From Robertmurraya massiliosenegalensis JC6 (GTDB lineage Bacteria; Bacillota; Bacilli; Bacillales; Cytobacillaceae): 64,000 nt of DNA. The notes beneath the pieces were generated by a model. It was given only the letters and a program-made list of their open reading frames with translations. It made no database searches and was not told the DNA's origin. The position numbers and the translations under genes were made by a program. The DNA is taken from the NCBI RefSeq assembly GCF_000311725.1, contig NZ_HE978512.1, positions 620,372 through 684,371 of the forward strand. The letters are read 5' to 3'. Positions within the stretch are counted from its first letter, which is position 1; each line of letters begins with the position of its first letter. This document shows positions 1 to 64,000 of the stretch, piece by piece.

Positions 1-191
1 GACTAGTAGGAGTTGGATTTTCAAACATGATCCCTGCCGGACTTGTTGGTGTTAATTTGGTTTTGGCGGCAGACTTAGTCGGCCAATTCGCTTTTGAAGT
101 CCGATTCCCGGTCGGAATCATCACCGGAATACTCGGGGCGCCGTATCTAATCTACTTGCTCATCCGCATGAATCGAAAAGGAGATTTATAA
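1..191 (+). CDS. FecCD-type siderophore permease, C-terminal fragment
   Basis: The reading frame is open from base 3 and stops with TAA at 189-191. The visible residues end in a pattern typical of FecCD/BtuC permeases: a final membrane segment with PVGIITGILGAPYLIYLL followed by a short basic tail. This would be the membrane subunit of an iron-siderophore ABC importer. The stop codon overlaps the ATG of the downstream ATPase by one base, so the two are translationally coupled. The N-terminal part lies outside the window. Confidence 0.9.
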   Translation, partial: LVGVGFSNMIPAGLVGVNLVLAADLVGQFAFEVRFPVGIITGILGAPYLIYLLIRMNRKGDL

Positions 192-1006
192 TGAAACCGA
201 CACATCTTTTTGAGGCAGAAAACATTGTTGCAGGCTATGAGAACAAAACGGTCATTCATGAGGTAAGCCTCGCCATTCCCAGCAATAAAATCAGTGTCAT
301 TATTGGGGCGAATGCCTGTGGAAAGTCCACCCTTCTTAAAACATTAGCTCGGCTGATTAAACCAACCTCTGGAAAAATCACACTTGATGGAAGGCCTATC
401 AGCAAAATTCCATCAAAGGAATTAGCTCGAATCGTAGGATTGTTACCACAATCCCCTATTGTGCCTGAAGGTATTTCTGTGGCTGACTTAGTTGGACGCG
501 GAAGATTTCCTCATCAATCCTTGTTCAGTGGATGGACGAAAAAGGATTATGAAGCTGTTGCTGAAGCGATGGAAATCATGAATATTACAGAGCTTGCCAA
601 TCGCAATATTGATGAACTATCAGGTGGTCAAAGACAGCGCGTATGGATTGCTATGGCTTTAGCACAACAAACCGATATCTTGTTTCTTGATGAGCCGACT
701 ACTTTTTTAGATATTACGTATCAAGTCGAAATTCTTGACTTGCTCACCGACTTAAACCAAAAATATGGCACTACCATTGTTATGGTCCTCCATGACATCA
801 ACCTTGCCGCACGATACGCAGATTATATTTTTGCCATGCACGAAGGAAATCTTGTCGCAGAAGGAGAGCCATCAATGGTGATTACCGATACCTTAATAAA
901 GGAGATTTTTGGTCTGAATTGTACGGTCATAAAAGATCCCGTTTCGGGCTCACCAAACGTCGTACCTATTGGGCGGTATCATGATAATCGGGCAAGTACT
1001 TATTGA
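191..1006 (+). CDS. Iron-siderophore ABC transporter ATPase (FecE/FepC-like)
   Basis: A 271-residue ABC ATPase that powers ferric-siderophore import together with the permease ending at 191. Walker A reads GANACGKST near residue 40, the signature LSGGQRQR lies near residue 145, and Walker B DILFLDEPT follows. The H-loop is in VLHDINLAARYADYI. The length matches FecE/FhuC proteins. Residue 3 of the P-loop is A and residue 5 is C rather than the usual G, which still fits the family. The start overlaps the permease stop. A strong terminator follows directly. Confidence 0.95.
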   Translation: MKPTHLFEAENIVAGYENKTVIHEVSLAIPSNKISVIIGANACGKSTLLKTLARLIKPTSGKITLDGRPISKIPSKELARIVGLLPQSPIVPEGISVADLVGRGRFPHQSLFSGWTKKDYEAVAEAMEIMNITELANRNIDELSGGQRQRVWIAMALAQQTDILFLDEPTTFLDITYQVEILDLLTDLNQKYGTTIVMVLHDINLAARYADYIFAMHEGNLVAEGEPSMVITDTLIKEIFGLNCTVIKDPVSGSPNVVPIGRYHDNRASTY

Positions 1007-1011
1007 AGATT

Positions 1012-1058
1012 AAATCCTTCCAAGGTGGACAATTTTCTCCACCTTGGAAGGATTTTTT
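1012..1058. terminator. Bidirectional intrinsic terminator
   Basis: An 18-bp near-perfect stem (AAATCCTTCCAAGGTGGA with its complement) closes on a short loop and is followed by TTTTTT on the plus strand and by A/T-rich sequence on the other side. It sits between convergent genes and ends the siderophore operon and the leftward microcompartment operon. Confidence 0.9.
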
Positions 1059-1962
1059 AACCACCAATTTTACATATTAACCCTTTTTCCTCAACCACGG
1101 TTTTGAGTTTTTGCATTTTCTCATTTGTTGGTGTCGGTATTCCTTTCATTTCGTATTCATAATTTAAATAATCATATTTATTTTCTCCAAGACGGTGATA
1201 AGGAAGAAGATGCATCTCCTTTACTCCTCTAATGTTTGATGCGAACGAAGCAATAGTTTCCATCTCATCAATTCCATCATTAAAGGTTGGAATAACAGGC
1301 ACACGTATGATTATAGGAACACCGAATTGACCAATAAATTTCGCATTTTCCAATATCTTTTCATTTGACCTTCCAACAAACTCTAGGTGTTTTCTTTCAT
1401 CCGTATGTTTGATGTCTAATAACACCAAATCCAACCATGGTAGCACTTGCTCTAAAACCGCTTGACTTGTAAAGGCAGTCGTTTCAATGGCTGTATGCCA
1501 CCCTTTCTCTTTACATGCCTTTAACAATTCCTCAGCATAGTATGGTTGAGAAAGAGGCTCTCCCCCAGAAAGAGTAATCCCTCCACCAGAGCGTTTATAA
1601 TGTATATGATCTTTCTTTAACTCATTTATTACATCTTGAACGGATCTCGGATTCCCAGCAAAATTAAGTGCCTCGCTATAGCAGGCTTCTACACAAATGC
1701 CACACTTTGTACATTTGCTCTCGTCAATCTTAAAAGTAGGAACGATTTGTAATGCACCTGTTGGACACAGTTCCGTACATCTGCCACATCCGATACAGTT
1801 TCTTTTTACGAACATTATTTGTGGTTCTTTACTTTGTGACTCAGGGTTGCTACACCAACGACAGCGTAGAGGACAGCCCTTCAAGAAAACGATGGAACGA
1901 ATTCCTGGTCCGTCATGAACAGAAAAACGTTGAATATCAAAAACAATTCCCTTATCTTCCAT
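1057..1962 (-). CDS. Glycyl-radical enzyme activating protein (radical SAM)
   Basis: Radical SAM activase that abstracts a hydrogen from the glycyl residue of the diol dehydratase encoded just upstream. The SAM cluster motif CPLRCRWC (Cx3Cx2C) lies near residue 30. It is followed by two ferredoxin-type 4Fe-4S motifs, CIGCGRCTELC and CTKCGICVEAC, as in activases of PFL2-type enzymes. The ATG at 1962 (MEDKGIVFDIQ) is chosen because homologues start close to this block. A TTG at 1977 is also open but has no better ribosome site. It is the last gene of the microcompartment operon and is separated from the dehydratase by a hairpin. Confidence 0.93.
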   Translation of the reverse strand: MEDKGIVFDIQRFSVHDGPGIRSIVFLKGCPLRCRWCSNPESQSKEPQIMFVKRNCIGCGRCTELCPTGALQIVPTFKIDESKCTKCGICVEACYSEALNFAGNPRSVQDVINELKKDHIHYKRSGGGITLSGGEPLSQPYYAEELLKACKEKGWHTAIETTAFTSQAVLEQVLPWLDLVLLDIKHTDERKHLEFVGRSNEKILENAKFIGQFGVPIIIRVPVIPTFNDGIDEMETIASFASNIRGVKEMHLLPYHRLGENKYDYLNYEYEMKGIPTPTNEKMQKLKTVVEEKGLICKIGG

Positions 1963-1986
1963 TTCTCGTTGCACCAACCTTTATAA

Positions 1987-2020
1987 AAAGGAGGAGTTCA
2001 AAATAACTCCCCCTCTTATT
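1987..2020 (-). terminator. Intercistronic hairpin (attenuator-like) between dehydratase and activase
   Basis: The 9-bp arms at 1990-1998 and 2005-2013 pair with one G-U wobble and a 6-nt loop. On the minus strand the stem is followed by CTTTTT, so it can act as a partial terminator. It would make the activase transcript less abundant than the dehydratase transcript. T-rich sequence on the plus side allows bidirectional use. Confidence 0.65.
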
Positions 2021-2029
2021 TTTTTCAAT

Positions 2030-4561
2030 TTAGAATGCTTGTTCTGTACGGTTAATTATATCGTCTTGGATAGTCTTATCTAATGATGTGAAATGTGCAC
2101 TGTATCCAGCTACACGTACGACGAGATTTTTATACTTTTCAGGATTTTGTTGGGCCTTTAACAATGTTTCACGGCTTACAACGTTAAACTGTACATGCAT
2201 GCCTTTTTGGTCAAAATAACCACGGACCAATGCGGATAAATTCTCTAATCCCGTTTGGCCAGAAATAGCAGATGGATGGAATTTCTGATTAAACAATGTA
2301 CCGTTCGATGCAATATGATGATCTAATTTGGCGATAGAGTTGGCAGCCGCCGTTGGACCTGTTTTATCTCTACCAGAAACAGGAGATACCCCATCAGCTA
2401 ACGGTTCACCTGCTTTTCTTCCATCAGGCGTCGCACCCGTTTGGGCGCCCATTGGAACATTCGCAGACACTGGGTATAATCCTGGTTGGAAAGAACCTCC
2501 TCGTGGATTGCGATACTTCTCAACCTCACGGCAATAAATTAAAGCTGCCTCACGTGCAAGACTGTCTACTTCATCAATGTCATTTCCAAACTTAGGAGCA
2601 CGATTTTCAAGGAGTTGGCGTAAATACTCTTGGTCATTGCTTGAACCTAAGTCCACTTTAACGTTTGTTGCATTCTTTAGTTCATCCAAAGAGACTTTAT
2701 TTCCTTCAAGGATTAATTTTTTGATGACTTCTACAAGTTTATCTTGGGTAAGTTGATCCAGACTTAAGTTTTCAGAAGGCTGACCTTGTTGTTCACCAAA
2801 ATTGGTATCTAATGCATGTTTTAATTCAGCTAAAGAAACTTTCTTCTCATCAAACACAAGTTGTTTAATTGCCATTAAAGAATCTCCAACATTTGCTACA
2901 CCGACCCCTTGTGGACCTGTATAGTTATAAATAGCCCCGCCTTCTTGCAGTGATTTTCCTTTTCCGATACAGTCATCTACCATTGATGAAAGGAATGGAA
3001 GTGGTGCACGTTCACCATGAGCTATATCTACTGAGTTATCAGCATTGATAAGTAAACGCACAAAATATTCCATTTGCTTTTGGTAAGCATTTAAGAAATC
3101 CTCAAAGCTTTTAAACGAAGTAAATTCTCCTGTTTTTAAACCAAGTTGTTTTCCATTTATAACCCCATTATTAATGGTAATCTCAAGTACTTTTGCCATA
3201 TTGAAAAAGGCCGCATCATGCCATCCTTCTGTTTTTCCACCTTTTTGAGGTTCCACACAACCAATGATTCCGTAGTCACGAGCATCTTGTAATGAGACGC
3301 CACGTCCCACTAATGCTGGAATGATCACTTCATCATTGTAATAAGCAGGCATTCCCAGTCCCAGTCGAGTAACTTCGCCAGCCTTAAACATTAACTCATC
3401 AGGAGTCAAATTCCAGTAACGAATAGAGATAGAAGGCTGCGGTAATTTTGTATTAGCGGTTGCCTGCAAACATGCAAAGGATAATGGGTTAACAGCATCA
3501 CGACCATCGGCTGTTTGACCTCCTACAATGAGGTTTTGGAACATCGGATAACCACCGAACGCTTTTGTTGAACCTTCATCCCGAACTTTGTTTACATCAT
3601 TAAATTTCACCCATAAAGCATCTAGTAACTCTTGTGCCTCTTCTTCTGTAAGAGTTCCATTTGCTAAATCGTTTTTATAGTATGGATACATATATTGATC
3701 AAAGCGAAGAGGTGAAATGGAATGTCCATTTGATTCAATTTGAATGACTGCTTGTACGAACCAGAAAGATTGTAAAGCTTCATAGAAATTTTTAGCTGGA
3801 TTAGCCGGTACATTCTCACAGTTATCTGCAATTTGATACAACTCATTTTTACGCTTTATATCTGTTGTTCGTCCAGCTAATTTTCTTGCTTCATCTGCAA
3901 ATCTTTGAGCAAACTTAATTACGGCGTTAGCAGTAATCATCACGGCATTTAAGAAATGATCTTTTTTGATATACTCTGGGTCTGCTTTATCCGCACGTGC
4001 TTTTGCTGCTTCGACTTCAGCAATAATACCGTTAAAACCATTCTTTAAGACCTTTTCATAATCAACACCAATATGCCCTACACCATTAAAGTAATAGTTT
4101 CCTACCGTAAATACCCCTGCATCCATCGCTTCTCTTGTTTCTGGATACATCAATTGAGTTGCTAGTTCGTTTGTCGTCTTTCCTTCCCAGTATGTGAATA
4201 CATCACGAAGTCTTGCTTTTGTATCTTCTGAAATTAAGAAGACATCTCCTTTACGTTTTGCAAGGGTTTCAAACTCTTCAACCAGCCATTTATTTGAGAA
4301 TTCTGGGAACACTTGGCTAGCCCTCGGTTTAGTCGTGAGATTTCCGACAATCAGTTCATGGTCTCGGATGACGATCGTCATATGAGTTAAAATCTTTTCA
4401 AGTGCTTTAGCTCGTCGAATAACCATTGGATAAGCTTCTGTTTCCTTATAGGATTCAGTAATTAGAACAGCTCTTTCCGCTTCAATTTCAGGAGTGACAG
4501 AGTAAAGAACATCAATTAAATTTTGGATACGTAATGTTGGTTCTACTATAACTGTTGACAT
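2030..4561 (-). CDS. B12-independent glycyl-radical diol dehydratase (1,2-propanediol/glycerol type)
   Basis: 843-residue glycyl radical enzyme that dehydrates a vicinal diol to an aldehyde inside the microcompartment. The thiyl motif GCVEP puts Cys435 and Glu437 in place. The glycyl radical loop RVAGYSAHF gives Gly819. His163 (GVGHIGVDY), His280-Ser281 (NGHSIS) and Asp449 (GKTEGWHDA) match the substrate ligands of Clostridium butyricum glycerol dehydratase and of the Roseburia propanediol dehydratase. Choline lyase has a different sequence after GCVEP. The Cys-to-Gly distance of 384 residues is longer than in the glycerol enzyme, because of an insert around 585-640. AAAGGGG precedes the ATG. 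Confidence 0.95.
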   Translation of the reverse strand: MSTVIVEPTLRIQNLIDVLYSVTPEIEAERAVLITESYKETEAYPMVIRRAKALEKILTHMTIVIRDHELIVGNLTTKPRASQVFPEFSNKWLVEEFETLAKRKGDVFLISEDTKARLRDVFTYWEGKTTNELATQLMYPETREAMDAGVFTVGNYYFNGVGHIGVDYEKVLKNGFNGIIAEVEAAKARADKADPEYIKKDHFLNAVMITANAVIKFAQRFADEARKLAGRTTDIKRKNELYQIADNCENVPANPAKNFYEALQSFWFVQAVIQIESNGHSISPLRFDQYMYPYYKNDLANGTLTEEEAQELLDALWVKFNDVNKVRDEGSTKAFGGYPMFQNLIVGGQTADGRDAVNPLSFACLQATANTKLPQPSISIRYWNLTPDELMFKAGEVTRLGLGMPAYYNDEVIIPALVGRGVSLQDARDYGIIGCVEPQKGGKTEGWHDAAFFNMAKVLEITINNGVINGKQLGLKTGEFTSFKSFEDFLNAYQKQMEYFVRLLINADNSVDIAHGERAPLPFLSSMVDDCIGKGKSLQEGGAIYNYTGPQGVGVANVGDSLMAIKQLVFDEKKVSLAELKHALDTNFGEQQGQPSENLSLDQLTQDKLVEVIKKLILEGNKVSLDELKNATNVKVDLGSSNDQEYLRQLLENRAPKFGNDIDEVDSLAREAALIYCREVEKYRNPRGGSFQPGLYPVSANVPMGAQTGATPDGRKAGEPLADGVSPVSGRDKTGPTAAANSIAKLDHHIASNGTLFNQKFHPSAISGQTGLENLSALVRGYFDQKGMHVQFNVVSRETLLKAQQNPEKYKNLVVRVAGYSAHFTSLDKTIQDDIINRTEQAF

Positions 4562-4677
4562 GAATAGGTTTCCCCTTTCAATATAAAAGATTGATAGTAT
4601 CTTATTACTTCTATTACACTTTACAAATTCAACTCGTTTTTGTATGATTATGTGAGATTACTTTGTACTTTTATCTA

Positions 4678-4702
4678 GGAGAATTCCAATATTGGATTCT
4701 CC
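4678..4702. other. Perfect hairpin between glpF-like gene and dehydratase
   Basis: A 25-base near-palindrome, GGAGAA(T)TCCAA paired with TTGGATTCTCC, lies 10 bases past the stop of the channel gene. On the minus strand, where the operon runs, it is not followed by a U-run. It is therefore more likely an RNA processing or stabilising element than a full terminator. The remaining 150-base gap could hold a separate promoter for the dehydratase, but I see no convincing one. Confidence 0.5.
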
Positions 4703-4712
4703 ATTTTTCTAT

Positions 4713-5531
4713 TTAAGAAACTTTTTTATAATCCTTGTCCATAGACTCTTGTTTTGCAACTGGAAAATATGGAGCGATTAACTTCTTATAAATACCCCCT
4801 CCAAGAACTGCTCCAATAATTGGTCCGAATATCGGAACGATTAAACCGTATAATTGTGGTCCAATTACGTTTGTTTCCCAACCTGATATCATCATGAAAA
4901 TACGTGGACCTAAATCACGGGCTGGATTCATAGCAAACCCCGTTAGAGGTCCGAAAGAGATTCCACAAATCGCAATCGTTAACCCTATCGCTACTGCTGG
5001 TAATCCAGCCGTTGGTGCTGCGCCATTTTTCTTATCGGTAACAGCGAAGATTACAATCATTAAGAACGCAGTGATGGCAATCTCAACAAAAAGAGCTTCC
5101 ATTGTGGAAAGGTAAGGCTTTGGATAGGTACTAAAAATCCCAGCAGATGCCCACCCACTCTCTGTAGACCGGACAATCTCGTTCGTATTTTCAAAATTGA
5201 TTATCGCATTGCGGAACAATCCATAAACAACCGCCGCCCCTGCAAAAGCACCTATCACTTGTGAAGCGATATAGTGTGGGATCTTCCTTTTGTCAAACCC
5301 GCCCCAAACACCTAGACCAATGGTAACAGCTGGATTAATATGGCCTCCTGAGATTGACCCTACTACATATATGGCAATCATTACCGCTATACCCCAAGCA
5401 ATAGATAATTCCCAAAAACTCATTGAGATATCAGCAGTAACCATTGCTGCTACAGTTCCAACCCCTATAAAAATCAAGATAAAGGTTCCGAAAAATTCAG
5501 CTAAACATTCGCCCCATAAGGTCTTACTCAT
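4713..5531 (-). CDS. MIP-family glycerol/propanediol facilitator (GlpF/PduF-like)
   Basis: A 272-residue, six-helix aquaglyceroporin for passive diol entry. Both NPA boxes are intact: SGGHINPAVT near residue 65 and GFAMNPARDLGPR near residue 205. The Asp after NPAR is the glyceroporin hallmark and separates it from water-only channels. PduF of B12-dependent propanediol loci belongs to the same family. In this operon the substrate is probably the diol used by the neighbouring dehydratase. AAGGAGAG precedes the ATG. Confidence 0.93.
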   Translation of the reverse strand: MSKTLWGECLAEFFGTFILIFIGVGTVAAMVTADISMSFWELSIAWGIAVMIAIYVVGSISGGHINPAVTIGLGVWGGFDKRKIPHYIASQVIGAFAGAAVVYGLFRNAIINFENTNEIVRSTESGWASAGIFSTYPKPYLSTMEALFVEIAITAFLMIVIFAVTDKKNGAAPTAGLPAVAIGLTIAICGISFGPLTGFAMNPARDLGPRIFMMISGWETNVIGPQLYGLIVPIFGPIIGAVLGGGIYKKLIAPYFPVAKQESMDKDYKKVS

Positions 5532-5545
5532 TTTTAACTCTCCTT

Positions 5546-6730
5546 TTAATTAGAAAGTACTAAGCTTATTTTCTCTTCTTTCACTTTTTCGCCGTAGATG
5601 GCTGAATATAGTTCGATAATCTCTTCTTTTGATGTAGTTCTTGGGTTCGTAGCTGTACAGCGATCATTTAGTGCTGCCTCACTCATATAGTCGAGCTTTT
5701 CTCTAAATATTTCTTTATCTACCTTCAATTCTCTTAAACTATTAGGAGTATTGGTTTCTGCCAACAATACTTTTATTGCAGTAACCAAATTGTGTACTCC
5801 TTCACAAACCGTGGCAGCTGGCAGCCCCAAAATCTTCGAAAGCTCTGCATATCTTTTAGCAGCTTGTGTTTCTTGACCACTTTCAAGGTTAGCGTTGTAA
5901 CGTATCACATGTGGGAGAATCATGGCATTTGCTCTCCCATGAGGAATGTGAAATGAGCCTCCTAAAGCATGTGCCAAACTATGATTCAATCCGAGATATG
6001 CGTTTGTAAATGCCATCCCGGCGATGCAAGAGGCGTTGTGAAGCTTTTCTCTTGCGTGCATATCATTTCCATCCTTAAAGGCTAGCAACAAATAATCGAA
6101 GATCAATTTTATTGATTTTTCTGCTAAGGCATCCGAGTAATCAGATGCTTCCGTTGATACATAAGCTTCAATTGCATGTGTTAATGCATCGATCGCTGTA
6201 TCAGCCGTAATGGAAGGAGGAACTGTTTTCACAAACATAGGATCGATAATCGCTATATCCGGTAATAACTCATCGTCCACTAATGGGATTTTTTTATCAC
6301 CCATTGTAATGACTGCAAATGTCGTTACTTCAGAGCCAGTCCCACTTGTTGTCGGAATGGCAACGAATTGCGGTCTTTCATAGCCAACCTCACCATTAAT
6401 TTGAAGAATTTTTTCATAAAACCATAAGATACTTTTTGCCGCATCAATGGTTGATCCTCCGCCTAAAGCAATAAGAATATCAGGTTTCACTCGTAACATT
6501 TCCTTAACTCCATCAGCGACTATATCAATTGGTGGATCTGGTTTTATATTAGAAAAAAGAGTACAATCGGATACAGAATTCTTCAGTATATTTAGAAGTT
6601 GTTCAGAGAATCCAACTTCAATCATAAAAGGATCGGTGATTACGAGAGCTTTTGTTTTATTAACCATCGTTAAATATTCCAACGCTCCATTATTAAAATA
6701 CACCTCTGGTTTAATCTTAAAATGTTCCAT
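5546..6730 (-). CDS. Iron-dependent alcohol dehydrogenase (PduQ/1,3-propanediol dehydrogenase type)
   Basis: Group III (Fe-dependent) alcohol dehydrogenase, about 394 residues. It reduces the aldehyde made by the dehydratase and regenerates NAD+ for the aldehyde dehydrogenase. The NAD-binding GGGSTIDAAK lies near residue 92. The metal-binding segment SLAHALGGSFHIPHGRANA is in the middle. A GTG at 6733 is also open, but GGGAGG is better spaced to the ATG at 6730. The gene sits between the vertex protein and the channel gene, consistent with a lumen enzyme. Confidence 0.93.
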   Translation of the reverse strand: MEHFKIKPEVYFNNGALEYLTMVNKTKALVITDPFMIEVGFSEQLLNILKNSVSDCTLFSNIKPDPPIDIVADGVKEMLRVKPDILIALGGGSTIDAAKSILWFYEKILQINGEVGYERPQFVAIPTTSGTGSEVTTFAVITMGDKKIPLVDDELLPDIAIIDPMFVKTVPPSITADTAIDALTHAIEAYVSTEASDYSDALAEKSIKLIFDYLLLAFKDGNDMHAREKLHNASCIAGMAFTNAYLGLNHSLAHALGGSFHIPHGRANAMILPHVIRYNANLESGQETQAAKRYAELSKILGLPAATVCEGVHNLVTAIKVLLAETNTPNSLRELKVDKEIFREKLDYMSEAALNDRCTATNPRTTSKEEIIELYSAIYGEKVKEEKISLVLSN

Positions 6731-6759
6731 CACTGCCCTCCCAAAAAAGAGACTTTTAC

Positions 6760-7026
6760 TTATTTACCTTCAAGTTGAATTTCATCAATTATCCCAACAA
6801 TTGCCATATCTGCAGCAAGTTTTGCTTCTTCATAAAGGGAGTCCCCCCAGTCTACAAGAACGATGTCATTCATTCCGGCTCCTACTCTATCAACTGCCAC
6901 TAAGGCACCTTCTTCTGAAAATTTGGTATGTTCATTAAGTGATTTAATGACAAGTAGTTTTGAACCTACAAGCTTTTCTGCCTTTTGGGTGGATACGACT
7001 TTGCCAATTACCTTTGCAATAAACAT
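6760..7026 (-). CDS. BMC-P vertex protein (EutN/CcmL family)
   Basis: 88-residue pentameric shell protein that caps the icosahedral vertices of a microcompartment. It begins MFIAKVIGKVVSTQK and contains the family core LLVIKSL, GALVAVDRVGAGMNDIVLVDWG and AIVGIIDEI. The length matches EutN/CcmL. It is the only BMC-P in the locus. AAGGGAG precedes the ATG at a good distance. Confidence 0.95.
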   Translation of the reverse strand: MFIAKVIGKVVSTQKAEKLVGSKLLVIKSLNEHTKFSEEGALVAVDRVGAGMNDIVLVDWGDSLYEEAKLAADMAIVGIIDEIQLEGK

Positions 7027-7057
7027 TGAACTCGACTCCCTTTAGCTAGTATCAAAA

Positions 7058-8515
7058 CTACCTAATGATTTCCTCAAGCAGGTTCTTAATAATTTCTTCA
7101 ATATTTTCCTCAGAAATTTTTACAGGTGAATTTATTGGTCTATCACCTTTTAAGTCATACAGTTCTTTCACTCCATAGGCGACTCTACGAATATTAATGA
7201 GGTTTAGTGGACCAACATTATCTGACGTTGAACTACCACCCACTGCTCCACATCCAAGTGTTAAAGCTGGAACTAAATTTGTCGTACCACCAATCCCGCC
7301 TAGGGCACCAGGTGTGTTTACTAACATTCTTGATACTGGTTTTTTCAGGGCAAATTCCCTGATTATTTCTTCATTTTCAGAGTGCATGATTAATGTATGA
7401 CCTTTACCCTCGTTATATAGTAATTCCATACATCTTTCACAAGCTTTTTCCCAATTATCCTCACAATAAAAAGCTAAGATAGGTGCTAACTTTTCTCTTG
7501 AATATGGATTGGTTTTCGAAACGCTATTTTGTTCAGAGATTAGCACTTTTGTCCCTTTTGGAATTTTAAGCTCTGCTAAATCAGCAATCTCTTCCACGCA
7601 TTTTCCAACGATCTGAGGGTTCATCGTTCCATTTGCTCGCAACAGCCACTTTCCGAGTTTATCTGACTCTTCTTTTGATAGGAAATAAGCTCCCTGATCA
7701 ACTAACTCAGCAACTACCTGTGCTTCAATGTCTTTTTCCACTACAATCGATTGCTCAGATGCACAAATCACGCCATTATCAAATGTCTTACTATCCAAGA
7801 TTCGTTTAACAGCTAATGGAATATTAGCTGACCTTTCGATAAAAGCTGGTCCATTACCTGGTCCAACTCCGATGGCAGGTGTGCCTGAACTATACGCAGC
7901 CTTTACCATTGCTTCTCCACCTGTAGCAAGGATCAAAGCAATATCCTTATGTTTCATCAATTCATTTGTTGCTTGAAGTGTAGGTGTCTTAATACAACCA
8001 ATTAACCCATCTGGAGCACCTGCCTGTACCGCAGCTTTTGAAAGAATTTTAACTGTTTCTAGAATGCAATTTCTTGCAGATGGATGCGGTGAAAATACAA
8101 TCCCATTTCCAGACTTTAAAGCAATTAACGATTTATAGATCGTTGTAGAAGTTGGATTTGTGGAAGGAATTAATCCTGCTACAATCCCCACTGGGACAGC
8201 CACTTCATATATTTTTTTTATTTGATCATCTTGGATGATACCAACTGTCTTTAACTCTCTTATATAGTCATAAACTACAGAACTAGCAAAATGATTTTTT
8301 AATACTTTATCTTGCCATTTTCCAAAGCCTGTTTCTTCATATGCCATTTTCGCTAGTCGTTCTGCTTGTTGTTCTGCCGCTTCAGACATCTTTAAAACAA
8401 CTCGATCAATTTGTTCTTGAGTAAATTGGCTGAAAATATGTTGTGCTTCCTTTGCCTTGTCTATAAGATTTCTAGTTTCTTGGATGGATCTTAAATCATT
8501 ATCCCAGATTTCCAT
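7058..8515 (-). CDS. pduP: CoA-acylating aldehyde dehydrogenase (PduP-like) with C-terminal encapsulation peptide
   Basis: 485-residue enzyme that converts propanal (or 3-hydroxypropanal) plus CoA and NAD+ to the acyl-CoA. Catalytic Cys251 lies in FDNGVICASEQ. The glycine-rich GVGPGNGPAFIE is just before it. Residues 465-485 (KISEENIEEIIKNLLEEII) form a short amphipathic helix after a Pro-containing linker, the usual form of an encapsulation peptide. Some families carry this signal at the N terminus, so the C-terminal position is informative. The ATG has AGGAGG upstream. Propanediol use is inferred from the dehydratase. Confidence 0.94.
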   Translation of the reverse strand: MEIWDNDLRSIQETRNLIDKAKEAQHIFSQFTQEQIDRVVLKMSEAAEQQAERLAKMAYEETGFGKWQDKVLKNHFASSVVYDYIRELKTVGIIQDDQIKKIYEVAVPVGIVAGLIPSTNPTSTTIYKSLIALKSGNGIVFSPHPSARNCILETVKILSKAAVQAGAPDGLIGCIKTPTLQATNELMKHKDIALILATGGEAMVKAAYSSGTPAIGVGPGNGPAFIERSANIPLAVKRILDSKTFDNGVICASEQSIVVEKDIEAQVVAELVDQGAYFLSKEESDKLGKWLLRANGTMNPQIVGKCVEEIADLAELKIPKGTKVLISEQNSVSKTNPYSREKLAPILAFYCEDNWEKACERCMELLYNEGKGHTLIMHSENEEIIREFALKKPVSRMLVNTPGALGGIGGTTNLVPALTLGCGAVGGSSTSDNVGPLNLINIRRVAYGVKELYDLKGDRPINSPVKISEENIEEIIKNLLEEIIR

Positions 8516-8544
8516 TTCTTTACCTCCTAATGCCCATGAGAAAT

Positions 8545-9324
8545 CTATTCATTCGTAATTTCTATTTTCATTTGATTGTCGCTTATAAAATCTTTAGCTA
8601 ACGGTGTAACAATAGTGGAAGGTTTAATTTGAATGACAGCATGTTGTTCATATTTTCTAATATCCCCTGCTGTAAGTATGGACGAATCCACCTTTACCTT
8701 GTCTTCAGAAGATGTTTGATGATTGCTTTGCGTTAGTACAAGTTTTTTTTCAGCATTAATTCTCTCACTACTTGGATTTATCTTATTTAAGAGAACTGAT
8801 TTAAACTCTTCTAATGGGATGAATTTCACCCCAAACTGTTCCAAACATGTTTCATAGCTTTTCAACATTTCGTTATATGCCTGATTACGGGCTAATTCCT
8901 TCACCCGATTGATCGGATGGTTTGAATCAAAACTATCTTTTACAGCCAACACTTCTTTGCCCATCATCAGAGCTCTTGCAATCCCTGTTGTTACAAGATT
9001 GTCAGCAATCCCAAGGGCTACTTTAGATAGTGTATTACGTGTCATTATTGGAATTAACACAAAATCAGCTTCATTCAGTGACTTTTCAAGTTCTGAAAAA
9101 GATTGGATTGTTTCACCATTCAATTCTTCAATCAGTGTATTTGGAATCATTTTTTTTCCACTATCGGAAAGAACAAGCTCATAATTCTTTTGGTCAAATT
9201 CAGCTAATACTTTTAATAAAATTTCCGTATTAACTGAGCCTCCACTTAGAAAAATGAGGATTTTCTTGCTTCTTTCAGGAAGTAAATTCTGGAGCAAGTT
9301 CCGGACAAGCTCTTCGATATTCAT
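8545..9324 (-). CDS. BMC-associated flavoprotein-family protein
   Basis: 259-residue protein with a Rossmann-like flavoprotein (HFCD/UbiX-like) core: KKILIFLSGGSVN near residue 20, then ADFVLIPIMTRNTLSKVALGIADNLVTTGIARALMMGKEVLAV around 85-130. Members occur in glycyl-radical microcompartment loci, but I know of no established function. The first 15 residues (NIEELVRNLLQNLL) are amphipathic and resemble an encapsulation peptide, so a lumen location is likely. The C-terminal 70 residues look like a variable tail. AAGGGGG precedes the ATG. Confidence 0.8.
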   Translation of the reverse strand: MNIEELVRNLLQNLLPERSKKILIFLSGGSVNTEILLKVLAEFDQKNYELVLSDSGKKMIPNTLIEELNGETIQSFSELEKSLNEADFVLIPIMTRNTLSKVALGIADNLVTTGIARALMMGKEVLAVKDSFDSNHPINRVKELARNQAYNEMLKSYETCLEQFGVKFIPLEEFKSVLLNKINPSSERINAEKKLVLTQSNHQTSSEDKVKVDSSILTAGDIRKYEQHAVIQIKPSTIVTPLAKDFISDNQMKIEITNE

Positions 9325-9340
9325 CTATCAACCCGCCCCC

Positions 9341-10171
9341 TTATTTTGCATACATCGCAATTCCTAGAGGAGTGACAAGTAATGGATTGTATGGCTTTAT
9401 GGTGTAGATAGCAGTATACTTTTGGAATACTTCTTCTATACCATCCATACAGGACGTTCCACCCACCAAGTAGATTTGTTTAACATCTTTAATGATATTT
9501 CTCTTTGTAATTTCAGCCATTTTTTCAAGAACTGGACGTACAATCGGAAATACTAAAGGATGGCTTTCTCGTTGATGCTTGATCTTTTCTGCTTCGTCAA
9601 ACTCAACTTTCATACTTCCAGATAAAACGAGTGTTAAATGGGTTCCACCAGTAGGTTCATCCACAGAATATAAGATTTCTCCATTTTTCAGAACTGAAAT
9701 GCCGGTTGTCCCTCCACCAATATCTACAACAGCTCCATCCGAGATGGCTAGTACTTTAGCTGCAGCTACGGGTTCTTCCACGACATTAGTTACTACAAAA
9801 CCAGCCGCTTCCACAACATTGGTAATGACTTTAATATTTCCCGGTAAAATTCCTGGTGGTATCGCTGTAGCAGCCTCTTCAAGTTGAATACCCAAACGTT
9901 GTTCAAGTTGGGCCTTCAACCTACCCAAAACCTTTACGGCCCCAATGAAATCAACGACAATTCCATCTCTAACTACTTTTGCTGATTCCATTGCTCCTGT
10001 GATAGGTTGATCATTTTTATCTAAAACGACGATGACAATATTAGAGGTACCTAGATCAACACCCACTTTTATTCCTAATTTCAAATCATAAGAAGAATCT
10101 ATTTCTTCAGTCAGAATCTTTGTCTCCAACTCTTTGATTAATGCATTTACACACTGTTCCATTGGTTTCAC
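9341..10171 (-). CDS. eutJ: EutJ-like Hsp70/actin-fold ATPase
   Basis: 276-residue member of the EutJ family, an actin/Hsp70-fold ATPase found in ethanolamine and glycyl-radical microcompartment loci. Phosphate-binding loops are visible: [16 protein letters not shown] near residue 35 and [16 protein letters not shown] near residue 145. The adenosine motif [14 protein letters not shown] is near the C terminus. The family is thought to act as a chaperone or in reactivation, but its role is not settled. It overlaps pduL by four bases (ATGA), so it is translationally coupled. Confidence 0.9.
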
Positions 10172-10830
10172 CTACTACGACCTATTATGCGAACCATATC
10201 TCTATTTTTTAATTCAGTTGCATTTGCTTCGTCAGTATCAATGTGTAATTCCAATGTAGAGTCTCCTGTTACTCGAACTAACACGTTATGGAGAATTGCC
10301 TTTTTCTCTCCTATAGTCTCTACATCCACTAACTCACCATCTGTAACCCCAAATTGTTCGGCATCACTTGGAGACATGTGAATATGCCTTTTTGCACATA
10401 TTACTTTTTCTTTAAAAACCATCATCCCTTTTGGTCCAATTACACATAGGTCAGATGAGGCAAGCGTATCACCAGAAACTCGAATCGGCGGTTTAATCCC
10501 TAATTGAAATGAGTCGGTTCTTGATATTTCAATTTGACTATAGTTCCGAACAGGTCCGAGCACACGTACGTTTGGATAACAGCCCTTTGGCCCTGCAATA
10601 CAGACTGTTTCCTTTGCTGCAAATTGACCTGTCTGACTTAAGGGTGATTTAAATGTTAGTTCATAATCTGTTCCAAATAGGACTTCCATATCTTCTTTAT
10701 TAAGATGAATATGCCTATTCGAAACGCCAACTGGTATACTCAGGGTTCTATCTTTAATACTCATCTTCTTAGTTAGCTCTAAGGCAAACTCTTTGATAAT
10801 GGATTCTTCTACATTCATTTTCCCAATCAT
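10168..10830 (-). CDS. pduL: PduL-type phosphate propanoyltransferase
   Basis: 220-residue phosphotransacylase that converts acyl-CoA to acyl-phosphate and recycles CoA inside the shell. The zinc-binding histidines are in SNRHIHL (near residue 40) and AKRHIHM (near residue 142). The two half-domains each have the PduL pattern. The first 20 residues ([19 protein letters not shown]) form a likely encapsulation helix. No acetate/propionate kinase is in the operon, so ATP must be made by a kinase elsewhere. Four-base overlaps on both sides couple it to the shell protein and to EutJ. Confidence 0.95.
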
Positions 10831-11396
10831 CCTAACACTTCTTGATGTTCTTTATGATGTAAACAAAGGGTTCTTGGCTGTCCCTTCTCTCTTGTACATT
10901 TCGGGTCGTTGCATAGATTACAGCTTGCTTCTGCTTTAGCTATCTCTAAAGAATCCTCTGACTCAATTTCCTGTTCCGTCAAGACTACATCGTTAGCTTC
11001 CGCTTCTTCCTCTATCGCAATTGAAACTTCTTGTTGTTCAATCCCTGACACTAATTCTGATGTTTCTTCATGAGCTTCTTCTACGTATAAAGTCCCTTCT
11101 TCTTCTTTTTCCTCTGTAGCCTCCAAAGATTGATGGAACTGATTAAGTGCTAGCGCAGGTCTAGGGATAACCAAACTGGAAATAACTGTACCAATATTTG
11201 AGGCGCTCATCTTCCCAGCAGCAACAGCGGCTTGAACAGCACCGACATCCCCTTCAATTTTTACCGTTACCATTCCTGGAGTGACTGTCTCATACCCAAC
11301 AAAACGAACATTAGCAGCTTTTAAACTAGCATCAGCGGCTTCAAGCGCTGGAACCAATCCAATAACTTCAATTAATCCTAGAGCTTCTTGTTTCAT
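10827..11396 (-). CDS. BMC-H shell protein with Cys-rich C-terminal extension
   Basis: One BMC domain ([22 protein letters not shown] through [10 protein letters not shown], about 90 residues) forms the hexameric facet tile. It is followed by an acidic linker of about 65 residues and a terminal [20 protein letters not shown] segment. The Cx2Cx4C...CxHH spacing suggests metal or Fe-S binding. Ordinary PduA/EutM tiles are about 95 residues, so the tail is an addition. The start is ATG 11396: an open GTG at 11405 is part of the AGGAGTG ribosome site. The stop overlaps pduL. Confidence 0.9.
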
Positions 11397-11523
11397 AAAA
11401 AACACTCCTATTGTTCCTTAATCCCATTCATTTCTACAAAGTTAAACCAGAGAGCTAAAAGAGAAAATTTTCCCAAAAATGCTTTATTTCTTTTAGCTCA
11501 AATGGCTATCCTTCATTGATGAT

Positions 11524-12360
11524 TTAAAGGTTTGGTGTTGTCACGGGTTGAGGATCTTGTCCCATTGATATTAAGATGCTTAAGCCAACTTCTCTTGCAG
11601 AGATAAGGGACTGCCTAACGGCACCAGAATCCCCAGTAATTGTGACAATAATTTCATTTGAACGCGCTGTTCCCTTATCAGGACTTGCATATGTCACTAT
11701 ATCAACATTAGCCGTCTTAAGTGCAGTATCCGCCATCACTAATCCAACTGCAGCAGGTGCACCCACAATGATTCCAAATGACTTTCCTATAGGAGCACCA
11801 AATGCTTTTTCCACCGCAAGGCTAGCTCTAGCCGTATAGTGAAGTTCAATATGTCCCGCATCACAGCCATATACATCTCCAAAAGTACGTTCTACTTCTT
11901 TTAATGTGACTTCTACAGCTCTTCTTGCATCGGAAACATCTTCAGCGGCAAAGATAATGGTTGCCCCGTGTCCTGCTCCTCCTTTTGTATCTCTCGCTAA
12001 TTCAATTGATACGATTTCGGAATTAGTAGCTTTAACAGCTTCATCGGCCGCCATAATATGCGGTCCTCCACCGGTTCGAGCACTGATAATTCCAATCGAT
12101 CGATATTTCGGGTCTAATCCAACACTCTCATGAAGATTTCTATCTAAATTGGCGATTACCAATCCAACTGTATCGCCAATTGTTGAGCCAACATATTCCG
12201 TAATTGTAGGCATTTCAACCGTCATGGTTCCAACCTTCTTTCCTTGTTCTGATTGATGATCATTATTTGTCCCAACTTTAACGAAAGGGCTTACATCTCC
12301 ATCCGTATTTAACTTCCTTTGGGCTTCTTCTAATACCTTTTGTAACAAATATTGATCCAT
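11524..12360 (-). CDS. pduB: BMC-T tandem-domain shell protein (PduB-like)
   Basis: 278-residue trimeric shell protein with two fused BMC domains. The N-terminal extension (about 40 residues) and the phrases VETPTITEYVG, GIISARTGGGPHIMAADEAVKAT and FGIIVGAPAAVGLVMADTALKTANVDIVTYASP follow the PduB/EtuB pattern. PduB-type trimers carry a facet pore and can help anchor cargo. It lies between two BMC-H genes. The gap to the next shell gene is 127 bases with no clear hairpin. Confidence 0.94.
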   Translation of the reverse strand: MDQYLLQKVLEEAQRKLNTDGDVSPFVKVGTNNDHQSEQGKKVGTMTVEMPTITEYVGSTIGDTVGLVIANLDRNLHESVGLDPKYRSIGIISARTGGGPHIMAADEAVKATNSEIVSIELARDTKGGAGHGATIIFAAEDVSDARRAVEVTLKEVERTFGDVYGCDAGHIELHYTARASLAVEKAFGAPIGKSFGIIVGAPAAVGLVMADTALKTANVDIVTYASPDKGTARSNEIIVTITGDSGAVRQSLISAREVGLSILISMGQDPQPVTTPNL

Positions 12361-12364
12361 GGTC

Positions 12365-12661
12365 TTACCTCACAGGTTCCATTTCAGCAAACTTCGGTAG
12401 AATTCTTTCAACATCCATATGCGGTCTTGGAATTACATGTACAGAAATAACTTCTCCAACACGTTTTGCGGAAGCTACTCCTGCATCAGTTGACGCCTTA
12501 ACAGCCCCTACATCCCCACGAACCATCACCGTAACAAGGCCAGAACCAATTTTTTCATACCCAATTAGCTCAACATTAGCTGCCTTTACCATTGAATCTG
12601 CTGCTTCAACTGCTGCCACCAAACCTTTAGTCTCAATCATTCCTAATGCTTCTTGTCCCAC
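12365..12661 (-). CDS. pduA: BMC-H hexameric shell protein (PduA-like)
   Basis: 98-residue canonical single-BMC-domain tile, the first gene of the leftward operon. Signature parts are [35 protein letters not shown] and [11 protein letters not shown]. The start is GTG at 12661: GGAGGTG lies 7 bases before it, and the longer open frame to 12715 adds residues unlike the family. It has the length of PduA/EutM and would form most of the facet surface. Confidence 0.93.
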
Positions 12662-12715
12662 AAGAAAACACCTCCAAAAAATTATTGTGAATCTATTTAA
12701 AATGTTACTATTCAT

Positions 12716-13014
12716 TTTCGTATTTTCATTTGACTATTTTGACAAGAACTATAAGAAATTTAACTTTTTAACTTATACTTTTTTGACATTCATGTTAGAA
12801 AATACAAAAATAGGTAGGTATAGTGAATATATTTACTACAGAAAGAACTCTACCCTTATGTAATTATTTCGAAATACCGTTCAAGAAATAGTCAGTATTT
12901 TAATTTATTTGACTATGTTAAAATGTAATTGCTTAGTTTGTTCAATCATTCACAAGAAGTACTTAGACACCTAGTTCCTTACATATATTTTATTTACTAG
13001 GAGGTAGTAGAGTC
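12716..13014. promoter_or_regulatory. Divergent control region with repeated TGACTAT motifs
   Basis: About 300 bases between the shell operon and the sensor kinase. ATTTGACTAT occurs exactly at 12728-12737 and 12907-12916. The inverse ATAGTCA lies at 12888-12894 and forms, with 12910-12916, a 7-bp inverted repeat with a 15-base gap. AraC-type response regulators usually bind paired direct or inverted half-sites, so these are candidate sites for the neighbouring regulator. No cre site was seen. Confidence 0.55.
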
Positions 13015-14223
13015 GTGCAAGAAAATTTACTACTAACAGACGTCATCGATGTTAAGACATTAATGAGTGCACAAGCTAAACTGGCAAAAATCGTTAATAT
13101 CCCTGTCATTACGGTGGATTGTGAGGGTAATCCAATCGGTCATAATAATTTCACCCCTTTTTGTAGCCTCATTCGTTCTTCACAAAAAGGAGCCAAACAA
13201 TGCGTTTCATGTGATGATAGAGCTGGTAAACTAGCCGTCAAATATCGGCAAGCAAGAATTTATGATTGTCACATGGGCTTAAAGGACTGTGTCTCCCCTA
13301 TTTTTGTAAACGATATTTTCCTCGGTTCAGTATTAGGTGGACAAGTACTAATAGAAGGTGAACAGACAAGAGACTCCATAGATTTGAAAACGATTTCTAA
13401 AGAGTTCGATATTCCAGAAGATGAATTACAAGAGGTCATTAACCAAATTCCGATCGTATCACAGGAATATTTAGAAAATTGCTCAGATTTTTATAATTTT
13501 CTAGCAAACTATTTTGCTCAGATGGGGATGCATAGGCTAACACAGGAGAAATATCTACGAGAAAGTAGAGATAAGCTTCGCCTTGAGCAAAAAGCGAAGA
13601 AAATGGAATTAAAGACCATTCAAGCCCAAATCAATCCCCATTTTCTTTTTAATACATTAAATTCAATCGCTCGAATGTCTTTAATTGAAGATGCTCCACA
13701 AACAGAAGAATTGATTTATAATCTATCAGACTTATTAAGATATAGCCTTAAAAATATTGAAGATTTCCCTAAAATAAGGGATGAAATGAGTAATATTGAG
13801 AAGTACCTTTTTATACAGACTCTACGCTTTAGTGATCGAATTACGTATAGTATTTCCATTGACGATACCTTACTAGAATATCGTATTCCTTCTATGACCT
13901 TGCAACCATTGGTAGAAAACTGTTTAGTCCACGGTCTTGAAACAAAAAAGGAAGGAGGAAAGGTAGAAATTAGTGGTCTAATCAATGACCAAGATGAAGT
14001 AATACTTACGATTAAGGATAATGGGATCGGAATTGCAACCGAATTACTTGAGCGACTTAATCATTTTGATGATACGAACTCTACTGGAATCGGAGTACTC
14101 AATACTCAGGAACGATTAAAACATTTTTTCGGTTCAAAGTATGGATTGCATTTTGAAAGCACCCCCCATGTTGGAACAAGTGTGACAGTCCATATTCCAT
14201 GTATTAAAGACTATCCAAAATAA
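13015..14223 (+). CDS. Cytoplasmic PocR-domain sensor histidine kinase
   Basis: 402-residue kinase without membrane segments. Residues 1-170 are a PocR sensory domain (LLTDVIDVKTLMSAQAKLAKIVNIPVITVD, FCSLIRSSQKGAKQC, YDCHMGLKDCVSPI), a fold that senses small diols in PocR of Salmonella. A LytS-type His kinase domain follows: QAQINPHFLFNTLNSIARM holds the phospho-His. The ATPase domain has LVENCLVHG and DNGIGI. It starts with GTG after AGGAGGTAG. It is paired with the response regulator 14 bases downstream and divergent from the microcompartment genes, so it probably senses the diol. Confidence 0.92.
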   Translation: MQENLLLTDVIDVKTLMSAQAKLAKIVNIPVITVDCEGNPIGHNNFTPFCSLIRSSQKGAKQCVSCDDRAGKLAVKYRQARIYDCHMGLKDCVSPIFVNDIFLGSVLGGQVLIEGEQTRDSIDLKTISKEFDIPEDELQEVINQIPIVSQEYLENCSDFYNFLANYFAQMGMHRLTQEKYLRESRDKLRLEQKAKKMELKTIQAQINPHFLFNTLNSIARMSLIEDAPQTEELIYNLSDLLRYSLKNIEDFPKIRDEMSNIEKYLFIQTLRFSDRITYSISIDDTLLEYRIPSMTLQPLVENCLVHGLETKKEGGKVEISGLINDQDEVILTIKDNGIGIATELLERLNHFDDTNSTGIGVLNTQERLKHFFGSKYGLHFESTPHVGTSVTVHIPCIKDYPK

Positions 14224-14236
14224 GGGGAGATATGAA

Positions 14237-15004
14237 ATGATTAAACTTTTGATTGTTGAAGACGAACCCTTGGAAAGAGTAGCTTTAAGGAAGATTATTG
14301 GAAGGGAGTTTCATAATATTGAAATCCTTGAAGATGCAAAAAATGGTACCGAAGCCATTGAAATGGCAAAAACACAGCAACCTAACGTTATACTTATGGA
14401 CATAAGAATGCCAGAGTCCACTGGTATTGAAGCACAGAAAAAGATCATTCAATTTCTTCCAAATGTAAAGTGCATCATTATTACTGCATATAACGATTTT
14501 ATCTATGCACAAGAAGCCATTAAATATGGCGTAATTGACTATTTATTAAAGCCCGCAAAACCTCAAGAAATTAAAAATGCGATTGAAAAAGCCTTATCAT
14601 TAAACTCAAAGTTAGACAGAAATCACACAACTAATATATTTGAAAACAACTCTACCCAACAAATATTAATGGAAGTCATAAGTTATATAAAGCAAAATTA
14701 CAAGCATGAGCTTCGGCTAACCGAGGTGGCAACTATGGTCCATCTAAATCCACAATATTTTAGCAGGCTTTTTAAGAAAGAATTAGGAACAACCTTTACC
14801 GATTACGTAACAAAATTACGAATTGAAGAAGCAAAGACCCTCCTCAAAGAATCTAATCTTCCTATCTATCGGATTGCAGTAGATTTAGGATTCTCTGATG
14901 CTGCCTACTTCAGTAAAGTATTTTTAAAATACGAAAAAGAATCTCCACTTGAATTTAAGAAAAGGCATGAACACTTTGAAAAAAAGCGTCTTTTAAGCAA
15001 TTAA
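14237..15004 (+). CDS. AraC-type response regulator of the microcompartment locus
   Basis: 255 residues. The N-terminal receiver domain has the phospho-acceptor Asp in VILMDIRMP (about residue 54) and the acidic pair VEDEP. The C-terminal AraC domain has two helix-turn-helix units (LTEVATMVHLNPQYFSRLFKKELG and IYRIAVDLGFSDAAYFSKVFLKY). GGGGAG lies before the ATG. Partner of the PocR kinase and likely activator of the divergent shell operon. A terminator follows. Confidence 0.93.
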   Translation: MIKLLIVEDEPLERVALRKIIGREFHNIEILEDAKNGTEAIEMAKTQQPNVILMDIRMPESTGIEAQKKIIQFLPNVKCIIITAYNDFIYAQEAIKYGVIDYLLKPAKPQEIKNAIEKALSLNSKLDRNHTTNIFENNSTQQILMEVISYIKQNYKHELRLTEVATMVHLNPQYFSRLFKKELGTTFTDYVTKLRIEEAKTLLKESNLPIYRIAVDLGFSDAAYFSKVFLKYEKESPLEFKKRHEHFEKKRLLSN

Positions 15005-15017
15005 CCCTCCATAATCA

Positions 15018-15053
15018 CTAAAAACGATTCGATACTTTACGAATCGTTTTTAG
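15018..15053. terminator. Intrinsic terminator between convergent genes
   Basis: A perfect 14-bp stem, arms 15018-15031 and 15040-15053, with an 8-base loop. The arms carry A5 and T5 runs, so it can work in both directions: for the response regulator and for the parR-like gene. Confidence 0.85.
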
Positions 15054-15070
15054 TTTCAATTAAAAGAATA

Positions 15071-15655
15071 CTACTTATTCATCTTACTAAGAAAATCCCC
15101 TAATAAATGATCTAGATCATTTTCTTCCTCTTCTTCGGTTATCGGTTGGTTGTGTTCCACTGAATTCCACTCAAATGCATCTAAATCATCCATCTTATCC
15201 GTTTCTATCGTTACAGCGGTTTCCTTTATAACTGGAAACGAATCATGCGGTGTCTCCGTTTCAGGGAACTCTTCGTCTTCTTGTAAATACAATGCTTCGT
15301 TTATATTAATAGAATTGCTATTTAGTGATGTCATCAAGGCGGTTGCTCGAATTGGATCGTTTAATAGTTGATAGACTATCGTCCCTAAGAGGGCCTCTGA
15401 ATGCTCATGCTTTAGCCAATCTCGTTGTGATTTACTTAATTTATGAGGAAGAGGAACGGTAATTGTCTCCCGTTCCTTTGACGATGTTTCTCCAACTCCT
15501 CGGAGGACAAACTCAGCAATTTTACTCGAAAAATTCCTTCTTTCTATTTCCTTCAGCCTTTGTAAATGCTTTAATAGATGATCTGGAGTATCAGAGGGGA
15601 CACGAAATGAAATGGCTTGTCCTCTCTTAATCTCATTTGAACTAGAGCTTTTCAT
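15071..15655 (-). CDS. ParR-like ribbon-helix-helix partition adaptor
   Basis: 194-residue protein encoded 12 bases after the ParM-like gene. Residues 10-55 (GQAISFRVPSDTPDHLL and NFSSKIAEFVLRGVGE) fit a ribbon-helix-helix DNA-binding fold as in ParR. The second half is disordered and strongly acidic, ending in EEEEENDLDHLLGDFLSKMNK, a plausible filament-binding tail. ParR family sequence identity is always low, so the call rests on fold pattern, size and linkage. Confidence 0.7.
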   Translation of the reverse strand: MKSSSSNEIKRGQAISFRVPSDTPDHLLKHLQRLKEIERRNFSSKIAEFVLRGVGETSSKERETITVPLPHKLSKSQRDWLKHEHSEALLGTIVYQLLNDPIRATALMTSLNSNSININEALYLQEDEEFPETETPHDSFPVIKETAVTIETDKMDDLDAFEWNSVEHNQPITEEEEENDLDHLLGDFLSKMNK

Positions 15656-15667
15656 TGAAACACCCTA

Positions 15668-16831
15668 TTAATTCTTTACAGGTTCTTGCGGAGATTTAGG
15701 TTTTTCTGTCTTCCGAACAAAATCGGTGATCAGTTTATAATAAGCATTTGCCATCATCCAAATGCTCTCTTTCTCGTCTTCAAAAAAGTCAATATTGTAT
15801 CCATCTAAATTGTTATTCAATGTTTTTATATACTCTTTTAACACATTGGCCCCACCGCCAACGAAATAACATATTTCTGTTTGTGAATTCCTTTGCCAAA
15901 CATTCCGTAATAATCGATACTGCTTTTTCGCCAACTCTAATAAAATGCGATCCGTAATATCATGAACACTCGTCCGGCTTCCTTTTACCATAATATGATT
16001 TCGATCATTTTTTCTCGTAATAATTTCCACAACATCACGGCGGCTATCAAGCTCGATTCCATGCTTCGATCTAATTTCCTCTCTTATCGCTTCAAGAGAT
16101 TCCGATACTCCGAGATTAAATCCCTGTGCTTTATCGTCATCGACAGTACGGTTCTTAATCACAGCAATATCCGTCGATAATCCACCTATATCTTGGATGA
16201 TGATTCTTTTATCGATTAAATCCTTATTAATAATTTTTAGCTGATGATCCATAACAAGATTAATAAAAGCAGCGAAACCTTCAGGATAGATCTTCACTTC
16301 ATTAAATTTGAGATTTACTTTTAGTCCTTGGTATTTGGGCGTAACTAAAAATTCGACTTGATGGACAGAACCTACTAATTTAGAGCGATATCCAGCATCC
16401 TTGCCTTCCTTCACTTCACGAAGAGGAAGACCCGTACCAAGCGTATAATTTGCATCAACTACATTTTTAACTTTTGGAAAATGATTTTCTCCACGAACCG
16501 CATCCAATGCCAAAGTCGCAAATAACATCACTAATGTTTGATCTTCTTCAGACTTAGAACTGCCTGGATCAAGTTCTGTTGCATTGCTACTCTTTGTGGC
16601 TAAATGGCCAACACGATAGATTGCGTTATTGTCTTTCAAGGCAGGGGAGTGGACCTTAATATGTATACCTTCTAGCGGGTCTTTATGATCGAGTTCTTCG
16701 ATTCCAATGACCGGGCGATCTTCTGTATCTCTTGCGACAATATTAGGGATATTTAATTCATATTCTAATTCACCAAAAATAGCTTTAATGGAATCATTTC
16801 CAACATCTACAGCTGCAATTCTTGACTTCAT
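15668..16831 (-). CDS. ParM/StbA-family actin-like ATPase
   Basis: 387-residue actin-like protein. Phosphate loops: AAVDVGNDSIKAIFG at the N terminus and IIIQDIGGLSTDIAVI near residue 185. The adenosine loop YFVGGGANVLKEYI is near residue 320. The size and loops fit the ParM/StbA family and Alp-type filament formers. Such proteins push plasmid copies apart with ParR bound at a centromere. Here it lies among chromosomal-type operons, so it may be a plasmid or element remnant or serve another cargo. The upstream GTAAAC field would be the centromere. Confidence 0.88.
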   Translation of the reverse strand: MKSRIAAVDVGNDSIKAIFGELEYELNIPNIVARDTEDRPVIGIEELDHKDPLEGIHIKVHSPALKDNNAIYRVGHLATKSSNATELDPGSSKSEEDQTLVMLFATLALDAVRGENHFPKVKNVVDANYTLGTGLPLREVKEGKDAGYRSKLVGSVHQVEFLVTPKYQGLKVNLKFNEVKIYPEGFAAFINLVMDHQLKIINKDLIDKRIIIQDIGGLSTDIAVIKNRTVDDDKAQGFNLGVSESLEAIREEIRSKHGIELDSRRDVVEIITRKNDRNHIMVKGSRTSVHDITDRILLELAKKQYRLLRNVWQRNSQTEICYFVGGGANVLKEYIKTLNNNLDGYNIDFFEDEKESIWMMANAYYKLITDFVRKTEKPKSPQEPVKN

Positions 16832-16941
16832 CTCTTCATCATTCCTTTTTTAATAATTTTTGGTATATCCTCTACTTCTATTAAAAGGCTATAAGAGATT
16901 ACTAGATTCTTCAATCGGCTTTGGCTAAAAGATATACAACT

Positions 16942-17106
16942 GTAAACAGTTCGTAAACTCCATTGTTTTGTAGACATTTCCGTAATCTTTAGTAACAAAC
17001 CCGTTTACACCCCGTCGCAATAATATGTATACGAGTTTGTTTACAAGTAAACGTGATTGCGGACAAAATGTTTACCGTTTGTGTACAAGTAAACATAATT
17101 GTAAAC
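16942..17106. repeat. GTAAAC/GTTTAC iteron field, candidate centromere (parC) and parMR promoter
   Basis: Eight exact GTAAAC or GTTTAC hexamers in 165 bases: starts at 16942, 16953, 17003, 17039, 17047, 17070, 17089 and 17101. GTTTAC-AA-GTAAAC at 17039-17052 forms one symmetric pair, and GTGTAC-AA-GTAAAC at 17081-17094 is a near copy. Placement upstream of a ParM-ParR pair is what type II partition systems show. Confidence 0.65.
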
Positions 17107-17166
17107 CACCTTAAAATGTCCAAAAAGTCGATGATAACGTCTTTTTGATTCCAGTTTGGAGTGGAT

Positions 17167-17419
17167 TAAACAGTTGGCGTATCAGGATGAAAAAATAACA
17201 GGAAAAATTCCGCTTAATGAGCAACCTCAAGAAAAAAAAGCCGAAATAACAGGAAATATTCCTGCTATTCCCTCAAAAAATGCCAAAATAAACGATTTTG
17301 CTCTCCATAAGCGGAAAATCTTCCGTTATTTCGCCTAAAAGGGCTTCCATTGATGAGATAACAGGAAAAATTCCGCTTAAGGGCGCGAAATGGTTGGATC
17401 GAATTAGATGAACCGGAAG
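17167..17419 (+). repeat. Dispersed 253-bp repeat, copy A
   Basis: This segment matches 33351-33603 on the opposite strand, from TAAACAG to ACCGGAAG, with no net length change. The central 189 bases (17195-17383) agree at roughly nine of ten positions by eye. It holds four modules of the form ATAAC-RGGAA-N3/4-TTCC-NCTTA with centres near 17206, 17257, 17318 and 17369. No plausible protein is encoded. No other gene lies in 17107-17703. Confidence 0.88.
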
Positions 17420-17631
17420 AAATGGAGTTGTCCTGCCTATCCTCCACGCATAATGCTTACACTCAATCTCTCTTTTCGGAGCATAAACGTAAAATGGAAA
17501 CCCAATTTTCCGTATGAAGTAGTTGGCTTGGCAGCGAAATGGAACGAAACATTGCCGAATTAAATCTTTCACTTCTGGTTGAGCATGAATCGGTTGATTG
17601 TACGGTAGCTTGGTTCATACAAAAATAGAGA

Positions 17632-17663
17632 AAGGTGAATTTGAGTATCCTCAAATTCACCTT
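17632..17663 (-). terminator. Terminator of the nag/cutC operon
   Basis: A perfect 14-bp stem (17632-17645 with 17650-17663) and a 4-base loop, 40 bases after the cutC-like stop. On the minus strand it is followed by TCTCTATTTTTG. Confidence 0.8.
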
Positions 17664-17703
17664 GTCCCAGCCTGTTTTCTTTCAAAAACGATAGCGAAAT
17701 GGT

Positions 17704-18339
17704 TTACCCAACGATTCTTGTCCCATGTGCTTCATGGATCAATAATTGGGTTTTAATGACGTGCAGATTTTTATCCGTTATGCCACCGCCAGGAAGAATA
17801 ATGATTCTGCCAGCCGCATGGTCAATATATTCCTGGATCCTTGCTAAATTGTCTTCAATTTTAGAATCCGCCGGACCTCCATGGGTTAAAATACGCTGAA
17901 CACCATTTTCAGCCAGCCAATCAATCGCTTTGAACTGCTCTTCAGGAGCTATCTGATCAAATGCCATATGAAAAGTAATGTCTAATCCTTCGGCCAAATC
18001 TAGTAAAGAAGTCATCGCCTTTTCATCTATCCAGTTCGCATCATTTAGGCAGCCAAACACCACTCCGTCTGTGCCTAGCTGTTTAAGATGAAGGAGATCC
18101 TGCTTCATGATCTCTATTTCGTCTAGATTATAAATAAAGTTTCCACCTCTTGGCCTAATCATCGCCATAACCTTAACATTTTCTTTTTGACAATACTTGA
18201 TCGTCACCGCTGCAACCCCTGGGCTTACCGTGGTGCCGCCAACCGCAAGATTATCACATAACTCAATTCGTTCTGCTCCCTTCACAATAAGCTCCGGAAC
18301 CTTCGTAAAATTCTCCACACATGCTTCTTTAAGCATCAT
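17704..18339 (-). CDS. cutC: CutC-family TIM-barrel protein
   Basis: 211-residue member of the CutC (copper homeostasis protein) family, unrelated to the choline lyase of the same name. Family blocks are visible: ACVENF, GAERIELCDNLAVGGTTVS, VMAMIRPRGGNFIY, DGVVFGCL, TFHMAFDQ, ILTHGG and IILPGGGI. The copper role is doubtful, and the active site suggests an enzyme. It forms the last gene of the nagA-nagB unit, 11 bases after nagB, which points to sugar metabolism. The ATG at 18339 follows AAGGTGG. Confidence 0.92.
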   Translation of the reverse strand: MMLKEACVENFTKVPELIVKGAERIELCDNLAVGGTTVSPGVAAVTIKYCQKENVKVMAMIRPRGGNFIYNLDEIEIMKQDLLHLKQLGTDGVVFGCLNDANWIDEKAMTSLLDLAEGLDITFHMAFDQIAPEEQFKAIDWLAENGVQRILTHGGPADSKIEDNLARIQEYIDHAAGRIIILPGGGITDKNLHVIKTQLLIHEAHGTRIVG

Positions 18340-18349
18340 TTCATCCACC

Positions 18350-19081
18350 TTATTCGTTAAGCTTTATCATTGCCCCTTCATCTACAATTACCTTTACATT
18401 CGGATGGTTACGTAAAATGGAAGCTGGGAAGTCTTCTGAAATTTCTCCTTCAGCTAGGCGAGCAATCGCTTCTGCTTTTTGTTCTCCTGAAACAAGCAAT
18501 AGGATTTCTTTACTTTCCATTATCGTAGCAATCCCCATTGTTACAGCCTGTCTCGGTACATCCTCCAATGTAGGGAAAAATCTTGAATTCGCTTCACGAG
18601 TGGAGGCTGCCAAATCAACAATATGTGTTCGACTTGAAAAAGGAGTCCCTGGCTCATTAAAACCAATATGACCATTGATCCCCATTCCTAATATCTGTAG
18701 ATCAATTCTCCCTGCCTCTTGAATTTTTTGATCGTAATTTTTGCATTCAGCAATCAGATCATCTGCCGTACCATTTGGTAAATGCACTCGTTCCATCTCA
18801 ATATCTATATGGTTAAAAAGCTTTTCCTTCATATAGCGATAATAGCTGTTGACGTCTTCCCGCTTCAAACCGACATACTCATCGAGATTAAATGTCGTCA
18901 CATCTTTGAAGGAAACCTTCCCTTCGCTATATTTCTCAATTAATTTTTGATAAAGACCCTCTGGAGTCGAGCCAGTTGCTAAACCAAGTACTGGATTCTC
19001 CACACGATTAATAGCCTCAATCATGAGCGAACAAGCTTTATCGCTCATGTCCTGATAATCATTAACTTTAATAAATTCCAT
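18350..19081 (-). CDS. nagB: Glucosamine-6-phosphate deaminase
   Basis: 243 residues. Converts glucosamine-6-phosphate to fructose-6-phosphate plus ammonia. Diagnostic blocks: GLATGSTPEGLYQKL, FNLDEYVGLK, GMGINGHIGFNEPGTPF with the catalytic acid/His pair, and GIATIMESKEILLLVSG. The length matches the Bacillus short form. It lies five bases after nagA and forms a nagA-nagB-cutC unit under NagR control. Confidence 0.97.
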   Translation of the reverse strand: MEFIKVNDYQDMSDKACSLMIEAINRVENPVLGLATGSTPEGLYQKLIEKYSEGKVSFKDVTTFNLDEYVGLKREDVNSYYRYMKEKLFNHIDIEMERVHLPNGTADDLIAECKNYDQKIQEAGRIDLQILGMGINGHIGFNEPGTPFSSRTHIVDLAASTREANSRFFPTLEDVPRQAVTMGIATIMESKEILLLVSGEQKAEAIARLAEGEISEDFPASILRNHPNVKVIVDEGAMIKLNE

Positions 19082-19086
19082 TTGTA

Positions 19087-20250
19087 CTACTCTCCTTTAA
19101 ATGCCATTTCTCCACGACAAATTGTGTATTTGATCTTCAATTGATCATCAACTAATAAAAGATCGGCGTCTTTTCCAATATCAATGCTTCCTTTACGATC
19201 AAAGACGCCCACTTGCTTAGCTGGATTACTAGATGCCATTTTCACGATATCTACGAGCGTCACTCCCTCTATGGCTAACATATTTGCAGCACCGTCCCGC
19301 ATCGTCACAATACTTCCAGCTAATGTTCCATCCTCTAATACGGCCCGGTCTTCCGTTACTTTTACCGGTTGTCCTCCTAGCTCATAATCACCCGCAGGTA
19401 ATCCCTTCGCCCGCATCGCATCGGTAATTAAAATCAACCTCTCGCTTCCAACATTTCGATAAATCAGCTCCATCATGTCAGGGGAAACATGAATGCCATC
19501 AGGAATTAACTCTGCATTCACGCTCTCTAACTGAAAAGCAGCTCCAACTGCCCCAATATCACGGTGGTGAATTCCGTTCATCGCATTACATAAATGGGTT
19601 AATTGCTGGACCCCTTGCTGAACCGCTTTTTTTATACCAGCAAAGCTAGCATCCGTATGCCCTGCTGATACGTTAATCCCTTGCTCATTTAAAGCTCTGA
19701 TAAAAATTCCCTCTTGATCAAGTTCTGGTGCCATGGTTATGGTGCGAATCTGATTTCCAGAAATCTTCTGCCATTGATTAAATTGTTCTAAATCCGGCTC
19801 TGTAATATACTGAACAGGCTGTGCCCCTGCTTTAACTTTATTGACATACGGTCCTTCTAAATGGACCCCCACCACTTCTGCATGACCTGGTTTATTGTTA
19901 TAGCGAGCCACATTTTCCAATGCTCTTTCTATAGTTTCAGGAGACTGAGTAATCGTCGTCGCTAAAAAGCTCGTCGTCCCCTCTTTTGGCAACAGGATAG
20001 CCATATCATCTATTGCTTTCTCGGTTGCATCCATCGTGTCAGCGCCATTTGCTCCATGAATATGTGCATCGATAAAGCCTGGAATTAAATTGAGAGCCTT
20101 CCCATCGATTACTTGAACATCACTACCTATGTTATCAACAGGCTTCTCCTCTATTGCTTTAATTTGTCCATTTTCTATCCATACAGCTCCACCATCAATA
20201 ATTTTGTTTTCTAAAAAGATTTTTACATCGTTAATCAATAAACGTTCCAT
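19087..20250 (-). CDS. nagA: N-acetylglucosamine-6-phosphate deacetylase
   Basis: 387 residues. Removes acetate from GlcNAc-6-phosphate before NagB. Amidohydrolase metal site: PGFIDAHIHGANGADTMD near residue 57, GVHLEGPYVN near residue 130, SAGHTDA near residue 195 and LTHLCNAMNGIHHRD after it. LITDAM carries the catalytic Asp. The C-terminal DLLLVDDQLKIKYTICRG is typical. First gene of the leftward operon, with a NagR operator 30 bases upstream. Confidence 0.97.
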   Translation of the reverse strand: MERLLINDVKIFLENKIIDGGAVWIENGQIKAIEEKPVDNIGSDVQVIDGKALNLIPGFIDAHIHGANGADTMDATEKAIDDMAILLPKEGTTSFLATTITQSPETIERALENVARYNNKPGHAEVVGVHLEGPYVNKVKAGAQPVQYITEPDLEQFNQWQKISGNQIRTITMAPELDQEGIFIRALNEQGINVSAGHTDASFAGIKKAVQQGVQQLTHLCNAMNGIHHRDIGAVGAAFQLESVNAELIPDGIHVSPDMMELIYRNVGSERLILITDAMRAKGLPAGDYELGGQPVKVTEDRAVLEDGTLAGSIVTMRDGAANMLAIEGVTLVDIVKMASSNPAKQVGVFDRKGSIDIGKDADLLLVDDQLKIKYTICRGEMAFKGE

Positions 20251-20277
20251 TTTTTGTTTCGCATCCTTTTAATCAGT

Positions 20278-20295
20278 ATAGTTGTCTATACCAGT
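20278..20295. promoter_or_regulatory. NagR operator (dre-type) upstream of nagA and nagR
   Basis: AGTTGTCTATACCA at 20280-20293 reads TGGTATAGACAACT on the other strand. This agrees with the Bacillus NagR (YvoA) dre core as I recall it. A related site is upstream of the PTS gene at 22777. It lies in the nagA-nagR divergent gap, so NagR would repress both directions. Confidence 0.75.
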
Positions 20296-20370
20296 AGACG
20301 TATGTACAGGCTTACATTATTTTGATAAAATTTATAGTGTCTTACGTTCCCAAGAAGGAGGGGTATTTCC

Positions 20371-21102
20371 TTGATTGATAAACAATCCCATATACCTATA
20401 TATTATCAATTAGAAGAACAAATAAAAAGTATGATCTACTCAAAACATTTTAAACCTGGAGATCTATTACCGTCAGAACGAGAATTTGCCGAAAAATATG
20501 CAATTAGTCGGATGACTGTACGACAAGCAATCAATAATTTGGTAAAAGAAGGACTTGTTTATCGTGAAAAAGGAAAAGGTACATTTGTCGCAGATAAGAA
20601 ATTTGAACAGGATTTATCCGGTCTCACTAGTTTCAGTGAAGATATGCGAAATCGTGGACTCATCCCTTCTAATCAATTAATTAGCTTTGATTTTGAACAA
20701 CCAGATGAAAAACTGGCTTCCATTCTGGCTATTTCTCCTACTGACATGATTTGCAAAATTAAGCGAGTTCGTTTAGCAAATGAGGAACCTGTAGCATTAG
20801 AAACCATTTACACACCGAAAAAAATCATTGGTGATATGAATGTTCAAGAATTTTCAACTTCTTTCTATGATTACTTAGAAAAAAAATTGCACGTTAAAAT
20901 TGGCTTTGGTCATCAAACCATTGAAGCTTCCCTTGCAAACGATGACGAAGCAACGTATTTGAAGATTAAAAAGGATAGTCCCGTCTTAGTGATGGAGCGC
21001 ACCACCTTTTTACAAAATGAAGAACATACCCCAATCGAATTTGTAATCTCTACCTACCGAGCAGATAAATATAAATTTAAAATGACCATGAAACGTGACT
21101 AA
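20371..21102 (+). CDS. nagR: GntR/HutC-type regulator of GlcNAc use
   Basis: 243 residues. An N-terminal winged helix (HIPIYYQLEEQIKSMI, LPSEREFAEKYAISRMTVRQAI) and a C-terminal UTRA effector domain (LTSFSEDMRNRG, YDYLEKK, LVMERTTF). Same size and layout as B. subtilis NagR, which binds glucosamine-6-phosphate or GlcNAc-6-phosphate. The start is TTG at 20371 after AAGGAGGGG. Divergent from nagAB-cutC and convergent with the PTS gene. Confidence 0.95.
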   Translation: MIDKQSHIPIYYQLEEQIKSMIYSKHFKPGDLLPSEREFAEKYAISRMTVRQAINNLVKEGLVYREKGKGTFVADKKFEQDLSGLTSFSEDMRNRGLIPSNQLISFDFEQPDEKLASILAISPTDMICKIKRVRLANEEPVALETIYTPKKIIGDMNVQEFSTSFYDYLEKKLHVKIGFGHQTIEASLANDDEATYLKIKKDSPVLVMERTTFLQNEEHTPIEFVISTYRADKYKFKMTMKRD

Positions 21103-21148
21103 TTGCATTTATTGAAAACATAGTTGATTTATTTTTCCCAAAGAAGAT

Positions 21149-21182
21149 GGCTAGTATCCATAGTAGATACTAGCCTTTTTTA
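21149..21182. terminator. Intrinsic terminator after nagR
   Basis: A 10-bp perfect stem (21149-21158 with 21166-21175) and T6 on the plus strand. Also the 3' boundary of the convergent PTS gene. Confidence 0.9.
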
Positions 21183-21183
21183 A

Positions 21184-22635
21184 TTAATCTTCTTTACGGA
21201 TTTTCTTCACTTCTTCTGCTACTGCTTGTACTTGGGTTCCTACAATGACCTGGATACTATTCTTTCCAACCACTTTAATTCCAGGAACACCGGTTGTTTT
21301 AATTTTGTTTTGGTCAACAGCGTCCATATCTTTTACTTCAACACGTAGGCGAGTTGCACAGTTATCAACTGAAACGACGTTGCTATCTCCACCTAGTCCT
21401 GCATAAATCGTCTCAGCCATGATGCCAAATCGGTCTTTTGAACCAGCTTGAGCCATATCTTCATTTACGACAACATCCTCATCTTCACGTCCTGGTGTTT
21501 TGAGGTTAAACTTCGAAATAAGGAATCGGAAGACGACATAATAGATAACAGCAAATACTAATCCTTGCACAATTAACATAAACGGCTTATTTGCTAAAGG
21601 TAGCTGTGAGCTTAATACAAAGTCAATGAGTCCGGCACTAAAGCCAAATCCTGCAGTCCATTGGAATGTTGCCGCGATAAATAAGGAAATCCCTGTTAAC
21701 ACAGCATGCACCACATATAGCGCTGGCGCTAAGAACATGAATGAAAATTCAAGCGGCTCTGTAACCCCGGTTAAGAATGCAGCAATTCCACCGGCCATTA
21801 GTAGTGATGCGGCTTGCTTTTTACGCTTTGTTTTCGCTGTATGATACATAGCAAGAGCTGCTGCAGGGAGACCAAACATCATGATTGGGAAGAAACCAGC
21901 TTGATATCTTCCAGTAATCCCTTGTTCACCATTACCAGCCCAGAAATTTCCGATATCATTAATTCCTGCTACATCAAACCAAAACACATTGTTTAGTGCA
22001 TGGTGTAAACCAGTCGGAATTAATAAACGATTAAAGAATCCATATAAACCAGCTCCAGCAGCACCTAAACTACTAATCGCTTCTCCGAATGAAATAAGAG
22101 CAGAATAAACAACTGGCCATACAAATAACATGATCATGGAAACGCCCAACATAACAATTGCCGTTAAAATCGGAACTAATCGTTTCCCACTAAAGAATGC
22201 TAAAGCATCTGGTAGTTTTACATTACTAAAACGATTGTAAAGGGCCGCTGAAATACAACCCGCCATAATACCAATAAAAACATTTTCGATTCCGTCAAAA
22301 GCCATATTTACTTCTTCAACCGGAATATGCCTTAAATTCGCAACTGAATCAGTAGAAAGTAATTTTGTTATCACAAGATAGCCGACTAAACCACTAAGTG
22401 CAGCCGCACCATCCTTTGCCTTCGTCATCCCAATGGCGACCCCAACCGCAAAAAGAATCGGGATAAAATCTAAAATCGATGAACCTGCCCCAATGAAAAA
22501 GGCAGCAACTGGATTTCCGGCACCCCAGCCTTCATGGTCAATAGCATATCCAATCCCCATTAGTAGGGCAGCAGCAGGTAGCACCGCAACCGGTAACATA
22601 AGGGACTTACCAAGATTTTGTAAATACTTCATCAT
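21184..22635 (-). CDS. nagP: PTS N-acetylglucosamine transporter EIIBC
   Basis: 483 residues. The EIIC membrane domain covers about 1-370 (MMKYLQNLGKSLMLPVAVLPAAALLMGIGYAI, HHALNNVFWFDVAGI, GVTEPLEFSFMFLAP). The cytoplasmic EIIB domain has its phospho-Cys in VDNCATRLRVEV. No EIIA domain is fused, so a shared glucose-type EIIA would be used. It imports GlcNAc as the 6-phosphate, the substrate of nagA. An operator and a cre site lie upstream. Confidence 0.96.
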   Translation of the reverse strand: MMKYLQNLGKSLMLPVAVLPAAALLMGIGYAIDHEGWGAGNPVAAFFIGAGSSILDFIPILFAVGVAIGMTKAKDGAAALSGLVGYLVITKLLSTDSVANLRHIPVEEVNMAFDGIENVFIGIMAGCISAALYNRFSNVKLPDALAFFSGKRLVPILTAIVMLGVSMIMLFVWPVVYSALISFGEAISSLGAAGAGLYGFFNRLLIPTGLHHALNNVFWFDVAGINDIGNFWAGNGEQGITGRYQAGFFPIMMFGLPAAALAMYHTAKTKRKKQAASLLMAGGIAAFLTGVTEPLEFSFMFLAPALYVVHAVLTGISLFIAATFQWTAGFGFSAGLIDFVLSSQLPLANKPFMLIVQGLVFAVIYYVVFRFLISKFNLKTPGREDEDVVVNEDMAQAGSKDRFGIMAETIYAGLGGDSNVVSVDNCATRLRVEVKDMDAVDQNKIKTTGVPGIKVVGKNSIQVIVGTQVQAVAEEVKKIRKED

Positions 22636-22725
22636 GGTAAAAGACCTCCTCTTACATATTTTTTAACGAATCGATTTCGCATTCTTCTAAATCCCATTTA
22701 AAAATAATTAGTGCAAAAACTTATC

Positions 22726-22739
22726 TGAATGCGTTTTCA
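22726..22739 (-). promoter_or_regulatory. cre site (CcpA) upstream of nagP
   Basis: TGAATGCGTTTTCA differs at one position from the strong CcpA site TGAAAGCGTTTTCA. It lies 91 bases before the nagP start, near the operator at 22777, so carbon catabolite repression is likely. Confidence 0.7.
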
Positions 22740-22776
22740 ACCGATATCTCGGTTCGATTATAGCATTAACCGATAT

Positions 22777-22792
22777 AGTTGTCTATACAACT
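22777..22792. promoter_or_regulatory. NagR operator (dre-type) upstream of nagP
   Basis: AGTTGTCTATACAACT is a near-perfect palindrome and shares AGTTGTCTATAC with the site at 20280. It is preceded by GATAT. The rest of 22636-22979 holds the nagP leader, with no gene seen. Confidence 0.75.
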
Positions 22793-22979
22793 AGCTAATA
22801 CTATTCATACCGTTCGGAACGCTATGAAGCTATCGATATATTTCCCGGAAATATTTCATTATGATCACCAATCGATTTTTATTAAAGTTCCATTGGGAAA
22901 TTTTCTTCAACATCCATTACTATTTAACTAAAAAAATAATTATCAATCGACGATGCTTCACACAATTCTATATTCACTC

Positions 22980-23408
22980 CTAATTAAGCTGCTTATTATT
23001 GCTGTCTGTAATGACGATATTTTCTTTATTGATTCTGAAAGCTCCATCCTCTGAAATTAATTGAATCATGTTTTCTACGAGTTCCTGTATCGATTTACTA
23101 TCAAGTTCTTGGTCTACATCTAATACTGCTGTTAGAGAAAGCTCTCCTTCACTTATTTGTGAAAGTACTAACAAAACGGACTCTTCCTTTATTTTTAATT
23201 GATTTTTGATTAAAACCGTTAATTCTTCTTGTTTCTCTGCTACCCATTCAAAATCTTCTCCATTAGAAAGATCAGATGTAACTACTACTTCACTATCAGC
23301 AGTTGCATTCTCCGTATTCTCTTCTTTAACATTTTCTTTACTATTACAACCAACAATTAACATTGAAAGAACAAAAATGAAAATTGATATACATGAAATT
23401 TTTTTCAC
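22980..23408 (-). CDS. Small lipoprotein with FliF/YscJ-like C-terminal motif
   Basis: 142 residues. Lipoprotein signal peptide with lipobox LIVGC, Cys at residue 21. An acidic, low-complexity linker (30-55) follows. The C-terminal 75 residues read like a ring-building domain: VLLVLSQISEGELSLTAVLDVD, then KSIQELVENMIQLIS and finally INKENIVITDSNNKQL. The last part is close to the PENVTVIDxxGxxL motif of FliF/YscJ proteins. No neighbour supports a secretion or flagellar role. The function is not known to me. Confidence 0.75.
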   Translation of the reverse strand: MKKISCISIFIFVLSMLIVGCNSKENVKEENTENATADSEVVVTSDLSNGEDFEWVAEKQEELTVLIKNQLKIKEESVLLVLSQISEGELSLTAVLDVDQELDSKSIQELVENMIQLISEDGAFRINKENIVITDSNNKQLN

Positions 23409-23540
23409 GCTCGTATTCTCTCCCTAAAAATCAACTTGTTTCTATCCATTTCCAAGCTTAGTATGGCAAATACATCTTGTAAAGAACCTTTATCGTAATA
23501 ATTTGGGAGGATTTTTGGATTAAATATTGATATAATTATT

Positions 23541-23559
23541 AATAATGATAATCATTTTC
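23541..23559. promoter_or_regulatory. Fur box upstream of the AraC regulator
   Basis: AATAATGATAATCATTTTC matches 17 of 19 bases of the classic Fur consensus GATAATGATAATCATTATC. It is 27 bases before the regulator start, so iron repression is expected. Confidence 0.88.
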
Positions 23560-23585
23560 AATTGAGTTTATAAAGGGTGACTACA

Positions 23586-24404
23586 TTGGCTATCAAAACG
23601 AATGAATTAATCGAGTATTTTGCGACCTCCTCGATTGAATTTAGAAATGCGTTTAAAAGTACATTACCGGCTGGAAAAATAGATACAAATCGCAAGACCG
23701 ATTCGCAAACTTGTGGACTGATCATACCATTAAAGGGCTCCGCTCGCTTCTCATTGAATGGAGTTCCCTATTATATCAATGAAAATTTGATCGTTCATGC
23801 TGGTGCAGGTATGGATATAGAGATTAAAACGTTTGAGGAAGAGTGGAGTTATGTCGTCATACACTATCATTTAATCCATGCAGAAGAGCACTTTAAATCA
23901 TTTATAAACAAGCATTTCTCGATTGAAATTGATCATATGGACGATGTCCTAAATGTAATTCAACAGTTATTAGGCAAAAATATGAATCCTGATTATTTTT
24001 CGCAATTTGAGTTAAAGGTTCTTTTTATGAATCTCCTTCAAGCCATTTTACATGGAGCTAGAAATAGTCAATATAACTTTACGTTGCAGCAAGTGACGAA
24101 AATCTTAGATTATTTTCATACTCACTATGAGGAAGAAGTATCCATTAGTGAAGTAGCTGATATGTTCGATATAGATCGGAGAAGAATTGCCTATCTTTTT
24201 GAGAAAATTACCGGTTTAACCCCGATTCAGTATTTAACGAGATACAGAATTTCAAAAGCGAAAGAATTGTTAACCATTAGTGAGTTAACCGTCTCTGAAA
24301 TATCCGAAGCAGTTGGATATCAAGATAGTTTCTATTTTAGTAGAGTATTTAAAAATATTACGAAAATGTCACCAAGCAACTATCGAAAAGTACATCAAGG
24401 TTAA
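23586..24404 (+). CDS. AraC-family regulator of siderophore uptake (Btr-like)
   Basis: 272 residues. The N-terminal part (FRNAFKSTLPAG, CGLIIPLKGSARFSLNGVPY, VHAGAGMDIEI) is a cupin-like sensor. The C-terminal AraC domain has SEVADMFDIDRRRIAYLFEKITGLTPIQYLTRYR and SEISEAVGYQDSFYFSRVFKNITKMSPSNYR. Unlike Btr of B. subtilis, there is no fused siderophore-binding domain. The start is TTG 23586 with AAGGGTGA before it; a GTG at 23577 lies in that site. The Fur box and the neighbouring uptake genes suggest it activates them when a siderophore is present. Confidence 0.9.
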   Translation: MAIKTNELIEYFATSSIEFRNAFKSTLPAGKIDTNRKTDSQTCGLIIPLKGSARFSLNGVPYYINENLIVHAGAGMDIEIKTFEEEWSYVVIHYHLIHAEEHFKSFINKHFSIEIDHMDDVLNVIQQLLGKNMNPDYFSQFELKVLFMNLLQAILHGARNSQYNFTLQQVTKILDYFHTHYEEEVSISEVADMFDIDRRRIAYLFEKITGLTPIQYLTRYRISKAKELLTISELTVSEISEAVGYQDSFYFSRVFKNITKMSPSNYRKVHQG

Positions 24405-25723
24405 TCGAGGGGATGCCGTCCCCTCGATTTGTTACTATTCAAATGCTCTCGCAACGTAGAGCCGGTATACTCTTCTCTAAATAACCCTTTTTCGACTAAT
24501 AGAGGGACTACTTTTTCAAAAAATAGATTCAATGATCGGACAGAGCCACCTGGTAAAGCAATAAATCCGTCTAATGCCCCATGCTCAAACCATTTTGTGA
24601 TTTCTGCTACAGCTTCCTCAGCTGTACCTACTATCACCCAATGAGCAGAACCAATTACTTCAGGTTTTAAAAGTAATTCTTGCAAGGTTGGCTCTTCTTT
24701 GACAATAATCCTTCTTAATAAATCTGCATGCGTTTTACTTCGTACGTTTGTGAACACTTCAGGAATGTGATCAGTCGTTACTTTCGATTGAAGAGGAAGA
24801 TGACTTAGGTCCACTCCTAAGATTCGTTTAACCGATCCTAATCTCTGTTCTGTCGTTAAATGGGTATGTGCATTTTTATAAAGCAGTGTTGCTTCCTCGT
24901 GGGTTTCTCCTAAAAAGAAGTGCATGCCAGGTAAAACACGGATGGCCTCCGTTTTACGCCCATGTTCATTCGCTCTTTTTTGCAAATCACTTCTTAATTC
25001 AATTGCTGACTCCATATCTGGTGTTGCGGCAAAGCACGCATCCGCCACTAGTGAAGCAAAGTTTCTGCCTACATTAGAGGCACCTGCCTGAAAGAATGGA
25101 ATTGACTTAGAACAATATGACGGGATATTCAATGGACCTTCTACTTTATAAAAATCGCCTATATGGTGAATGGCAGAAATCATATCTTTATTGGCAAATT
25201 GACCTGATTCACGATCCATTGTAAGGGATTCATTTGGGTAGCTTTCCCAAAGTTTTCGCACTACTTCGGTAAATTCTAGTGCTCGGTCATATCTTTCTTT
25301 TGAAGATGGCATTGAACTTTTTCCGAAGTTCCCGCTCCCCTCAATAGATGTAACAATATTCCAACCGATGCGCCCTTTACTAATCCAATTTAGGGATTGA
25401 AGCTGTCTGGCAACAGTAAATGGCTCACTAAAAGTGGTTGACATCGTAGCAACAAGACCAATTTTCTCAGTTTCTCTCACAATAGAGGTTAGCAATACAA
25501 TAGGATCTAAACTACTAAAGCCTGGAGATTGATTGATCATTTCTTTATTTAGAAAGAGGCTGTCTGGTTTAAAGACAAAATCCAGCTTGGAAGCTTCTGC
25601 TTTTTTAGCCAATTCTAGATAATAATCACTTGACAATAGCTGCTCAGCTTTACTATCATCCTTCCTCCAACCATCTCCATTTAGCCATGTTGGGGAAAGA
25701 GTTAAGCCAATACACAAAGACAT
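24401..25723 (-). CDS. LLM-class flavin-dependent monooxygenase in a siderophore operon
   Basis: About 440 residues, luciferase-like flavin monooxygenase of the NtaA/SnaA/DszA group (LDFVFKPDSLF, LDPIVLLTSIVRETEKIGLVATMSTTFSEPFTVARQ, GRIGWNIVTSIEGSG, RYDRALEFTEVVRKLW). FMNH2 would come from a reductase elsewhere. The start is ATG 25723, with AGGAG seven bases upstream, so the upstream extension that runs into the ATPase gene is rejected. It is the last gene of a Fur-regulated uptake operon. Chelate-degrading members such as NTA/EDTA monooxygenase suggest action on an imported iron chelate, but this is inference. The last ten codons form the terminator stem. Confidence 0.9.
   Translation of the reverse strand: MSLCIGLTLSPTWLNGDGWRKDDSKAEQLLSSDYYLELAKKAEASKLDFVFKPDSLFLNKEMINQSPGFSSLDPIVLLTSIVRETEKIGLVATMSTTFSEPFTVARQLQSLNWISKGRIGWNIVTSIEGSGNFGKSSMPSSKERYDRALEFTEVVRKLWESYPNESLTMDRESGQFANKDMISAIHHIGDFYKVEGPLNIPSYCSKSIPFFQAGASNVGRNFASLVADACFAATPDMESAIELRSDLQKRANEHGRKTEAIRVLPGMHFFLGETHEEATLLYKNAHTHLTTEQRLGSVKRILGVDLSHLPLQSKVTTDHIPEVFTNVRSKTHADLLRRIIVKEEPTLQELLLKPEVIGSAHWVIVGTAEEAVAEITKWFEHGALDGFIALPGGSVRSLNLFFEKVVPLLVEKGLFREEYTGSTLREHLNSNKSRGRHPLD
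24403..24429. terminator. Hairpin shared by convergent genes
   Basis: An 11-bp perfect stem (24403-24413 with 24419-24429), 5-base loop. It overlaps the 3' end of the monooxygenase gene and follows the AraC stop. No long U-run is present on either side, so termination may be partial. Confidence 0.6.
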
Positions 25724-25745
25724 GTCCATTCTCCTTCCTTCACCT

Positions 25746-26528
25746 TCATGAGAGTACATCATACGATACACAAATCGGAATCCCCTCATCCTCGATAATA
25801 TTAGCCGTAATCTGGAATACCTCTTTCAAAACGGATGGTGTCATAATCGCTTCAGGTGTGCCAGTCGCTAACACTTTCCCATTTCTCATCGCCATAATCG
25901 TATCTGAAAAGCGAGAAGCCTGATTGATATCATGCAGGACCATGACAATCGTACAATGGTGCTCTTCATTTAATTTTTTTACAATTTTTAAGACTTCAAT
26001 TTGATGAGCCATATCTAAGTATGTCGTAGGTTCATCCAATAAAAGAATGTCCGTTTTTTGCGCTAATGCCATCGCAAGCCATACTCGTTGTCTTTGACCA
26101 CCTGATAATTGAGCCAACTCACGTGCTTCGAACTCAGCTGTTTGAGTTACGTCCATCGCCCACTCAATCATCTCCTTATCATGCTCGGTCAGACGATTGA
26201 CATTTTTTCGATGGGGATAACGACCGTATGAAATTAATTCTCCTACTGTTAACTGCGGAGGAGCTGAAGGAGATTGAGATAGAATTGCTAATCGTTTCGC
26301 AATTTCCTTCGTTGAAAGAGTCTGCATGTCCTGCTCTTGAATAAACACCTGACCTCTTTCCTTTTTCAATATCCGTCCCATTGTTTTAAGTAAGGTTGAT
26401 TTGCCACAACCATTTGGACCAATGATCGTCGTTATTTTTCCATATTCAATTGAAGCTGTTAAGTTTTCAAAAATCAGATTTCGTTCATAACCTGCTGTTA
26501 ATTCTTTAATACGGAAAGCCGTTTGCAT
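25746..26528 (-). CDS. Siderophore ABC transporter ATPase (FecE-like)
   Basis: 260 residues. Walker A GPNGCGKSTLLKT near residue 38, signature LSGGQRQRVW near 143, Walker B DILLLDEPTTYLDM, H-loop VLHDINQASRFSD. A dedicated ATPase for the two permeases upstream in the operon, unlike B. subtilis Feu, which borrows YusV. The gap to the permease is 15 bases. Confidence 0.95.
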   Translation of the reverse strand: MQTAFRIKELTAGYERNLIFENLTASIEYGKITTIIGPNGCGKSTLLKTMGRILKKERGQVFIQEQDMQTLSTKEIAKRLAILSQSPSAPPQLTVGELISYGRYPHRKNVNRLTEHDKEMIEWAMDVTQTAEFEARELAQLSGGQRQRVWLAMALAQKTDILLLDEPTTYLDMAHQIEVLKIVKKLNEEHHCTIVMVLHDINQASRFSDTIMAMRNGKVLATGTPEAIMTPSVLKEVFQITANIIEDEGIPICVSYDVLS

Positions 26529-26543
26529 CCGCTCGCCCTCCTT

Positions 26544-27572
26544 TTATCGGGATTTAACTAATAAATACAAGAAGTATGGGATTCCGATAATGGCAACAAC
26601 AATCCCTACCGCTAATTCTGATGGCGCAAATAAGGTTTTTCCAATAAAATCAGAAAACACAAGCAATGCTGCGCCACTTAGTGCGCTCACAGGAACAACA
26701 TAGCGATGTTTAACCCCCACTAATTGACGGGCAATATGGGGAGCCATTAATCCGATAAAACCAATGCTTCCAGATACTGATACACAGGCACTAACTAGAC
26801 CAACGCTAGCAAGGAGTAAAATGACTTTTTCCCTTTCCAAATGAATTCCTAAGCTGACAACCATGTTATCTTCAAGCTGAAAATAATCGAGTAAATAAGA
26901 CTTTTTAAATAAATAGAATCCTAAAATGAGAATCCATGGCAGCATCGAAATAATAAATATCCAGTTTGCATTATAGATCGCACCAGCTTGCCAAAGAGCA
27001 GCTGATTCAAAGTCTTTTTCATTCATTTTCAAGGAGAGGTACAAAGACAAGGCTCCGAATCCACTATTTATGGCAATCCCTGTTAGCAGCAATCGTTGTA
27101 CATCTAAACGACCATTTTTATAGGAAAGAACAAAAATAATTGCAGCAGCGATGGTTCCACCGACTAATCCAAATAACGGCATCATCATAATATTTAGCCA
27201 TTCAGAACCATCTGTACGCACCGCCTGAAATTGAAAGAAATACATGAAAAAGACAACGGCCGCTCCTGCTCCTGCATTAATGCCCAGAATCCCCGGGTCA
27301 GCAAGATCGTTTTTCGTAATCCCTTGTAGCACACAGCCAGCTAACGCTAAACCAATCCCTACTAAAATCGCAATCACAATCCGCGGGAGGCGAAGTTCGA
27401 AAATAACCAAGCGAAACTTTTCATTATCTTCTAAACCAACAAGGGTATTCACCACCTCTAAGATACTCATATCAAACATGCCATTAGTGACATGGAGGTA
27501 AAATCCGATAAAGATAAGTAAGAAAAGGATAGTTATTTTGATAAAAAACTGACTCTTCTTTCGTTTAGGCAT
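26544..27572 (-). CDS. FecCD-type siderophore permease, second subunit
   Basis: About 342 residues and many membrane segments. Family blocks: LRLPRIVIAILVGIGLALAGCVLQGITKNDLADPGILGINAGAG near residue 75 and SVSGSIGFIGLMAPHIARQLVG near residue 260. The ATG at 27572 follows GGAGGTGAT, and the start overlaps the previous permease by 8 bases. An alternative start at 27587 lies inside the ribosome site. It would form a heterodimer with the next subunit. Confidence 0.94.
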   Translation of the reverse strand: MPKRKKSQFFIKITILFLLIFIGFYLHVTNGMFDMSILEVVNTLVGLEDNEKFRLVIFELRLPRIVIAILVGIGLALAGCVLQGITKNDLADPGILGINAGAGAAVVFFMYFFQFQAVRTDGSEWLNIMMMPLFGLVGGTIAAAIIFVLSYKNGRLDVQRLLLTGIAINSGFGALSLYLSLKMNEKDFESAALWQAGAIYNANWIFIISMLPWILILGFYLFKKSYLLDYFQLEDNMVVSLGIHLEREKVILLLASVGLVSACVSVSGSIGFIGLMAPHIARQLVGVKHRYVVPVSALSGAALLVFSDFIGKTLFAPSELAVGIVVAIIGIPYFLYLLVKSR

Positions 27573-28572
27573 GCCTATCACCTCCACGAGAGCGGATTAA
27601 ATAGAGGAAGAATGGGATGCCGACAAAAGCGGTGACGACCCCAATCGGCGTTTCAAAAGGATAGTTAATAAAACGACTAACTAAATCACAAAGACTAAGG
27701 AAAAAAGCCCCAACAAGGATGGAACATGGAATAATCGATCGATAATCTACTCCTACTAAAAATCGAACGATATGCGGGATCACCAGTCCAACGAAAGCAA
27801 TTTTTCCGACAAGGGCCACTGCAGTTCCGGTTAATAAAACAACAGCAATCATCGATAAGTAGCGAATCAACTTTGTTTTTTGCCCAAGTCCAACCGCAAT
27901 ATCGTCGCCTAAGGATGTGACCGTAATGGCACGTGCACAAAATAAAGCGATGAGCATCCCGACTAAGCCAAATGGAATGGAAAGCAACAGCATATCGGTG
28001 TTCACAATATGAATTTTTGTGTTATACCATGCGGCAACGGTTTGGGAGACTTGAAAATACATCGCAATAGCGGATGCGACACTGCTTAAAAAAGTTCCAA
28101 TAACCGTTCCAATAATCGCTAGCCGTACAGGTGATAACCCATTTTTAATCGCTGCTCCAAATCCAAAAACTAGGCCTGCTCCAAGTGCAGAACCAATAAT
28201 CGATAATAGAATCATTTGATAATTAGCCAATCCTGGCACAAATACAATGGCCACTGTGATGACAAAAGCAGAGCCATCATTCACCCCCATTAGAGAGGGT
28301 GAGGCAAGATAATTACGGGTAATTCCTTGCATAATTGCTCCTGCAACAGCTAAAAAGGCACCGACGAATAAAACGGCGATTGCTCTAGGGATTCTGCTAG
28401 TGCGAATGATTTGATGATCAGCGTTCCTTTCATCAAAATCGAACAGCGCTTGCCAAATCGTTTCAATACTTATCTCCTTTGTTCCATACAATACAGAGAT
28501 CACCGTAATCCCGATGATGAGTACAGGAGTTATGAGCATAATAATCTTTCGAATGTTAGCTGTTTGATTCAC
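27565..28572 (-). CDS. FecCD-type siderophore permease, first subunit
   Basis: About 335 residues. TSRIPRAIAVLFVGAFLAVAGAIMQGITRNYLASPSLMGVNDGSAF and GKIAFVGLVIPHIVRFLVGVDYR are FecCD hallmarks. GTG at 28572 is chosen (AGGTG seven bases upstream); the open frame to 28644 adds a non-membrane head unlike the family. The stop overlaps the next permease start. Confidence 0.93.
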   Translation of the reverse strand: MNQTANIRKIIMLITPVLIIGITVISVLYGTKEISIETIWQALFDFDERNADHQIIRTSRIPRAIAVLFVGAFLAVAGAIMQGITRNYLASPSLMGVNDGSAFVITVAIVFVPGLANYQMILLSIIGSALGAGLVFGFGAAIKNGLSPVRLAIIGTVIGTFLSSVASAIAMYFQVSQTVAAWYNTKIHIVNTDMLLLSIPFGLVGMLIALFCARAITVTSLGDDIAVGLGQKTKLIRYLSMIAVVLLTGTAVALVGKIAFVGLVIPHIVRFLVGVDYRSIIPCSILVGAFFLSLCDLVSRFINYPFETPIGVVTAFVGIPFFLYLIRSRGGDRHA

Positions 28573-28750
28573 TCTTTTGCACCTATCTTCTAACGTGAAG
28601 ATTGGAAGCAAAGAATCATCCTGCTTCCAATCCCCCACTTCCATATTTTAATCTACACTTCAAGTTAAAAAACGAACGCATATGGCTTAATAAGCGACGT
28701 AACCTCTTAATATTCGTTTTTCGCGCACCGTCTTACAGCGTGAAATCAGC

Positions 28751-29728
28751 TCACTTCAGTAAATTTTCTTCCACAACATCTAAAAATCTTGTTTTCGACC
28801 AAGCTGTACCACCTTCAGCTAATGGGGCGATTGTATTCACGTACACTTCTCCATTTTTTGATGCTTTCAAGCTATTAAAAATCGCATTATTTTGAAGCTC
28901 TTCCAACGCTTTAGGAGCATCGGCATTTTCTGTCTCCTCAAATTGTAAGAAGATACTATCTGGGTCTACCTCTGATAACGTTTCTAATGAAATTTCCGCT
29001 TGTGCTTCAGCCTTTGCAACGACATCCGGAACTTTTAATCCTAGATCTTGATAAAGAATCGGGTTGAAATAAACATTCTCTGGATAAACGTACATTAACC
29101 CACCACGGACACGAATCATGAGAACTGATTTTTCACTTATGTCAGAGTTAGCAATCTCCTCTTTTGTATCCGCCACTTTTTGTTCATAATCAGCAATCAA
29201 TTTTTCAGCTTCTGCCGTTTTATTGGTCAATTCAGCTAAAGCTAATAGATTATCTTTCCAATTGGCTGAAATATGAGAGTATGGGAGAGTCGTAGCCAAT
29301 TTATTCATTTGAGTCATCACATCTTCCCCCCATTTAGACGTTCCAATGATGGCATCGGGGTCTAGCGCGAGAATGGCTTCAGCACTCGGGGCTCTCTTAT
29401 TTCCAACTAATGTTGCTCCCTCTAGTTCATTTAAATATTCGGGGATTTTTCCACCCACTTCTAAAACACCGACTGGTTTAATGCCAAGAGCGACTGAATC
29501 TTCCATTGCTTCAAAGCTTGCGGCTACAATATTCTCTACTGGGTTTGAGAAGGTATACTCTGCCCCTAAGTAATTCAATTTTATTTCCTTCGCTTCTTCT
29601 ACCTCTGATTTGGTTGCTGTTTCAACCGGTTTTTCCTCTGTTTTTGTATTACTTTCTTCTGATGTGTTACAAGCAGCCAAAGAAAAGGTTAACAAGGCTG
29701 CCATTCCATATTTCCAATACTTACTCAT
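28751..29728 (-). CDS. Siderophore-binding lipoprotein
   Basis: 325-residue class III substrate-binding protein. Signal peptide with lipobox LAACN (Cys20). Low-complexity EK-rich linker, then NLAPLSF-type helical backbone domain: AASFEAMEDSVALGIKPVGV, ILALDPDAIIGTSKW, LMIRVRGGLMYVYPENVYFN and SLETLSEVDPDSIFLQFEE. The family binds ferric siderophores, catecholates among others. First gene of the Fur-boxed leftward operon. A weak hairpin-like sequence lies in 28645-28750, before the permeases, and could lower downstream expression. Confidence 0.94.
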   Translation of the reverse strand: MSKYWKYGMAALLTFSLAACNTSEESNTKTEEKPVETATKSEVEEAKEIKLNYLGAEYTFSNPVENIVAASFEAMEDSVALGIKPVGVLEVGGKIPEYLNELEGATLVGNKRAPSAEAILALDPDAIIGTSKWGEDVMTQMNKLATTLPYSHISANWKDNLLALAELTNKTAEAEKLIADYEQKVADTKEEIANSDISEKSVLMIRVRGGLMYVYPENVYFNPILYQDLGLKVPDVVAKAEAQAEISLETLSEVDPDSIFLQFEETENADAPKALEELQNNAIFNSLKASKNGEVYVNTIAPLAEGGTAWSKTRFLDVVEENLLK

Positions 29729-29750
29729 CTATTTCCCTCCAACTTTAATT

Positions 29751-29769
29751 GATATTGATTCTCATTACT
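29751..29769. promoter_or_regulatory. Fur box upstream of the siderophore-binding protein
   Basis: GATATTGATTCTCATTACT matches the Fur consensus at 14 of 19 bases and holds the TGATTCTCATTA core often seen in Bacillus Fur sites. It lies 23 bases upstream of the start codon on the minus strand. The divergent esterase start is 260 bases away on the other side. Confidence 0.8.
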
Positions 29770-30031
29770 AATCCCATCCTATCAAACCATTTTAGGGAAA
29801 TGAATAGATATTTGCGGATGAAAGAATGGACATTTTTCCCTAAATCAAACCACGATTTCCTATAAAATAAACATTTATTTTTATAAATAATGGATTTTTT
29901 TCAAGTATGTACATTCATTTTTGTAATTTTTTAGTATGAGAAAATAGAAAATAGATTTGTATGATAGCGAAGGAATGTATTACTATTGGATTCATTCAAT
30001 GATTATTTTCTTGTAAGGGAGACTGGAAAAT

Positions 30032-30787
30032 TTGCAAAAAAGAGATTTTGAGTTTCAGTATTTCTCGCAATCAACTGAGTATGAATATACCATTCAAGTG
30101 TATGTACCGAATACGACTCCTCCTCAAACAGGATTTCCGATTATCTATGTGTTGGATGGACAATCTTATTTTGAATTTGCTAAACATGCGATTAAACTTC
30201 AGTCACAAAATAAACGGAAAACGAGAATAGAACCGAGTATCGTTGTCGGTATTTGTCACGATGAGCAGGATATGAGGCAGCGTAGATTCTATGAATTCAC
30301 CGCCCCTGCAGCCCAATATATTTTCCCTAAACATGCTAAAGGGAAACAAATGGACCTAGGAGAAAATGGTGGAGCACCCCTATTTCAAAAATTCATGGAA
30401 GAGGAACTAAAACCCTTTATTGAAAAAAAGTTTGAGGTGGATACAAATAAACAAACGCTTTATGGGCATTCTTTAGCTGGATACTATACAATTTGGTGCT
30501 ATTTGACTCACTGTCACGATTTTCAAACATATCTTGCCATAAGTCCTTCTATTTGGTGGAACGGAAAAGAGCTCTTTGATTATGTAAAAAAGGCTCATCC
30601 TCACGATCTGCAAAAATTATTTATCGCTGTCGGTGAACATGAAGGCTTCATGGTAGAGGATGCAAAAGCGTTTTATGAAGAATTACCTAGTTCTTCCAGA
30701 ATGCTGTATATCGCTTCAGATGAAAATCATGCTTCCATTGTTCCAACAACGATTAGTCGGGCATTTCGCTTTATTCGTGAAATATAA
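30032..30787 (+). CDS. Siderophore esterase-like alpha/beta hydrolase (BesA/IroE-type)
   Basis: 251 residues, esterase D/PF00756 family. IYVLDGQSYFEFAKHA, PSIVVGICHDEQDMRQRRFYEFTAPA, the nucleophile GHSLAGYYTIWCY (Ser about residue 150) and the catalytic His in DENHASIVP. The same family holds YbbA/BesA of B. subtilis, which cleaves the trilactone of ferric bacillibactin or enterobactin to free iron. Start is TTG at 30032 with AAGGGAGA upstream. Location beside the uptake operon supports a catecholate substrate. Confidence 0.9.
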   Translation: MQKRDFEFQYFSQSTEYEYTIQVYVPNTTPPQTGFPIIYVLDGQSYFEFAKHAIKLQSQNKRKTRIEPSIVVGICHDEQDMRQRRFYEFTAPAAQYIFPKHAKGKQMDLGENGGAPLFQKFMEEELKPFIEKKFEVDTNKQTLYGHSLAGYYTIWCYLTHCHDFQTYLAISPSIWWNGKELFDYVKKAHPHDLQKLFIAVGEHEGFMVEDAKAFYEELPSSSRMLYIASDENHASIVPTTISRAFRFIREI

Positions 30788-30808
30788 ATTAGCCTTCCAA
30801 AACTTTAT

Positions 30809-30847
30809 AACAAAACTGGCTGAGAATTTCTCTAAGCCAGTTTTGTT
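30809..30847 (+). terminator. Terminator after the esterase
   Basis: A 13-bp perfect stem (30809-30821 with 30835-30847), T-rich arm, 22 bases after the stop. Confidence 0.88.
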
Positions 30848-30939
30848 ACGAAACATTTACTTATTCCCCATTTAATTGATTAAATATTTCTTGTCGTTCT
30901 ATTCTATTAGCGTTCGTAGTCTATTCTGAAAACCCGTAG

Positions 30940-31167
30940 GTAATTATAAAAAGTGAGGAGTTTGTAAACTATTGGCAACAACATGATGTACTCGATGATC
31001 AAGATGCCTATAAAGTCCTTAATCATCCAGACGTCGGGGTACTGACCTTTGATCATCTTACACTGCAACCATTGGGCTATGCTGATCTTGAAGTTTCCGT
31101 CCATATCCCCCTTCAAGATACCCAAACCGAAAATAGAATCAAATTACTAATGAAAAATCACTCCTGA
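30940..31167 (+). pseudogene. 3' remnant of an XRE/MmyB-type transcriptional regulator
   Basis: An open frame without a start codon encodes SEEFVNYWQQHDVLDDQDAYKVLNHPDVGVLTFDHLTLQPLG in plain order. The pattern W-x2-HDV, K-x3-HP-x-VG-x-L-T is the C-terminal end of the MmyB-like ligand-binding domain of HTH regulators. The helix-turn-helix part and two thirds of the sensor domain are gone; TAG sits just upstream at 30937. A terminator overlaps the stop, as in an intact gene. Good evidence for a decayed gene. Confidence 0.75.
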
Positions 31168-31187
31168 CCTCAGGAGTGATTCTTTGT
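31156..31187 (+). terminator. Terminator at the end of the MmyB remnant
   Basis: A 12-bp perfect stem (31156-31167 with 31170-31181), 2-base apex, then TTCTTTGTTTTT-like sequence. Confidence 0.85.
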
Positions 31188-31244
31188 TTTTCAATTAGGG
31201 TTTAAAGGCTTTGCACCTAAAAATCAGAATCTAAGATTGTAAAT

Positions 31245-32129
31245 TTAGCGTTCATTTTCCAATTGTCTATATAAAGCTCCCTTCCTACTTGAATATAATG
31301 TATCAAGCATGTAAGTATACAAGTACATACTCCATATAGAAATGGATGAAGAAATCCAAAACCAGCCTTCCTTAAAACTCATCAAATCGAGCTTCATAGC
31401 CAAAAAATGTGCCATATAAAGGAATACGATCACTGCGATTTTCCATTTCCAGCGAATTCCCGCATAATAAATAATCATAATGATTGTACCAAGTAGTAGC
31501 ATATACATGCTCGATAACAGAATCAGACTATGTACCTTATCGGCAAGCAAATGATCACTGAATTTCTGAATACCACTTAGGCGTAATACCCAAACAATGG
31601 TATTTTGATGCAACGTTAACAATCCGAGAAATATATATAAGTACGATAGAAAACCTTTCAATCGTGTAAAACAAATACGATAAGCTTGCTTTGTTACCCA
31701 GAAAAAAAACATCAAAAAGACAACGGTCATCCAAGTTTGATACCAGTTTTGTTTATATATCCCCAAAGCTTTAAATAATTCCTCAATTAATCCATATAGT
31801 ACGGCAAAAACAATATACCAATAATATCTCAGTTTCAATGTGGCAAGCAGTAGTGCTGTAGCCGATACTGAGAACTGCGAAAATAAATTTCCAACTATCG
31901 AATCATCCGGTGGAGAGTTCAAAATGATTTTGGGGAAATACGTATACGCTTTTAAAACAGATAAAATAATCATTTCAAAGAAAAAGGTCATCCCACTAAC
32001 CGTTAAATACAAAGCAAAAATGGGTTTTCGTTGTTTTACCTTTAAGAAGATAACAATTAACTCAATAATCGTCGTTATTCCGAGTAGGATAAACCAAATT
32101 GTATGACTCCAAAAAGCGGTTCCCATCAT
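31245..32129 (-). CDS. Multi-pass membrane protein, CBO0543-like
   Basis: 294 residues with about eight hydrophobic segments. The stretch NLFSQFSVSATALLLATLKLRYYWYIVFAVLYGLIEELFKALGIYKQNWY resembles proteins of the CBO0543 group in Bacillaceae. No catalytic motif is seen. Two related genes lie upstream on the same strand, so they probably form a unit. Function unknown. Confidence 0.75.
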   Translation of the reverse strand: MMGTAFWSHTIWFILLGITTIIELIVIFLKVKQRKPIFALYLTVSGMTFFFEMIILSVLKAYTYFPKIILNSPPDDSIVGNLFSQFSVSATALLLATLKLRYYWYIVFAVLYGLIEELFKALGIYKQNWYQTWMTVVFLMFFFWVTKQAYRICFTRLKGFLSYLYIFLGLLTLHQNTIVWVLRLSGIQKFSDHLLADKVHSLILLSSMYMLLLGTIIMIIYYAGIRWKWKIAVIVFLYMAHFLAMKLDLMSFKEGWFWISSSISIWSMYLYTYMLDTLYSSRKGALYRQLENER

Positions 32130-32221
32130 CTATAGAACGCCCCTAATCCGGCAAGCCAGTTTGACTTTATCTTTCCTCGAATTTCAAAGAAATATGTCTA
32201 CTCTCGCAGCAAATCCCCTGC

Positions 32222-32725
32222 TTATAATTCTTTATTTCCGTATTTCATAATCAGCGAATAAAAATACACCCAGAAACTTAGAACCAATAAATAAATGACA
32301 AAAGAATAATAAAAATTAAATCCATGTCGATAGTGGAAGATCCCTATTTTTTTACAAATGATTTCCATACCTAGACTCACAAACGCCCAAGCTAACACAT
32401 ATATCGGTGTATAACGTGGCTTGACGTTTAAAAGATGAAATAGATAAAAGAATAGATAACTGTATGGACCGTACATGATATGCGAAAAAAAATCCATCAC
32501 TTCAAAGTGACTACTATCATTTACATCATAAAAGCTTACTGGCAAAACACTGAGACCGTGATCGGCAAAGAAACCAAAAAACACACCTGTGGTAATAAAA
32601 ACAATTGTTGTCTGTTGAGTAAAGCGTTTGGGGAGTAAAACTACTACTAAAACGCCAATAACAAGTGCACCAATGATAAACCATTCATTCAAATTAAATT
32701 GATTGTCATAGTAAATTACCTTCAT
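32222..32725 (-). CDS. CBO0543-family membrane protein
   Basis: 167 residues, five membrane segments. HFEVMDFFSHIMYGPYSYLFFYLFHLL, GMEIICKKIGIFHYRHGFNFYYSF and VIYLLVLSFWVYFYSLI match the family. Overlaps the upstream gene's stop by four bases (ATGA), so it is coupled. Function unknown; a role in membrane or spore physiology is only a guess. Confidence 0.8.
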   Translation of the reverse strand: MKVIYYDNQFNLNEWFIIGALVIGVLVVVLLPKRFTQQTTIVFITTGVFFGFFADHGLSVLPVSFYDVNDSSHFEVMDFFSHIMYGPYSYLFFYLFHLLNVKPRYTPIYVLAWAFVSLGMEIICKKIGIFHYRHGFNFYYSFVIYLLVLSFWVYFYSLIMKYGNKEL

Positions 32726-33195
32726 GTCTGTTGATGTTCTCCTTTTTCAAGTCCCTTAAACCAATGTGCGATCCACCAAAGGAGCAGCATGAATACTCCA
32801 TACATCAAAACTGAATAGATGACATGCCAGTTTTCAAAGGACATCACCTTCCCCCATAAATATACTTGGTCATTTAGGCATAATGAGATTAGAATTGCTG
32901 CCGATATTAAACCTTTCCACTTCGCTTTTATATGTGAAAAAAGCACGCTAATGAACAAGAGGTAATGGAAAGGAATGATCAAAGTGCGAGCCAAATACAT
33001 GGAAAGAGATCCCTTTATACTTTTAGACACGATGACCCAATGCAAATTAATATCAAGGAAAGTGAAGATTGAAATGGTGATTATTTCAATAAGCATGTAC
33101 AAAAAAACAAGCTCATTAACTCTTAAATTTTTCGGAATGAGGCATAATACAATCAGTATTATCCAAGATATTGAAGCTAAAAGTAAGAGGATCAT
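32722..33195 (-). CDS. Membrane protein, probably CBO0543-like
   Basis: About 157 residues, five hydrophobic segments (MILLLLASISWIILIVLCLIP, LVFLYMLIEIITISIFTFLDINLHW, HYLLFISVLFSH and so on). The long frame starts at 33267, but the ATG at 33195, with AAGGATGG before it, gives a typical size and puts the first helix at the N terminus. The end overlaps the next gene. No motif reveals a function. Confidence 0.72.
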   Translation of the reverse strand: MILLLLASISWIILIVLCLIPKNLRVNELVFLYMLIEIITISIFTFLDINLHWVIVSKSIKGSLSMYLARTLIIPFHYLLFISVLFSHIKAKWKGLISAAILISLCLNDQVYLWGKVMSFENWHVIYSVLMYGVFMLLLWWIAHWFKGLEKGEHQQT

Positions 33196-33333
33196 TTCAA
33201 CCATCCTTGAACAGAAATTTGGAAGTATTGATCCTATTTTGTCCCAAACTAGGAGGTTATCAACCAATTTTCTGTTGAAAAAGAGAGCTATTTTTTAACT
33301 TGAGTCGTGATGAGGATATATGAAAAAAAAACA

Positions 33334-33348
33334 CCTACAAAATGTAGG
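33334..33348 (-). terminator. Short terminator at the edge of repeat copy B
   Basis: CCTACA-AAA-TGTAGG, followed on the minus strand by TGTTTTTTTTT. It stops leftward transcription coming from the 33351-33868 interval, where no gene is seen. Confidence 0.7.
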
Positions 33349-33350
33349 AG

Positions 33351-33603
33351 CTTCCGGTTTGACTTATTCGTTCCAAACATCTCTCCCCCTTAAGCGGAAT
33401 TTTTCCTGTTATCTCCTCAATGACGTCCCTTTTAGGAGAAATAACGGAAGATTTTCCGCTTATGGAGGGCAAAAACGTTTATTTTGGCATTTTTTGAGGG
33501 AATAGCAGGAATTCTTCCTGTTATTTCGGCTCTTTTTCATGATGGTTGCTCATTAAGCGGAATTTTTCCTGTTATGTTTTCATACCGATACGCCTACTGT
33601 TTA
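33351..33603 (-). repeat. Dispersed 253-bp repeat, copy B (inverted)
   Basis: Reverse-complement copy of 17167-17419, equal in length (253 bases). It contains the same four GGAA-TTCC modules in the same order. No gene is seen in 33604-33868, only degenerate sequence. Confidence 0.88.
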
Positions 33604-33868
33604 TACGAACCTATCCACAAGTCGAGGGAATTTATAATTTCCTAAAACGTATGCCCATTCATACGTCTTTTGGTGTGTCTATTCAATACGGATTGTGGTT
33701 TTGAAATGACTAAAGTGCCAGCCATTCCGTCTCATACAGGGCGTGCGGTACGTATAAATTTCTTTTTCGGTTTTTCAAACAAAATATTGTGTATAAATCC
33801 TATTGTCCAAAAGCAACGATGTTTGAGAAATGAGCCCTTAATTAAGAAGGTAACTGAATACGGAACGG

Positions 33869-34432
33869 TTAGTTTTTTACTTTTTCTGCATAGATAATAT
33901 ATCGTTGTGGTGCATTTCCAATGTATCCAAAAGGGTAGCAAGTCGTTAAAATCAACTCTTCTTTTTCATTTTGTAATGTGATAATACTTCTATCATCTGC
34001 GTCAACGATTTTAGTATCAATAATTTTATATGAGAATTCTCCATAAGGAATTTCAACTTGGAGTTCATCTCCCAATTTTAGCTCACCTAGTCGCGTAAAC
34101 ACGGTATCTCTATGTCCAGATAAAACAATTTGACCATTTTGTTCTGGAAAATAGGACCCTTTATAATGACCCACTCCCTTTTCTAATTCTTCGGGATCGG
34201 TTCCTTCAACGATGGCTAATTCTGAATTGATTGCGGGAATCTTTAATAAACCTACCGTATCTCCTTGCTTCGGTGAAAAAGTATCTTTCACGCTATCTGC
34301 TGATGACTCTACAACAACTCTTTTAGCTTCCTCCAATGTTTGGCTGGCTTTCACTTTAGACTGAACAATTTCCCATGATGCATAGCCAATTAAACAAACC
34401 CCAACCAATATAATAAGGTAATATTTTTTCAT
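33869..34432 (-). CDS. Class D sortase
   Basis: 187 residues. N-terminal membrane anchor (YYLIILVGVCLIGYASWEIV). Catalytic His in VLSGHRDTVF, catalytic Cys in ILTTCYPFGYIGNAPQRYII with the Arg after it, as in class D enzymes. Start ATG 34432; AGGGAG overlaps the earlier ATG at 34444. It attaches LPxTA proteins to the cell wall, and the gene upstream ends in LPNTA. Confidence 0.94.
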   Translation of the reverse strand: MKKYYLIILVGVCLIGYASWEIVQSKVKASQTLEEAKRVVVESSADSVKDTFSPKQGDTVGLLKIPAINSELAIVEGTDPEELEKGVGHYKGSYFPEQNGQIVLSGHRDTVFTRLGELKLGDELQVEIPYGEFSYKIIDTKIVDADDRSIITLQNEKEELILTTCYPFGYIGNAPQRYIIYAEKVKN

Positions 34433-34466
34433 AATCTCCCTCATATCTTTTTTACATTAGTTCAAA

Positions 34467-34494
34467 AAGATCCCCCTTAAAACAGAGGGATCTT
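34467..34494 (-). terminator. Terminator/attenuator between surface protein and sortase
   Basis: An 8-bp stem (34467-34474 with 34487-34494) followed on the minus strand by TTTTT. It lies between two functionally linked genes, so the sortase probably receives only readthrough transcripts. Confidence 0.75.
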
Positions 34495-34510
34495 CAGTTG
34501 ACCGAAGCAA

Positions 34511-36991
34511 TTAATCGTGCATAACTCTTCTTTTTCTTATGAATACTCCAATCCCACCTAAGATGACTATCACGAAGCCTATTGCGATGAGATTAAAGTG
34601 ATTTGTCGCTGTATTTGGAAGTTTATTTCCTGAACTATTTTTCTCTGATTGCTTTCCATTTGTATTAGAATCTTTATTCCCAGGTACATTTCCACCTGAA
34701 TTCGCTGAATTATCTCCACTATCAGAGCCTTTATCACCCGATTGATCGCCGTCAGTATTGGAGTCTTTATGATCATCGGATGAATCTTCTCCATTATTAT
34801 CTGAAGAAGTTTCTTCAAATACTCCAAATGTACTAAAATGGCTTACTTCTACCCATACTTTTCCTAGAGTAGAATCATAGCTTGTAGGCGTGATTTTCTC
34901 TGCCTTCTTTCCATTCTCATCAATATAATAAACAACAACATTTGCCCAATTCTCAATCTTATTTGGTTCAACTTTAAACTGAAGAATACCTTTATTGTCT
35001 TCAAATTTATCAATGACTGTTCCATCTTCAGCTTGAATTGTTAAGTCATATACTGGACCAACTGCACCTTCATATGACTTCGGAATTATGCTAATCGTAA
35101 CGCTTTGTTGCACATTTTTCAATAAAATTAGCGGCAATTCAACCTCAATCGTGTCCATTATGATTTTAACTTTTGCTTTTGGATTTGCACTTAATATGTC
35201 TGTGACTTTATCTGTCGTTAAGGTTAAGCTTAACTGCGAGTTTATTGAAAAATCGAAAATGATGTTCCCGCCCTCGTTCATTAAACTCTTATCTAGTTCT
35301 TCATAAGCACTGTTCGGATCTTCAGGTGGTGTTGGTTGAATAGGAACTTGATATTCATTCACAGAAACCGTTCCACTTACCTCATTTCCGACAATCACAA
35401 GTGGACGACCTGTTGGGCTTAGATCTTGCGGAACAAATTCGAGACCTTCTGGTGCTACATCCCCTGCTATTTTAGCAGAGAAATCTCTTGTGTTTAGATA
35501 GTTAGCAAACTGCGCATTTTGGGGATTGGAAATATTATAGGTCATCACCCCACCGATTCTCTCAAGACCGACAAAGGCATAAACTTGATCACCAATCACA
35601 CCGACTTTTACATCCTCAGGCTCTGGACCTTTTTTCGCACTACGCTTGTCCATTTCATCATCATCATTTGACCAGTTAAAATAATCTGGAAGACGTTCTG
35701 CTGTGATTTTTTCGAAATCACTTCCACTGTCGTAAACCAGTTCCATTGTGTCAGCCTTCCAAATAGAGAAAGAGCGGCCACCCAATGTATAGATTGCATC
35801 TGTTCCACGATCGGTTAATACTTCAAGTTTGTCATAATCCTTTGAACCTTTCATCCTCTCAAATGCTTCTTGTGCTTCTTCAGCTGACATCCCTTGAAAG
35901 GTTTTAGTAAGTGTGATCGAATCTTTGAAATCTTTAAAGTCTGCTATATTGATAAATTCAGAATCATCTTCGCCCCACTCTGTTGCATCTCCCTCGTTAC
36001 CCGTCACTAAATAATCAATGCCACCAATATTGACAGAGGCAACTGCATCTGGCATGTACACGCCTAAAATAGGTAAATTTTCGAATTCAATTTTTCCATT
36101 TCTTGCAGCATCAAGTTCGTTTTCTGGCAAGGAATGATCCTTATATCCAAGGGATTTTACAGATAAAACTTTGCCTTTTTCAATATCAATTGTCGCAATC
36201 GCATTATTCTCTTGTAACGTTACATAGGCCCTTTTCCCATCTTTTGAAATGGCAATGTATTCAGGTTCAAAGTCTTTGCTTGCATCTGCTTTCGTTCCAT
36301 TATTGCGAATATGAACATCGTCTGCAATCACATGTACATCATCGAATTTCACTAGCTTGCTTTTTCCAGAAGCCACATCCACAATCGTAATAGAACCCTC
36401 TGGATCAACATGACCTAAACCTAGACGAGGCTCCGCCTCATCAGCAGATAATATATACTTTCCATCGTCAGCTATTTTGACCATATCTGGCTGGACACCT
36501 GCTTCGTATTCAGCTTTAATTTCTCCATCATAATCGATGACGACGATTTTCCCTGGTTTTGTATAATCCTTCTCCTGAACAGCTACAGCGATCATGTCAT
36601 GTGATGTATTGATATCAATGCTCGTTAAATCTCCATATGTAAATTCTGCATCTTTTATTGCATCTGCAATATTAATTGATTTCTCTTTTTGAAGTTGCTG
36701 AACAGTATCTGATGATGTTAAACCTTTAAGACTGACGATATCGAGTGTTTGTTCCTGCCCGTTAATCACATAGAATTTTGCGTTATCGGCGTTGTATTTA
36801 ACAATTTCAGCAACGCCACCATCTGCATTTGCCTGACCCATTTTATACCCTGCAATTTTTTTGACTTCCAGCGAATTTTGATAGCCCGTTTCTGCGAATG
36901 CATCACTTGCATAAGCTGGAATACCGGAAACTAGTAATGTACCGGCAAGAAAAACCTTACTGAAAAAGCTGAACTTTTCATTACGCTTCAT
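34511..36991 (-). CDS. Choice-of-anchor I surface protein with LPNTA sorting signal
   Basis: 826 residues. Signal peptide at 1-29. A beta-propeller-like region of about 500 residues (DYTKPGKIVVIDYDG, PDMVKIADDGKYILSADEAEPRLG, FEPEYIAISKDGKRAYVTLQENNAIATID, VTGNEGDATEWGEDDSEF, APEGLEFV) is the choice-of-anchor I module. A region 580-740 follows and then a Ser/Asp/Asn-rich spacer. It ends LPNTATNHF, a hydrophobic helix and RKRRVMHD. LPNTA is the motif read by class D sortases. Function of the propeller is not established; phytase/phosphatase-like relatives exist. Confidence 0.92.
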   Translation of the reverse strand: MKRNEKFSFFSKVFLAGTLLVSGIPAYASDAFAETGYQNSLEVKKIAGYKMGQANADGGVAEIVKYNADNAKFYVINGQEQTLDIVSLKGLTSSDTVQQLQKEKSINIADAIKDAEFTYGDLTSIDINTSHDMIAVAVQEKDYTKPGKIVVIDYDGEIKAEYEAGVQPDMVKIADDGKYILSADEAEPRLGLGHVDPEGSITIVDVASGKSKLVKFDDVHVIADDVHIRNNGTKADASKDFEPEYIAISKDGKRAYVTLQENNAIATIDIEKGKVLSVKSLGYKDHSLPENELDAARNGKIEFENLPILGVYMPDAVASVNIGGIDYLVTGNEGDATEWGEDDSEFINIADFKDFKDSITLTKTFQGMSAEEAQEAFERMKGSKDYDKLEVLTDRGTDAIYTLGGRSFSIWKADTMELVYDSGSDFEKITAERLPDYFNWSNDDDEMDKRSAKKGPEPEDVKVGVIGDQVYAFVGLERIGGVMTYNISNPQNAQFANYLNTRDFSAKIAGDVAPEGLEFVPQDLSPTGRPLVIVGNEVSGTVSVNEYQVPIQPTPPEDPNSAYEELDKSLMNEGGNIIFDFSINSQLSLTLTTDKVTDILSANPKAKVKIIMDTIEVELPLILLKNVQQSVTISIIPKSYEGAVGPVYDLTIQAEDGTVIDKFEDNKGILQFKVEPNKIENWANVVVYYIDENGKKAEKITPTSYDSTLGKVWVEVSHFSTFGVFEETSSDNNGEDSSDDHKDSNTDGDQSGDKGSDSGDNSANSGGNVPGNKDSNTNGKQSEKNSSGNKLPNTATNHFNLIAIGFVIVILGGIGVFIRKRRVMHD

Positions 36992-37178
36992 TAAAATTCC
37001 TCCTTGTTTTTCATCCCATTCCCAAAGTCACCATTTTTGACACGAGCTAACTAGATGCAACAATTTTTGACAACCTGGATCAGTTTATCATTAAAATATT
37101 CAGAAAATTTTACTGTTTTGTTAATTTAATATGGAGTTATTGTAAAATCTTTATTGAAATTGGCTTAGTTGACATAAA

Positions 37179-37215
37179 GAAAGAGACCGTCAAATGATGA
37201 CGACCTCTCTCTTTA
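37179..37215 (-). terminator. Terminator after malate dehydrogenase
   Basis: A 10-bp stem with two G-U pairs (37183-37192 with 37198-37207). On the minus strand TTTCTTTATG follows. Confidence 0.7.
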
Positions 37216-37246
37216 CAACTTTATGGATGAACTGTTTTTTATATTA

Positions 37247-38185
37247 TTACGCTAACACATTTATAACAGTTTTTACGGATTCTGCCGAGCGATCAAGAGC
37301 TGTTTTCTCCTCATCTGTTAAAGTAAGCTCAATAATTTTTTCAATCCCATTTGCACTTAAAACAGTCGGAACACCGAGAAAAAGATCATGATAGCCATAT
37401 TCACCTTCAAGATAAGTAACCGCTGGTAATATTCGGCGCTGATCCTTTAATATTGCTTCCGTCATTTCAGCTAAAGAGGCTGCTGGAGCAAAATAGGCAC
37501 TACCATTTCCAAGCAGTTCGACAATTTCTCCGCCCCCTTTACGAGTCCGGTCTACGATCTCAGCAAGCTTTTCTTCTGATAACAAGGTTGTCAATGGAAT
37601 TCCACCTGCATAAGAATACCTTACTAATGGTACCATTGTGTCTCCATGTCCACCGAGAACAAAACCTTTTATATCTTTCACTGAGATATTTAATTCCTCC
37701 GCAATGAAAGTTTGAAAACGAGCTGTATCAAGCACCCCAGATTGTCCGATCACACGGTTTCTTGGGAAACCAGACTCCTTAAAAACGGTATATGCCATCG
37801 CATCAACAGGATTTGTTAAAACTATAATGATACAGTTAGGAGAGTATTTTACAATCTCTTTTGTGATGCTAGCCATGATCTTTTGATTCGTTTGAACAAG
37901 ATCATCACGACTCATACCAGGCTTACGTGCCATTCCTGCGGTAATAATGACAATATCAGAATCAGCGGTTTCCTCATAATTTGAGGTTCCGGTAATATGG
38001 ACATCAAACCCCTGGACAGGACTAGCTTGAAGCATATCAAGTGCTTTTCCTTTCGTTGCATTTTTATTATGATGTGTGTCAACTAACACAATATCTCCTA
38101 ATTCTTTTTGCGCTAGTAATAATGCAACTGTGGAACCTGTATATCCACTTCCAATGATTGAAAGTTTTTTTCTTTTTAAAGGCAT
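37247..38185 (-). CDS. mdh: Malate dehydrogenase (LDH-like type)
   Basis: 312 residues. NAD-binding [13 protein letters not shown]; malate-type substrate loop [15 protein letters not shown], where Arg in the loop decides for malate over lactate; catalytic [16 protein letters not shown]. The usual Bacillus mdh lies with citrate synthase and isocitrate dehydrogenase. Here it follows leuCD-like genes, so it is likely a second copy. ATG 38185 follows AAGGAG. Confidence 0.93.
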
Positions 38186-38263
38186 AGTCAAACTCCTTCA
38201 TATTCTATCAATAATATGGTGGCAACCAGAAAAAGGAAGTAGCTCCCATCTAGTTTATGAACG

Positions 38264-38767
38264 CTATAATTGTTGAAGTTGATTTTTGATCATTGCTTTA
38301 ATTCCACTACTTGCAAGTATATTCATAATATACTCCGATATCGGCTGGGCCTGTATAACGGAACCTTTTGTTTCGTTGACGATCGTCCCTGACTGGATAT
38401 CAATCGTTAATTCATCTCCTGGCGTAACGGCCGTACTAATCCCTGGACAAACGAGTACAGGTACTCCCAAATTAATTGCATTTCGATAAAATATCCTTCC
38501 AAAGGATTCAGCTACTATCGCTCCGACACCGACAGCTTTGAGAGTAATCGCAGCATGCTCTCTACTGGAACCACACCCAAAATTGGTTGAAGCAACAATA
38601 ATATCTCCTTTTTTGAATTGTTTAACAAAGTTCGGGTCTGCTCCCTCCATCGCATGTTTGGCAACATCCTCGACATTTGTCAGCTCAACAAAACGACCTG
38701 GGTATATTTGATCTGTATCAATGTTTTTACCGAAAACAAAAGCTCTTCCTTGTAATTGTTTTTCCAT
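38264..38767 (-). CDS. LeuD-like small subunit of a HACN-type hydro-lyase
   Basis: 167 residues, swivelling aconitase domain (GRAFVFGKNIDTDQIYPGRFVEL, NFGCGSSREHAAITLKAVGVGAIVAESFGRIFYRNAINLGVPVLVCP). Partner of the large subunit encoded 22 bases upstream. The Tyr-Pro-Gly-Arg segment (IYPGR) differs from the YLK-type of classical LeuD, suggesting another substrate. ATG 38767 follows AAGGAGATC. No leuA or leuB lies nearby. Confidence 0.9.
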   Translation of the reverse strand: MEKQLQGRAFVFGKNIDTDQIYPGRFVELTNVEDVAKHAMEGADPNFVKQFKKGDIIVASTNFGCGSSREHAAITLKAVGVGAIVAESFGRIFYRNAINLGVPVLVCPGISTAVTPGDELTIDIQSGTIVNETKGSVIQAQPISEYIMNILASSGIKAMIKNQLQQL

Positions 38768-38789
38768 TCTAAGGATCTCCTTTGTCAAC

Positions 38790-40043
38790 TTATTTTAAAT
38801 ACTGCGTTGGGTCTACAATTTTTCCTTCGAGTGCGGCGGCAGCTACAGCAGCTGGTGACCCTAGGAAAATATTCGCTTTCGTATGACCCATCCTTCCTGG
38901 AAAATTCCGATTTGTCGAGCTAATACATGTCTCACCTTCAGCGAGCATACCTTGGTGTGTGCCTAAACATGCTGCACAACCAGGGGTAACAAATGTTGCG
39001 CCTGCCTGTAAAAGAGTTTGTATATGACCTTGCCCCATAGCTTCCAAGAAGACTTCTTGAGATGCTGGAACGACAACAAATCTTGTTCGACTATTAATTT
39101 TCTTTCCTTCCAAGACTTTTGCGGCTGCGGCTAAATCCTCGACTCGACCACCTGTACAAGATCCTAAATAGGCTTGATCAACAGGTCTACCAATAAATTC
39201 TTGAAGATCAGCAACATTATCTACGCTAAATGGTGCTGCTAATTGTGGTCTTAAATTTGAAACATCAAAAGTAAGTTCATCCGCATACTGAAAGTCCGGA
39301 TCTGTTGTGAAAATCTCATACGGCCGAGTTACTTTAGCTTTTAAATAATCAAAGGTGACCTCATCTGGTTGAATGTAGCTTGTTTTAGCTCCCATTTCAG
39401 TGCTCATATTACATAATGCCATTCGCTCTGAAATTGAGAGTTGTGATACGACAGGTCCCGTAAATTCTACGCCTTTGTAAACAGCATAATCAGCACCTAC
39501 TTGGCCGATAACATGTAAGATGATATCCTTTGCAAAAACACCCTCTGGAATAGTGCCAACGAGATGAATACGTACAATCTCAGGTACACGGAACCAAAGC
39601 TTACCCGTAATTAAAATGGTGGCCAAATCGGTGGCCCCAACTCCTGTTCCAAATGCCCCAAACGCACCGTGGGTTGTTGTGTGTGAATCGGTAACAACGA
39701 CAATTTCACCTGGATGGGAAAGTCCTCGATCAGCCATGACTTGATGGCATACACCCTGATTAGTATCCATCAATAAATCAATGCCCTGATCCCAACAAAA
39801 TTCCCGAAATTGCTTTTGATTATCGGCTTGTGTAATCGTCGAAGCAGGAGCATAATGATCGAGAAACATGATGACTTTACTAGGGTCATAGACTTTTTCT
39901 CCACCCATTTCATAGAAAGAGCGAATGGTCTGCAGATAAAGATCATTAATCCCAGCAAGATCAACCTCACAATTGACAATTTCACCTGTTGACACAGATG
40001 TTTTTCCGGATTTTTTTGCTAAAAGCTTTTCGATTGCATGCAT
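38790..40043 (-). CDS. LeuC-like large subunit of a HACN-type hydro-lyase
   Basis: 417 residues, 4Fe-4S dehydratase of the aconitase superfamily. VVVTDSHTTTHGAFGAFGTGVGATDLA, YLGSCTGGRVEDLAAAAK and GCAACLGTHQGMLAEGETCISSTNRNFPGRMGH carry the three cluster cysteines. The pair resembles prokaryotic HACN enzymes (isopropylmalate, homoaconitate, 2,3-dimethylmalate or citraconate/maleate hydratases). With a malate dehydrogenase downstream, a C4/C5 dicarboxylate is plausible, but the sequence does not decide. Confidence 0.9.
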   Translation of the reverse strand: MHAIEKLLAKKSGKTSVSTGEIVNCEVDLAGINDLYLQTIRSFYEMGGEKVYDPSKVIMFLDHYAPASTITQADNQKQFREFCWDQGIDLLMDTNQGVCHQVMADRGLSHPGEIVVVTDSHTTTHGAFGAFGTGVGATDLATILITGKLWFRVPEIVRIHLVGTIPEGVFAKDIILHVIGQVGADYAVYKGVEFTGPVVSQLSISERMALCNMSTEMGAKTSYIQPDEVTFDYLKAKVTRPYEIFTTDPDFQYADELTFDVSNLRPQLAAPFSVDNVADLQEFIGRPVDQAYLGSCTGGRVEDLAAAAKVLEGKKINSRTRFVVVPASQEVFLEAMGQGHIQTLLQAGATFVTPGCAACLGTHQGMLAEGETCISSTNRNFPGRMGHTKANIFLGSPAAVAAAALEGKIVDPTQYLK

Positions 40044-40212
40044 GTTAATCCTCTCCTATAATCGCTTTCTAAATCGCTAACTTATTGGAAGATCTATCTA
40101 TTCGTCTTCATTAAAACACTTATAATCGATGACGTCTAATACATTATTATTATAAATCTGATAGTATTAAGTAATGGATTGGAATTAAATTTACTATTAA
40201 TAGAGGTGACTT

Positions 40213-41100
40213 ATGGAGTGGCAGCAACTCGAATACTTTAAAATTGTGGCGGAAACTCAACATTTTACCCGTGCAGCAGAAATACTTTCCATAGCTCAAC
40301 CAACCCTCAGCCGTTCAATTTCAAATCTAGAAAGCGATCTTGGTGTTCCTCTATTTGAACGACTTGGGCGTCAAGTAATCCTTACCCGTTATGGAAAAAT
40401 GTTTTATAAAAGGACATGCGGAGTACTTAAAGAGATTTCATTGGCAAAGCAAGAGCTTCAAGATTTGGTTGACCCCGATCATGGAAGAATATCAATAGCT
40501 TTTCTGCAATCACTCGGGGCATCCTCTGTTCCAAAGCTTATTCATCATTTTTTAAAAGAGTATCCTTTCGTACATTTTGAAATGTATCAAAACTCTCCGA
40601 ACGAAATACTCGATCAGCTAGATAAAGGAGAGATAGACTTTTGCTTTTCTGCCATCACGCAACAAAGACGTGGAATTGAATGGGTACATTTGTGGAACGA
40701 AAAGATCTTTGCTTTTGTCTCAAATGACCACCCCTTAGCGAATCGAAAAAATGTATCCATTCACGAGCTGGCAGAATACAAGTTTGTTACATTAAAACAG
40801 GGATATAGTATAAGGACCGTTTTTGATCAAATATTTAACGCCACAGGACTCCAACCGTCCATCACTTTCGAGGGAGATGAAGCGGTTACAGTTCTAGGAT
40901 TTGTTTCTGCTAATCTCGGCATCTCTCTACTTCCAAAAATAGAAGGCTTACGCATCGGAAATATAAAGCAATTGTCCATTCGTGAACCTGTTTTTGAAAG
41001 AAAGATTGGATTAGCCTGGAACAAGGAGAAATATTTAAGTCCAGCTGCAAAAAGATTTCAAGAATACGTGGAGAAAATGTATCAAGAAGAAGATGAGTGA
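40213..41100 (+). CDS. LysR-family regulator divergent from the hydro-lyase genes
   Basis: 295 residues. N-terminal helix-turn-helix (LEYFKIVAETQHFTRAAEILSIAQPTLSRSISNLESDLGVPLFERLGRQVILT) and an effector-binding domain. Divergent from leuCD-like-mdh with a 169-base gap, the usual layout for a LysR activator and its target. I found no clear T-N11-A palindrome. The inducer is unknown. Confidence 0.95.
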   Translation: MEWQQLEYFKIVAETQHFTRAAEILSIAQPTLSRSISNLESDLGVPLFERLGRQVILTRYGKMFYKRTCGVLKEISLAKQELQDLVDPDHGRISIAFLQSLGASSVPKLIHHFLKEYPFVHFEMYQNSPNEILDQLDKGEIDFCFSAITQQRRGIEWVHLWNEKIFAFVSNDHPLANRKNVSIHELAEYKFVTLKQGYSIRTVFDQIFNATGLQPSITFEGDEAVTVLGFVSANLGISLLPKIEGLRIGNIKQLSIREPVFERKIGLAWNKEKYLSPAAKRFQEYVEKMYQEEDE

Positions 41101-41139
41101 CTAAATTTTAAAGGTTTATGGCACCTGCAAACATCGGAA

Positions 41140-41250
41140 TTCCGGAACTTTTGAGCATAATTCCGGAAAAAATAAATTAATTCCGGAACTTTGAGCAGGA
41201 ATTCCGGAACTTTTTCACTTTTTCCGGAACTTTCTCCAATAATTCCGGAA
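41140..41250. repeat. Six TTCCGGAA palindromes at 20/21-bp spacing
   Basis: Exact TTCCGGAA begins at 41140, 41161, 41181, 41202, 41222 and 41243. The steps are 21, 20, 21, 20 and 21 bases. Most copies read AATTCCGGAACTTT. All centres lie on one helix face. The array is between the ends of lysR and the GIY-YIG gene and codes for nothing. See findings. Confidence 0.95.
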
Positions 41251-41260
41251 ACACAAAAAA

Positions 41261-41288
41261 ACCGGGCATATTGCACTACTTGCCCGGT
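41261..41288 (-). terminator. Terminator of the GIY-YIG gene
   Basis: ACCGGGCA (41261-41268) with TGCCCGGT (41281-41288), then T7 on the minus strand. Confidence 0.88.
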
Positions 41289-41342
41289 ACTTGTATTTTC
41301 CTTCCTTCAATCAGAAGAGATCGCTTTATCGTGAATCAACGA

Positions 41343-41699
41343 TCAGCGAAAGAATACTTTATCTATATTATACTTAGCTTTTAATTTGTTAATGATATAG
41401 GTTTCATAAATTTCTCTATGCACAGGATCATCCACGATACAGACGGCGATTTTCGTCACTTCGTCTCTGTGCATTTTCATTGGAGATACCGTATCTTCAA
41501 AATGTTTTTTAATTCGTTGCCTTAACTTCCTAGCTTTTCCTACAAACAGTAGCTCATCATTATTGTTATAAAACATAAAGATACCGCCCTTATCCCTGGT
41601 GATGAGGTGGAAATCTGTAAAACCATAAATATTACTAAGCTCTGGATGGTCCTTTTTTGTAATGGTAACATCCGCTTTTGGAATCGTTATGTTAATCAT
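41343..41699 (-). CDS. Small GIY-YIG-like nuclease-domain protein
   Basis: 118 residues. GIFMFYNNNDELLFVGKARKLRQRIKKHF resembles the UvrC/YhbQ GIY-YIG start, with the first tyrosine replaced by Phe and the YIG by FVG, and EIYETYIINKLKAKYN follows. The Arg of the helix is kept (RQR). Activity is uncertain given the altered tyrosines. Standalone gene with its own terminator. Confidence 0.8.
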   Translation of the reverse strand: MINITIPKADVTITKKDHPELSNIYGFTDFHLITRDKGGIFMFYNNNDELLFVGKARKLRQRIKKHFEDTVSPMKMHRDEVTKIAVCIVDDPVHREIYETYIINKLKAKYNIDKVFFR

Positions 41700-41785
41700 T
41701 GAAGCACACTTCCTCTTTTTATATTTATACTAATTCATTATACCCTTTTTATTCCCCCACTCCTAAAAATCACACGAATCTTATT

Positions 41786-42709
41786 TTACATCCTTGGTCT
41801 CTTTACTCTGTACATTGCCTTATCTGCTTCTTTAATCATGTTTTCTAAATTTGCATCAGGTACATCTGCTGTGTATGACCACCCGATACTCCCTGACACT
41901 TTTATCGTTTGTTCCGTTAATAGTATAGGCTCTTCTAGTGCATCTTGAATGCGCTCTATTAGATTTTCTACATTAGACATATCGACATTGGATGATAAAA
42001 TGACAAATTCATCTCCACCTAATCGGCAAAGTAAGTCTTTATTACTCAATAACTCATTTAACCTAGATACCGTCTTTGCCAGTAATTGATCCCCAACTTC
42101 GTGTCCATAGGTATCGTTTGTTCGTTTAAAACCGTTCATATCAATAAATAATAATGCGATTGATTGAACTTTTTTCTCTTTTAATAAAGAAAACCTCTCC
42201 TTTAGTAATAAGCGATTCGCAGCCCCAGTTAAAGGGTCTTTATAGGCCAGTTGCTTAAGCTTATTGTTTGCCTCTTTTATTTTAAAAATAAAGGTTAATA
42301 AAAATGTTGTCGTAAATATTCCGAACATCACAAAGTAAACCAAATCCTCCGTACTAACATTCGGAAAAATCTCAGTGCGAAGATAAAAATATGAATAAAA
42401 GGTAAGAATAATCGAAGCAATGCCACCCATCACTACCAATTGGTAGCTTTGATAAATAGCACTTAACGGAAGAGCTAACCACATAAATAGATACTTTACT
42501 AAAAACGGATTATTTTTTAATAGGTAATAAAAATAAAGGTAGATGCAGCCGATAGTTGTATACATCGTAATCTTCGGGTTTACTTTTTTATAAATGAACA
42601 AAATAGGACCTATAGGGATGGAAGTTCCAAAGGCATTAGACGGAAAGTTTAAGTTTAGTAGGCAGAGGTCTAAACTAGCCGGAACCATTCGTGGATCGTT
42701 TTTTGTCAT
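41786..42709 (-). CDS. Membrane diguanylate cyclase (GGDEF)
   Basis: 307 residues. Several membrane helices in the first 140 residues, coiled linker, then a full GGDEF domain: DPLTGAANRLLLKERF, LLFIDMNGFKRTNDTYGHEVGD and RLGGDEFVIL. The active-site GGDEF is intact, so c-di-GMP synthesis is likely. The RxxD inhibitory site is absent (SNKDLL stands there). The N-terminal sensor module is unrecognised, and the start is uncertain. Confidence 0.9.
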   Translation of the reverse strand: MTKNDPRMVPASLDLCLLNLNFPSNAFGTSIPIGPILFIYKKVNPKITMYTTIGCIYLYFYYLLKNNPFLVKYLFMWLALPLSAIYQSYQLVVMGGIASIILTFYSYFYLRTEIFPNVSTEDLVYFVMFGIFTTTFLLTFIFKIKEANNKLKQLAYKDPLTGAANRLLLKERFSLLKEKKVQSIALLFIDMNGFKRTNDTYGHEVGDQLLAKTVSRLNELLSNKDLLCRLGGDEFVILSSNVDMSNVENLIERIQDALEEPILLTEQTIKVSGSIGWSYTADVPDANLENMIKEADKAMYRVKRPRM

Positions 42710-42730
42710 TAAAGGCGAATACTAACCGTA

Positions 42731-42768
42731 AACAGCACCTCTCCATCCAATTAGAAGGTGCTGTTACT
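42731..42768. terminator. Hairpin between sensor kinase and GGDEF gene
   Basis: AACAGCACCT (42731-42740) pairs perfectly with AGGTGCTGTT (42756-42765). T7 follows on the plus strand, and TTTACGG on the minus strand, the gene direction, so termination of the kinase gene may be weak. Confidence 0.6.
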
Positions 42769-42787
42769 TTTTTTGATTTCATTGATG

Positions 42788-44383
42788 TTAAGATAGAGGC
42801 AACCATATGGTAAAAATAGTCCCTTTTCCTTGTTCACTTTCTACTTTGATTCTTCCATTATGCAATTCAATAATATTATAGCTTAACGATAATCCTAGAC
42901 CTAATCCGTTTTTCTTCGTTGAATGAAAAGGAACAGAAAGTTTGTCTAACGTATTTTGATCCATTCCAAATCCATCGTCTTTAATCCCGATTTCAATCCC
43001 ATTATCTAGATGACTCTGCTGAATATCAATTGATATATTCCCCTCAAACTCAATTGCATCATAGGCGTTCTGTAGAATATTTAGAAAGACCTGCTTCATT
43101 TTATCCTTATCTATTTGAACCTTTTCTTTATAAGAAGCATGATAATGAATCTTAATATTTTTATTTCTAAAATCATTCTCCATTAACGTCAAAATATCTT
43201 CGATAAGGGCATGTATGCTTACACTAGATTTCGAGATTTCTTTTTGATCAGGTTTTGCCATCATCACAAATTGCTGAACAAGATTTTTTATTCTTTCTAA
43301 TTCACTAAACATGATTCTAAAATATTCTTTTTGCTTATCGTTACCCGTTCTTAAACTTTCTTTAAGAACTACTAATAAACCAATGATGGATGTTAGTGGA
43401 TTTCGAATCTCATGAGCAAGTCCGGCACTTATTTTCCCTATTGCTGACAATTTCTCACTTAGCATCAGTTGTCTTTCCAAAACAAGTCTTTCTGTAATAT
43501 CTCTAAACTGGCCAAATGCTCCGTTTATTTGATTGGATTCATCATAGATGGGAAATGAGTCAAATAGATACGTTTTATTGGCTATCGATATTTCTACATC
43601 TTCGTACTTATTATGACCTCTTAACACATCCCCCATGTACTCTCCGATAACAGCTACTTCTGTAATTTGACGATTACAAATATCTTCTTTTTTGCAAGCT
43701 AAAACGTTCTCAGCAAAAGGGTTTATTTCGACTATTTTTCCGTCCTCATTGGCTAAAACGACCCCGTTTCGACTGTTCTCCATAAGCACTTGATTCAAGA
43801 CTAATAGTCTCTTATTTTGCTTCTTTACTCTAACCTCTCGTTCGATCGAATCTACAGCAGACTGAAGTAATCCTACATGGAAAGAAGATGCGTGATGAGC
43901 AGCCATCATTACCGAAATCGTTCCACTTATCTTCCCAGAGGAATAAAATGGTACAGAGAAACAAGCACTTTCATGTAAACATTGAAAGAAATGATCTGGT
44001 CCAATGAGTTGGGCTGATTGTCCTATTTTTAATGCCATTTCAATACTATTTGTTCCCGCCTCTTCTTCCTTTAATCTAATTCCGGTAGATAAACCTAAAG
44101 ATTCAATTTGCCCCTTAATCATTTCATCTCCGTACATCTCTATCATGTAACCTTCATGATCAGTAATAACGATAACAACGGCTGTCCCATCCAATTCAGC
44201 TATTAACTTCGTCATGAATGTTCTTGCTACAGAGATAGTTTCAGCGAGCTTAGTTTTCTTTTGTTCTAACTCTCTTTCTGACAATTTATCCTTAGGCGCC
44301 GAAAAAACATGCGGTTTCATGTTTCGATTAAGACATCTTTGGTGTGAATTATATATATAGGTATTTCTATTTTCCATCATCAT
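42788..44383 (-). CDS. Orphan sensor histidine kinase, GAF-PAS-HisKA-HATPase
   Basis: 531 residues, no membrane helices. Residues 40-190 resemble the AcoR/DhaR-type GAF region (VVIVITDHEGYMIEMYGDE, EEEAGTNSIEMAL, ACFSVPFYSSGKISGTISV). A PAS domain follows (NGVVLANEDGKIVEINPFAENVL, GAFGQFRDITER). HisKA: GKISAGLAHEIRNPLTSIIGL; ATPase: LNILQNAYDAI, DDGFGM, GLGLSLSYNIIELH. No response regulator is adjacent, as in phosphorelay kinases of sporulation. Start ATG 44383 (GGTGG upstream); ATG 44395 lacks a site. Confidence 0.92.
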   Translation of the reverse strand: MMMENRNTYIYNSHQRCLNRNMKPHVFSAPKDKLSERELEQKKTKLAETISVARTFMTKLIAELDGTAVVIVITDHEGYMIEMYGDEMIKGQIESLGLSTGIRLKEEEAGTNSIEMALKIGQSAQLIGPDHFFQCLHESACFSVPFYSSGKISGTISVMMAAHHASSFHVGLLQSAVDSIEREVRVKKQNKRLLVLNQVLMENSRNGVVLANEDGKIVEINPFAENVLACKKEDICNRQITEVAVIGEYMGDVLRGHNKYEDVEISIANKTYLFDSFPIYDESNQINGAFGQFRDITERLVLERQLMLSEKLSAIGKISAGLAHEIRNPLTSIIGLLVVLKESLRTGNDKQKEYFRIMFSELERIKNLVQQFVMMAKPDQKEISKSSVSIHALIEDILTLMENDFRNKNIKIHYHASYKEKVQIDKDKMKQVFLNILQNAYDAIEFEGNISIDIQQSHLDNGIEIGIKDDGFGMDQNTLDKLSVPFHSTKKNGLGLGLSLSYNIIELHNGRIKVESEQGKGTIFTIWLPLS

Positions 44384-44691
44384 TAAAGCCACCATCTACA
44401 AATTATTTTGCAAGTTATTCATTTCAACTTACTATGAATATATCATTAAACCACATTCTACACTAAAACGCAGTTAAGAATATTTATTCATAAATAAATT
44501 GTAATTGAAATACTATTGATTTCAATCTCATTTATTACATTTCAACAATTTACTAGTTGGCGAAACATTGTTCGCAGTATAAGGATAAGTGCAGCTGTCT
44601 CTGTTGCACCACTTTTTCGGGTAAATCATGGTCAACAGAGACAATAGAGATAAAATCCATATTATCTTTCATCATGATGTATATCACATAC

Positions 44692-44722
44692 AAAGACGAC
44701 CCACCTATTAGATGAGTCGTCC
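44692..44722 (-). terminator. Terminator of the dlt operon
   Basis: GACGACCCA (44695-44703) pairs with TGAGTCGTC (44713-44721) with one wobble, six bases after dltD. TTTGTATG follows on the minus strand. No other gene in 44396-44691. Confidence 0.75.
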
Positions 44723-44727
44723 TACTG

Positions 44728-45888
44728 TTATTCGAGGAACTTCTGCAAATCCTCATTTAAATATACCCAACCTTTCCAACCAATATGAATCGTGTCACGC
44801 ATAAAATACGGATCGTATTCATGGTCGGAATAGTCGGCATAAGTAAAGTCACTATCACTAATCTGCTTCTTAATACGAGAGTAGTAGTCTTGACGTCCTT
44901 TTTTAGGAAAGCCTGTGTAATCATAATACGCCCCATTCACGGGGATAATGACAAACAGTGGTTTAGCATCTGATTCTTTGAGAATATCAAGCATCAGTTG
45001 GAAATCATCGTATTCTAGCGATTCTGCATAGGAATGTCTTTTGTTCTTTCCTTCCATGCTCTTGATGTAGTCGTTCCGATGTTTATACACTCTATCATCA
45101 ATATAAAAGCGGGAATGTTGCGTCCTTTCTTCGCCATATGTAGCGGCTTGTGCCCGTAACTCCTCCCAAGTCTTGTCCTTCACTTCATCTGACTGATAAC
45201 GATTCGTTGGTTTATCCATCAGAATGGTGAAATACATATCTTTTTTCTTAAGAATCGATATATAAGCCTTTGCAGGAACTGATAAGGCATGAAACATCAC
45301 CTTTTTGTCATTCAGATACGCATTGTAAAGTTGAGAAAGGATCGTATCGTTCTTGACTGCATCGTACTGTTGTAAACGTTGCATCAATTTCCGTTTCACC
45401 TGCTCGTCCACTTCCTTATTGAAAGGAAGCTGGTACGCTTGCAGTGAGGAATAATTGGGTGAAAAATGCTGCTCGTCTGTACCATTCTTGACAAACCACT
45501 GCGGCGATACGATAATGACCATCTGCTTGTTCTTCAATTGTTTGGCATGCGTTGCAAAGTTTAAGTCATGAATAATAGAGGTCATTCCGCCTTTTCCAAT
45601 TAAATAAGGTGTAAAGGCTGCATCATTCGTTTCGAAATAATTCGATGGATGAAATGGATCCCAGCGCGACAATTCAGAAGAACCATAGATCGGGACATAC
45701 GTAGAACTTTTGAGCATTTCACTTTGCAAATAGGTTCCTTGAAACATATTTGGCTCCATACTGATAGCTGATTCTTCCAAACGATCTGCTGGAATTAATT
45801 TGGCCAGCCATGATTCAGGTATGAATACGACCCCTGTAAATAGGACCAATGCAAGTATGATTGGCCCAAACAGATACTTCTTCTTCAT
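44728..45888 (-). CDS. dltD: D-alanyl-lipoteichoic acid biosynthesis protein DltD
   Basis: 386 residues. N-terminal membrane anchor, then an extracellular SGNH-like domain: PIYGSSELSRWDPFHPSNYF holds the Ser, and FMRDTIHIGWKGWVYLNEDLQKF the Asp and His. It takes part in final D-Ala transfer to teichoic acid outside the membrane. Its start directly overlaps the stop of dltC (1 base). Last gene of the operon. Confidence 0.97.
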   Translation of the reverse strand: MKKKYLFGPIILALVLFTGVVFIPESWLAKLIPADRLEESAISMEPNMFQGTYLQSEMLKSSTYVPIYGSSELSRWDPFHPSNYFETNDAAFTPYLIGKGGMTSIIHDLNFATHAKQLKNKQMVIIVSPQWFVKNGTDEQHFSPNYSSLQAYQLPFNKEVDEQVKRKLMQRLQQYDAVKNDTILSQLYNAYLNDKKVMFHALSVPAKAYISILKKKDMYFTILMDKPTNRYQSDEVKDKTWEELRAQAATYGEERTQHSRFYIDDRVYKHRNDYIKSMEGKNKRHSYAESLEYDDFQLMLDILKESDAKPLFVIIPVNGAYYDYTGFPKKGRQDYYSRIKKQISDSDFTYADYSDHEYDPYFMRDTIHIGWKGWVYLNEDLQKFLE

Positions 45889-46124
45889 TATTTCAGCTCA
45901 TTTAGACGCTCAACGATAGCATTGGGTGTATTCCATGTATCTCGGTCAAACTCCGTTATTGGTACATTAATATCAAGCTGCTCCTCGAATTGAACAAGTA
46001 ATTCCACTGTCGCAAATGAATCCATCAATCCTGCCTCAAATATATCCAAATCATGCTCTTCTTTCACAACATCATCTTCACAAACTTCTGCAATAATTTG
46101 TAGTACCTTCTCTTTAAAATCCAT
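45888..46124 (-). CDS. dltC: D-alanine carrier protein
   Basis: 78-residue acyl-carrier-like protein. The phosphopantetheine Ser lies in GLMDSFATVELLVQFEEQL (about residue 35). It carries D-Ala from DltA to DltB. GGGGAATG-type site before the ATG, 15-base gap to dltB. Confidence 0.97.
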   Translation of the reverse strand: MDFKEKVLQIIAEVCEDDVVKEEHDLDIFEAGLMDSFATVELLVQFEEQLDINVPITEFDRDTWNTPNAIVERLNELK

Positions 46125-46139
46125 ATTTACATTCCCCTT

Positions 46140-47297
46140 TTATTGAAATGGTCTGCCGGAAAACAGATAAAAACCGAAACAAACGACATGAAAAGTGATG
46201 ACGATTGATACCATTGTCATTGCTCTTCCTGTTGGCCAGCGTTTATGTTTTTTATTCCAGCTCTCGAAGAAGTTAAATCCGGTCATCATCAAAGCATGGT
46301 AGGCTCCATACATGATGTACTGAATCGCCAATCCATGCCATACTCCCATCAGCAAAAACAGTAGGATATAACCTAAATTCGAAACGAGCATTTTGTTCTG
46401 TATCCATTTTTTCTTCTTCATTAGAAAGACGAAGCGCATGAATACATAATCACGGAACCAGAATGACAGTGACATATGCCATCTGTTCCAGAAATCCTTG
46501 ATGTTGCGGCTAATGAAGGGCTTATTAAAGTTCTCCGGTGATCGGATTCCCATAATATAACTAACTCCGACCGCAAATGCCGTATAGCCGGCAAAGTCGA
46601 AAAATAGGTATAAGCTATAACTGTACATATACAACAGTTCCTTCGTGATCTGACCATCCGCTATATAATCTAGATTCATAATGAAGTACGTATTGATGCT
46701 ATAACCAATGATAAATTTATATAAAAAACCAAGGAAGATTTTATTAATCCCTTTATAAAGCAGTCCCTTGTACTCCTCTTTTGTCCAGTGCTTTTCTTCA
46801 TCCTTTTGAAATCGGCGGAAGCGATCAATCGGACCTGATGAAATCGTTGGGTAAAACAGCATAAAATTGACAAGCTGAAAAGTCGAGATCTGCTCCTTAA
46901 TCAATCCATCTCTTGTTTCCATAATAATTTGGACCGCTCGGAATGTCAGATAGGAGATCCCTAGAAAGCTTGCCCAATTATCCACTGCCAAAATCGGCAA
47001 TACCTTCAATAAAATCAAAGGCAGAATCGACAGAAAACTAATTATATAGAATACGAGACTGATATTCTTTACCCGACGATACGTGATATAGCCTTTTACG
47101 AGTACAACCTGAAAGATGCTAAAGACTACTAACGAGAAGAAGCCTTCGTTTCCTCCAGAAAATATAATAGCCAATACAACAATGGTGACGAACACATTGT
47201 AATAACGCAGGCGCTTGCCCATTATGCCGAGAATCATCGTTGGCAACAGCAAAATACCTAGAATGATAAAGAAAAGGAATGAGCTATATGGGGTCAT
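46140..47297 (-). CDS. dltB: MBOAT-family D-alanyl transferase DltB
   Basis: 385 residues, about ten membrane helices. MBOAT core: [33 protein letters not shown] and catalytic His in [21 protein letters not shown]. Moves D-Ala across the membrane with DltC. Overlaps dltA by four bases. Confidence 0.97.
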
Positions 47298-48802
47298 GCA
47301 AATACCTCTTCCTGCATTTTCTTACGGTCTGCTTTTCCATTCATCGTCATTGGAATAGCCGTATGATACGTGAACTTACGCGGGATCATATATGCTGGTA
47401 AGTGTAAAGCAAGATCCTTTCGAATCGCAGCAGTCAATTGGTACTCCTTCTCAAAGTTATGTTCCGCTGGTACCACCGCCGCAATCAAGTATTCAATTTC
47501 CTCGTTTGGTGCATAAGGGATAATAATGGCAGCCTTAATATACTTAGACTGATTAAGGTGGAACTCAATCTCCTCCAACTCCATTCGGTAGCCATGAAGT
47601 TTAATTTGATAATCCAGTCTGCCCAAGCAGTACACCAATCCGTCCTGAATAAAACCGGCGTCTCCGGTACGATAGGCCTTCATTCCGTCTATCATCCCGA
47701 ATGCATTTTCTGTCAGCAACGGTTCACCCAGATAGCCTTTTGAGACACTTGGCCCCACAAGGATAAGCTCCCCTTTTTCTCCTTCAGCAAGCGGATTACC
47801 CGATTCATCCACAACGAGAATACGCATATCAAATTTTGGATAGCCCACTGGTAGTGCTTTCTCTTTTGCAAGCAAATCTTCCTGAATTTCAATAGACGTC
47901 ACAGCTACTGTTGCTTCTGTAGGACCATACGTATTAAAAATCCTTGCACTTGGAAAACGTTCTTTCAGCTCTTTGGCTACAGCTAAAGGTAGGACCTCCC
48001 CACAAAAAAGGAATACCTCAAGATCAGGAAGCATCGTTTGATTAAAATCTGGATTTGGAAAACACATTTGTACAAAGGATGGCGTTGAAGTCCATATTTG
48101 TAATCCAGAATGACTTAAATTCTCAAACAAAAGCTTTGGCTTATTGATGACTTCTTTCTCCAATGTATGAATGGTACCCCCGCTCTGAAGCGATGGGTAA
48201 AAGTCCATGACAGACAGATCAAATGAGAAAGGCGCTTGGTTCAAGAACACCTTGCCTTGACCTAACGGAAAGTCACCTGTCATCCAATCGGTAAAAGATT
48301 GTAAATTTGCTGCAGTTATTTGCACACCTTTGGGATTACCAGTACTTCCGGATGTATAAATGATATAAAAAACTTCATCTGACTTAATCCAGTATTCATC
48401 ACTAATAAGCTCTCCTTGTTCTAGTACGAGTTCCAGTACCTGCATGTCTAAAACCATGACATGTTCAAAATCCAGCATGTTATCAGTTGTATTAATGACC
48501 AAACCTGCACCAGATTTTTCTACGATTAGACGAACTCGTTCCATTGGGATGGACGTATCAACCGGTATATAAGGATGTCCAGCCTGTGCACAGGCAAGGA
48601 ATGACACTGGCATATCCATTCCCATATGACCATACACGACAACTGGAGTCTGCCGCTCGAGCTGGATGGCTTGTATAAAACTTGCTAGCCTGCTCGATCT
48701 GCTCCATAGTTTTTTATAGTTAAGCGCTTTGTCCTCTGTACGAAACGCGATCTGTTCGGGGTTTCTTGCCGCATGCTGCGCAATCCATCTTAAAAGTTTC
48801 AT
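47294..48802 (-). CDS. dltA: D-alanine--D-alanyl carrier protein ligase
   Basis: 502-residue adenylation enzyme. AMP-binding motif [14 protein letters not shown] near residue 150, [12 protein letters not shown] near 293, [37 protein letters not shown] near 380, catalytic Lys in NGKADRKK at the end. Activates D-Ala and loads DltC. Confidence 0.97.
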
Positions 48803-48820
48803 TTAAAGTATCTACTCCAT

Positions 48821-48967
48821 TTAAAAATCATTATAAATATAGTTGCCTGTATTGGCTGTATGGAAACCGTACATAAAGAACAAGGTAATTAGGATTGCCA
48901 AATAAAAACTAGTATGTAAAGCAAACCGGACACCAGTGCTCTTAAACAGTTGTTTAAGCTTATTCAT
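48821..48967 (-). CDS. dltX: DltX, small teichoic acid D-alanylation protein
   Basis: A 48-residue gene: starts MNKLKQLFKSTGVRFAL, one membrane helix (FYLAILITLFFMYGF), ends GNYIYNDF. The aromatic-rich YIYNDF end is the DltX hallmark, needed for the Dlt machinery at the membrane. It lies 18 bases before dltA and 13 after the regulator gene. Confidence 0.93.
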   Translation of the reverse strand: MNKLKQLFKSTGVRFALHTSFYLAILITLFFMYGFHTANTGNYIYNDF

Positions 48968-48980
48968 TTTCTCTCTTCTT

Positions 48981-49670
48981 TTATTCAAATTTATAGCCAG
49001 TTCCTATCACAGTACGGATATGATGGGATTCACAGCCTAATTTAGCTCTGAGCTTTTTAATATGGGTATCAACAACACGACTATCACCATCAAAATCCAG
49101 CCCCCATACATGGTTCAAGATGGTTTCACGAGAAAGAACATTATTTTTATGCTGAATCAAGAACAACAATAATTCATATTCCTTTGGTGTCAATTCGACT
49201 TGTTGACCCTCAAGCTGAAGCTGATGGGACTTCGTATTAATGGTTGCTTCACCGAAGCTAAGCATATGACCAGTTGGCAAATATTGTTCAGTTACTCGTT
49301 TCATTAAAGAATTAGCACGTGCTACTAACACTCTTGGACTGAATGGCTTCGTTACATAATCATCAGCTCCAAGTTCAAACCCATGAATTTTATCATCGTC
49401 ACTAGATTTTGCTGTTAGTAGAATAATGGGTACTCCTGACCTCATTCGAACGTGCTTGGTAACAGCAAACCCGTCCATTTGTGGCATCATAATATCGAGA
49501 ATGATTAAATCCGGAATTATAGCATCAAACCAGTCGATACCACTGCTGCCATTATCCGCTTCATACACTTCCCAGCCGTCCTTTTTGAAATAATCTGCTA
49601 CCACTTCTCGAATTCGTACTTCATCCTCGACAAGCACCACTTTCTTCCCCATCGTGAATCTTCCTTCCAA
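48981..49670 (-). CDS. OmpR-family response regulator linked to dlt
   Basis: 229 residues. Receiver with phospho-Asp in LIILDIMMPQMDG, Lys in VTKPFSPRVL; winged helix: LTPKEYELLLFLIQHKNNVLSRETILNHVWGLDFDGDSRVVDTHIKKLRAKLG. It lies between the kinase gene and dltX on one strand, with a 13-base gap to dltX. DltRS of Streptococcus agalactiae has the same linkage. It may control the dlt genes in response to cationic peptides. Confidence 0.93.
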   Translation of the reverse strand: MEGRFTMGKKVVLVEDEVRIREVVADYFKKDGWEVYEADNGSSGIDWFDAIIPDLIILDIMMPQMDGFAVTKHVRMRSGVPIILLTAKSSDDDKIHGFELGADDYVTKPFSPRVLVARANSLMKRVTEQYLPTGHMLSFGEATINTKSHQLQLEGQQVELTPKEYELLLFLIQHKNNVLSRETILNHVWGLDFDGDSRVVDTHIKKLRAKLGCESHHIRTVIGTGYKFE

Positions 49671-49729
49671 TTTCTAAATATTAACAAGGATATATGTCTT
49701 TCATGTGTCCTCATAAGAAATTAGTCCTA

Positions 49730-51472
49730 TTACTTAAAAAGGATATAGAAACGCACACCGTCAGGCATATTTTCGGCCCCGTATTGAAATCCATGTAAAT
49801 CTAATATTTGCTGAACAATTGCCAGTCCTAATCCTGTACCGCCCGTCATTCGGCTCCGAGAAGATTCGGTCCGATAGAAACGTCTCCAGATTTTATCCAG
49901 TTGCTCTTCTGGTATTTGCGTACCTTTGTTTTCAATTTTGAACACAACCCTACCGTTTTCCTGATCTAATTCAATTCGAATGACAATGACAGAATTGGGC
50001 TCACTATGCCGGACCGCATTTATAAGAAGATTTTGCATCACTCGTTCCAGCCACTCATAATCGGCCAAAATATGCTGTTCATTCTTCGGTAGGATTTCAA
50101 TTAGGACATCTTTCTTCTTTGCGATATAGAATAATTTATCAGCTAAGTTCTCTATCATTTCACTGAGTAGAAAAGATGTTTTTCTTAGCTTAATGGCACC
50201 GTTCTCCAACTTAGCCAAATCCAGCATATCTGTAATCAGCACTTCCATCTTTTCTGACTCTTCAATAATCACTTCTACATAGTGGTCTTGCTTATCCGGA
50301 TTAACGCCATCCTGTAGGCCTTCAGCGAAGCTTTTAACGATGCTAAGCGGTGTCTTCAGTTCATGTGATGCATGCTCAAAAAATTCACGCTGTTCCTTTT
50401 CCATCTGCACACGTTTTTCCACATCTTGCTTTAGCTTTCCATTGGCTTGTTTCAAATCATTTAATGCGACATCGAGATTTTTTGCCATAACAAGCATATT
50501 GTTTGAAAGGCTCCCCAATTCATCTTTCTGCTTAATCGGTTTCACCGTTGAAAAGTCTAAATGTACCATTTTTTTAGCCATTTCATTTAGCTTAATCAGC
50601 GGTCTGCTTACAATACGGGAAAAGAATAGCGAAAGCAAAAGAATGAGAACGAAGCCCGCTATTCCGATATATACATAAAAATGTTGAAGTGCTTCATTGG
50701 TTTCTCTGATTTCTTGAAGCGATGTGACAGATAACATAAATTGCATTTCGTCATCTTTTTTAATCGGCTCAATGAGTACTAAATTATGTTTACCACTCCA
50801 TGGCTCCACCCAATCCAGCTGCAAACTTTCCCCTTTGGAAAGCTGCTTGATCTGCTCTTCCTTTAATGGAAACCATTCCAACAGCGCATCGTAGAGAATT
50901 CCTAGTCCTCTTTCGATCATCCCAGCCTTAGGCAGTGAAATACTTTTTACTTTTCCTTCGATTGTCACTTCGTTCTCTACTAAGTCTTCACCGACACTAG
51001 CATCATTCTTCGTAATAACAGATGGATAAATGACTGAAGCTACTTCAGCATCTGCCTCTCCTTGCACCATCAATATATCGCCCTCTGCGATATGCAAAGC
51101 TCGAATCTGTTTTCCATAATGGGTGACGAGTAAGGAAAGAGATACCTCTACAACATTGCCATCTCCTGTTTCCAGCATGATAATAAACGGATCCTGTACC
51201 AACTGGAAACCTTCTGCATCGACAATCGTCAACGGACTTTTCGTCTTCCTCATGTAAGAAAGTGTCTGTTTTGTTAGTTCCGCTTCACTCCAAGAATTTT
51301 GTTCATACCCTTCTGCTAATTGATGTATGTACTCTGCTGCCTCTTTCGTTTTGTGATGCTGATAAAAACGATCAAAGAATAATAGCTGTAATATCAAAAT
51401 CATGGCGTAAAACACCAAAAAGAATAAAGCTGTTACAGCGAATAATTTAACAGTGATCCCGCGTTTTTTCAT
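49730..51472 (-). CDS. Membrane sensor histidine kinase linked to dlt
   Basis: 580 residues. Two membrane helices (12-34 and about 265-290) frame a 230-residue outer domain. HAMP (PLIKLNEMAKKMVHLDFS), coiled coil, HisKA (FFEHASHELKTPLSIVKSFAEG), ATPase (NLLINAVRHS, KIENKGT, TGGTGLGLAIVQQIL). First gene of the kinase-regulator-dltXABCD unit. The signal is unknown. Confidence 0.93.
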   Translation of the reverse strand: MKKRGITVKLFAVTALFFLVFYAMILILQLLFFDRFYQHHKTKEAAEYIHQLAEGYEQNSWSEAELTKQTLSYMRKTKSPLTIVDAEGFQLVQDPFIIMLETGDGNVVEVSLSLLVTHYGKQIRALHIAEGDILMVQGEADAEVASVIYPSVITKNDASVGEDLVENEVTIEGKVKSISLPKAGMIERGLGILYDALLEWFPLKEEQIKQLSKGESLQLDWVEPWSGKHNLVLIEPIKKDDEMQFMLSVTSLQEIRETNEALQHFYVYIGIAGFVLILLLSLFFSRIVSRPLIKLNEMAKKMVHLDFSTVKPIKQKDELGSLSNNMLVMAKNLDVALNDLKQANGKLKQDVEKRVQMEKEQREFFEHASHELKTPLSIVKSFAEGLQDGVNPDKQDHYVEVIIEESEKMEVLITDMLDLAKLENGAIKLRKTSFLLSEMIENLADKLFYIAKKKDVLIEILPKNEQHILADYEWLERVMQNLLINAVRHSEPNSVIVIRIELDQENGRVVFKIENKGTQIPEEQLDKIWRRFYRTESSRSRMTGGTGLGLAIVQQILDLHGFQYGAENMPDGVRFYILFK

Positions 51473-52017
51473 GTTATACTCCCTTATTTCTTGCGACAGT
51501 TTTATTCATAACTTAAGTTATGAGTATGTTTTTTATGTGTCCGAGTCGATTTCACAATGTACGAAGGTAAATTTAAAAACGAACACTTCCATCCTGAAGT
51601 TCTAATATTTATATTGTTTAGAGTTGCATTCATTCGTTTTTTAACTTGAGAAGCACTAGATATACTACCTTCTAAATAGTAAACATTTTTTCGAATTGTG
51701 GAACCTTTTTTTATTTCTAGAGAGATTACAAAATGAAAAATTGCTATAAGGGGAATCATATAAGAGAAGAAAGCTATTTTATGAGGTGGTATAGAACGAG
51801 GATTATGATACAAGCTGCTACGGTCTTTCGTGTGTGCGATTTATATATAAAATACATATTCAATAAGCTATTTAAAACCAAAAAACCACTTAAAGCACTT
51901 TCTCCTCAATGAATTAAGCGGCTTTTTTAAATCAAACTTCGCTCTGAACAAGTCCACAAAAAATTACGGATGAATTATACAAAGAATATTTCAATTGATC
52001 AACATCATCAAAGTACC
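51473..52017. other. Intergenic region with terminator of the SDR gene
   Basis: A stem at 51886-51893 with 51914-51921 (CCACTTAA/TTAAGCGG, one wobble) has T6 on the minus strand and ends the SDR gene's transcript. The rest of the region holds the upstream sequence of the sensor kinase. A 103-codon frame at 51502-51813 has no family pattern and I do not call it a gene. Confidence 0.6.
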
Positions 52018-52794
52018 TTACTTCTTAAACATGTTCGCTGCGATGTTTAGTACAGTCTTTCTAGGAAGCAAGCGAGAAAACAAGGAAAAAATATAGTTTG
52101 TTCTACCAGCTATTTGATAACTATTGCCTTTTTCTATTCCTTTAAAAGCCGTTTTCACTACTTCAATTGGTTCCATTCTATTTCCTTTTAAATGGTCTGA
52201 TCCAGATGAAGTGTGAAAAGAACTTCTTGTCTCACCAGGACATAGAGCTAAAATTTTGATCCCGTTCTCCCTATTTTCAGCCCATAATGCTTGTGTAAAA
52301 GATAATACATAAGATTTAGTCGCACCATAAACAGCCATGTAAGGAGCAGGTTGAAACGCTGTCATAGATGCAACATTTATAATAATCCCATTATTCCTTT
52401 TAATCATCGGTTCAAGAAATCTACGTGTTAGTTCTGTTAATGAAGTAATATTTAGCTGTATTTCATTGTTTATCCGTTCTTCGTTGATTTGATGAAAGCG
52501 TTCTAACGTTCCTGCTCCAGCATTATTCACAAGTATATCGATCCTAATCCCCCTCTCTTTTAGAGCATCCCATATTAACTTGGGCGCATGACGATTAGTC
52601 AAATCCATCGGTAAACTGATTACTTTTATACGATAATCTGACTCCAGTTTACTAGATAAACGATCTAGTTTATCTTTTGAACGAGCAACTAAAACGAGGT
52701 TACATCGCCTTTTTGCGAGTTCATATGCAAATACTTCCCCTATACCTGATGAAGCTCCCGTAATTAAAGCTGTTTTATTTTCATACTTTACCAT
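52018..52794 (-). CDS. Short-chain dehydrogenase/reductase
   Basis: 258 residues. NAD(P) motif TGASSGIGE, NNAGAG, catalytic Ser in INVASMTAF and YGATKSYVL (Tyr-x3-Lys). The basic RS after beta-2 (VARSKDKL) suggests NADPH. GGTGGAG lies before the ATG at 52794. The substrate is unknown. An ArsR-type regulator gene lies just upstream on the same strand and may control it. Confidence 0.93.
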   Translation of the reverse strand: MVKYENKTALITGASSGIGEVFAYELAKRRCNLVLVARSKDKLDRLSSKLESDYRIKVISLPMDLTNRHAPKLIWDALKERGIRIDILVNNAGAGTLERFHQINEERINNEIQLNITSLTELTRRFLEPMIKRNNGIIINVASMTAFQPAPYMAVYGATKSYVLSFTQALWAENRENGIKILALCPGETRSSFHTSSGSDHLKGNRMEPIEVVKTAFKGIEKGNSYQIAGRTNYIFSLFSRLLPRKTVLNIAANMFKK

Positions 52795-52900
52795 TTTCTC
52801 TCCACCTTTTATCAAATGTTTAAACACTTCGACGTTTTAGCGAAAAATAATACTTTCTAATTTGTCCTGATTCTTTGAACGTAGAAAGTAATTTTTCACC

Positions 52901-53269
52901 CTATATTTTGTCGTTTTCTTTATCTTGATGATTTTCAATTTCTTCAAGACTGGACACGATCTTTTTAAGCTGCTTCACAGTTGAATGGTTAGCAGTTAAC
53001 CAATAATAAACTTCTGTCGCTTCTTTTTTAGAATCTAAGATGCCTGCCATTTTCATTATTTTAAGGTGATGTGAAATAGTCGGTCTCGACATAGGAGATT
53101 GTTCAACAATTTGCGAAACATTAAGACGTTTCGATACCATAAACATCAGTAAAATATCTTGCCTAACTGGATCAGCTAGTGCCTTAAAGATCTCAGTACT
53201 CTTTCTAAGTTCGTTATAAAAAGCCTCCTTTTTCTTTAAAAGTGATTCATTCTTGTGCTTCTCAGTCAT
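52901..53269 (-). CDS. ArsR-family transcriptional regulator
   Basis: 122 residues. Winged helix: EIFKALADPVRQDILLMFMVSKRLNVSQIVEQSPMSRPTISHHLKIMKMAGIL, then KKEATEVYYWL. No metal-binding Cys pair as in ArsR/SmtB, so probably a metabolic or stress sensor. ATG 53269 with GGAGGATT. Lies 107 bases before the SDR gene. Confidence 0.92.
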   Translation of the reverse strand: MTEKHKNESLLKKKEAFYNELRKSTEIFKALADPVRQDILLMFMVSKRLNVSQIVEQSPMSRPTISHHLKIMKMAGILDSKKEATEVYYWLTANHSTVKQLKKIVSSLEEIENHQDKENDKI

Positions 53270-53441
53270 GATAATCCTCCACAACAAATCAAATGTTTAA
53301 ACTCATCGACATTATATCCCTCATTCTAAATTAATCTCCGTCAAACGTCAAATTATTTCCTCACTTAACTTTCCCTGCAAAAATTTAAACTCTGGATCAT
53401 CCCCATGATTGATTTAGAGTATTTCTGATATACAAGCCATT

Positions 53442-54539
53442 TCAATTTAAATTAAATTTAACCTTTATAACTTCAAGCTTATACCAAGTAAATGGCCCCT
53501 CATCCATTTGCCAAGTCACATTCATCTTTACTGGTATTCTGATTCCATCCATGTCACGATAGGCTTTTGCTTCAGCAATACATTCTACTAACTTGGAGTC
53601 TTCATTCACATCCTTATATCTCATAGCACTTACCTTTGCGACATCGCCAGATTCATCAAAGTAGAACGTAACAATGCCTGTAATCCCTTGATAATTCATG
53701 GTTGCTTTGGCTGTATTTTGGTCTACTTCTTCCCAGGTAATATAAGGGCTCAGTGCCGCAGATGGATACCAGGGTAATTCCATCAAATATCTTTGCATCG
53801 TCGATTGATTTGTCTTTTTATTATTCTCAACATTCACAACCGGTATAAGAGAGCCAATTTTTATAGTCATGAGTGCTTTTCCTTGCTGCAATTTATCTCT
53901 TCCAGCAACATTAAAAAAAGAATTCATTTTCATATCTACCTTCCAAAGAAAGCCAGGAGCATCAACAGTTACGTATTGCTCAATTTTAGCTGAGGACCAT
54001 GCTTTCTGATCAGGTTTCAATTTCATCTGTCCAATTTGCTCATAGTAAGCAGATTGGATTTCCTCTTTACCTATTACTCCTACATGGTTCAACCACCGTT
54101 TAACAGGTGTCGGTAAAGGACTGAGCATTTGCTCATTTACTATGGGTATATCTGTTTGATTTGACTTTGCTAAAAGCAAGCCTACTTCTTTTTCAACCTG
54201 GCTAGAAAAATTCCAAGTTGCACATGAAAAAATAGCAAATATGAAAATGATTAAATTCGGAATGGTTCCATATTTCGCATCTTGCCATGAGACAATTATC
54301 AATATTTGCGATATCACTACTGCAATGAATGCAGGAATCCAAACCCAATGTTTATTATTTATTACAAGGATGCCTACAAAAAACATAAGAAACATAGTTA
54401 ATAACCATACTATGCCCAAGGGCTTTGAAATTTCTTGTGTCAGTTGGCTTATTTCAGCTAAACTAAAAGCCTTCAAAAATCCAAAAAAATGAATCAGTCC
54501 GTGTAATGTTAAAATTAATAGAAAAAATAGCTTCCACAT
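53442..54539 (-). CDS. DUF6544-like membrane protein
   Basis: 365 residues. Four N-terminal membrane helices (LFFLLILTLHGLIHFFGF, IVWLLTMFLMFFVGILVI and so on), then a soluble C-terminal half with LSPLPTPVKRWLNHVGVIGKEEI, which resembles the DUF6544 region. Function unknown. ATG 54539 with AGGAGGGG before it. Confidence 0.8.
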   Translation of the reverse strand: MWKLFFLLILTLHGLIHFFGFLKAFSLAEISQLTQEISKPLGIVWLLTMFLMFFVGILVINNKHWVWIPAFIAVVISQILIIVSWQDAKYGTIPNLIIFIFAIFSCATWNFSSQVEKEVGLLLAKSNQTDIPIVNEQMLSPLPTPVKRWLNHVGVIGKEEIQSAYYEQIGQMKLKPDQKAWSSAKIEQYVTVDAPGFLWKVDMKMNSFFNVAGRDKLQQGKALMTIKIGSLIPVVNVENNKKTNQSTMQRYLMELPWYPSAALSPYITWEEVDQNTAKATMNYQGITGIVTFYFDESGDVAKVSAMRYKDVNEDSKLVECIAEAKAYRDMDGIRIPVKMNVTWQMDEGPFTWYKLEVIKVKFNLN

Positions 54540-54731
54540 ATACAACCCCTCCTAAATTAAATTGTATCTTTATTTAGGAGGGACAACTCTAAAAATTATG
54601 ACAAATAAACTAAGTTTCTTGGAATCAGTAATCTCTCATCTTAATAGAATAAAGTTCACCGTCACATCACAAAGGACATACATAAAATTCAAATTAATAT
54701 AACTAGCACAAAATACAAGCGATATTTAATT

Positions 54732-54766
54732 AAAAGCTCAGAGTAAAAATCTGAGCTTTTTTAAGA
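54732..54766. terminator. Intrinsic terminator
   Basis: AAAAGCTCAGA (54732-54742) with TCTGAGCTTTT (54750-54760), then TTTT. It serves the acetyltransferase gene or the opposite strand. No gene is seen in 54546-54906. Confidence 0.85.
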
Positions 54767-54906
54767 AGTTTTTTCACATAAAACTCCTGTCACCTTATGT
54801 GATCCAACTCACAAATCCCCCCTTCATGAATGAAGAGAGTTTTAGATTTGCTAATCGTCAAAAGGTGCAAAATCGTTTACTCTGTACAATAACATTCCTT
54901 AAGTAA

Positions 54907-55365
54907 TTATCCAATTTGATTTGATAACTCCCAATTAATTATTGTTTCTGTATACTCAATTTTTTTCATACCTAGTTTTTCTAATACCCGAATTGAGCCA
55001 CAATTATCTTGCATTGTTTCAGCTTTTACTTTCTTTACTTTAGTTGTATCGAATGCCCATTGTATTAGTGCACTCATAGCTTCCGTTGCGTAGCCATTAT
55101 TCCAATACTTTTCAAGAAAACCATATCCGACCTCTACCATTTTGTTCCCATCTGGTTTCCCTTTAAAACCTATGTCTCCAATTACTAAATTGTCTGATTT
55201 ACGAACTACAATCCAACTCCCCCAATACAATAAAGAAGGGTCTCTAATTAACTGCTCCAAATGTGTTGAAATTTCTGGTCCATTATCATAATTTTGATTT
55301 TTAGCAATTTGATAAGTTTCCTTCGTACAAGGTATAATTTTTAATCTATTGGTTTCTAGTTCCAT
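54907..55365 (-). CDS. GNAT-family acetyltransferase (RimJ/RimL type)
   Basis: 152 residues. METNRLKIIPC-type start, GDIGFKGKP, VEVGYGFLEKYWNNGYATEAMSALIQWAF (acetyl-CoA loop) and VLEKLGMKKIEYTETIINWEL. ATG 55365 with AGGAGATA; the frame upstream is rejected. Substrate unknown; N-terminal protein or small-molecule acetylation are both possible. Confidence 0.92.
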   Translation of the reverse strand: MELETNRLKIIPCTKETYQIAKNQNYDNGPEISTHLEQLIRDPSLLYWGSWIVVRKSDNLVIGDIGFKGKPDGNKMVEVGYGFLEKYWNNGYATEAMSALIQWAFDTTKVKKVKAETMQDNCGSIRVLEKLGMKKIEYTETIINWELSNQIG

Positions 55366-55579
55366 TTTATATCTCCTTCTCATACAAATCACTTCAATAT
55401 CAATTGATGTGATTGACAAAACATAGAACTATCCCCTTTCCAATTTAAGAATAGTTAATAATATCATAACTTTTCAGAAATATATACATACTAAAATAAA
55501 ACTACTCCTTTCACTAACCTGCCTGTTCATACGATACCTTTAATGCCCAGAGATTTCTCCATTGGAGATTCAAATTAAT

Positions 55580-55890
55580 TTACATCAACTTGTAGCTTGA
55601 CAATAAGTTACTTGCTTTGTCGTAAGTAAGGTCTAATCTCCATAACTCTTTTGCCCCATTCATTGGCCATGTGATTTTAATGAATGCCCATTACCACACC
55701 AAATGTCCAAAACACTTTTATCCGAAATATCGCCAAATAAGTTAAGATGATTTTCGGTTAAAGAAAAAAGTCTATTTTCAAGTTCTAGATGTTTTTATTT
55801 AGTAACCGCACTTACATATGAGGTTGTTCTTCCTGGAATATCTAAAGGCTTTATATTAAGCTGAGAACACAAATTGTTTCATTATTGAAA
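55580..55890 (-). pseudogene. Broken class I SAM methyltransferase
   Basis: Reading leftward, KPLDIPGRTTSYVSAVTK is followed by an in-frame TAA at 55795-55797, then LENRLFSLTENHLNLFGDISDKSVLDIWCGNGHSLK. SAM motif I is D-x-WCGNG, where a G is replaced by W. A frameshift follows, and NGAKELWRLDLTYDKASNLLSS continues in another frame. The rest of the enzyme is missing. Three separate lesions make this a dead gene. It is the main content of 55420-55917. Confidence 0.8.
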
Positions 55891-55917
55891 TATAATTATA
55901 TCTTTCGATTTATTCAT

Positions 55918-56100
55918 TCACTTTATTTGATCAATCAACTTCATATATTGTGTATCCCCATACCCTAAGCTTGGGAAAATCTCAAATAATCGCTTAATCA
56001 ATTCGGATGAAGGCAAATGTTTATTTTTTGAAATATATTTTCTGACCATGTTATTTTCTGTCTGCATTTCTAAAAATAACTCTATAGACTGATACATCAC
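55918..56100 (-). CDS. Small ORF, possible remnant
   Basis: 60 codons, MMYQSIELFLEMQTENN through LFEIFPSLGYGDTQYMKLIDQIK. The frame is open seven codons further upstream to a TAG, with no ribosome site, so it may be the end of a lost gene. No family recognised. Low confidence that it is expressed. Confidence 0.3.
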   Translation of the reverse strand: MMYQSIELFLEMQTENNMVRKYISKNKHLPSSELIKRLFEIFPSLGYGDTQYMKLIDQIK

Positions 56101-56252
56101 TGGTAATACTTCATTAGTTAGCTAAAGTAATCTCTGTTTGACTTATTTGAAATTCATCCTCTCTAAAACTATTTAAAAAAACTTTACCTTTATACTGAGA
56201 CTGTTCAAGATAAGCAAGAATTGTTAGAAGATTCATCTAAACAAAATATATT

Positions 56253-56300
56253 AAAGCCAAAAATATACAAGACTTTAATCTTGCTATTTTCGGCTTTTTT
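56253..56300. terminator. Intrinsic terminator
   Basis: AAAGCCAAAAATA (56253-56265) pairs with TATTTTCGGCTTT (56285-56297), one mismatch, and T6 follows on the plus strand. It lies just outside the 34-bp direct repeat. Confidence 0.7.
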
Positions 56301-56327
56301 CTTTTAGTCGAATATCGTTTACTTATA

Positions 56328-56361
56328 ATACGGTTCACCGTGACTATTTAAGAGGCAAAAA
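56328..56361 (+). repeat. 34-bp direct repeat, left copy (recombination-scar candidate)
   Basis: ATACGGTTCACCGT plus TATTTAAGAGGCAAAAA with a 3-base centre. It matches 63269-63302 at 31 of 34 bases in the same orientation. In frame it reads IRFTVTI-stop, like the tail of a serine recombinase. 6.9 kb separate the two copies. Confidence 0.85.
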
Positions 56362-56370
56362 ACACAAACT

Positions 56371-56398
56371 AAACGAGCTTGCAACCACAAGCTCGTTT
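56371..56398 (-). terminator. Terminator of the anti-sigma-like gene
   Basis: AAACGAGCTTG (56371-56381) with CAAGCTCGTTT (56388-56398), 28 bases after the stop. The minus strand reads TTTAGTTTGTG next. Confidence 0.8.
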
Positions 56399-56425
56399 TA
56401 AACTTTATGCATATTTAACAATTCT

Positions 56426-57496
56426 TCAAGAAGAACTTGTAATCTGTAACAAACTTTCTTTATCTTTATTTAATAATTGAATCTCATATTTATCATTTTG
56501 AATCGATTCCTTAATTTCTTCTGATCCTAAATACTCACGAATTGCGTTTTCAATTTCTGAAAGAACTTGTTCATCAGGTTGGTCTGACAATTCCATTTTT
56601 ATCGAAACATGCGTCACTCCATCCTTAACCTTATAGCTTATTCCTGTTACACTATAAATTGACTTTCCTGCTAAAGGTTCATAAATGTTACTTACAATAT
56701 ATGCCCAACGATTGTCTTGGCTACGATGTTCTGCATTGTAATAACGTAGTTCGACACTCTTAATGTCCAAATCTTCTTTATCAATTGATTCAACGACAAA
56801 CTTTTGTATTTCCTCTGCTTCCTTCACATGATCTGGCATATCAATTCCAAGTGTGTTTGAAAAAAAGCCCTTTGTAATCCCATAAGTAGCGTGTTGAGCC
56901 AAATCCGAGTATCCATACTTCTCGAAGGCCTCGCTAATAATAACACCAACATCATCCATTAACGTATCTGATTTCCTATATCTTTCTTGTTTTTCTTCAA
57001 CTTCCGTAATCTTCAATTTATATTGATCGATTCCTTGTTCATATACTAACTTCTCAATTTTAGGTTCGAGAACCTTTTTCATTGATGCTAAACTATCTTC
57101 TTCTTTCAGTAATACGATATGAATTGTAAAGGGGTTAGGTGTAGTACCGACAGATGATAGATTGTAACCAGCTTGTTCTACAATTTGTACAATATCCGTA
57201 TGAAGTGCATCAATATTAGAAGAATTACCTCCTTGAATTTTGAGTGGAATTATTTTTGAAGCCAACGATGCCATTGTTGTTGAATAAAACGGTGAGCTTC
57301 CTAACAATAAAAGAATAGCAACTGCTACTAAAATCCAGCTTTTTTTGTTTACTCGCTTTCGTCTCCCATCTGTCATGCTTGTAAACAAAATACGTTTTCT
57401 TAATTTATCATTGTATTCTGGCTTTATACGAATACTCTGATTTAGTTTCTTAAAAGACTCATTTAGACTATCATCGAAAGGTTGCTTCATAATCAA
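56426..57496 (-). CDS. Membrane anti-sigma-like protein (DUF4030-type)
   Basis: 356 residues. N-terminal cytoplasmic segment of about 50 residues, one membrane helix (SWILVAVAILLLLGSSPF), then a long extracellular part with repeated DUF4030-like units (FTIHIVLLKEEDSLASMKKVLEPKIEKLVYE, VIISEAFEKYGYSDLAQHATYGITKGFFS). Overlaps the ECF sigma gene by 26 bases, so the pair is coupled, and it probably restrains that sigma factor. The DUF4030 name is from memory. Confidence 0.78.
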   Translation of the reverse strand: MIMKQPFDDSLNESFKKLNQSIRIKPEYNDKLRKRILFTSMTDGRRKRVNKKSWILVAVAILLLLGSSPFYSTTMASLASKIIPLKIQGGNSSNIDALHTDIVQIVEQAGYNLSSVGTTPNPFTIHIVLLKEEDSLASMKKVLEPKIEKLVYEQGIDQYKLKITEVEEKQERYRKSDTLMDDVGVIISEAFEKYGYSDLAQHATYGITKGFFSNTLGIDMPDHVKEAEEIQKFVVESIDKEDLDIKSVELRYYNAEHRSQDNRWAYIVSNIYEPLAGKSIYSVTGISYKVKDGVTHVSIKMELSDQPDEQVLSEIENAIREYLGSEEIKESIQNDKYEIQLLNKDKESLLQITSSS

Positions 57497-57995
57497 TTAC
57501 TCCCTCAATTAAATTCCTTTTTAAATCCTTTATGCCTCTCTGTAATGTGCTTTTCACTTTACTTTCTGACCAACCTAATATTTCGGCTGTTTCCCTGGTG
57601 GAAAACTCCTTTAACTTACGAAATATAATGACTTGACGATAATTAGGTTTTAAGTTTTGCAGAGCATGGAATAAGATTTCTTCTTGTTCGTTCATTTCCA
57701 CCATTTGAAGTGGTAAAGGAGACATATCCCGTTCACTTAAAGATAGACTAAAATAATATCGCAATGGATTCCTTTTGCGTAAGAAATCTTTCGTAGTATT
57801 TTGGGCAATACTAAATAGCCACGTTTTTGTACTGGATTTATGTGAAAATGTATAATGTTTTCGAAACGCTTTTATAAATGTCTCCTGTGTTAAATCCTCT
57901 GCTTGCTGATAATCCTTTACCATCATCAAGATGTATGTAAAGACGGATTCACCATAATCGTCATACCACTGTGTAACTATCTCCCCTGAATTCAA
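57471..57995 (-). CDS. ECF RNA polymerase sigma factor
   Basis: 174 residues. Region 2: VFTYILMMVKDYQQAEDLTQETFIKAFRKHYTF and TKTWLFSIAQNTTKDFLRKR. Region 4: LKPNYRQVIIFRKLKEFSTRETAEILGWSESKVKSTLQRGIKDLKR. The start is TTG at 57995, with AAAGGAGAGAG before it. Its partner is the membrane protein encoded downstream. No autoregulated promoter motif can be named. Confidence 0.94.
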   Translation of the reverse strand: MNSGEIVTQWYDDYGESVFTYILMMVKDYQQAEDLTQETFIKAFRKHYTFSHKSSTKTWLFSIAQNTTKDFLRKRNPLRYYFSLSLSERDMSPLPLQMVEMNEQEEILFHALQNLKPNYRQVIIFRKLKEFSTRETAEILGWSESKVKSTLQRGIKDLKRNLIEGVIDYEATFR

Positions 57996-58059
57996 AGTTT
58001 CTCTCTCCTTTCTTCCTACCTACTTAGACGCAGGACATAAAAATCGGTCGCAAAAAAAA

Positions 58060-58080
58060 GGTAGACATCTTTTGTCTACC
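58060..58080 (-). terminator. Terminator after rhuM
   Basis: GGTAGACA (58060-58067) with TGTCTACC (58073-58080), then T8 on the minus strand. It lies 80 bases past the rhuM stop. Confidence 0.8.
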
Positions 58081-58160
58081 CATAAAAGTCAGATTAGTTG
58101 TATAGTATATAGGCTATAACAGGAAGATTAAGTGAAAGTTACCTAATCTCTGTACTTACT

Positions 58161-59153
58161 TTATTTTAGTCTGTTCTTTTTTATGAAATCATCGAAATCA
58201 CTATCAATATTCTTTTCTAACGGACTTTGATTAAACTTCTCATATTCCTGAATCGCTAATTGTTCTGCAACCTTTGCTGAAATCTTTCCTGCATTTTCAA
58301 GGATTTCTCGCCCATTGAATTGAAGGAAAGCATTCAACTTCTCAATCCAATCTTTCATGTACATTGGTTGATTACGTTCTGCTTGATCTTCTGCGTAATC
58401 AAGATACATCGTGACAATTCGATTAAGCGACTTCATTTCCTTCTCCGTCAAATAATTTTTGGCAACTTTGACATCTTGTTTTCGTACTTTATCGCCTTTC
58501 CAGGATGTTAAGGCCATGTTTTCTTTCATTGCATCCGCTCTCTCTGCAATCAATTCAGACGCAGTATGTCCATGGATGGCAAAATGAAGCTTATTTTGCA
58601 CTGTAGCAAAGAACTCTTTTGACACTTCCGCTTTTCCATCATAATCTACAGCCGTAGCATAGATGTCAGTAATCTTTTGATAAAACCTTCTCTCTGATGC
58701 CCGTATATCACGAATCCGTTCAAGAAGCTCGTCAAAGTAGTCTTGTCCAAAGTTACGCATCTCTTTCAGGCGGTCATCATCCATTGTAAAGCCTTTAACA
58801 AGGTATTCGTTTAAACGCTCTGTTGCCCATTGACGGAACTGTGTGCCTCGATGGGAACGGACACGATAACCGATTGCAAGAATCATTTCGAGATTATAAA
58901 AAGATACCTCACGTTCAACCTCACGTTTACCCTCAGTTTGAACTATTCGGTTTTTCCGAATAGTTGCCGATTCCTGTAGTTCTCCCTCCGCATAGATGTT
59001 CTTGATATGTTCGTTTATTGTATTGACACCTTTTTGATACAACTCAGCAATTGCCTTTTGTGTCATCCAAACTGTCCCATTTTCTAACCGAACGTCTATT
59101 TTTGTATTGCCTTCTTCCGTTTGATAAATCAGGATGTTTGTTTCATTGTTCAT
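58161..59153 (-). CDS. rhuM: RhuM-family protein
   Basis: 330 residues. Family blocks: VRLENGTVWMTQKAIAELYQKGVNTINEHIKNIYAEGEL, YNLEMILAIGYRVRSHRGTQFRQWATERLNEYL (a Bro/KilA-like DNA-binding type region) and KNYLTEKEMKSLNRIVTMYLDYAEDQAERN. RhuM homologues occur in pathogenicity and defence islands of many bacteria; the biochemical role is not settled. GGGGAGGAAC precedes the ATG. Its place between an ECF pair and a recombinase supports transfer. Confidence 0.94.
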   Translation of the reverse strand: MNNETNILIYQTEEGNTKIDVRLENGTVWMTQKAIAELYQKGVNTINEHIKNIYAEGELQESATIRKNRIVQTEGKREVEREVSFYNLEMILAIGYRVRSHRGTQFRQWATERLNEYLVKGFTMDDDRLKEMRNFGQDYFDELLERIRDIRASERRFYQKITDIYATAVDYDGKAEVSKEFFATVQNKLHFAIHGHTASELIAERADAMKENMALTSWKGDKVRKQDVKVAKNYLTEKEMKSLNRIVTMYLDYAEDQAERNQPMYMKDWIEKLNAFLQFNGREILENAGKISAKVAEQLAIQEYEKFNQSPLEKNIDSDFDDFIKKNRLK

Positions 59154-59469
59154 TAACGTTCCTCCCCTATATTTCTTTTATCTATGTTGTATTTCGTCTG
59201 CTTTCATTGCTCCCTTTATTATAGCATGTCATGTAAGGGTAAGTATGGGGAAGGCAAGCATGGAATCAAGAGTCTCCCTATGTTGCTGTAATTGAATATG
59301 TAAACAATTAATGTTACATAAATGTTTACATTTCCTGAAACGTTTTTATAATCTATTATAAAATCCAATCCTATTATGCAAGATTTTCTACAAACTTATA
59401 TGATGTTGCACCTGTTTGGGCAAACAAAAAAGGAAACATAACGTTCCCTCTCTTGTAATCTATTTTTAT
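59154..59469. other. Intergenic region upstream of rhuM, with terminator
   Basis: GGAAAC (59432-59437) with GTTCCC (59443-59448) and TTTTTT on the minus strand ends the 59470 gene. The rest is AT-rich, with the likely rhuM promoter. A shadow of structure, AAATGTTTACATTT, lies near 59320. No gene is seen. Confidence 0.5.
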
Positions 59470-59802
59470 TTACAGTTTAATGTTTTTTATCCCTGAGACG
59501 GCCAATCTGTTTATCGCCATACTTACTGGTTTCCCTTCTACCTTTACCGCATTGGAGACATAGAATGTAATTTCTTGTACCCCTCTTTGAAATTTCATTC
59601 TCGTTCCAATAGGAAAATATCCCTCATATTTATATTGGCCAAATTCAACAGAAAACTTTTGTGAATCAGTCATTATGAACCTTGCCTTTCCCTGTTTGTC
59701 ACAATACTCCTTTATAAACCTATCATCCTTCAATTTTTGTCCATCTAATCCTAAATTAAGTCTTTTCTGTTTTGAAATAGGTTCCAATTCCAAGTTTGCC
59801 AT
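59470..59802 (-). CDS. Hypothetical protein
   Basis: 110 residues: MANLELEPISKQKRLNLGLDG, KLKDDRFIKEYCDKQGKARFIMTDSQKFSVEFGQYKYEGYFPIGTRMKFQRG, MAINRLAVSGIKNIKL. Predominantly beta, no membrane part. I do not recognise it. ATG 59802 with AAAAGGGAT. It lies in the recombinase-flanked segment. Confidence 0.65.
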   Translation of the reverse strand: MANLELEPISKQKRLNLGLDGQKLKDDRFIKEYCDKQGKARFIMTDSQKFSVEFGQYKYEGYFPIGTRMKFQRGVQEITFYVSNAVKVEGKPVSMAINRLAVSGIKNIKL

Positions 59803-60093
59803 TATCCCTTTTATCACTTCATTATAAATGTCTTTGCTATTGTAAAGTCAAGCTACGTTTTCTACCACTCGATTTTGGTTCTATATTGTTTTAGTAGCTT
59901 TACAAGAGATTTACAACCGTAATTTAAAAAATCATTACTTCGGTCATGTCGATTACGCAGATGGCGAACGTATATTCCTATAGAACACTCAACCTATAGA
60001 CATTGAAAAATTTTCTCTTATACTAATAATTACAAGAGCAAAAAAGCTCTTCCTCGAAACAAAAACCACACAACATGAAAGGAAGTCTTCAAC

Positions 60094-60261
60094 ATGAGTA
60101 AAACAAATTCCACTATTATCGATCCTACGAAATACTACGAGAATATCATTTTCCAAGAAACAGACACCAAAAAAATTCACGCAAATGATTTCATCAATAA
60201 TCTGATAGATATGGCAATAAAATCAACAGCAACACGAATCACAACTAAGGAGGAACAATAG
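60094..60261 (+). CDS. Small recombinase-linked protein
   Basis: 55 codons, MSKTNSTIIDPTKYYENIIFQE through RITTKEEQ. AGGAAG lies 8 bases before the ATG. Its last codons hold AAGGAGGAAC, the ribosome site for the recombinase that begins one base after its stop. The tight coupling suggests a partner such as an accessory or control protein. Family not recognised. Confidence 0.65.
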   Translation: MSKTNSTIIDPTKYYENIIFQETDTKKIHANDFINNLIDMAIKSTATRITTKEEQ

Positions 60262-60262
60262 A

Positions 60263-61942
60263 ATGTCAAAAAGAAAAGTAGCTGTAGGCTATATTCGAGT
60301 GAGTACAGAGGAACAAACACTAAATTTTTCTTTGGAATACCAAGAGGAACATATTAGGAAATTCTGCAACAATCACAATTACGACTTAAAGCATATCTAT
60401 AATGAGGGGTTCGGTTCGGGTACAAATGTCGAAGAACGTGAAGTGTTCTGTAACATGATGGCGGACTGTCTCCAAAATGACGATATTGATTATGTTATTG
60501 TACTGGCTGACCATCGTTTCGCAAGAAATCACGCAGATGCTAATCTTGTTGACCGTTTAATTAAAAGTGGAACCAATCTTATTTGTGTAGCTGGTAGAAT
60601 TAACACAGAAAACAGAAATGACTACGATTACTTCCGAAACAAATCGATGTATTCGGAACGTCACCGAGATGCAATCCTGTTTAACTGTATGTATGGGATG
60701 CGTCAAAGAGCGAAAAATGGGCTTCCAAATGGAGGAAGAATTACTGGTTATATAAACACACCAGATGGCTACGTGATTAATGAAGATGAGGCAGAAGTAG
60801 TGCGACAGATTTTTGAGATGTTCGCAAGCGGGAAAGGTCTTAAAGCCATTGCCAATCATCTGAACAAAGCAGGATTTCATACAAAGCACAACAGGCATTT
60901 CTCCATTAATGGTATAGCCACCATCCTTGATAACCATGTTTACATAGGCAAAATAAGGTGGTTGCAAGTTGAAAATTGGGACACAAGGCGAAGAAAAGGG
61001 AAAAACCCTAATCCTATTTTAGTAGACGGTAAACATAAATCCATCATTTCAGAAGAGTTATGGGGAATTGTGCAGGCAAGGAGAAAGAGTAGGTCTTTTA
61101 AGCACAAAAGCAATCAAACGAGCCATTTTTACTCAGTAGCCTCTTACGTTGCCCTGATTGCGGTCAAGGTATGGTTCCTTCTATTACGACAGCTACACGA
61201 AAAGATGGTACAAAAAAGAAGCATCGCTATTATGTTTGCTCTAACTTTCATAATAAAGGATCATCTGCATGCAAAGCCAACTCAATTAGGGCCTATCAAG
61301 CGGAAGAAGAAATTATCAACCGTATTTTAGGGTTTCTAAGTGATTCTGAGAGCTTTATCAGTACCATTGAAGGACTGAACAAGCAAACAGTTCATTCAAC
61401 CATGCAAATCAAAGATGAATTGGAACAGATTCGTGCAACAACTGGTTGAAGTAAATGCCTTACAAGAAAAATACATGCAAGCCTTCGAGCAGAATCTCTT
61501 TCCTATTGCCATTTTACAGGAACGCTTGCAAAAGGTTTCATCAAATAAGACTGAATTGGAACAAAAGAAAAATGAACTAAGCACTTATCTCAGTTCATCC
61601 GATTCAAAGGTAATTCCACCTAATTTGGTTAGGATTCTATTAGAAAAGTTCGTAGCAGTTTTTCAGCAGTCAACGAGAGACAGACAAAAGCAATTATTTC
61701 AGCTTTTGCTAAAAAGAATATCCATCAAACAATCAAAAGATCGTTCTCGTTATGTTGACAACATTGAACTTGATTTTGGCTTTTCAGAGGTCAATGCATC
61801 AAAGACCTTTACCCTTATCCACATGTTGTATCGAGAAACGGATAAAGAAGATACTTACACACAACCATTACCCGCTTCCGACAATAAAATGCTACCTTAT
61901 TTACAACTTTTTTTGCCTCTATTTATGATACGGTTCAACTAA
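60263..61942 (+). pseudogene. Large serine recombinase, broken by two frameshifts
   Basis: N-terminal resolvase domain with catalytic Ser in YIRVSTEEQ, then a recombinase domain (RQIFEMFASGKGLKAIANHLNKAGFHT, HVYIGKIRW). The first frame is lost near 61135, where a run of T in CATTTTTAC lacks one base. The zinc ribbon RCPDCGQGMV...RYYVCSNFHNKGSSAC then continues in a second frame. A second shift lies near 61432, and QQLVEVNALQEKYMQAF with the coiled coil follows to IRFN-stop. The restored protein would be about 560 residues. The adjacent zinc-ribbon and coiled coil show a large-type integrase. Confidence 0.88.
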
Positions 61943-62085
61943 ATTCACTGGTAATATATATGTTCATACCTAATTTCCATATAAATAAAAGGAGACCATA
62001 ATAGTCCTCTGGTTTCTTACCTCATCACTTTTTAATAGTAATTCCTTTATACACAATACCTTTTCAATTAAACACTCTATCATTT

Positions 62086-62466
62086 TTAATTTGATTTCCC
62101 TATTTCTCTTTTGATTTCTTCTATTCGTTTTTTTCCCCAATCATACATCATTTCCACAATTGGAAGTAACGTCATTCCCAACTCAGTCATTGAGTATTCC
62201 ACTCTAGGCGGAACTTCTGGATAAACCTCTCGATGTACAATGCCGTCTTCCACCAATTCCTTTAATTGATTCGTTAAAATTTTGTGGGATATTTTAGGAA
62301 ATAATCTTTGCAATTCACTAAAGCGGTGCGGACCTTCAACACCTAAATGCCATAGAATCACAACTTTCCACTTTCCACTGATAATCGATAAAGTAAGTTC
62401 TTTTTCACAGTTGTAATCACCATTTATTATCTTCTCTTTAATTTCATCTCTAAGTGTATCCAACAT
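62086..62466 (-). CDS. HxlR-family (YodB/HypR-like) redox-type regulator
   Basis: 126 residues. [89 protein letters not shown] is a complete HxlR winged helix. The N-terminal Cys in NCEKE sits where YodB-type sensors of quinones and diamide have theirs. ATG 62466 with GGAGG eight bases upstream. Divergent from a DJ-1 family gene that is its likely target. Confidence 0.92.
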
Positions 62467-62535
62467 ATCTTCGGCCTCCGCTTTCAATTGTTACTTTAAT
62501 GTTACTCTGTTACAAAAAAGTGCATTCTTCTCAGA

Positions 62536-62554
62536 ATTACAAACAGGTTGTAAT
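62536..62554. promoter_or_regulatory. Palindromic operator in the hxlR-DJ-1 gap
   Basis: ATTACAA-ACAGG-TTGTAAT is a perfect 7-bp inverted repeat with a 5-base centre, 48 bases before the DJ-1 start. HxlR/YodB-type repressors bind such TTACAA/TTGTAA symmetric sites. Confidence 0.75.
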
Positions 62555-62601
62555 ATAAATATGTGAGTTAAAGATAAACTATTTTAGGAGGAATAACAAT
62601 T

Positions 62602-63120
62602 ATGAGTAAAAAAGCACTTTTAATTATACCACCCGAAAGATTTAATGAAGATGAATTATTTAAACCGAAAGAGGCACTTGAAAATGCAGGAATAGAAGTA
62701 ACAATTGCAAGCACAAAAACTGGCGAAATTATTGGCGACTTTGAAGGTAAGGCAATTTCCGAAAAGGTCTTCTCCGATACTACAGCAACCGACTTTGACG
62801 TTATTTCTGTCATTGGCGGATCTGGCACATATGATCATCTTTGGGAAAACAAGGAATTATCCACCTATTTAAAGAAAGCATATAAAGATAATGTTATAGT
62901 TACCGGAATTTGTGCTGGTGCAGTCACTGTTGTGAAAACCGGATTACTTGAAGGTAGAGAGGCAACTTGCTACCCTGTTGACGTACAAAAAGACCAACTG
63001 AAAGAAAATAATGTAAAATATGTCGAGAAACATGTTATTGCACATAGTGACATTATCACAGGTGACGGCCCAGATGGCGCCGAAGAATTTGCAAAAGCAC
63101 TAGTTAATGCAATAAACTAA
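62602..63120 (+). CDS. DJ-1/PfpI-family protein
   Basis: 172 residues. KKALLIIPPERFNEDELFKPKEALENAG, ISVIGGSGTYDHLW and nucleophile Cys in VTGICAGAVTVVKTGLLEGREATCY. ADGP-type end IITGDGPDGAEEFAKAL. Such proteins act as glyoxalases, deglycases or chaperones under carbonyl stress. Together with the redox-type HxlR regulator, this would be an electrophile-response pair. AGGAGG precedes the ATG. Confidence 0.94.
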   Translation: MSKKALLIIPPERFNEDELFKPKEALENAGIEVTIASTKTGEIIGDFEGKAISEKVFSDTTATDFDVISVIGGSGTYDHLWENKELSTYLKKAYKDNVIVTGICAGAVTVVKTGLLEGREATCYPVDVQKDQLKENNVKYVEKHVIAHSDIITGDGPDGAEEFAKALVNAIN

Positions 63121-63135
63121 CTTAAAAGATGATAT

Positions 63136-63165
63136 AAGCCTTTGGTGTATACCGGAGGCTTTTTC
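63136..63165 (+). terminator. Terminator after the DJ-1 gene
   Basis: AAGCCTTTGGT (63136-63146) with ACCGGAGGCTT (63151-63161), two wobbles, then TTTT. Confidence 0.8.
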
Positions 63166-63259
63166 AATGTTTAATCTTCTCTTATTCCTTATTTTATGTT
63201 AGTAAATAACTTATCTAACCACTGATTTTCAAGCACAATTTCTACTCTTTGTTTTACCA

Positions 63260-63302
63260 CTATTTGTGATACGGTTCACCGTAGTTATTTAAGAGGCAAA
63301 AA
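63260..63302 (+). repeat. 34-bp direct repeat, right copy, with recombinase-tail extension
   Basis: 63269-63302 matches 56328-56361. To its left, CTATTTGTGATACGGTTCA (63260-63278) matches the 3' end of the recombinase gene (61919-61937) at 18 of 19. In frame it reads VIRFTVVI-stop. It is thus a candidate attachment site or the tail of a lost recombinase gene. Confidence 0.8.
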
Positions 63303-63473
63303 CATCTAATTAAAATAGAATTTGATTAAACCCCAAGGTATGAGTTGCATGTCAATTTGTACCTTTTTTGCATGAGTAAATGCTAAGCTTAATCTTCTGA
63401 AAATTAACAATAAAAACCAAGCAAATATCCTGTATAATAAAGAATATATTCGACTAGATCAGGAGAGAAACGT

Positions 63474-64000
63474 ATGCAAAAAACTTTTTCGAAGAAGTTT
63501 AAAACTTTTGAAGAACAAATTAACCTATTAAAACATAGAGGATTAAGCTTTAGGGATGAAAAAGAAGCTGTAGATATATTATCAAAGAAAAATTATTTCG
63601 ATGTTATTAATGGATTTGAAACACTGCTGCTAAAGGATCCAAAAGCCGAAAATAAAGAGTATAACAGCGATACAAAATTCGAACAGTTCATAGAGCTATA
63701 CAATTTCGATAAGATGTACTCAGCCATAGTATTCAAAGCAATTGATTCATTTGAAAATCGTTTAAAAACTTCGGTAGCATATCGCTTTTGCGAATTTGTT
63801 TACAATTCTAATCCTAACGCAAATCCAGCATGTTATATGGATATTTTAATGTATGAAAACCCATTCAGCTTACACAACCGATTGAATACCCTTCAACCGG
63901 GGAAAATTACTCAGAAGTTTGTAAATGATATAAATTATGAAATTAACAGGTTTATCAACGGGGAAATTGCAAATATCGAAAGCAAAATAACGACATTACA
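63474..64000 (+). CDS. Abi-family (Abi_2, AbiD/AbiF-like) protein, N-terminal part
   Basis: 175 codons before the window ends. FSKKFKTFEEQINLLKHRGLSFRDEKEAVDILSKKNYFDVINGF is the standard start of the Abi_2 family, and IELYNFDKMYSAIVFKAIDSFENRLKTSVAYRFCE is its core. The family is linked to abortive phage infection. AGGAGAG lies before the ATG. It sits just outside the 34-bp repeat, in what looks like a small accessory region. The C terminus is missing. Confidence 0.9.
   Translation, partial: MQKTFSKKFKTFEEQINLLKHRGLSFRDEKEAVDILSKKNYFDVINGFETLLLKDPKAENKEYNSDTKFEQFIELYNFDKMYSAIVFKAIDSFENRLKTSVAYRFCEFVYNSNPNANPACYMDILMYENPFSLHNRLNTLQPGKITQKFVNDINYEINRFINGEIANIESKITTL

What the first reader, a model, noticed from the sequence alone, without database searches (positions are those of the whole stretch)
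1057..15004. Complete B12-free diol microcompartment in a Bacillaceae with its own PocR two-component sensor
All parts for a glycyl-radical diol microcompartment are present: dehydratase, activase, aldehyde and alcohol dehydrogenases, PduL, EutJ, flavoprotein, one vertex, one trimer and two hexamer shell proteins, and a MIP channel. No sugar-phosphate aldolase is present, so the diol is probably taken up rather than made from fucose or rhamnose. The PocR domain is fused to a cytosolic kinase instead of an AraC domain. The set is unusual for bacilli, and the subtype does not fit a standard layout I can name with certainty. No acyl-phosphate kinase is included.
Basis: partly seen in the sequence, partly recalled or inferred. 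Interest (0 to 1): 0.85.

Follow-up and report, generated by a model that had tools for sequence, protein, structure and literature searches.

The report
B12-free diol organelle in Bacillaceae
A relative of Bacillus carries a complete set of genes for a protein-shelled organelle that should break down small diols without vitamin B12; it is built with an unusual aldehyde enzyme and shares its genome with a second, B12-using diol organelle.

Summary
Window 1057-12658 (-) holds 12 genes for a glycyl-radical diol metabolosome, with a divergent PocR-kinase/AraC-type pair at 13015-15004. The parts are mostly known: the GRE has the internal insert of GRM3/4/5 enzymes, and PocR kinases are described already, E. 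coli GrpP among them. BMC genes occur in 94 of 193 family genomes, this GRE at 80% identity or more in 5 of 193. Three things were missed. (1) The GRE groups apart from GRM3, GRM4-like and GRM5 GREs. (2) Its AldDH is type I (EUT2/choline side); all GRM3, GRM4-like and GRM5-group loci with a typed AldDH had type II. One hexamer has a PduK-like tetracysteine tail. (3) The same genome has a B12-dependent PDU metabolosome with its own PocR-kinase pair and CbiD, close to a counter-example to the published statement that GRM3 and PDU never co-occur. The substrate is open: 1,2-propanediol, ethylene glycol or glycerol. The lineage may be the 2021 catalogue's GRM6, whose definition I could not see.

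The parts
1057..1977 (-). GRE activating enzyme (radical SAM, CX3CX2C, with ferredoxin-type 4Fe-4S motifs)
   Evidence: TIGR02494 over cut-off; PF04055 and PF00037 with two stretches
2030..4561 (-). glycyl radical diol dehydratase, 843 aa; H163, H280, S281, C435, E437, D449 and radical Gly819 match CbGDH H164, H281, S282, C433, E435, D447, G763
   Evidence: PF02901/PF01228; best PDB match C. butyricum glycerol dehydratase 1r8w, 1139 bits; columns; positions. That these are the catalytic residues of CbGDH is recalled
2639..2797 (-). 53-residue insert in the GRE (residues 589-641), probable internal encapsulation peptide (LTQDKLVEVIKKLILEGN helix)
   Evidence: absent from CbGDH and from close non-BMC relatives L004, L149-L151; same place as the predicted EP of GRM3/5 GREs (PMC5311937)
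4713..5531 (-). MIP channel, probable diol facilitator
   Evidence: PF00230
5546..6733 (-). iron-containing alcohol dehydrogenase, nearest solved relative is the ADH domain of a bifunctional AdhE-type enzyme
   Evidence: PF00465/PF25137; 3zdr 370 bits against 194 for 1,3-propanediol oxidoreductase 3bfj
6760..7026 (-). BMC-P vertex protein (EutN/CcmL)
   Evidence: PF03319
7058..8515 (-). CoA-acylating aldehyde dehydrogenase, type I (EUT2/choline-GRM side)
   Evidence: TIGR02518 811.5 bits over cut-off 620; tree; best PDB match 3k9d
7061..7117 (-). C-terminal amphipathic helix of the AldDH, probable encapsulation peptide (ISEENIEEIIKNLLEEIIR)
   Evidence: highest hydrophobic moment of the protein; type I AldDHs carry C-terminal EPs (PMC8217296)
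8545..9324 (-). flavoprotein with N-terminal amphipathic helix (possible EP)
   Evidence: PF02441
9341..10171 (-). EutJ-family actin/Hsp70-like protein
   Evidence: PRK15080 369.8 bits over cut-off 182
10168..10830 (-). PduL phosphotransacylase
   Evidence: PF06130; PRK15070 over cut-off
10827..11405 (-). BMC-H hexamer protein with acidic linker and PduK-like C-terminal tail
   Evidence: PF00936; tail comparison
10863..10922 (-). tetracysteine tail motif [20 protein letters not shown] (C162, C165, C170, C181)
   Evidence: also in L002, L003, L005, L006, L008, L109-L111; positions
11524..12360 (-). BMC-T trimer protein (two BMC domains)
   Evidence: PF00936, two stretches
12365..12658 (-). BMC-H hexamer protein; ORF open to 12715 but start probably GTG 12658
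   Evidence: PF00936; start by comparison with relatives
13015..14223 (+). PocR-domain sensor histidine kinase
   Evidence: PF10114 141 bits, PF06580, PF02518; hydropathy
14237..15004 (+). response regulator, REC + AraC-type HTH
   Evidence: PF00072, PF12833

Best explanation
A complete anaerobic metabolosome for a short vicinal diol. Shown by sequence: the gene set, the kept diol-dehydratase residues, the internal insert in the GRE, the type I AldDH with a C-terminal helix, the conserved gene order, the GRE's own branch, and a PDU locus in the same genome. Inferred: a diol enters through the MIP channel; the cytosolic PocR kinase senses it and phosphorylates the AraC-type regulator, which switches on the operon; the activase puts a radical on Gly819 of the GRE; the GRE removes water to give an aldehyde inside the shell; the AldDH and PduL turn half into acyl-phosphate, which an acetate-type kinase encoded elsewhere turns into ATP and acid; the ADH reduces the other half to alcohol and returns NAD+. 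It is a lineage of its own among GRE metabolosomes in that the diol-type GRE is paired with an acetaldehyde-type AldDH instead of the PduP-type one. Substrate, my weights: 1,2-propanediol 0.42, ethylene glycol 0.25, glycerol 0.20, other 0.13.
For: Family matches. GRE nearest to C. butyricum GDH with the seven checked positions kept. Insert at the known internal-EP site, missing from close non-BMC relatives. GRE branch apart from GRM3, GRM4-like and GRM5 in two trees (93; 96 for the 11 BMC rows). AldDH on the type I side of a 100 (SH-aLRT) branch. In loci with both genes (AldDH typed by score): of 14 loci with GRE residues N279/G334/P337, 11 have type I (window, nine clade loci, L153) and 3, GRM4-like, type II; of 35 loci with S279/A334, 34 have type II and 1 was untyped. 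Same gene order in L108-L111, largely in L002, L005, L006, L008; PocR kinase and regulator in each of these. Acetate kinases elsewhere. A GRM3 locus with a kinase/regulator pair is induced by 1,2-propanediol, with shell-like bodies, in C. ljungdahlii (PMC12016505, passages).
Against: No experiment. No model of this GRE; the fold job never ran. The substrate cannot be read from sequence: GRM4-like loci have the same GRE residues with type II AldDH, and E. coli EutE, an acetaldehyde enzyme, falls on the type II side, so neither trait fixes the substrate. The separate branch rests on SH-type supports from FastTree and quick IQ-TREE runs; the AU tests of the window groupings did not finish, and the place of the non-BMC relatives differs between trees (inside the clade, unresolved). 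L007 has no PduK-like hexamer match, and L005 no EutJ or MIP match.
Confidence: 0.8

Rival explanations
1. It is simply a 1,2-propanediol GRM, redundant with the PDU locus of the same genome and used when oxygen or B12/cobalt is low.
For: The BMC-linked internal-EP GREs tested act on 1,2-propanediol (R. palustris, R. inulinivorans: PMC5311937, PMC6325248); the closest solved enzyme, CbGDH, also accepts it (PMC3543383); GRM4-like loci have the same GRE residues; MIP and PocR also occur in PDU loci.
Against: The AldDH is not the PduP type; the genome already has a B12-dependent PDU locus and CbiD; the GRE lacks the residues shared by GRM3 and GRM5 enzymes.
Confidence: 0.42
2. It is an ethylene glycol metabolosome: the GRE makes acetaldehyde, which the EUT2-like AldDH and the AdhE-like ADH turn into acetyl-CoA and ethanol.
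For: AldDH groups with EUT2 and choline-GRM enzymes and is like them around the catalytic cysteine; ADH nearest to AdhE; division of labour with PDU. B12-type PDU loci are induced by or linked to ethylene glycol use (PMC7593272 passages; PMC11255663 start of abstract). A GRE for 1,2-ethanediol was proposed in Pelobacter, but a different enzyme (PMC3543383).
Against: I saw no report of a GRE shown to act on ethylene glycol; A. woodii uses its PDU locus, so no dedicated system is needed; the ADH of the own PDU locus is AdhE-like too, so that trait says little.
Confidence: 0.25
3. It is a glycerol metabolosome: the GRE makes 3-hydroxypropanal, which is kept in the shell and split into 1,3-propanediol and 3-hydroxypropionate.
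For: Best PDB match is the C. butyricum glycerol dehydratase, and the clade shares its N279, G334, P337, M338 where the GRM3 and GRM5 groups mostly differ.
Against: Those residues also occur in deep and GRM4-like GREs, so they look ancestral; the ADH is far from 1,3-propanediol dehydrogenases; the AldDH is acetaldehyde-type.
Confidence: 0.2
4. The cassette is silent or decaying, a leftover of transfer from Clostridia.
For: Patchy: 5 of 193 family genomes; GRE 80% identical to that of Desulforamulus; EutJ of one relative is in two frames.
Against: All 14 window reading frames are open; same order in four other family genomes.
Confidence: 0.05

Closest known systems
GRM3 metabolosome (E. coli grp, Rhodopseudomonas palustris BisB18)
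   Same: GRE with internal EP, activase with ferredoxin insert, PduL, EutJ, flavoprotein, vertex, hexamer and trimer shell proteins, ADH, PocR-kinase pair
   Different: GRE on another branch (58% identity to GrpM); AldDH type I with C-terminal helix instead of type II with N-terminal EP; no kinase, DUF336, protease or SAM synthetase gene in the cassette; MIP and PduK-like tail present
GRM4 metabolosome (Shewanella type; L010, L011, L019 are called GRM4-like by me)
   Same: internal EP; MIP; a similar tetracysteine tail in L011
   Different: GRM4 is described with a PDU-type shell (PMC8217296); type II AldDH and another GRE branch in the GRM4-like loci
EUT2 metabolosome (Listeria, C. difficile, Cetobacterium)
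   Same: type I AldDH 62-67% identical
   Different: signature enzyme is B12-dependent EutBC, not a GRE
C. butyricum glycerol dehydratase with its PocR two-component system
   Same: nearest solved GRE; PocR-type two-component regulation (PMC4207490)
   Different: no shell and no internal EP (PMC5311937)
PDU1 (own genome L167/L168; Listeria L106)
   Same: diol dehydration in a shell; PduL, EutJ, hexamer like Listeria PduK (my label); PocR kinase in the own genome
   Different: B12 enzyme PduCDE with reactivase, type II AldDH, PduO

Membership tests
GRM (glycyl radical enzyme metabolosome) | GRE (pfam01228 + pfam02901) and activase (pfam04055) in one locus with shell proteins (PMC6325248) | tested here: met
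GRM3 | GRE groups with GRM3 GREs | tested here: not met
   apart from E. coli GrpM, L024, L035, L049; AU test of window + GRM3 did not finish
GRM3 | internal EP insert in the GRE | tested here: met
GRM3 | AldDH of type II with N-terminal EP (as in R. palustris) | tested here: not met
   some GRM3 AldDHs were already outliers in PMC4207490
GRM3 | flavoprotein, EutJ and two-component pair as ancillary genes | tested here: met
   list from PMC4207490, which also names kinase, peptidase, SAM synthetase and DUF336, not in this cassette
GRM3b | GrpU shell protein (53 of 55 loci, PMC6325248) | tested here: inconclusive
   two hexamer genes in the cassette, neither named GrpU by the models scanned; no GrpU model was run
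GRM4 | PduK homologue with tetracysteine tail | tested here: met
GRM4 | PDU-type core with type II AldDH; GRE with GRM4-like GREs | tested here: not met
GRM5 | fuculose-phosphate aldolase in the locus; activase without ferredoxin insert (PMC6325248) | tested here: not met
   no aldolase among the cassette genes; activase has PF00037
GRM1/GRM2 (choline) | CutC-type GRE over the TIGR04394 cut-off | tested here: not met
   594 bits against 1050
GRM6 | definition in the supplement of PMC8217296 | not testable with these tools
PDU | B12-dependent PduCDE in the locus | tested here: not met
   the only PF02286 match of the genome is on another contig, C1

The most novel reading that the evidence does not exclude
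The cassette is a B12-independent ethylene glycol metabolosome: an early GRE lineage joined to the acetaldehyde-processing core of EUT2/choline organelles. It works beside a PDU organelle that handles 1,2-propanediol, each switched on by its own PocR kinase. This would be a substrate not yet shown for a GRE organelle in the papers I saw, and would explain why the two loci can live in one genome.
Probability: 0.22. Interest if true: 0.68.

Novelty: new variant of a known kind. Interest (0 to 1): 0.47.

Why it matters
GRM loci are sorted by signature enzyme, and the AldDH is used to guess the substrate (PMC8217296). This lineage joins a diol-dehydratase GRE to an acetaldehyde-type AldDH, so the two guides point different ways, and a plain enzyme assay would settle which holds. 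Two of the five family carriers also have a PDU-type dehydratase, and in both it lies among PDU shell genes. A 2017 paper says GRM3 and PDU clusters never co-occur (PMC5311937). That makes the supposed redundancy of B12 and glycyl-radical diol organelles testable within one cell. The lineage also adds PduK-like cysteine tails to GRM shells, where such homologues were counted in 4 of 536 loci in 2019 (PMC6325248).

Tried and rejected
Choline lyase: rejected. Filing as GRM3 or GRM5: rejected by GRE branch and AldDH type. Convergence of the GRM3 and GRM5 residues as proof of a glycerol pocket here: not shown, because GRM3+GRM5 as one clade is not rejected (p-AU 0.327), and GRM4-like loci break the link. 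Simple sigma-54, cre and FNR patterns in the divergent promoter: none; promoter-like sites in 12600-15200 were mildly above shuffles (16 against mean 10.6, sd 2.8). Rfam: nothing at gathering score in the window. AldDH: six positions passed my filter between this clade and other type I rows; none is shown to line the pocket. AU tests of 'window + GRM3' and 'whole window clade' did not finish. Zarzycki 2015 (PMC4644659) is not held. The trees left out duplicate loci of the same genomes. The GRM5 group is 60 of the 61 rows that grouped with RiPDD, labelled by tree and not by aldolase. L004 and L149 (both 7854 bases) are probably one contig, and L003 and L108 one genome; the 15 'window' rows hold both L004 and L149. 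The AldDH tree left out L003 and did not hold L153, which was typed by score only. In some searches the window GRE lacks its start codon, so its printed positions are one too low; one search gives the right ones.
Full report
What is there. The window is G000:C2:620372-684371 of a 4.96 Mb genome (24 contigs, completeness 100, contamination 0.72). Its GRE is 93% identical to that of Neobacillus niacini MER TA 87 (L003). The gene order on the minus strand, from the promoter side, is BMC-H, BMC-T, BMC-H with tail, PduL, EutJ, flavoprotein, AldDH, BMC-P, ADH, MIP, GRE, activase. The PocR kinase and the REC-AraC regulator are divergent. The first hexamer gene probably starts at GTG 12658, where a GGAGGTG and the start codon align in relatives.

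The dehydratase. The best solved relative is the C. butyricum glycerol dehydratase (1139 bits), then 9rco (1050) and the Roseburia propanediol dehydratase (1039); choline lyases score 579 or less. Positions H164, H281, S282, C433, E435, D447 and G763 of CbGDH, catalytic by my recall, are kept (window numbers). A 53-residue insert (589-641) sits where GRM3 and GRM5 enzymes have a predicted internal encapsulation peptide (PMC5311937 passages; PMC6325248 sections 5, 8, 9, 14). Close non-BMC relatives lack it (L004 74% identical; L150 77%; also L149 and L151). In those held stretches only GRE, activase and a MIP gene matched my query set.

A separate lineage. In a FastTree tree of 92 GREs the window sits in a 12-row clade (support 93) next to a group holding CbGDH, GRM3 (E. 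coli GrpM) and GRM5 (RiPDD). In a quick IQ-TREE of 53 rows, with six residue sites and the insert removed, the 11 BMC members group at 96, and GRM3 (6 rows) and GRM5 (17 rows) at 100; the non-BMC relatives are then unresolved. The AldDH tree of 62 rows splits at 100 into 24 type I-side rows (window clade, EUT2, choline GRM, two of L007) and 38 type II-side rows (E. coli GrpJ, GRM5 group, GRM4-like, PduP, EutE). Loci with both genes, AldDH typed by score: GRE residues N279/G334/P337 with type I in 11 (window, nine clade loci, L153) and with type II in 3 (GRM4-like); S279/A334 with type II in 34 and untyped in 1; L035 (N-A-A) with type II; two choline loci with type I. A 2014 taxonomy already saw odd GRM3 AldDHs: some nested in GRM1, and secondary copies in C. 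saccharolyticum and C. beijerinckii near the Listeria PDU/EUT one (PMC4207490 passages). In the passages I saw it made no type of them.

The shell tail. One hexamer has an acidic linker and a tail C-N-[LI]-C-x-D-[PA]-x-C-x-R-x-K-G...C-x-H, present in the window and in L002, L003, L005, L006, L008 and L109-L111. A hexamer of Listeria PDU (PduK by my label) has it too, and the GRM4-like L011 has a similar one. L007 has no such match. PduK homologues were counted in 4 of 536 GRM loci (PMC6325248). No models for GrpU or PduS were run; the PduT model (TIGR02526) hit the tail hexamer far below cut-off (28 against 250).

Two organelles in one genome. Contig C1 has PduC (NF011979 1041 bits, cut-off 788), PduO, a PduP-type AldDH (PRK15398 725 bits, cut-off 403) and an acetate/propionate kinase. 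It also has dehydratase medium and small subunits, reactivase large and small subunits, vertex and trimer proteins, and hexamers, PduL and EutJ. A PocR-His_kinase-HATPase kinase and a REC-AraC regulator of its own lie beside them. The genome also has CbiD, so de novo B12 synthesis is likely but not proven. PF02286 was found in 2 of 15 carriers of this GRE clade that I searched (11 BMC-type, 4 non-BMC; one pair may be the same assembly): G000 and G073. The PDU genes of G073 are on L170, with a one-piece PocR-AraC regulator. A 2017 paper states that GRM3 and PDU clusters never co-occur (PMC5311937). This cassette is not a canonical GRM3, so it is a near counter-example.

Distribution. The GRE at 80% or more identity occurs in 5 of 193 genomes of the family (17 of 193 match at E 1e-100; the other 12 are 36-40% identical). 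In a sample of 397 genomes of the order, 3 match: the own genome and two at 43% and 37%. In a phylum sample, 7 of 398 match at E 1e-200, the own genome included. BMC-domain genes occur in 94 of 193 family genomes. The GRE is 80% identical to that of Desulforamulus, in another class, so transfer of the cassette is likely; I did not look for an empty site.

Mechanism and substrate. The general route (diol to aldehyde, then acid plus alcohol with ATP) follows the metabolosome model (PMC5311937). The acyl-phosphate kinase is encoded elsewhere. The evidence on the substrate parts. GRE family and known GRM enzymes favour 1,2-propanediol. The residues near the active site are CbGDH-like, which allows glycerol but looks ancestral. 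The AldDH is of the acetaldehyde side and the ADH is AdhE-like, which favours ethylene glycol, but the PDU ADH of the same genome is AdhE-like as well and E. coli EutE shows that AldDH type and substrate are not strictly tied. A second organelle argues for a second substrate but also fits use under other oxygen or B12 supply. I give 0.42, 0.25 and 0.20 to 1,2-propanediol, ethylene glycol and glycerol, and 0.13 to others.

Is it known? The kind is known (GRM). No held paper has both 'microcompartment' and 'Neobacillus'. The listings showed none whose title or abstract start describes this combination; of the papers cited I read passages or sections only. The lineage may be that type.

Noticed in passing
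G000:C1, L167 5394-19836 and L168 697-4367: B12-dependent PDU locus with a flavoprotein where PduM would be, EutJ, and its own PocR-kinase and REC-AraC pair.
   Followed up: yes
L092-L099 (eight genomes of genus g19 in the window's family): GREs 36-37% identical to the window's, each next to a type I-side AldDH and with a BMC-domain gene about 10-12 kb away on the same contig. The one scanned (L094) is CutC (1671 bits, cut-off 1050): choline metabolosomes.
   Followed up: partly
L153 1159-11907: A deep-branching GRE without the internal insert lies in a locus with PocR kinase, two shell proteins and a type I-like AldDH; how it would be packed into a shell is unclear.
   Followed up: partly
L109 11989-12815: EutJ of G072 is split over two reading frames, as by a frameshift or assembly error.
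   Followed up: no
15071-16831: Alp7A/ParM-like actin gene followed by a gene without a family match, on a large contig directly beside the cassette.
   Followed up: no
L007 (Clostridium aminobutyricum): Two AldDH-PduL-hexamer blocks (AldDHs 86% identical) lie on either side of one GRE of this clade, as by an old duplication.
   Followed up: partly
about 12700-12830: TTTGAC-like elements partly aligned in the five family genomes in the divergent promoter; possible regulator sites.
   Followed up: no
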